In this document: one piece after another, positions 1 through 22,470 of the stretch | Layout: every line of letters begins with the position of its first letter | Position numbering within the stretch: position 1 is the first letter of the stretch | Virus record (IMG/VR): IMGVR_UViG_3300025112_002853 | Span: 1 to 22,470 of that record | From: a virus | Reading direction: 5' to 3' (one strand) | Length of the DNA: 22,470 nt | The notes under the pieces: model-generated | The model's input: only the letters and a program-made list of their open reading frames with translations | The model's database searches: none | What the model was told of the DNA's origin: nothing | Position numbers and translations under genes: made by a program

Positions 1-768
1 ACAAACAAGGTAAATTCTATTCGTGAATTATTTGAAGATGATTTGAAACTTTACGAAGAGCCACAAGTTGTAAACTTCGATGGATTGGACATTGCACTAC
101 TTCCTTGGGTATGTAAAGATAATTACGACGAATCAATAGGTTTTATCAAGAATGCAGCAGCACCCATATTAGTTGGACATCTTGAATTGCAGGGGTATGA
201 TGTAATGCGTGGTGTAAAATACGATGGTGGGATGGACCCTAAGTTGTTTGAGAGATACGAACAAGTATATACAGGACATTTTCATTGCCGTCAAGAACAA
301 GGAAATATTTACTATCTTGGAACGCAGTATCAAATTACTTTTGCTGATTTACATGAGCAAAAAGGATTTCATATATTTGACACAGACACAAGAGAAATTA
401 AGTTTTTTCCTAACCCCCACAAGATGTTTCATTCGGTAACATATAATGATAAGGATGGACCAATTGAACCAGACAAGTTCGATTGCCAATACCTCAATGA
501 CGCATATGTCAAACTATTTGTAGAACATAAAGAGCATCCATACTCATTCGATAGGTTTATGGATAAACTCTATGACTGTGGCGTTGCAAAGATTACAATA
601 GTAGAAGAACTGAATAGTGCCGATTGGACGAAAGAAGAAATGGTTGATATGGCACAAGATACTGTGTCGTTGATAAATGAAGAGATTGATAGTATGGAAG
701 AAGTAAAAGATAAGGAAAAGATGAAACAATTGGTACAAGATTTATATATGGAGAGTTTATCAATATAA
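1..768 (+). CDS. 47: Recombination endonuclease subunit gp47 (SbcD/Mre11-like), 3' part
   Basis: C-terminal 255 residues of the T4 gp47 family, the Mre11/SbcD-type metallophosphoesterase nuclease that works with the gp46 ATPase in recombination-dependent replication and host DNA degradation. The frame is open from base 1, so the start lies outside the window; the TTG at 43 is internal. Visible family features are the late phosphoesterase motifs: a G-H-L motif near bases 175-183 and the metal-binding G-H-F-H motif at bases 274-285, followed by a G-T-Q-Y-Q strand and a 'KGFHIFD' strand. The phrases 'TNKVNSIRELFE' and 'LLPWVCKDN' resemble T4 gp47 as I recall it. The C-terminal third is charged and probably contacts gp46. 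Its TAA stop overlaps the next ATG by one base. Identification is firm; the first metal-binding motifs cannot be checked here. Confidence 0.93.
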   Translation, partial: TNKVNSIRELFEDDLKLYEEPQVVNFDGLDIALLPWVCKDNYDESIGFIKNAAAPILVGHLELQGYDVMRGVKYDGGMDPKLFERYEQVYTGHFHCRQEQGNIYYLGTQYQITFADLHEQKGFHIFDTDTREIKFFPNPHKMFHSVTYNDKDGPIEPDKFDCQYLNDAYVKLFVEHKEHPYSFDRFMDKLYDCGVAKITIVEELNSADWTKEEMVDMAQDTVSLINEEIDSMEEVKDKEKMKQLVQDLYMESLSI

Positions 769-1283
769 TGGCAGACACAATGATTTCATTTGATTGTGTT
801 TTTTGTGGCGAATCCGCAGAAAAGAAAGCAAAAGATTACAACAGAACAGCAAAGAGAGGGAAACCCCAATGTTGTTCTCAGAGATGTTCACAGAAATTTA
901 CTAATAAGGAACACAATGATTCACACCCTATGAGATATTTTACGGGCAGAGCAAAGAGTAAACAATGTGTTGCAAAAAAGCACAAGGACTCTAAGCCAGA
1001 AATGCACAAATTTCTAGTATATGATATTACAGAAGAATCTTTGCAAGAACAATGGAAAAAACAAAAAGGTCTATGTGCTATTACGAAAAAACCTATGATA
1101 CTTCCAGACTATCCATACAGGGGGGCAAATTGGTCTGGTGGTAGACATCCAAATAATGCATCTCTCGATAGAATTGATTCAGCAGAGGGATATTATAATG
1201 ATAATATAATGTTTGTTCGTTTGGGTGTAAACTATTTGAAAAGTGATTGGCCTAATGAAATAGTAGAGGAATTTTTTGTATGA
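768..1283 (+). CDS. HNH endonuclease-like protein with N-terminal zinc finger
   Basis: A 171-residue protein of the kind often annotated as phage HNH or homing endonuclease. Near the N-terminus C10-x2-C13 and C35/C36 with C40 can form a zinc finger of the CxxC...CSxxC type. The C-terminal part holds an HNH-like core: 'GLCAITKKP' (C103) followed by 'ASLDRIDSAEGY' (S132-D137), N146 and N155-x-x-K158. That is the variant beta-beta-alpha layout in which the classical first His is replaced by D-R-I-D. Nuclease activity is inferred from the motif only. It sits between gp47 and gp46, where T4 carries its alpha-glucosyltransferase gene, and is coupled on both sides (TAATG with gp47, ATGA with the next gene), so it may have become a resident gene rather than a recent free-standing invader. 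Confidence 0.72.
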   Translation: MADTMISFDCVFCGESAEKKAKDYNRTAKRGKPQCCSQRCSQKFTNKEHNDSHPMRYFTGRAKSKQCVAKKHKDSKPEMHKFLVYDITEESLQEQWKKQKGLCAITKKPMILPDYPYRGANWSGGRHPNNASLDRIDSAEGYYNDNIMFVRLGVNYLKSDWPNEIVEEFFV

Positions 1284-1786
1284 TAGAATGTAATTGGCTT
1301 AGATTCTTTTCCAAAATTGGTGGTATAAAAAATGGTGATTCTCCTACATTGCGTATGTTGAAATCCGATGTTGTTTCTGTCGTATTAGATAAATGTTCCA
1401 ATATGAAGTATGTGAATGATAACGGAAATGATTTTGTTCTAGAGGATGGCACTAGGATAGAACTGAAGACAAAGAAAAGTGTGTTCCTGAAGAAAATACA
1501 AAAAACATCTAATATCACCATAATGAATACTAGAGGTGGGACAGAAAGAGGAAAGACTTTTGATTTTCTTTTACTTATTCAGACAGAAAAACCATACCGA
1601 GTTGCACACATTGATTGGGAATCCCTTCAAGAACACATAACATATATTGAAGATGCTTGTGTTGCAAAAAGTATACCTTATAATAAACTTTCATTTATTG
1701 ATACAGATTTCTTTGATTGGGAATTAGAGGTAAAACCTTGGGACTTACAAGAGTCTGTTATGGAAATGATAAGAAGTAAAGTATGA
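1280..1786 (+). CDS. Possible PD-(D/E)XK-fold nuclease
   Basis: A 168-residue protein I cannot assign to a named family. The middle carries D51-F-V-L followed ten residues later by E61-L-K63, inside a predicted beta-hairpin ('DFVLEDGTRIELKTKK'). This is the spacing of the D...ExK catalytic core in PD-(D/E)XK nucleases. A hydrophobic strand near residues 92-98 and a 'YRVAHIDWE' strand follow, fitting the central sheet of that fold. An N-terminal helix region (about 22-40) would precede the core. ATGA overlaps join it to the HNH-like gene upstream and gp46 downstream, so it is translated within the gp47-gp46 recombination module. It may be a DNA-processing accessory of that complex or a restriction-type enzyme. 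Assignment rests on pattern alone. Confidence 0.45.
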   Translation: MIECNWLRFFSKIGGIKNGDSPTLRMLKSDVVSVVLDKCSNMKYVNDNGNDFVLEDGTRIELKTKKSVFLKKIQKTSNITIMNTRGGTERGKTFDFLLLIQTEKPYRVAHIDWESLQEHITYIEDACVAKSIPYNKLSFIDTDFFDWELEVKPWDLQESVMEMIRSKV

Positions 1787-3495
1787 TAATGTTCACAAAA
1801 CTTAGTTGGCGCAATCTCCTCTCAACAGGAAATTACAAAACAACACTCGACCTCACCAAAGATACCAATACACTTATCTCTGGCGAGAACGGTGCAGGTA
1901 AGTCAACCATCCTTGATGCGTTGTGCTTTTCTCTATTCGGCAAATCGTTTCGTGGCATCAATATCCCACAACTACCCAATTCTATCAACGAAAAGGATTG
2001 TGAAGTAGAGATTGAATTTACTATTGGCAAAGATTCATATCGGGTGTTTCGTTCTTTGAACCCAAAAAAGTTTGAGATTTACAAGAACGGAAATTTGATT
2101 GATCAAGATTCCAAATCAAAAGATTATCAAAAGATTCTTGAGGAGCAAATTCTAAAAATGACATACAAATCATTTTGTCAAGTTGTCATCTTGGGGAGTA
2201 GCAATTATGTTCCCTTTATGAAACTCACTGCAAAAGACCGAAGACTTGTTGTTGAAAATCTATTAGACATTGATGTGTTTTCTGTGATGAATACTCTTGT
2301 TCGTGCGAGACTTCAAGTGGCAAAAGAGCATATCAAAGATATAGATCATAAGGTAGAACTTGTCAAGAGTAAAGTTGACGAAAAAGAGAAACTAATAAAA
2401 ACACTTTTGAAGAAATCTTCCGATTCGGTAGAAAGTTATAACAATGAAATAGAGAATTCCCGCAAGCAAATCAAAGAAATCCAAAAAGAAATAAAAATCA
2501 AACAAGAGAATATAGATCATCTTCTTGAGAAAGTCAAAGACAAGGATGAAGTACCGCGAAAATTGTTGAAGATGGAAGGTTTAGAACAACAACTCAAAAA
2601 CAAAATCAAAAATATTGATAAAAATGTAAAGTTCTATAAGGAGAACGATATTTGCCCGTCCTGCAAACAAGACATCGAAGAACACCACAAGGAATGTGTA
2701 TTCAAAGAAAAGTCAGATGAGAAGAAAGAAGTGGAAGACGGTATTGCTGAATTGGTAGATAATATGAATGATACAGGAAAGCGATTAGATGATATCAATT
2801 CCGTATTGCAAACGGTCGATTCCTTACAAACACAAATCAACGAGAAGCAAAATCAAATTGATTCGTCCCTTCGCTACATTGAGAAGATGCAAAAGAATAT
2901 CGAAGGTATAATGGAAGAAGGTGAAGAAGTCGAGGAGTCCAAAAAGGAACTTAGTGAGTTGATTGGTGAGGGTAAAGGATATGTTGGTGATCGTAAGAAA
3001 CAGGCAGAGGATAAGCATTATTATGAGATTGCGAGTGTTCTACTGAAGGATAGTGGCATCAAAGCGAAGATTATCAAACATTATCTTCCAATTATGAACA
3101 AACTTATCAATAAGTATCTTGCGGATATGGACTTCTTTTGCCAGTTTGACTTGGATGAAAATTTCAACGAAACAATCAAGAGTCGCCATCGTGATGAATT
3201 TACATATCATAGTTTCAGTGAAGGTGAACGATTACGGATTGACTTGTCTTTGCTATTGGCGTGGAGAGAGGTAGCCAGATTGAAGAACAGTGTGAATTGT
3301 AACTTGTTGATATTGGATGAAGTGTTTGATTCATCATTGGACTCAGTTGGAACAGAGGAGTTTCTGAAACTTCTAACAACTTTCGGAAATCGGGCAAATA
3401 TATTTGTAATCTCTCATAAATCTGATACAATGACAGATAAGTTTAGCAATCATATTGTGTTTGAGAAGAAGAATAATTTTAGTAGGATAAAATGA
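1783..3495 (+). CDS. 46: Recombination endonuclease subunit gp46 (SbcC/Rad50-like ATPase)
   Basis: The SMC/Rad50-type ATPase partner of gp47, needed for DNA end resection and recombination-dependent replication. At 570 residues it is close to the T4 protein (560). Order of elements: Walker A G34-E-N-G-A-G-K-S-T42; a Q-loop region ('SFCQVVILGSSNY'); two long charged coiled-coil arms (about 185-280 and 310-400); a zinc-hook C291-P-S-C294 at the tip for dimerisation; ABC signature S479-E-G-E-R483; Walker B with D512-E513; and a D-loop followed by the switch His in 'VISHKSDT'. The start at 1783 overlaps the previous stop as ATGA; a second ATG two codons later is possible. The TGA stop overlaps the start of the fucose synthase gene, so a sugar gene is translationally coupled to a recombination gene. 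Confidence 0.96.
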   Translation: MIMFTKLSWRNLLSTGNYKTTLDLTKDTNTLISGENGAGKSTILDALCFSLFGKSFRGINIPQLPNSINEKDCEVEIEFTIGKDSYRVFRSLNPKKFEIYKNGNLIDQDSKSKDYQKILEEQILKMTYKSFCQVVILGSSNYVPFMKLTAKDRRLVVENLLDIDVFSVMNTLVRARLQVAKEHIKDIDHKVELVKSKVDEKEKLIKTLLKKSSDSVESYNNEIENSRKQIKEIQKEIKIKQENIDHLLEKVKDKDEVPRKLLKMEGLEQQLKNKIKNIDKNVKFYKENDICPSCKQDIEEHHKECVFKEKSDEKKEVEDGIAELVDNMNDTGKRLDDINSVLQTVDSLQTQINEKQNQIDSSLRYIEKMQKNIEGIMEEGEEVEESKKELSELIGEGKGYVGDRKKQAEDKHYYEIASVLLKDSGIKAKIIKHYLPIMNKLINKYLADMDFFCQFDLDENFNETIKSRHRDEFTYHSFSEGERLRIDLSLLLAWREVARLKNSVNCNLLILDEVFDSSLDSVGTEEFLKLLTTFGNRANIFVISHKSDTMTDKFSNHIVFEKKNNFSRIK

Positions 3496-4397
3496 TGAAC
3501 ACATTGGTAACAGGTGGGAGTGGTTTAGTTGGTTCTGCTATATTAGCAGATTATAAACCCTCAAGCGAAGAATTGAATCTGTTGTATGTACAAGATATTG
3601 TTGACTATCTAAAAGCCAATTGTATTGATTCGATAGTACATTGTGCAGCAAGGGTTGGTGGCATCAAAGCCAACACTGATCATCTTGGAGAGTTTTATCA
3701 TAACAATATCATAATGAATACAAATCTTCTAGAAGCGGCGAGAGTTGCGGGGGTGAAGAAGGTTGTTTCTTTTATGTCAACTTGTGTATTTCCTGATGAT
3801 GCAAAGTATCCTCTCACACCAGACCAAATCCATAAAGGAGAGCCACATTCTTCAAATTATGCATACGCATATGCAAAAAGGATGCTAGAGGTTCAGAGTA
3901 GAGCATACAGAGATCAGTACGGTTGTAATTTTGTTACGGTGATTCCTTGTAACATATATGGACCAAACGATAACTTTGATTTAGAAAGTAGTCATGTTAT
4001 TCCTGCACTAATTCGTAAATGTTTTGAAGCAAAAGAAAACAATACAGATTTTGTTGTGTGGGGAACTGGCAGAGCATATAGAGAATTTATATATGTTGAT
4101 GATGTTGCTAAGATAACAGAATGGGTGTTACACAATTACGACGATTCAACACCATTTATTATTTCTCCTGATGAAGAAATTAGTATTGCAACTTTAGCAC
4201 AAGAAATTGCCTGGAGAATAGGGTTCGAAGGTAATATTGTTTATAACAATAAATATCCTGATGGTCAGTTGAAAAAACCATCGGATAATTATGTCTTGAA
4301 GAAAAACTTGCCAGATTTTGAGTTTACTCCTATTCATGGCGGATTGGATAAAACGATTGCTTGGTTTATGAAGAATTATGGAGTATGCAGATTATGA
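3492..4397 (+). CDS. fcl: GDP-L-fucose synthase (GDP-4-keto-6-deoxymannose epimerase/reductase)
   Basis: Extended short-chain dehydrogenase that epimerises C3 and C5 of GDP-4-keto-6-deoxy-D-mannose and reduces C4 with NADPH to give GDP-L-fucose. In the 301 residues: Rossmann motif T7-G-G-S-G-L-V-G14; the family string A-A-R-V-G-G-I-K-A-N (52-61); the 'MSTCVFP' segment with S96 and C98, equivalent to the catalytic Ser and Cys of the bacterial enzyme; Y125-x3-K129; and the substrate-domain segment 'WGTGRAYREFIYVDD'. The stretch after the Rossmann loop is a little shorter than in the E. coli enzyme. It is followed through an ATGA overlap by gmd, which makes its substrate. The two form a complete route from GDP-mannose to GDP-fucose, presumably feeding the fucosyltransferase-like gene near 14781. 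Confidence 0.92.
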   Translation: MMNTLVTGGSGLVGSAILADYKPSSEELNLLYVQDIVDYLKANCIDSIVHCAARVGGIKANTDHLGEFYHNNIIMNTNLLEAARVAGVKKVVSFMSTCVFPDDAKYPLTPDQIHKGEPHSSNYAYAYAKRMLEVQSRAYRDQYGCNFVTVIPCNIYGPNDNFDLESSHVIPALIRKCFEAKENNTDFVVWGTGRAYREFIYVDDVAKITEWVLHNYDDSTPFIISPDEEISIATLAQEIAWRIGFEGNIVYNNKYPDGQLKKPSDNYVLKKNLPDFEFTPIHGGLDKTIAWFMKNYGVCRL

Positions 4398-5407
4398 AAA
4401 AAGCATTGATTACAGGAATAAATGGACAAGATGGTTCATACCTTGCTGAATTTCTTTTAGATAGGGGGTATGAGGTTCACGGAATTTTGAAACGAAATTC
4501 TGTTGCAGAAAATCAAACAGCAAGATTAGATAATGTGTTTGATAAGTTGCATTTATATTATGGTGATTTGACGGATCTTTCTTCGTTGATTCATATATTA
4601 CAAAAGGTTGAACCAGATGAGGTTTATAATTTGGCAGCACAATCTCATGTAAGAATCAGTTTTGATGTTCCTTTATATACAGTACAAGCAGATGCAACTG
4701 GTGTGTTGAATGTTTTAGAGGCGTGTAGATTGGTTTGTCCAAAAGCAAAAATGTATCAAGCATCATCTTCAGAAATGTTTGGAAATTGTGTTGATGAGGA
4801 TGGTTTTCAAAGGGAAACCACTTCAATGCGTCCAGTAAGTCCGTATGGTTGTGCTAAGGTATTCGCATATAATATTAGCAGAAATTATAGACATTCTTAT
4901 GATATGTTTGTGAGTAACGGGATACTTTTCAACCACGAATCACCAAGAAGAGGTTCTAACTTTGTTACAAGTAAAATTGTGAAGGGTGCGATTTCAATAG
5001 CACTAGGAAAAGCCACAGAACTTCGTATGGGAAATCTTGATGCTCGAAGAGATTGGGGACATGCTAAAGATTATGTTGAAGCAATGTGGATGATTTTACA
5101 AGCAGATGAACCAGAAGACTATGTTTGCTCGACAGGAATTTCTCATAGTGTTCAGGATTGCTGTGAGTATATTTTCAAGAAATTAGGTATGGATTATAAG
5201 GATTATGTTGTGCTGGATGAAAAATATTTACGACCAGAGGAACTACACGATTTGAGGGGGGATTCAACAAAAATTCGAACAGAATTGGGGTGGAAACCCA
5301 ATTATACATTTGAGTCTATGTTGGATGATATGATTGAGGATGAGAAAAGAGAAAGTGGCTTTTACAAGACGCAGGATGAGTATGTACCATATGATCCTGT
5401 AAGATAA
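4394..5407 (+). CDS. gmd: GDP-mannose 4,6-dehydratase
   Basis: Converts GDP-D-mannose to GDP-4-keto-6-deoxy-D-mannose, the first step to GDP-L-fucose (or GDP-rhamnose/perosamine). I place the start at 4394, where the ATG overlaps the fcl stop as ATGA and the family motif begins at once (K-K-A-L-I-T-G-I-N-G-Q-D-G-S-Y); an upstream in-frame ATG at 4361 would only add 11 unrelated residues. The protein has 337 residues, slightly shorter than typical bacterial Gmd. Key residues: G8/G11/G14 of the NADP loop; N79-L-A-A-Q-S-H-V86; catalytic S-S-E at 125-127; Y151-x3-K155; and the 'LFNHESPRRG' substrate loop. All expected catalytic positions are present, so activity is likely. The stop lies 100 nt before the next confident start. 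Confidence 0.95.
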   Translation: MKKALITGINGQDGSYLAEFLLDRGYEVHGILKRNSVAENQTARLDNVFDKLHLYYGDLTDLSSLIHILQKVEPDEVYNLAAQSHVRISFDVPLYTVQADATGVLNVLEACRLVCPKAKMYQASSSEMFGNCVDEDGFQRETTSMRPVSPYGCAKVFAYNISRNYRHSYDMFVSNGILFNHESPRRGSNFVTSKIVKGAISIALGKATELRMGNLDARRDWGHAKDYVEAMWMILQADEPEDYVCSTGISHSVQDCCEYIFKKLGMDYKDYVVLDEKYLRPEELHDLRGDSTKIRTELGWKPNYTFESMLDDMIEDEKRESGFYKTQDEYVPYDPVR

Positions 5408-5435
5408 AATTCTATACCAATGAAGAAAAATGTTG

Positions 5436-5463
5436 TTGATGTTTTAGAACTGAATAGTATGAT
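5436..5463 (+). promoter_or_regulatory. Possible sigma70-type promoter
   Basis: In the largest intergenic gap of the window (5408-5507). TTGATG at 5436-5441 and TATGAT at 5458-5463 match the -35 and -10 consensus at 4 of 6 and 5 of 6 bases, with a 16-nt spacer, about 45 nt ahead of the glutamine synthetase fusion start at 5508. In AT-rich DNA such matches also arise by chance, so this is only a candidate. The start at 5508 has a purine-rich GAAAGAGAG just upstream that can serve as ribosome binding site. Confidence 0.3.
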
Positions 5464-5507
5464 ACATAGATATACATTGAAGATGATATTGAAGAAAGAG
5501 AGTTGAT

Positions 5508-6947
5508 ATGACTGATAAAAAGAGTGATAAAGAAAACCATAACCTAGTTTATATCATGAATCCCAATTGCGGTTGGTGCAAGAAAGCAGATCCGGTTGTT
5601 GAGGAATTGAGAAAAGATGGCTATGAAATAACAATTTTGAATGTAACTGATAAGAAGGATGCGAAAGAAGCAAACGAAATTCAGTCAAAACATAGCATCC
5701 GATGCGGGACACCTTTGTTTGTAGATGCGGAAACTGGCAATATGGTTTGCGGTTTCAAAGAAAAGGATGTTCTAGAAAAGTGGGCTAAAGGAGAAAAGGT
5801 CATTGCTCCAAAACCAAAACCAAGACCCAATTCACAAGGATCTAATATTACAAAGAGACTTGCCAAATTGGATTATGTATGGTTAGATGGTTATGATACT
5901 AAAAATTTGAGAAGTAAAACTCGTTATATGACACTAGAATTTGGCAGTGAAGAAAATCCATTGCCGTTTGACAAGATAATTGAACAAGTACCAGAATGGT
6001 CATTTGATGGCTCTAGTACTGAACAAGCAGATGTTTCAGATAGCGATTTGGTTTTGAAGCCAGTCAGGTTTTTTGGTAATCCGTTTTCAAATAATCAAAG
6101 GGGTAATGTATCATATATTGTGCTGTGTGAAGTCTTCAATTCTGACGGAACACCACACAAAAGTAATACAAGAGCAAAACTTCGAGATATGGTAAACAAC
6201 CAAACAAATCCAAATGATTTTTGGTTTGGAGTTGAGCAAGAATATTCATTTATGGATCCAGCCACAAATAAGCCCGCAGACTGGAATATAGATTCCGAAC
6301 CACAAGGTAAGTACTATTGCGGTGTTGGTTCTAACTATATCACAAATGCACACAGGCAAGTTTCAGAAACCCATGCCCAATTTTGTATTCAGTCTGGTAT
6401 TAGTTTGAGTGGAACGAATGCAGAAGTAATGAAGTCTCAATGGGAATATCAAATTGGTCCGGTGTCGGCAATATCGTGTGCGGATCAACTTTGGGTTTCA
6501 AGATACATTCTTGAAAGATTAGCAGAAGTTCGGGACATGTATGTTAGTTTTGATCCTAAAGTTGTTGATAGCAGTGATTGGAACGGTGCTGGTTGCCATA
6601 TCAATTTCTCGACCAAAACTATGAGAGAAGATGGAGGAGAAGAATATATTTCTGATATTTGTGACTTTTTGGGAGAAAGACACGAAGATCATATGAGTGT
6701 TTATGGTGTTGGTAATGAGAAGAGACTAACAGGAAGCAACGAAACAGCAAACATTGAAGAATTTACTTGGAAAGTAATGGATCGTGGTGCTTCTGTTAGA
6801 GTTCCTGTTTCGACAATAAATAATGAATGGAAAGGTTACATCGAGGATCGAAGACCATCAGCAAATGTTGATCCTTATGAAGCATTTTTTGTAGTAACGG
6901 AAACGGTTTCTCTAATTGAGTCAGAAGAATTGGTGATGTCTGAATGA
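5508..6947 (+). CDS. Glutaredoxin/thioredoxin-like domain fused to type II glutamine synthetase
   Basis: A 479-residue fusion. Residues about 12-97 form a thioredoxin-fold domain with redox motif C21-G-W-C24 after an N-P-N turn and the usual Thr-Pro before a strand (T68-P69). A Pro/Lys-rich linker follows (about 98-112). Residues about 120-479 are a glutamine synthetase of the GSII (eukaryote-like, about 360-residue) class, which joins ammonia to glutamate with ATP. Family landmarks: 'WSFDGSST' (164-171), E243-Q-E245, 'YYCGVG', 'GTNAEVM' with E306 and E313, 'NGAGCHINF' with H364, R406-L-T-G, E412, 'ASVRVP' with R431, and E446-D-R-R-P. All metal, ATP and glutamate ligands I can place are present, so the enzyme looks active. 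It lies just after the GDP-fucose genes. The redox domain may regulate the synthetase. I know of no described protein with this architecture. Confidence 0.9.
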   Translation: MTDKKSDKENHNLVYIMNPNCGWCKKADPVVEELRKDGYEITILNVTDKKDAKEANEIQSKHSIRCGTPLFVDAETGNMVCGFKEKDVLEKWAKGEKVIAPKPKPRPNSQGSNITKRLAKLDYVWLDGYDTKNLRSKTRYMTLEFGSEENPLPFDKIIEQVPEWSFDGSSTEQADVSDSDLVLKPVRFFGNPFSNNQRGNVSYIVLCEVFNSDGTPHKSNTRAKLRDMVNNQTNPNDFWFGVEQEYSFMDPATNKPADWNIDSEPQGKYYCGVGSNYITNAHRQVSETHAQFCIQSGISLSGTNAEVMKSQWEYQIGPVSAISCADQLWVSRYILERLAEVRDMYVSFDPKVVDSSDWNGAGCHINFSTKTMREDGGEEYISDICDFLGERHEDHMSVYGVGNEKRLTGSNETANIEEFTWKVMDRGASVRVPVSTINNEWKGYIEDRRPSANVDPYEAFFVVTETVSLIESEELVMSE

Positions 6948-7243
6948 AATCTATGAGCAATTCATCATATGAGGAACATATAAACAACGAATTATCTCTT
7001 TTGTCTTCAAATTTTGTTGTGAAAACTTATAAGCGAGCAGATGCAGATGATTGGCCGATTTTTGAGAAGGGAAAAGATGTTCGTATTCAGATTCAATGGA
7101 ACAAGAAAAACATTTACGAGTTTATTGTTGAATCAGATTTTTGGAGACAAAGAAACACCAACAAAGAGGATCGTGAATATATGAGAATGATGGCTGAACC
7201 AAAAATCAAATCTTTGAAGAACGCTTTAGTAAAGAAGAAGTAA
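6944..7243 (+). CDS. Small charged hypothetical protein
   Basis: A 99-residue soluble protein that I do not recognise. It has no signal peptide, membrane segment or cysteine. The centre ('DVRIQIQW' and 'IYEFIVESDFW', about residues 46-67) looks like two beta strands joined by a basic turn, and the C-terminus is a Lys-rich helix. The ATG overlaps the stop of the glutamine synthetase fusion as ATGA, so the two are translationally coupled; a second ATG three codons on is also possible. The real-gene call rests on coupling, position and a coding-like composition rather than homology. Confidence 0.6.
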   Translation: MKSMSNSSYEEHINNELSLLSSNFVVKTYKRADADDWPIFEKGKDVRIQIQWNKKNIYEFIVESDFWRQRNTNKEDREYMRMMAEPKIKSLKNALVKKK

Positions 7244-7244
7244 T

Positions 7245-7697
7245 ATGTTTTCAGGAAATTGGAGTATTTGGAATCATTTGAAGAAGTGGTATGATAAAGG
7301 AAGTTATCTCATGGCGAGAAAACTGATTGTAGAAGATAAGCAATCAGACGAACTTATCAACAAAAATCATTCAAACCAATTATCTTCTAATACATTGGCT
7401 ATTATGAGATTGATTTTTAGAATAGAAGAATTAGAACAAAAAATGAGACAAATCAAACTTCTTCTTGCTGAAAGAAATTCGTTACTAAGAAGAGGAAATG
7501 AAAAGAACCATAGGGGAATTTTTCGTGTGACGGATGATGAGGGAAATTATATCAAATATAATAAAGGTGATATAGTAGAACATAAGAACAAGACTTATAT
7601 TGCAAACAAAAATATAGAAGAAGGAATGGGACCACTTCATTCTTCTGCTGGATGGAAAGAAATAACACCTTCTATTGTTGCGGGTGGGGAATTCTAA
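7245..7697 (+). CDS. Hypothetical protein with coiled coil and CBM5/12-like C-terminal module
   Basis: A 150-residue protein. Residues about 48-86 form a heptad-like coiled coil rich in Ile, Leu, Glu and Arg. The C-terminal part (about 105-141) follows the pattern of small chitin/carbohydrate-binding modules of the CBM5/12 type, as also found on phage tail and surface proteins: 'YNKGDIVEHKNKTYIA' (G-D-x-V then K-T-Y-x-A), a short loop, a Pro, then 'GWKEI'. The first ATG follows the upstream stop by one base. An internal ATG at 7311 (giving 128 residues beginning M-A-R-K-L-I-V) has the better ribosome binding site (AAAGGA at 7296-7301), so the true start is uncertain. A structural or glycan-contacting role is inference from the module and coiled coil. 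Confidence 0.65.
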   Translation: MFSGNWSIWNHLKKWYDKGSYLMARKLIVEDKQSDELINKNHSNQLSSNTLAIMRLIFRIEELEQKMRQIKLLLAERNSLLRRGNEKNHRGIFRVTDDEGNYIKYNKGDIVEHKNKTYIANKNIEEGMGPLHSSAGWKEITPSIVAGGEF

Positions 7698-7713
7698 AGG
7701 AGAAAAGGAACAG

Positions 7714-7896
7714 ATGTCGGGTAAAAAAAGAAATCAGTCATTTTCTGATAACGGAGAAGATGCTCGTTTGGTTAGGAGCAGGGGTAGGAAGAAGAAGACG
7801 AAAAAAAGATCTGAAAGACATTGGAGAAAACGATTGCTTGATGATGTAAAGGATGGTATCCTTGACAAGGATGATTATGGATATTTTGAACTGTGA
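7714..7896 (+). CDS. Small very basic protein
   Basis: A 60-residue protein starting at the ATG at 7714, supported by AAAGGAG (7696-7702) and a nearer AAAAGGA. A longer in-frame reading from 7675 would overlap the upstream gene and lacks a binding site. Residues 18-40 contain a dense Arg/Lys tract ('RGRKKKTKKR') and the tail is acidic ('DDVKDGILDKDDYGYFEL'). The basic tract suggests nucleic-acid binding. In T4 small genes, including the RNA-polymerase-binding protein gene rpbA, occupy the same place just before gene 45, but I see no clear similarity to RpbA. Family unknown. Confidence 0.5.
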   Translation: MSGKKRNQSFSDNGEDARLVRSRGRKKKTKKRSERHWRKRLLDDVKDGILDKDDYGYFEL

Positions 7897-7918
7897 TGTG
7901 TAAAATTGGAGATTATGA

Positions 7919-8623
7919 ATGATTACGGATATTGATATTATGAAACTATCAAAAGAAACATTTGCAATATTGAAGAATTTTTCAACCCTAAACTCAAATT
8001 TATTTGTGAAGGTTGGTAATAGAATTACAACAATTACTCCTGCCAAAAATGTAGTGGCAGAGGCAACTGTTATGGAAGATTTTCCGGTAGAGTTTGGCGT
8101 TTGGGATATGAACAAATTTCTAGGAACTGTGTCACTTTTCAACGATCCAGAATTTGTTTTCAATGACAAGTTTGTGGAGATAAATGAAAAGAATGGCGGA
8201 ACTGTTTCTTATTATTATTCTGAACCTAAATTGTTGACAACACTAACAAAGCAAATCAAAATGCCAGAGGTTGCATTTGATTTTGTTTTGACGGAAGACA
8301 CATTCAACGATTTACAAAAAACTGCGTCTGTCTTGCAGTTGTCGGATTTGTGTGTTCGCTCTAATGATTCTGAAGGGACTATTGAATTGTTGGTTTTGGA
8401 TAAGAAGTCCCCCACAACAAATCAGTATTTGGTGAATGTTGGGGATAATCCAAACGGAGATGATTCTTTCGAGTTCTACTATAAGATTGAGAATTTGAAG
8501 TTACTCCCCGGCGATTATACAGTTTCTCTTTGTAAATCTGCTGTTAGTAAGTTTGTTCATCACATACATGATTTGGTGTATTATGTTGCATTAGAAACGG
8601 ATTCAACTTATCAAGAAGGATAG
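7919..8623 (+). CDS. 45: Sliding clamp gp45 (DNA polymerase processivity factor)
   Basis: The trimeric ring clamp that tethers DNA polymerase and, in T4, also activates late transcription. At 234 residues it is near the T4 length (228). T4-like stretches include 'MKLSKETFAILKNFSTLNS' at residues 8-26, 'DMNKFLGTVSLFNDPEF', 'LLPGDYTVSLC' and the C-terminal 'YYVALETDSTYQEG' (T4 ends in a similar 'YVIALEADST'). T4 gp45 begins at the equivalent of the ATG at 7940, but the ATG at 7919 has GGAG at 7908-7911 with good spacing, so I keep the longer form with seven extra residues. It is followed directly by a sugar epimerase gene rather than by gene 44 as in T4. Confidence 0.94.
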   Translation: MITDIDIMKLSKETFAILKNFSTLNSNLFVKVGNRITTITPAKNVVAEATVMEDFPVEFGVWDMNKFLGTVSLFNDPEFVFNDKFVEINEKNGGTVSYYYSEPKLLTTLTKQIKMPEVAFDFVLTEDTFNDLQKTASVLQLSDLCVRSNDSEGTIELLVLDKKSPTTNQYLVNVGDNPNGDDSFEFYYKIENLKLLPGDYTVSLCKSAVSKFVHHIHDLVYYVALETDSTYQEG

Positions 8624-9601
8624 ATGTCTATGAAAAATATTCTCGTTTGCGGCGGCGGTGGATTTATAGGAAGTCATCTCGTTGAACACCTAAAAAGAGA
8701 AGGGCATTGGGTTTCTGTTTGTGACCTAAAGCGTCCTGAATTTTTTGAATCATCAGCAGATAGATTTGTTGTTGGCGATTTGAGGAGTCAGGATGTTTGT
8801 GATGATGTCTTTGATCGTCGTTTTGATGAAGTATATCAACTAGCCGCAGATATGGGTGGAGCAGGATATATTTTTTCGGGCGAAAATGATGCCGATGTAA
8901 TGCATAATTCTGCACTTATCAATCTCAATGTTGTTGAGAGATGTCAAAAGTCAAATGTTGGTAGAGTGTTTTATTCATCATCTGCTTGCATCTATCCAGA
9001 ATACAATCAACTAGAACCGGATACGCCAGATTGTTCTGAAGGTAGTGCATATCCTGCTGCACCAGACAGCGAATATGGTTGGGAAAAGTTATTTTCTGAA
9101 AGGTTGTATTTTTCTTACCACAGAAACTACGGACTGGATGTGAAGGTTGTTCGTTATCACAACATTTTTGGACCGCAAGGAACTTGGGATGGAGGGAAAG
9201 AAAAAGCCCCCGCTGCTCTTTGTAGAAAGATTGCAGAAACAGAAGATGGGGGATATATTGATGTTTGGGGGGACGGTTCTCAAACAAGATCTTTCTTGTT
9301 TATTGATGAGTGTTTGGAAGGTTCTTTGAAAATGATGGCATCGGATAAGCACGGACCCTATAATGTTGGTTCAGATGAAATGATTAGTATAAACAATTTT
9401 GCAAAAATGATTATAGATATTTCGGGAAAAGATATCAAAATCAACAACATACCCGGACCTTTAGGAGTCAGAGGAAGAAATTCTGAGAACACTCTTATTG
9501 AAAAGGAGTTGGGTTGGTCCCCATCTCGTCCTTTACGAGAAGGTATTGAAAAGACATATCACTGGATAAATGAGCAAGTGAAGCAAAAAATTGAAGTGTA
9601 A
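8624..9601 (+). CDS. gme: GDP-mannose 3,5-epimerase
   Basis: Extended short-chain dehydrogenase-family enzyme that converts GDP-D-mannose to GDP-L-galactose (with GDP-L-gulose as side product) through a transient 4-keto intermediate. The 325 residues read like the plant enzyme throughout: 'GGGGFIGSHL' (10-19), 'LAADMGGAGYI' (73-83), 'SSACIYPEY' with C122, Y151-G-W-E-K155, 'GGKEKAPAA' with K194, 'RSFLFIDEC' and 'GVRGRNSEN'. The spacing C122/Y151/K155/K194 equals that of Arabidopsis C145/Y174/K178/K217, so both catalytic acid-base residues are conserved. ATG 8624 abuts the gp45 stop; the ATG at 8630 has the better spacing to AAGGA (8616-8620). The gene lies between clamp and clamp loader, and it shares its substrate with Gmd. 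Confidence 0.92.
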   Translation: MSMKNILVCGGGGFIGSHLVEHLKREGHWVSVCDLKRPEFFESSADRFVVGDLRSQDVCDDVFDRRFDEVYQLAADMGGAGYIFSGENDADVMHNSALINLNVVERCQKSNVGRVFYSSSACIYPEYNQLEPDTPDCSEGSAYPAAPDSEYGWEKLFSERLYFSYHRNYGLDVKVVRYHNIFGPQGTWDGGKEKAPAALCRKIAETEDGGYIDVWGDGSQTRSFLFIDECLEGSLKMMASDKHGPYNVGSDEMISINNFAKMIIDISGKDIKINNIPGPLGVRGRNSENTLIEKELGWSPSRPLREGIEKTYHWINEQVKQKIEV

Positions 9602-9616
9602 AGGTTGGTGTATATT

Positions 9617-10567
9617 ATGAATGAAGTGTTGACGAAAAAATATTTATGGGTCGAAAAGTATAGACCACAGACAATTCAAGAATGTATCCTTCCAAAGGAT
9701 ATCAAAAAAACATTCAAAGATATGGTAGCATCAGGCGATGCACAGAATATCCTTTTGTCTGGTAAGGCTGGTTGTGGTAAAACTACAATTGCGAAAGCAA
9801 TATGTGAAGAACTTGGTTTAGATTGGATTTTGATCAACTGTTCTGAATCAGGAACAATTGATACATTACGAACAACCATCAAAGATTTTGCGAGTACTAT
9901 TTCTTTGTCTGGTTCTGGTAAGGTAGTAATTCTTGACGAATTTGACTACAGCAACGCACAAAGTATTCAACCGGCTCTTAGAGGAGCAATTGAAGAGTTT
10001 GCTGATAATTGTCAGTTTATTATCACATGTAACTATAAGAATAGAATTATCAAACCGATTCATTCTCGTTGTACAAATATAGAATTTAGTATTCCCAACA
10101 ACGAGAAACCTCAATTGGCATCAGAGTTTCTCTCTAGAATAAAATACATTTTAGATGAAGAAAATATTCCATACGATGAGAAGGTATTGGTGGAATTGAT
10201 TACAAAACATTTCCCAGATTTTAGAAGAACAATAAATGAGTTACAAAGGTATTCTGTTTCAGGAAGTATTGATGTTGGAATACTGACTCAACTTGGCGAA
10301 ATAGAAATCAAAGATTTGATGAAGTCTATGAAAGATAAAGACTTTGCAAATGTTCGAAAATGGGTTGTTCGGAATTTAGATAATGACCAGACCCACATTT
10401 TTCGAAAATTGTATGATCACATACACGAATATATAACTCCGCAGACTGTTCCTGCTGTTATTCTTATCTTAGGAGAATATCAATACAAGTCTGCGTTTGT
10501 TGCAGATTTGGAAATAAATGCGACTGCATGTTTGATTGAAATTATGTTGGAGGCTGAATTCAAATGA
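9617..10567 (+). CDS. 44: Clamp loader large subunit gp44 (AAA+ ATPase)
   Basis: The ATPase subunit that, with gp62, opens and loads the gp45 ring. It has 316 residues from the ATG at 9617; the frame extends upstream to a TTG at 9605, but similarity starts after 9617 and the TTG has no usable ribosome binding site. Motifs: 'VEKYRPQTIQECILP' (12-26, nearly as in T4), Walker A G49-K-A-G-C-G-K-T-T57, Walker B D107-E108-F-D110, and S150-R151-C152 carrying the arginine finger. 'FPDFRRTINELQRYS' also matches the T4 family closely. The stop overlaps the GroES-like start as ATGA. Confidence 0.95.
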   Translation: MNEVLTKKYLWVEKYRPQTIQECILPKDIKKTFKDMVASGDAQNILLSGKAGCGKTTIAKAICEELGLDWILINCSESGTIDTLRTTIKDFASTISLSGSGKVVILDEFDYSNAQSIQPALRGAIEEFADNCQFIITCNYKNRIIKPIHSRCTNIEFSIPNNEKPQLASEFLSRIKYILDEENIPYDEKVLVELITKHFPDFRRTINELQRYSVSGSIDVGILTQLGEIEIKDLMKSMKDKDFANVRKWVVRNLDNDQTHIFRKLYDHIHEYITPQTVPAVILILGEYQYKSAFVADLEINATACLIEIMLEAEFK

Positions 10568-10869
10568 ATAATATTGAAGCACAAGGCGATTATATTATCG
10601 TCGAGAAAGTAGATTATGACTCGGAAAAAACTACAGAGTCGGGAATTATTTACAAAGAAAGCCAAGTTCTTTCTAGTAGTTTTGTTGAAGCAAAAATAAT
10701 ATCAATGGGAACCGGACTCCCCATTTCGAATGGCGATATTCCAGAAATTGGTTTTGAAGAAGGTGATATAGTTTTCTATGATGCTAGAAGTAGAATAGGA
10801 ACACATGAAAAATTTGATGTGATCAGACGAGAACATGTTGTTGCGGTGATTAGAAATGAAACTGAGTGA
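10564..10869 (+). CDS. GroES-like co-chaperonin (gp31 analogue)
   Basis: A 101-residue protein with the layout of the Cpn10/GroES family: an N-terminal 'GDYIIVEKV' strand, a mobile-loop region 'TTESGIIYKESQ' (about 23-34) whose I-I-Y could play the part of the hydrophobic tripeptide that docks on GroEL, 'VEAKIISMGTG' (family: E-V-x-A-V-G-x-G), 'EEGDIVFYDARS' (family: V-G-D-x-V) and a closing 'FDVIRREHVVAVI' (family: E-x-D-I-L-A-I). T4 gp31 replaces GroES so that GroEL can fold the large capsid protein; a similar role is inferred. It is coupled to gp44 (ATGA) and overlaps gp62 by 14 nt, an unusual place for such a gene. The roof-loop region differs from bacterial GroES, as expected for a phage form. 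Confidence 0.78.
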   Translation: MNNIEAQGDYIIVEKVDYDSEKTTESGIIYKESQVLSSSFVEAKIISMGTGLPISNGDIPEIGFEEGDIVFYDARSRIGTHEKFDVIRREHVVAVIRNETE

Positions 10870-11236
10870 CTTTCTTACCGCAATAAATCATAGCAAAGAA
10901 CCGCTTTTCAATACAGAAGATGAACAAATTGAAAAGGAATATACCCCCTTTGTTATCAATCGTTGCTTGTCTTATTTCCCAGACACAATATTTCAAGTGA
11001 ACGAAATCAACAGAATGCCTCATTTGGATAGTGGATTACAATTTGACTATCTTCGTCATTCTGTTCGAAAGAGAAAAAGATACAGCAAGTGGCTCAAAAA
11101 TGAAAAGATTCAGGAGTTGGATTTGGTAAAAGAGTTCTTTGATTATTCAAATCAGAAAGCAAAAGAAGCCTTGTCTATACTTTCGAAAAAAGATATTGAA
11201 GAAATTCGGGAGTTACTAACCGATAACCAAAAGTGA
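10856..11236 (+). CDS. 62: Clamp loader small subunit gp62
   Basis: A 126-residue protein of the gp62 family, the non-ATPase subunit of the T4-type clamp loader. The shared signature lies in the middle: 'INRCLSYFPDTI' followed by 'FDYLRHSVRKRKRYSKWLK' (about 63-81), matching T4's 'LSQFPE' and 'FNYLMAAVPRGKRYGKWAK'. It is shorter than T4 gp62 (187), as in marine relatives, and lacks most of the N-terminal region. Position between gp44 and RegA agrees with T4 order. It overlaps the co-chaperonin gene by 14 nt and is followed by a 71-nt gap. Confidence 0.85.
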   Translation: MKLSDFLTAINHSKEPLFNTEDEQIEKEYTPFVINRCLSYFPDTIFQVNEINRMPHLDSGLQFDYLRHSVRKRKRYSKWLKNEKIQELDLVKEFFDYSNQKAKEALSILSKKDIEEIRELLTDNQK

Positions 11237-11257
11237 AAAACAGCAATATGATACATA

Positions 11258-11273
11258 CTTAGAGCCTTCTAAG
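11258..11273 (+). promoter_or_regulatory. Perfect hairpin between gp62 and regA
   Basis: CTTAGA at 11258-11263 and TCTAAG at 11268-11273 are exact inverted repeats around a GCCT tetraloop. No run of T follows, so it is not a standard intrinsic terminator. It lies 22 nt after the gp62 stop and 10 nt before a TATAAATA box. It could mark an mRNA 3' end or processing site or be part of a RegA-related control region. A six-base palindrome alone may occur by chance; the intergenic position is what makes it worth noting. Confidence 0.35.
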
Positions 11274-11283
11274 ACGAGGCGGG

Positions 11284-11291
11284 TATAAATA
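11284..11291 (+). promoter_or_regulatory. T4-type late promoter box upstream of regA
   Basis: TATAAATA is an exact match to the T4 late promoter sequence recognised by RNA polymerase carrying gp55 and gp33. It lies in the 71-nt gap before regA and ends 16 nt before the ATG at 11308, so a transcript from it would have a very short leader. I found one other exact match (14743-14750), inside a coding region. At this AT content about two to three matches are expected by chance, so only the intergenic placement supports this one. Confidence 0.45.
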
Positions 11292-11307
11292 AGAAAGTGG
11301 CTATATT

Positions 11308-11718
11308 ATGGAAGAACTTGACGATATTTTTCAAGGACTTGGGATTGAAATAGAATTGAAAAAAGAAGATGATTTCCTGAAAGTAAAAGAAACTCTTACT
11401 CGTATTGGTATATCATCAAGAAACGAAAACAAATTATATCAATCTTGTCACATTCTCCATAAAAGAGGACGATATGCTATTATGCACTTCAAAGAATTGT
11501 TTGAGATGGATGGTTTAGAATCAGACATTTCTGAAGGTGATGTAGGAAGAAGAAACACTATAGTAAGATTGCTCAAGGAATGGGGATTGGTGGAAATTCT
11601 TGAGGATGAGGATTATCATGAACCACAGGCAAGTGTGGCTCAAATCAAAATACTACCTTACAAAGAAAAAGAAAATTGGGAACTTATACCAAAATATCAT
11701 ATAGGTAATCGCCATTAG
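11308..11718 (+). CDS. regA: Translational repressor RegA
   Basis: RNA-binding protein that in T4 represses translation of several early genes, including 44, 45 and its own, by covering ribosome binding sites. The match to the family is strong: 'FLKVKETLTRIGIS' (23-36), 'LYQSCHILHKRGRYAIMHFKE' (residues 43-63), 'GDVGRRNTIVRLLKEWGLVEI' (77-97) and 'LIPKYHIGN'. It has 136 residues against 122 in T4; most of the difference is an acidic N-terminal extension of about 13 residues (E-E-L-D-D-I-F-Q-G). Its position after gp62 is as in T4, but the expected DNA polymerase gene 43 does not follow within the window. Confidence 0.95.
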   Translation: MEELDDIFQGLGIEIELKKEDDFLKVKETLTRIGISSRNENKLYQSCHILHKRGRYAIMHFKELFEMDGLESDISEGDVGRRNTIVRLLKEWGLVEILEDEDYHEPQASVAQIKILPYKEKENWELIPKYHIGNRH

Positions 11719-11734
11719 ATAGTGAGTTTTTATT

Positions 11735-12430
11735 ATGAGCAAGTTACTGATCAAATTTCCTACAAGAAACAGACCAGACAAATTCAAACACATTTTAGAC
11801 AAAACGATAAATCATTTATCGGGTAATCATAATGTTCGATTCGTTATCACTATGGATACTGATGATGAGACAATGAATAATGAAGATATAAAGCAATATC
11901 TAGAAGACAAAAAGTCTTCTGGTATAAACTTGATATATCATTATGGCAATTCTAAAACCAAAGTAGAAGCCTGCAATGCAAACTTAGAAGAGGAAAAGGC
12001 TGATATCATTCTTCTTTTATCTGATGATATGATTCCGTGTTTCGAAGGATTCGATGAACTTGTTGTTGAAGGAATGAAAGAGAATTTTCCTGAGATGGAC
12101 GGAGCAGTAAAATTCTATGATGGCTTACGACCACCAAACGATCTACTGATGACCCTTCCAGTAATAGGATGGAAGTTATATGAAGCAATGGGGTATCTAT
12201 ACAATCCCTCATATACATCTGTTTTCTGCGATAACGAAATGACTCTTGTTTGTATGATGCTAAACAAGATAGCCATATCGCCAGTTTGTTTGTTTAGGCA
12301 TGAATGGACACCGCAGCCATTTGATGAATTACATGCAAGAAATGAAAACAAAGAAATGTATGAGAAAGATGGCGCAATATTTGATGAACGAAAATCAAGG
12401 AACTTTGAAGTTGAAACTATATCATTATAA
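11735..12430 (+). CDS. Glycosyltransferase, GT-A fold (GT2-like)
   Basis: A 231-residue protein and the first gene of the glycan cluster. It opens with the typical GT-A strand-and-turn 'IKFPTRNRP' (6-14), has a second strand 'VRFVITMDTDD' (34-44), and a metal/nucleotide-sugar site at 'LLLSDDMIP' with D97-D98. A later acidic patch 'FCDNEMT' could supply the catalytic base, and 'LFRHEW' resembles the metal-binding His near the end of GT-A enzymes. There is no membrane segment, so it probably acts in the cytoplasm. Donor and acceptor cannot be read from the sequence. It starts 16 nt after regA, and its stop overlaps the next ATG by one base. Confidence 0.7.
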   Translation: MSKLLIKFPTRNRPDKFKHILDKTINHLSGNHNVRFVITMDTDDETMNNEDIKQYLEDKKSSGINLIYHYGNSKTKVEACNANLEEEKADIILLLSDDMIPCFEGFDELVVEGMKENFPEMDGAVKFYDGLRPPNDLLMTLPVIGWKLYEAMGYLYNPSYTSVFCDNEMTLVCMMLNKIAISPVCLFRHEWTPQPFDELHARNENKEMYEKDGAIFDERKSRNFEVETISL

Positions 12431-13311
12431 TGAATCTCCTTTCGTACTGTTTATTTGAACCAAGAGTAATGCACTCTCATCGTACTTGGGATCCAAAAAG
12501 AATGGATTCTCAAAGATATTGGTATAATATACCAAGTTTGATAATTGCCAATTCCATTCTGTACCCAAAGTATACAACCAAATTCTATATCAGTCATAGT
12601 GTTCAGTATCATCCACTATTTCCTGTTCTCAGAGATTCTGGGATTGAAATAGAAGTTGTTGATATGGGATTTGAAAGTACATCGGAACCTATGTTGTGGA
12701 GAATGTTACCGTGTTGGGATTCAAAAGTGGAATGTTTCTTTACACGGGATGTTGATTCTATTCCAAACAGAAATGAGTTTCTAGCCACAAAATTCTTTGA
12801 GAAGAATGATAGGTATCACATTCAAACAATCAGATCTCATGTAAACCATTATCACGAACAGGGGTGTGATATGTTAGGTGGTTTATCTGGCTTTAGACCA
12901 AAGATGATACCCAATTTTCCAAAAACATTCGAGGAATATTATCAAAACAGAAACAACATGCCTTGGGCACAAGATCAATATTTGATGGTACAAACATTTA
13001 TACATTCACAAGAAAACACCTATCTTAGACAACATTTCTTAGATTGCCCTATAGACAATCAATCACAACAAGCAGTTTTTCCTTGTGAAAGAATACGAAG
13101 AGATCAATTAGAATCTGTTGTTATAAATGAACAACAAGAAGAAGTATTTTCTCTTGTAGAAGAAAAAGAGTTATCTGGTTGGGCAGGAGAACCTTCTGAT
13201 GCACGGGGAGAATTTACTAAAAGAATGCTTGAGTTTGATAATGATGCTGCTAAACAAATAAAAAGAATATTTGATGATAATTCAACAATAGCAGAAATGT
13301 ATGGGCAATGA
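12430..13311 (+). CDS. Putative glycosyltransferase with DxD motif
   Basis: A 293-residue protein. The region around residues 90-112 ('WRMLPCWDSKVECFFTRDVDSIP') ends in D107-V-D109, a DxD placed after a hydrophobic strand as in GT-A enzymes, with a preceding W-R helix typical of transferases that hold a nucleotide sugar. A conserved-looking 'HEQGCDMLGGLSGFRP' segment follows, and 'WAQDQYLM' could close the active site. The first 60 residues ('YCLFEPR', 'RYWYNIPSLI') contain many aromatic residues. The C-terminus is acidic and helical. Family placement within the GT classes is uncertain; fold and function are inferred from the motif and the surrounding genes. Overlaps: TAATG upstream and ATGA downstream. 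Confidence 0.6.
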   Translation: MNLLSYCLFEPRVMHSHRTWDPKRMDSQRYWYNIPSLIIANSILYPKYTTKFYISHSVQYHPLFPVLRDSGIEIEVVDMGFESTSEPMLWRMLPCWDSKVECFFTRDVDSIPNRNEFLATKFFEKNDRYHIQTIRSHVNHYHEQGCDMLGGLSGFRPKMIPNFPKTFEEYYQNRNNMPWAQDQYLMVQTFIHSQENTYLRQHFLDCPIDNQSQQAVFPCERIRRDQLESVVINEQQEEVFSLVEEKELSGWAGEPSDARGEFTKRMLEFDNDAAKQIKRIFDDNSTIAEMYGQ

Positions 13312-14093
13312 AGATATATCGTAACAGTTTATGTCATAAGGGCGATACATTTAGGGAACTCTTGTCAATGTGGGAAGAGTCTGGTTATTGTACTACTGAA
13401 GAAAGTGATGATCGTTTTTGTTGGGCTAATGGAGTTGGTGATACTTTGTTATATGAATATGCAAGATTTGATTTCTTGCCAGAAAGGTGGAATTATGCAC
13501 TTTTTTCGAATATGCAAAAGGATTGTAAAAATTGTTCTCCTTGGATATTTTGGGCTAGACATCCTAAACAGTTAGAAAAGGAGATTAGTAACGGTATAAT
13601 TTCATATGACAACCGAAAATTTACTTCTATATTTTTAGGTAAAATTGAGAATAATATTCAACACCAAAATCGAACCAGACACGACTGGTCTTCTTGTATT
13701 GAAGAATTTAGTATGCCAGTTTTGATGGGGAATGTGAATCATTACCCCTATTCACAAAACGAATATCTACTTCGCGTAAAACATTCTCATTTTGGGTTAG
13801 TTCTTCCGGGTTATGGTCCAAAATGTAACAGAGAAATAGAATATTTGGGACTAGGAACAGTACCGATATACACAGATGGGTGTAGTCTCGACTTCTATAA
13901 CAAGATGAGTGAAGGCGATCATTACCTGAAAGCCAGTTCTCCAGAAGATGTACGAGATATTGTGAACAATATAAGCGAAAATGAGTGGAAATATCTATCA
14001 GATAACGGTAGAGGGTGGTATGATGCCAACTGTTCAAGAAAAGGGTCTTTCAAGACCACACAGACAATCCTAGAAGGTCTGGCGGATGGGTGA
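13308..14093 (+). CDS. Putative exostosin-like (GT-B type) glycosyltransferase
   Basis: A 261-residue protein. The C-terminal half resembles the nucleotide-sugar-binding domain of exostosin/GT47-type or related GT-B transferases: 'RVKHSHFGLVLPGYGPKC' followed by 'NREIEYLGLGTVPIY' (about 156-188), where the Gly-rich turn and the R-E-x-E-x-L-x-x-G-x-x-P-I pattern are typical, then a helix before 'HYLKASSPEDVRDIV'. A strand 'SIFLGKIEN' with following 'RTRHDW' marks the domain start. The N-terminal part has several Cys residues ('KDCKNCSPW') whose purpose is unknown. It is coupled to both neighbours (ATGA upstream, 8-nt overlap downstream). The substrate is unknown. Confidence 0.58.
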   Translation: MKIYRNSLCHKGDTFRELLSMWEESGYCTTEESDDRFCWANGVGDTLLYEYARFDFLPERWNYALFSNMQKDCKNCSPWIFWARHPKQLEKEISNGIISYDNRKFTSIFLGKIENNIQHQNRTRHDWSSCIEEFSMPVLMGNVNHYPYSQNEYLLRVKHSHFGLVLPGYGPKCNREIEYLGLGTVPIYTDGCSLDFYNKMSEGDHYLKASSPEDVRDIVNNISENEWKYLSDNGRGWYDANCSRKGSFKTTQTILEGLADG

Positions 14094-14784
14094 AGTAACC
14101 GTAGTACTAACTGTCTGGAAAAGAAACAACTTGGAAAAGCAGTTGGAGGCTATCAAAAACCAAACAGCCAGTATTGACGAAATTTATGTGTATCAGAATG
14201 AATCTCATCTAGACATTTCATATCTTCAGAAGAAATATTCATTCAAACATATTCATTCTAAAGATAAGAATTTCAAATTTCATGGAAGGTTCACCCTTCC
14301 TCTACTATTCAATACCAAATATACAGCCATTTTTGATGATGATACTATTCCAGCAAGGAATTGGCTAAACCACTGTAAAGAATTGTGCGATGAAAGAAAT
14401 TGTATTGTGGGAGCCAATTGCCGAAATAAGAATGGCTTTGGTAGTGGTCTTTGTGACGGTATAGTAAATTCTGAACCGATCAAATGTGATATTGTTGGGC
14501 ATTGTTGGTTTTTCAAAACAGAATGGATACATTATATGTGGAGAGAATCTGCTCCTACTTTTGAGAATGGAGAAGACATTCATTTCTGTGCATCTTGCCA
14601 AATATACGGTGATATAGATTCATATCTTCCTACACAAGAAGAGAGCGTTCCTGAAAATTGGGGCGACACAAATCCGAATCTTGGTGGAGATGAGTTTGCA
14701 ACTTGGAGAAAGATTGATCATAACGATATTCGTCATTCTTTATATAAATATTGGGAAAATAAAGGATGGAGAACTAACAAATGA
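14086..14784 (+). CDS. Glycosyltransferase, GT-A fold (GT2/GT64-like)
   Basis: A 232-residue protein. The N-terminus 'VTVVLTVWKRNNLEKQLEAI' with following 'NQT' and 'IYVYQNES' is the classic opening of GT2-like and exostosin GT64 domains, in which a strand, a helix and 'Q-T' precede the nucleotide pocket. D84-D-D86-T-I-P in 'AIFDDDTIP' is the metal-binding triad. 'CDIVGHCWFFKTEW' and 'ENGEDIHFCASCQIYG' match the acceptor-side strand and the E-D catalytic-base motif of this fold. All active-site elements are visible, so an active transferase is likely. GAAGG upstream of ATG 14086 serves as binding site. The stop overlaps the next gene as ATGA. Confidence 0.72.
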   Translation: MGEVTVVLTVWKRNNLEKQLEAIKNQTASIDEIYVYQNESHLDISYLQKKYSFKHIHSKDKNFKFHGRFTLPLLFNTKYTAIFDDDTIPARNWLNHCKELCDERNCIVGANCRNKNGFGSGLCDGIVNSEPIKCDIVGHCWFFKTEWIHYMWRESAPTFENGEDIHFCASCQIYGDIDSYLPTQEESVPENWGDTNPNLGGDEFATWRKIDHNDIRHSLYKYWENKGWRTNK

Positions 14785-15503
14785 TATCCATCAGTCATGT
14801 TCCGCCAGATTGGGGATTTGGTAATAGGTTGCTGTTCTATAACAACCTCAGGCAGTTAGCAGAAAAGTCTGGAGAGGTATGGCATTCTGTTTTCTGGGAT
14901 GGGTGTGATTATTTTACAGGAAATATGCTCAGTTCTAATATTGTTGTTGAGGATAAACATTTTTATATTCTTGATCCTTGCTTAGGTGAACATTTTTTTG
15001 ATTGGAATGTTGTTTCAACACGATCTATATTTGAATTGAAAGAAAAACCAAAGGTTGAAGAGGGATCGGTTGCTATCCATTTTAGAGGAACTGACTTTTT
15101 TAGTTGGAATTTTGATGCTGTTCTGGATAAAAATTACTACATGGATGCCATTGATGCTATCGAAGACGCGAAAACCTATTATATTTTTACTGACGATACT
15201 ACTTTACCAGCATATAATTCTGTGTTGTCACGCCTAGATGCGGACAAATCTAAGAATGTTATTGTTGGTGAAAATACACCAAATAGAAATAACTACATCA
15301 AAGATTTTTCACTAATGACTGAATGTGAATATATCATTTCGAGTCCATCTACATATTGTATATGTGCCGGGTTTATAGGCAAAACAAAGAAGATAATCCA
15401 TTCCGAAAAATGGTTAGATAATAGAAGAAAAGTGAATGACAAATTTTGGGTTGGGTTGTATAATGGTGGTAATGATGATTACATGATTTGGAGAGCCATA
15501 TGA
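14781..15503 (+). CDS. Fucosyltransferase-like glycosyltransferase (GT11/GT23-type fold)
   Basis: A 240-residue protein with the signatures of GDP-fucose-dependent GT-B transferases. The N-terminus has 'GFGNRLLFYNNLRQLAE' (12-28), like the G-L-G-N-Q opening of alpha-1,2-fucosyltransferases. H100-F-R102-G-T-D105 corresponds to the H-x-R-x-G/T-D motif whose Arg contacts GDP-fucose. A later stretch 'FSLMTECEYIISSPSTYCICAGF' (176-198) matches the 'D-x-x-L-M-x-x-C...S-x-S-S-F-x-W-W' region that holds the donor. The protein is shorter than typical GT11 enzymes (about 290), so a divergent branch or another acceptor is likely. The phage carries a complete GDP-fucose route (fcl, gmd), which supports the donor guess. 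Start and stop both overlap neighbours as ATGA. Confidence 0.65.
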   Translation: MISISHVPPDWGFGNRLLFYNNLRQLAEKSGEVWHSVFWDGCDYFTGNMLSSNIVVEDKHFYILDPCLGEHFFDWNVVSTRSIFELKEKPKVEEGSVAIHFRGTDFFSWNFDAVLDKNYYMDAIDAIEDAKTYYIFTDDTTLPAYNSVLSRLDADKSKNVIVGENTPNRNNYIKDFSLMTECEYIISSPSTYCICAGFIGKTKKIIHSEKWLDNRRKVNDKFWVGLYNGGNDDYMIWRAI

Positions 15504-16297
15504 TATATTTGAAGACATACTTTTATGTTCCCCACGAAATAAAATTTTTGATAATGAATCTCATAGAGGCATATGACCATATTGATAAGTTCATCATCTG
15601 CGAATTTGATAGAACCCATACAGGACAACCTAGAGAATTTATATTCCAAGATCATATTCATGAATTTCCTGCTGAGTTACGAGATAAAATTTTGTATATG
15701 CCTTGTAAGATTGGTGATTATGCAGTAGAAGCATACGAAGACGAAGATGCAATACACAACATCAACGAACCCGTCATGAGGGGATTTTTCAGTAGGATGA
15801 AATCATTCGATGATAACGACATTATCATTTCTATTGATGCAGATGAAATCATATACAGAGAGTCGTATGATTATATTGTAAACGAAGTAAACCTAAATAA
15901 TGTAGTCAGACTAAATCTGTATCAGTTCTTCTATAAAACAACATATCTTTGGGAAGGAAAGGATTTTGTTTCACCAATAGCAACGAAGTATAGTGTTTTT
16001 AGAAACCATTTTCCTTGCAATTGGAGGGATGTGGGAAAGGTTGTTTCTAAAAAGGTTGGATGCCATTTTTCTTGGTGTATGACTCCAGAAGAAATGGTAT
16101 ATAAACTGCACACATATAGTCATCCTAGATATCGTTTTTGTGCTGACAAGGAAATTTTGGAAAAGGCTATAGAGGAAAAGGAATATCCTTTTGACGAAAA
16201 TGTAGATTTTTCTATAAGGGAGTTGGAAATAGATGATAAGGTGTTACCAGAATGTATAAGAACTCAGTCGCCATACTTGGCAAAGGTCCAAGTGTAA
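15500..16297 (+). CDS. GT17-like (N-acetylglucosaminyltransferase family) glycosyltransferase
   Basis: A 265-residue protein from the ATG at 15500, which overlaps the previous stop as ATGA; a TTG at 15488 in the same frame is not needed. The layout is that of the GT17 (MGAT3-like) family: an opening 'IYLKTYFYVPHEI' and 'KFIICEFDRTHTGQPRE' (helix then strand), 'IIISIDADEI' with D113-A-D115-E116 as metal site, and 'GCHFSWC' with H189 near the 'W-R-D-V-G-K' turn. Members of this family transfer GlcNAc to a mannose; that specificity is not proved here. The end overlaps the next gene by 46 nt, the longest overlap in the cluster. Confidence 0.68.
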   Translation: MIYLKTYFYVPHEIKFLIMNLIEAYDHIDKFIICEFDRTHTGQPREFIFQDHIHEFPAELRDKILYMPCKIGDYAVEAYEDEDAIHNINEPVMRGFFSRMKSFDDNDIIISIDADEIIYRESYDYIVNEVNLNNVVRLNLYQFFYKTTYLWEGKDFVSPIATKYSVFRNHFPCNWRDVGKVVSKKVGCHFSWCMTPEEMVYKLHTYSHPRYRFCADKEILEKAIEEKEYPFDENVDFSIRELEIDDKVLPECIRTQSPYLAKVQV

Positions 16298-16845
16298 AAC
16301 GATGTACCAAGGATTTCATAGACGGGTTTACGGTTGTTGTTGCTTGTGGAAGACCCGTATTCGAAGGATATGAATCTGTTGTTGGTAATAGGGCGCACTA
16401 TGATTATGCAAATAGAACATCAACATCATACACACCAAAGCAAGTATCTAGACTGGGTATTAGAGAGATTGTGGATACAGGAAGCAACACAGAGATAAGA
16501 AAGAATTTCAAATATAAAGATTTAGACCCATCTACTGGCATATTAGCGTTTCATGATTTTGTAACAAGATCGGAATATACAACGATTGCACTTATTGGGT
16601 TTGATTTGTTTCAGACCAACAAGAAGATGTATTACTACAAGAACAATGAATTTGATAAAGCAGTTGATTGGCTATGGGAAGATGGTACATACGATGACGA
16701 AGGAAGGTTGACGATTGAAAGTGGACACAACACAAAACTAACACACGATTATTTGGTAGACATGTTTTCTTTATATCCTGAGAAAAAATTCTACATGTTT
16801 ACATCATATCCTTTTGAAAAGAGAAACAATCTTGTTTTGAAATAA
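16252..16845 (+). CDS. Sialyltransferase-like protein (GT42/GT29-type nucleotide-binding fold)
   Basis: A 197-residue protein opening with 'VAILGKGPSVKRC' (6-18). This G-x-G-P-S loop after a first strand is the CMP-binding signature in bacterial sialyltransferases (Cst-II type) and related GT29/DUF115-like proteins. Later 'GILAFHDFVTRSEYTTIALIGFDLF' (about 96-120) follows the second family pattern: a Ser/Thr-Gly loop, a helix, then 'I-x-L-x-G-x-D'. The H-x-x-K pair 'SGHNTKLTHDYL' near the end could supply a catalytic His. It is shorter than Cst-II (about 290). A CMP-sugar synthetase-like gene lies 2.3 kb downstream, which fits use of a CMP-sugar donor. Donor identity is inference. Its start is buried in the previous gene; its stop overlaps the next ATG by one base. 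Confidence 0.55.
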   Translation: MYKNSVAILGKGPSVKRCTKDFIDGFTVVVACGRPVFEGYESVVGNRAHYDYANRTSTSYTPKQVSRLGIREIVDTGSNTEIRKNFKYKDLDPSTGILAFHDFVTRSEYTTIALIGFDLFQTNKKMYYYKNNEFDKAVDWLWEDGTYDDEGRLTIESGHNTKLTHDYLVDMFSLYPEKKFYMFTSYPFEKRNNLVLK

Positions 16846-17645
16846 TGAATATATGGGCTAACACTAAAACTTTAGACGATTACATTACTACTTCTAATGA
16901 TAAAGAAAAGGCTGAAATTCTTTTGCTTGGAAGCAAGACTGTTTGCTTAGAAGAATTTCCGAACGCAAAAGGAATTTTCAGGGTAGGAATTGGTAGGGAT
17001 AATGTGCCATTTGATGAAGCCAAAGATAGAAATATATTGATTCGATTTCCGTCTGAAGAAACAATAGATGTGATATATGAAGAGACTGCTAATTTTACTT
17101 GTTATCTTATTTTCAAGATGTTCTATGCTTCGGTTGGATATGTTGATGGTTGGGTAAAAAATTCTAGGAATCTTTTTTCAGATAATAGACTTTTGATTAT
17201 TGGGGGAGGAAACATCGGACAACGGGTGGCAAAAAAGATGGACGATTTTCTCGAAGTCGATGTGTTTGATATTGATAGTAATAACATCGAAGATTTGCGA
17301 GGTATGATAGAAGAATCTGATTGCATTTCTCTTCATATACCATATAATTCGGACAATAAGAATTTCTTTGATGAAGAAAAGATAGGATGGATGAAGGATA
17401 AAGCCATTCTCATAAATACTTCTAGAGGTTCAATAGTTTCAGAAGATGCCTTGTATGATAGTATAAAGAATGGTAAAGTTTTAGCAGCGTTTGATGTGTT
17501 TTGGAAAGAGCCATATGAAGGAAAATTGAAAGAGTTTTATCCTGACGGCTTCTTTATGACTCCTCATATTGCAAGTACTAACAAGAAGTTTTTAGAGAAT
17601 GCAGCGAAAGATTTGATGGTGTTTGTGGAAGGTTTTGATGATTAG
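16845..17645 (+). CDS. D-isomer-specific 2-hydroxyacid dehydrogenase
   Basis: A 266-residue NAD-dependent dehydrogenase of the phosphoglycerate/lactate dehydrogenase family, somewhat shorter than the usual 310-330. The nucleotide loop is G120-G-G-N-I-G125. The three catalytic positions are present: R194 in 'NTSRG', E222 in 'DVFWKEP' and H241 in 'TPHIAS'. 'GIFRVGIGRDNV' (43-54) is the substrate-domain loop. Members interconvert 2-hydroxy and 2-keto acids. Within this cluster it may act on a sugar acid or a C3/C4 precursor of an acidic sugar, but the substrate cannot be told from sequence. The stop overlaps the next start by 8 nt. Confidence 0.85.
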   Translation: MNIWANTKTLDDYITTSNDKEKAEILLLGSKTVCLEEFPNAKGIFRVGIGRDNVPFDEAKDRNILIRFPSEETIDVIYEETANFTCYLIFKMFYASVGYVDGWVKNSRNLFSDNRLLIIGGGNIGQRVAKKMDDFLEVDVFDIDSNNIEDLRGMIEESDCISLHIPYNSDNKNFFDEEKIGWMKDKAILINTSRGSIVSEDALYDSIKNGKVLAAFDVFWKEPYEGKLKEFYPDGFFMTPHIASTNKKFLENAAKDLMVFVEGFDD

Positions 17646-18612
17646 AACTGCTATTATTGGTTATGGAAAGATGGGAAAAATTAGAGAGAATGCTATTCTG
17701 TCGAATGGTGGTTCTGTTGTTAGTGTTATTGATCCTGCCCTGAGGGATGATTGTTATAAAGAAGTTTTTCAACATGTTGATGCCGTTTTTATATGTACCC
17801 CTAATTATTTGAACAAGAAGTATACTATTGAGGCATTAGAAAACGGGAAACATGTTTTTTGCGAAAAGCCACCAGCCTTCAATTCTAAAGAAATATTAGA
17901 GATTCAAGAAGCGGAAAGAAATTCTGGTTGTAAATTGATGTATGGTTTCAATCACAGGCATCATGAAAGCGTGAAGCATATAAAGAAAATAGTCTCTTCA
18001 AAGAAATATGGTGATGTTCTTTGGATGAGAGGTCGATATGGTAAAAGTTCTGATGAAAGTTTTTTTGAAGATTGGCGATCAAAAAAAGAGTTATCTGGTG
18101 GTGGCATTCTTATAGATCAAGGTATTCATATGTTGGATTTGTTTCTCCATATAGCAAATGATTTTGATGAGATACACTCTATTATATCAAACAATTATTG
18201 GAAATTGGATGGTATAGAAGATAATGCATTTGTAATTATGAGGAATAACGAAACCGGAGTCGCTGCATCACTTCATTCAACAATGACACAATGGAGGCAT
18301 TTGTTTGCCTTAGAAATATTTTTAGAGCGAGGATATTTGGTATTGAATGGTTTGAAAACTCCTTCTGGGTCTTATGGAAATGAAGTTTTGACTATGGCAA
18401 AAAATAGAACAGAAAGTCCTGTTGCAACTTGGGATTCAGAAGAACATATCGAATATTACACCGATAAATCGTGGGAAGAAGAAGTGGGACATTTTTTTGA
18501 TTCAATTCAAAACAACACACCAATCACAACAGGAACATCAGATGATGCTCTGAAATTGATGAATATGATGGATAGGATATATGATGAAAACTTGGTTGAA
18601 CAAAAGATTTGA
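17638..18612 (+). CDS. Gfo/Idh/MocA-family oxidoreductase
   Basis: A 324-residue NAD(P)-dependent sugar oxidoreductase from the ATG at 17638 (AAGG just upstream; a TTG at 17623 is less likely). Rossmann motif G8-Y-G-K-M-G13; 'VFICTPNYLN' strand; the diagnostic E76-K77-P78 with catalytic Lys; and 'GGGILIDQGIHMLDL' with D160 and H164, the standard acid/base pair. Such enzymes oxidise or reduce ring positions of nucleotide sugars, often C3 of UDP- or dTDP-sugars, or inositols. Homologues often sit beside acylneuraminate-cytidylyltransferase-like genes in surface-glycan clusters, as here. The substrate is not known. It overlaps its upstream neighbour by 8 nt and the SIS gene by 32 nt. Confidence 0.87.
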   Translation: MIRTAIIGYGKMGKIRENAILSNGGSVVSVIDPALRDDCYKEVFQHVDAVFICTPNYLNKKYTIEALENGKHVFCEKPPAFNSKEILEIQEAERNSGCKLMYGFNHRHHESVKHIKKIVSSKKYGDVLWMRGRYGKSSDESFFEDWRSKKELSGGGILIDQGIHMLDLFLHIANDFDEIHSIISNNYWKLDGIEDNAFVIMRNNETGVAASLHSTMTQWRHLFALEIFLERGYLVLNGLKTPSGSYGNEVLTMAKNRTESPVATWDSEEHIEYYTDKSWEEEVGHFFDSIQNNTPITTGTSDDALKLMNMMDRIYDENLVEQKI

Positions 18613-19159
18613 AATTTATCAAAATCTGATAATGAATGATGATTTGAATTCTTTGATTATTCAGATGCGAAATATGGTTATAGAAACTAGAGAAAGAGGC
18701 GGCAAAATGATATTTGCTGGTAATGGTGCTAGTAATACAATTGCAACACATGCTTCTCTTGACTTTATGAACCAGTTAGGAATTCCTTGTTTGCCGCTAA
18801 ACGATTCTAGCGTTATAACAGCATTTTCAAACGACTTTGGTTATGATTCTTGTGTTGAGAGGTTTACTAAATTACATGCTAATGAAAATGATATGCTGGT
18901 GTTGATAAGTTCTTCTGGAATGTCAGAGAATATTGTACGGGCAGCCAAATATGCTAATGGTGTTGGTTGTGGTATTGTAACATTTACAGGATTTTCTTCT
19001 AACAATTATCTGAAAACTTTAGGTGATGTAAATTTTTGGGTTGACAGCAACGAATACAACATAGTAGAAAACATTCATATGATGTGGTTGATTAGTGTGT
19101 GTGATTTGATTGCGTTCGAAGAAAAAGAAATAATAGGAACACACGGAAGAAACTTATGA
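18581..19159 (+). CDS. SIS-domain sugar-phosphate isomerase (GmhA-like)
   Basis: A 192-residue single SIS domain, like sedoheptulose-7-phosphate isomerase GmhA and the isomerase part of arabinose-5-phosphate isomerases. 'FAGNGASNTIATH' (45-57) is the phosphate-binding loop (family G-N-G-G-S), and 'LISSSGMSENIVRAAKYA' is the second SIS motif. GmhA binds zinc through a His and a Glu four residues apart; here the places hold H57 and D61. The GmhA C-terminal Gln...His pair is not clearly present: the region reads 'VENIHMMWLISVCDL', with Ile where the second His is expected. It may therefore belong to a different subgroup with another substrate. The start is at 18581 or 18584; the stop overlaps the next gene as ATGA. 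Confidence 0.78.
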   Translation: MMKTWLNKRFEIYQNLIMNDDLNSLIIQMRNMVIETRERGGKMIFAGNGASNTIATHASLDFMNQLGIPCLPLNDSSVITAFSNDFGYDSCVERFTKLHANENDMLVLISSSGMSENIVRAAKYANGVGCGIVTFTGFSSNNYLKTLGDVNFWVDSNEYNIVENIHMMWLISVCDLIAFEEKEIIGTHGRNL

Positions 19160-19869
19160 AAGAAATAACCGGATTGATAATGACGAGGAAAGGTTCAGAG
19201 AGGGTTCAGAACAAAAATATCCGACTATTCGGAGAACCCAAGATGAATCTTCTTCGAAACAAAATACGGCAACTTCAGAGTGTAAAAAACTTGAAGAGGA
19301 TAGTATTGAATACTGATTGTGCAATTTGTATAGAAATAGCACAGGATGAGGGTATTGATTGGGTAAAAAGAAACCCAGAATATGCCCAATCATATACCAA
19401 ACCAAGTGATTTATATGAACATGTTGCTGATTGTATTGAAACAGATTATGTGTTATCTGCTAGTGTTTGTTATCCTTTTATAAAAGAATACACATATAAC
19501 AGAATGGTGGATTTGTATATAGAAGAAAATATGGATACCTTTGTTGCTGTTCATCCGGTAGGTCATCATGTGTTGATAAACAAAGATGGTTCATTTAGAC
19601 CATTCAACTATGAACCCGGTGAACAACCAAATAGTCAAGATTTGATTGATTTTATGTCTGTATGTTGGGGGTGTATTATTACTAAAAAAGAAATGATGCT
19701 TCGTGGGGATTTGGTTGGAGAAACGCCAGATGTGTATGAGATAAGTCAAGAAGAGGCAATTGATATTGATACTCCTCTAGATTTTTCTGTTGCTGATTTT
19801 ATCTACAAGAAGAAGAGAGGCAAACAAAAAAGATGTTGTGGAAGAGGGGGATGTAAAACGAGGCAATGA
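19156..19869 (+). CDS. CMP-sugar synthetase-like cytidylyltransferase (NeuA/KdsB type)
   Basis: A 237-residue nucleotidyltransferase of the acylneuraminate/Kdo cytidylyltransferase superfamily, which activates acidic sugars with CTP. The N-terminal signature is R11-K-G-S-E-R16 with K20-N21 after a hydrophobic strand; 'LNTDCAICIEIAQDEGIDW' follows the family pattern N/S-T-D-x-x-x-I-x-x-x-A; and 'AIDIDTPLDFSVADFI' near the C-terminus is the metal-binding I-D-x-x-x-D region. A short tail (about 217-237) is Lys-rich with four cysteines ('RCCGRGGCK'), not usual for the family. It lies after the SIS isomerase and oxidoreductase, as in clusters for acidic sugars, but no NeuB/KdsA-like condensing enzyme is visible in the window. 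Both ends overlap neighbours as ATGA. Confidence 0.78.
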   Translation: MKEITGLIMTRKGSERVQNKNIRLFGEPKMNLLRNKIRQLQSVKNLKRIVLNTDCAICIEIAQDEGIDWVKRNPEYAQSYTKPSDLYEHVADCIETDYVLSASVCYPFIKEYTYNRMVDLYIEENMDTFVAVHPVGHHVLINKDGSFRPFNYEPGEQPNSQDLIDFMSVCWGCIITKKEMMLRGDLVGETPDVYEISQEEAIDIDTPLDFSVADFIYKKKRGKQKRCCGRGGCKTRQ

Positions 19870-20591
19870 ATTTTTCTTTTGGTATAACTACTGCTCCTAC
19901 TTCTCAGTCTTGCTTTGCTTGGCAAGATAGAATGCGGTGTATAGTTGAGTCTGTAAGAAAACAAAACATACCAGAGTATGAGATTATAATCGTTGGAGGT
20001 CCAGAAGTAACTGAAGGAAGACATATGTATTCTCTTCATAACCGAAAAGACATTGTTCATATTCCTTTTGACGAAGAAACAGGAATAGAAGGTAAGGGTA
20101 AACAGTGGTGTGATGAGAATATGTTGAAACAGGGTGGGTGGATTACTAGAAAGAAAAATCTCATTACAAAAAAGGCACAGTACGAAAATATAGTATATCT
20201 TCACGACTATCATGCATTTATGCCTGGTTGGTATGAAGGGTATTTGCGGTTTGGAAATGACTGGGACATTTGTATGAATATCATACAAGATATTTGGGGA
20301 CACAGATTTCGTGATTGGATTTCATGGGATCACCCTCACTACCCCAAAAGGGGATTGATGGATATACAAGATAAGAATGCTTCTAAACATTCGTATATTT
20401 CTGGATCATATTGGGTAGCAAAGAAAAAGTTTATGGAAGAAAACCCACTCAATGAAGATTTGGTCTATGGAGATGCTGAAGATTTAGAATGGTCACTTCG
20501 TATCAGGAACAAGGCAAAATATGTAATGAATCCTGTTTCTGTTGTGCGACACCTAAGACCAAAATATACAGGAGATGAGCCAAGGATATGA
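19866..20591 (+). CDS. Glycosyltransferase, GT-A fold (GT2-like)
   Basis: A 241-residue protein. 'FSFGITTAPTSQ' and 'IVESVRKQNIPEYEIIIVGG' (26-45) form the classic GT2 start: strand, loop, helix, Q-x-x-P, then strand with a Gly turn. 'WITRKKNLITKKA' then 'NIVYLHDYHAFMPGWYEGY' (about 98-127) hold the nucleotide-sugar site, where D115 takes the place of the usual DxD and the 'P-G-W' follows as in GT2 enzymes. 'YISGSYWVAKKKF' and 'GDAEDLEWSLRIR' give the acceptor strand and the E-D base motif, and 'VVRHLRP' the late metal-binding His. The single Asp in place of a clear DxD leaves some doubt about metal use. ATGA overlaps on both sides. Confidence 0.7.
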   Translation: MNFSFGITTAPTSQSCFAWQDRMRCIVESVRKQNIPEYEIIIVGGPEVTEGRHMYSLHNRKDIVHIPFDEETGIEGKGKQWCDENMLKQGGWITRKKNLITKKAQYENIVYLHDYHAFMPGWYEGYLRFGNDWDICMNIIQDIWGHRFRDWISWDHPHYPKRGLMDIQDKNASKHSYISGSYWVAKKKFMEENPLNEDLVYGDAEDLEWSLRIRNKAKYVMNPVSVVRHLRPKYTGDEPRI

Positions 20592-21346
20592 GCAACGCTA
20601 AATTGAAAGAGAAATATGACGAGGTGTTCAGATCAGGTTCAGAAAACTTCTTTACTTGTAATGTTTTTCATGAAGCATGGAGCATAATTGGCATGAATAA
20701 TTGGGAAGGATCAAAGGTTCTTGATGTTGGTTGTGGAGAAGGAATTCTTCCTGCAATGATTGCTCATGCTGGAGCGTCTGAAGTTATTGGTGTTGATTAT
20801 AGTGAAGAGGCGATCAAAAATGCTAACAATAAATTTTCAATACCAAACCTAAAGTTCTTTGCTAAAGACTATAAAGATATTGACGGAGTTTTCGATGTAA
20901 TCACAATGCAGGGGGTTTTAGAACATCTTGATAATCCTTGGGAAGAATTAGAAAATATGATTGAAAATCATCTTGATGAAAATGGTTGTATTGTTACTAG
21001 TTCTCCTTCATTTCTAAATCCTAGAGGTTATGTGTGGATGACTCTTCAGAAATTATTTGATGTCCCAATGTCCTTGACGGATTTGCATTTTATTTGTCCG
21101 TTTGATATGGAAACTTTTTGCAGCATAAGAGGATATGAACTTGAGTATGAATCAATTCATCAAGATTGGGGTTCTGGTACAACTATGATTCGTGATTTTG
21201 ATAAGAGATTGAGAAATGCATTACGAGATGCGGATATGGATAGTAGTAAGGTTGATGATCTTTTGGAATGGTTGGAGCAAGCGATCACTTATTTTGATAC
21301 TAATGATGGAAGTGGTGCGATTGTGTTGTATAAGATTTACCGATAA
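20588..21346 (+). CDS. Class I SAM-dependent methyltransferase
   Basis: A 252-residue methyltransferase. Motif I is 'VLDVGCGEG' (44-52), motif II has D70 in 'VIGVDYS', motif III is near 'FFAKDYKDI', and 'FDVITMQGVLEHLDNPWEEL' is motif IV with the post-motif His seen in Methyltransf_11/UbiG-like sugar and small-molecule methyltransferases. The C-terminal third ('FICPFDMETFCSIRGYELEY') is of the type that binds the acceptor. In a glycan cluster, O-methylation of a sugar hydroxyl is the likeliest job, which would cap a chain or mask it; methylation of a lipid or protein cannot be excluded. A good AAGGA precedes the ATG. The stop overlaps the next ATG by one base. Confidence 0.85.
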   Translation: MSNAKLKEKYDEVFRSGSENFFTCNVFHEAWSIIGMNNWEGSKVLDVGCGEGILPAMIAHAGASEVIGVDYSEEAIKNANNKFSIPNLKFFAKDYKDIDGVFDVITMQGVLEHLDNPWEELENMIENHLDENGCIVTSSPSFLNPRGYVWMTLQKLFDVPMSLTDLHFICPFDMETFCSIRGYELEYESIHQDWGSGTTMIRDFDKRLRNALRDADMDSSKVDDLLEWLEQAITYFDTNDGSGAIVLYKIYR

Positions 21347-22470
21347 TGGATACACTAAAAAGAGACAAACCAATTCTAAATTTTCGTGAGAAAGCAAGAG
21401 AACAAAGGGGAACTCTTGCCGGTCAATATCCTCATGTTGTAGAGGATAAAATCTATTATCAAATGGAAACACCAAAAGAGATTCACTATGCTGTTGAAAG
21501 TGGTGAAGGGTATCGTAAACCACTTTATAACAACATCATAAAGAAATCATTATCAGCACACAACTTTAGTGTGTTTATTGACACAAATCCAGAGACACCA
21601 GAAGAAGAAAGATACAAAGCGGTAGGTGGGTATCATGTTGGTAGAGCGTCTGTAGAAACACCACACGAATTGGGGTTACATCAAGCAACTTTGTATGGGG
21701 AGTTGAATGATTGCCAATTTAGTAAAGGATTAGATGTTGTTCCGTTTCCTGATCCTGTTTGGCCTCAATATACTAAACTCCTTTTCGAAGATGGTTTTCA
21801 TCATCCAAGACACGCAAATGGTTTGTATGTTTTCAAATCAGCAGATGGTATCAATTGGGAAACCTATTACGATAAACCAATACTCAGCACATTTACGGAG
21901 TGTGTAGAATCTAATAAGAAACTTCCACCAAATTTTGAGTCTCACCAAAATAGACATGAGTTTATGTCCACTAAAGATGTTTTGTCTTTTGATACTCTCC
22001 CTAGTATTTTTTATGATCATAACATCAAAGAGTATGTAATATATCTAAGAGCAAATTTGAGTTTAGGAGTTCGTCATGTAATGTATACACATTCAAAAGA
22101 TTTGATAAATTGGTCTTCTCCAATTTTGATCAAAACAGATCCTCTTTTTGATATGAGTCATGGAAATTTTTATTATATGTGTGCATTTCCTTATCCAAAC
22201 AGTAGCAAGTATATTGCATTCCCCCCACACTTCAAAAATGAAGTAATTTCAAACTCAACATCTATGTCTAAACTTTTTGACGAAACAGAAGGGAATTGGT
22301 CATGGGGAGATACAGATGGCTTCTTAGGAGCGATGAACAGCGGGCATCACCGAAAATATTGGGATGCAAAAACTCTTGTTATGGTTTCGGATAATGGAAT
22401 TGATTGGAAGGTTGTAGATGAAATTCTTCCCTCTGACACCACAGGACATATGACCTTTCCTCATGTTGTT
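21346..22470 (+). CDS. Beta-propeller protein (glycoside-hydrolase-like), 3' end outside window
   Basis: An uninterrupted frame of 375 codons runs from the ATG at 21346 (TAATG overlap with the methyltransferase) off the end of the window. Repeated blade-like units are visible: 'LYVFKSADGINWETY', 'HVMYTHSKDLINWSSPI' and 'TLVMVSDNGIDWKVV', each with a strand then S/T-x-D-x-x-x-W, similar to Asp-box-like turns of five- or six-bladed propellers (GH32/GH43-like or sialidase-like). 'YVIYLRANLSLGVRHVM' and 'PYPNSSKYIAFPPHF' between them resemble the catalytic-face strands of such propellers. Acidic residues that could be catalytic are present, but the assignment of nucleophile and acid is not possible. 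It may trim or bind the glycan made by the cluster. Confidence 0.6.
   Translation, partial: MDTLKRDKPILNFREKAREQRGTLAGQYPHVVEDKIYYQMETPKEIHYAVESGEGYRKPLYNNIIKKSLSAHNFSVFIDTNPETPEEERYKAVGGYHVGRASVETPHELGLHQATLYGELNDCQFSKGLDVVPFPDPVWPQYTKLLFEDGFHHPRHANGLYVFKSADGINWETYYDKPILSTFTECVESNKKLPPNFESHQNRHEFMSTKDVLSFDTLPSIFYDHNIKEYVIYLRANLSLGVRHVMYTHSKDLINWSSPILIKTDPLFDMSHGNFYYMCAFPYPNSSKYIAFPPHFKNEVISNSTSMSKLFDETEGNWSWGDTDGFLGAMNSGHHRKYWDAKTLVMVSDNGIDWKVVDEILPSDTTGHMTFPHVV

Follow-up and report, generated by a model that had tools for sequence, protein, structure and literature searches.

A type II glutamine synthetase joined to a thioredoxin-like head in a family of uncultured T4-like phages

Introduction

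Nitrogen assimilation and thiol reduction are functions that phages are known to carry separately; the locus described here joins a glutamine synthetase (GS) to a thioredoxin-like domain in one phage protein. The locus lies in a 22,470-nucleotide stretch of viral DNA (IMG/VR record IMGVR_UViG_3300025112_002853, positions 1 to 22,470), the whole of which is called the window below. GS is already known as a virus-borne auxiliary metabolic gene (PMC10721903, PMC9083009); in the accessible parts of these reports the genes belong to viruses of aquatic microbes and have a suggested role in ammonia assimilation, like the GS of the window phage, whereas neither a fusion nor an assignment to type II GS (GSII) is reported. 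We found no description of a phage GSII or of this fusion in open-access papers, a body of literature that misses most subscription papers, in agreement with an earlier note on this DNA that knew of no phage protein of this build.

Results

A single intact frame encodes the fusion

The window encodes, at 5508-6947 on the + strand, a single intact ORF of 479 amino acids, whose parts are as follows.

5494..5502, +: purine-rich stretch GAAAGAGAG, read from the sequence
5508..6947, +: Trx-head/GSII fusion ORF, 479 aa (intact frame, Pfam and PDB matches; recurs in at least 26 other contigs)
5541..5798, +: thioredoxin-fold head, residues ~12-97 (~11-98) (AF2 model, Z ~10 to thioredoxins, invariant positions in 29 sequences)
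5568..5579, +: CGWC motif, C21/C24 (invariant in 29 heads; CxxC form in 66/66)
5703..5714, +: CGTP motif, C66 adjoining the cis-Pro position P69 (invariant)
5748..5756, +: CGF motif, fourth invariant cysteine C81 (invariant)
5799..5852, +: Pro/Lys-rich flexible linker, residues ~98-115 (pLDDT <50 at residues 102-110; synonymous-divergence step in related pairs)
5853..6932, +: type II glutamine synthetase domain, residues ~116-475 (structural Z, active-site identity)

The stretch GAAAGAGAG at 5494..5502 (+) is a probable ribosome-binding site. No riboswitch or other RNA element was matched in Rfam. In the Pfam search, both GS domains scored above cut-off, Gln-synt_C with 53 bits and Gln-synt_N with 38 bits. 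Structure prediction of the whole protein, proposed in the earlier note, gave both folds with a mean pLDDT of 88, but linker residues 102-110 stayed below 50; the linker, whose length varies among relatives, is thus modelled as disordered and predicted to be flexible.

The GS half belongs to the GSII class

In a phmmer search against the PDB, GSII chains matched fusion residues 112-471 at E 1e-80 to 1e-89, while GSI chains matched at ~1e-10 or weaker. The GS part of the model gave Z 44.5 to Streptomyces coelicolor GSII (4bax), 37-44 to eukaryotic GSII and 30-33 to GSI. All 13 compared positions, D167, E243, E245, E306, E313, G360, H364, R406, E412, R426, R431, E446 and R448, are identical to maize GSII (D56, E129, E131, E192, E199, G245, H249, R291, E297, R311, R316, E330 and R332, respectively) and invariant in 35 viral GSII, which bears out the earlier reading of a full GSII with every metal, ATP and glutamate position that could be placed; we take these to be the metal, ATP, glutamate and ammonia-site residues. 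The fused GS scored 343 bits against the NCBIfam GlnII equivalog, whose cut-off is 500 bits, indicating a diverged GS. By fold and residues, the GS half is therefore a member of the GSII class that lies outside the curated GlnII equivalog. It shares its fold (Z 37-44.5) and every compared active-site residue with solved GSII (4bax, 2d3a, 2ojw) and differs from them by an added thioredoxin head of ~110 residues, by an identity of 41-46% and by its score under the GlnII cut-off.

Purifying selection is strong on both halves: pairwise omega, calculated by a simple Nei-Gojobori method for sufficiently diverged pairs, was about 0.07-0.19 for the GS half and 0.05-0.15 for the head. We consider it very probable that the GS half is catalytically active as a glutamine synthetase.

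The earlier description of GSII as mostly eukaryotic and found in some bacteria understates its spread, since a profile scan found relatives encoded in more than 590 stretches of bacterial and archaeal genomes; a single-sequence scan of bacterial genomes gave no matches. None of the 80 closest cellular GSII from the profile scan of bacterial genomes has an N-terminal extension of more than 40 residues. Among phages in INPHARED, close GSII were found only in four huge-phage records, all headless; those of LR756501, LR745206 and LR756502 are 42-45% identical to the GSII domain of the window, with the match spanning fusion residues 116-476 only.

The head is a four-cysteine thioredoxin-fold domain

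The modelled head has a thioredoxin fold (Z up to 10.5 over 80 residues, rmsd 2.1), and Pfam Thioredoxin (PF00085) matched residues 8-92 just below threshold (20.2 vs 23.5 bits). CGWC and CGTP are invariant in 29 heads, and the head has four invariant cysteines, C21/C24 and a second pair, C66/C81. The earlier note had named a C-G-W-C glutaredoxin/thioredoxin-like domain; the motif and the thioredoxin fold hold, but the domain is nearer to thioredoxin than to glutaredoxin, and the second cysteine pair had been missed. The fold, the CxxC and the TP at the cis-Pro position are common to the head and to thioredoxin (PF00085; Bacillus subtilis TrxA, 9bxs_E). Unlike thioredoxin, the head has CGWC in place of CGPC, a shorter N-terminus, the additional invariant C66 and C81, a score under the Pfam cut-off and, in all 66 ORFs examined, a Pro-rich linker beginning W..GE..P.P directly behind it. 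We accordingly describe it as a thioredoxin-fold domain and do not assign it as a canonical thioredoxin, whose motif is WCGPC. It is probably an active thiol oxidoreductase. Some heads (L084, L103, L109-L112 and L114) start with MACKCGKN..CKC, an N-terminal cysteine cluster that is possibly metal-binding; the window protein has no such cluster.

The fusion recurs, and the head is optional for GS

A search with the head alignment found the same fusion in at least 26 other IMG/VR contigs, some of them near copies; a search with the whole protein found it in six other IMG/VR contigs, together with unfused GSII in dozens. Both searches, which the earlier note had proposed, thus revealed a recurrent fusion accompanied by unfused GS and by other carriers of the head. 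The recurrence rules out an assembly artefact or a chance join, and so disposes of the concern that the linker might hide an assembly junction; nor are the two domains always separate genes, since many genomes have them joined and others have them apart.

In the GS tree, all 21 fused rows fell within one viral GSII clade of 26 (support 100/99). Five unfused GS are nested inside this clade, including L003 and L006, the nearest relatives of the window; these closest GSII relatives, 64-66% identical, lack the head. In L006, GS starts at an ATG just past a purine-rich AGGAG, and the gap after gp46 holds no head. No free-standing head was found in the contigs of the close unfused relatives. This nesting, together with the headless L006, implies that the head was lost or gained more than once, and the head is optional for GS, being dispensable in sister phages. 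In the head tree, which is too weak and short to count swaps or to resolve the history of the carriers, one origin of the GS-fused heads was not rejected (p-AU 0.116). L031 carries, besides its GSII, a second, distant GS-like ORF of 426 aa 2.5 kb on (5992-6999 and 9509-10789).

The phages are T4-like, and GS occupies a variable slot

The neighbours of the fusion include the following genes.

1783..3495, +: gp46-like recombination nuclease subunit, conserved left flank (tblastn to T4-like cyanophages, 46%, Synechococcus phage ACG-2014b)
6944..7243, +: small conserved gene sm4 directly after the slot (synteny in 22 loci)
7919..8623, +: gp45 sliding clamp, conserved right flank (Pfam gp45-slide_C, 46 bits)

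Homologues of gp46, gp45, gp44 and gp62 stand in T4-like order, confirming the T4-like phage of the earlier note; gp45-slide_C and Phage_clamp_A were matched in Pfam, and gp44 was assigned from synteny and sequence and not by a family search. The carriers of the fusion are a family of uncultured T4-like phages, probably marine. Among 56 loci scored between the methyltransferase and RNase H genes, one of them with only 108 bases of downstream sequence, 16 hold a fused GS, six an unfused GS, and in 34 no GS was found; the GS gene occupies a variable slot beside replication-recombination genes.

In the window itself, neither the methyltransferase before GS nor the RNase H (5'-3' exonuclease) gene before gp45 (7698-7918) was called; both are present there in relatives. 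A Cpn10-like co-chaperonin gene (10564-10869) lies between clamp-loader genes. A large sugar island (3492-5407, 8624-9601 and 11735-20591) contains GDP-mannose dehydratase, epimerase/fucose-synthase-like genes, GT11- and GT17-like glycosyltransferases, GFO/IDH and 2-hydroxyacid dehydrogenases, SIS and CMP-sugar synthetase-like genes.

The same head rides on other tails

The head was also found on non-GS tails, either as a short tail protein (~164-213 aa) or on longer proteins (~230-356 aa) with Pro-rich, coiled-coil-like tails; these length classes are crude, and the truncated ORFs L363 and L364 were counted as the short type. Heads on GS and on non-GS tails share the linker start 'GE.IP.PP.P'. 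Two Trx-head proteins (L351, 1054-1749; L343, 1928-2671) have repeated PRPKS.PP.PP units and a C-terminal, coiled-coil-like LD.L..HLGVK end.

Three long contigs differ in the placement of the head. L108 (157 kb), whose gp46 is 74% identical to that of the window, has the head on a short tail and no GS, and its methyltransferase gene leads directly into sm4. In L098 (123 kb), GS carries the head, and the tail gene at the syntenic position is headless. L216 (126 kb) has an unfused GS and no detected head. Within one lineage (gp46 73-74% identical), GS thus bears the head in one genome, and a short tail protein bears it in another that lacks GS. No contig examined had two heads, and a type iii tail was not found in fusion genomes; because few contigs are long enough for both loci, most of the support for a limit of one head per contig comes from three genomes. 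L097 and L099 each hold one headed and one headless tail gene, so a headed gene may have been lost instead of the head having literally moved.

GS halves appear to have been exchanged at the linker

In three pairs (L103/L112, L103/L110 and L111/L112), the synonymous difference was 0.23-0.35 in the upstream methyltransferase and the head and 0.65-0.70 in the GS half. For L103/L112 the values were 0.33-0.35 in methyltransferase and head vs 0.68 in GS (z 6.9), and L111/L112 showed a step at the linker with z 7.9. Identity along the alignment also drops near the linker (plots leave out L111/L112). The approximate doubling of synonymous divergence at the linker implies that the GS half was replaced behind a fixed head in those lineages, and GS halves have, on these differences, apparently been exchanged in several pairs. 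The pairs L090/L091 and L091/L098 gave no clear step at the linker, L090/L091 showing none.

Discussion

The explanation that we favor, and consider fairly probable as a whole, is a working GSII tethered to an autonomous four-cysteine phage thioredoxin that swaps carriers. During infection the GSII, presumably a decamer, would use ATP to form glutamine from glutamate and ammonia, and the phage would gain a glutamine supply for building nucleotides and proteins from an enzyme that differs in class from GSI. The earlier note had envisaged glutamine for amidotransferases; the supply side is consistent with a complete and probably active GSII, but a search of 22 records, many of which are fragments, found no class II amidotransferase or asparagine synthetase partner. 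The proline-rich, flexible tether would hold the autonomous thioredoxin on GSII, and the head would be the genome's single copy of a module that recombination, within the linker or close to it, provides with different C-terminal partners: GSII here, and in relatives tails that are either short and helical or long and coiled-coil/Pro-rich. Its targets may be ribonucleotide reductase (RNR), host proteins or the phage protein itself; RNR matches occurred in four of the 22 records, three of them head-bearing phages without GS and none a fusion contig. Because the head also sits on unrelated carriers, its job is likely its own. More tentatively, and at slightly less than an even chance, the single four-cysteine head of each genome is an important infection factor passed between unrelated carriers by recombination at Pro-rich linkers, with GS as one carrier.

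The earlier note had proposed the thiol domain as a redox switch, in which the head would sense the redox state of the cell and turn the attached GS on or off, or keep its cysteines reduced. The physical linkage is kept throughout a diverse clade, the GS has conserved cysteines (C207, C271 and C293), and overexpression of thioredoxin m in tobacco raised the activity and stability of GS (PMC8219043), an effect on plant GS that keeps this proposal alive; effects of thioredoxin have been reported for algal GS as well. However, the three cysteines are common to all unfused viral GSII examined and none is private to fused GS, close sister GS do without the head, the same head occurs on non-GS tails, and the linker is variable in length and modelled as disordered. 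We consider such a switch unlikely: as a separate module found also on quite different partners, the head is probably not a dedicated switch for GS. Nevertheless, the persistence of the fused state across the clade may reflect a benefit of being fused.

A scaffolding role, in which the GSII multimer would display many heads in place of coiled-coil tails while also making glutamine, fits the coiled-coil-like ends of other carriers and the known GSII structures, which are decamers according to PDB entry titles. Such a role is very unlikely in our judgment, given the fully kept catalytic residues under purifying selection and the many phages whose GSII has no head. The least likely proposal, a GS-fold ligase acting on another acceptor or acid, such as the sugar acid of the earlier note, and tied to neighboring sugar-nucleotide genes, could appeal to the window's wealth of sugar-nucleotide and glycosyltransferase genes and to the missed GlnII cut-off, but every compared metal-, glutamate- and ammonia-site residue equals that of maize GSII, and the gene lies in a replication-gene slot that in many relatives has no adjoining sugar gene.

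Returning to the tethered, carrier-swapping thioredoxin, neither this head nor four other headed proteins had a match in INPHARED (50,697 phage records) at E 0.01, so cultured phages offer no model yet. The fusion brings nitrogen assimilation and thiol reduction together in one recurrent protein and displays an apparent exchange of domains behind a fixed redox head. It raises the questions of whether phages obtain glutamine by a GSII route apart from the host GS, and of what the shared head reduces. If the tentative reading of a single head passed among carriers is true, T4-like phages would possess a carrier-swapping redox module.
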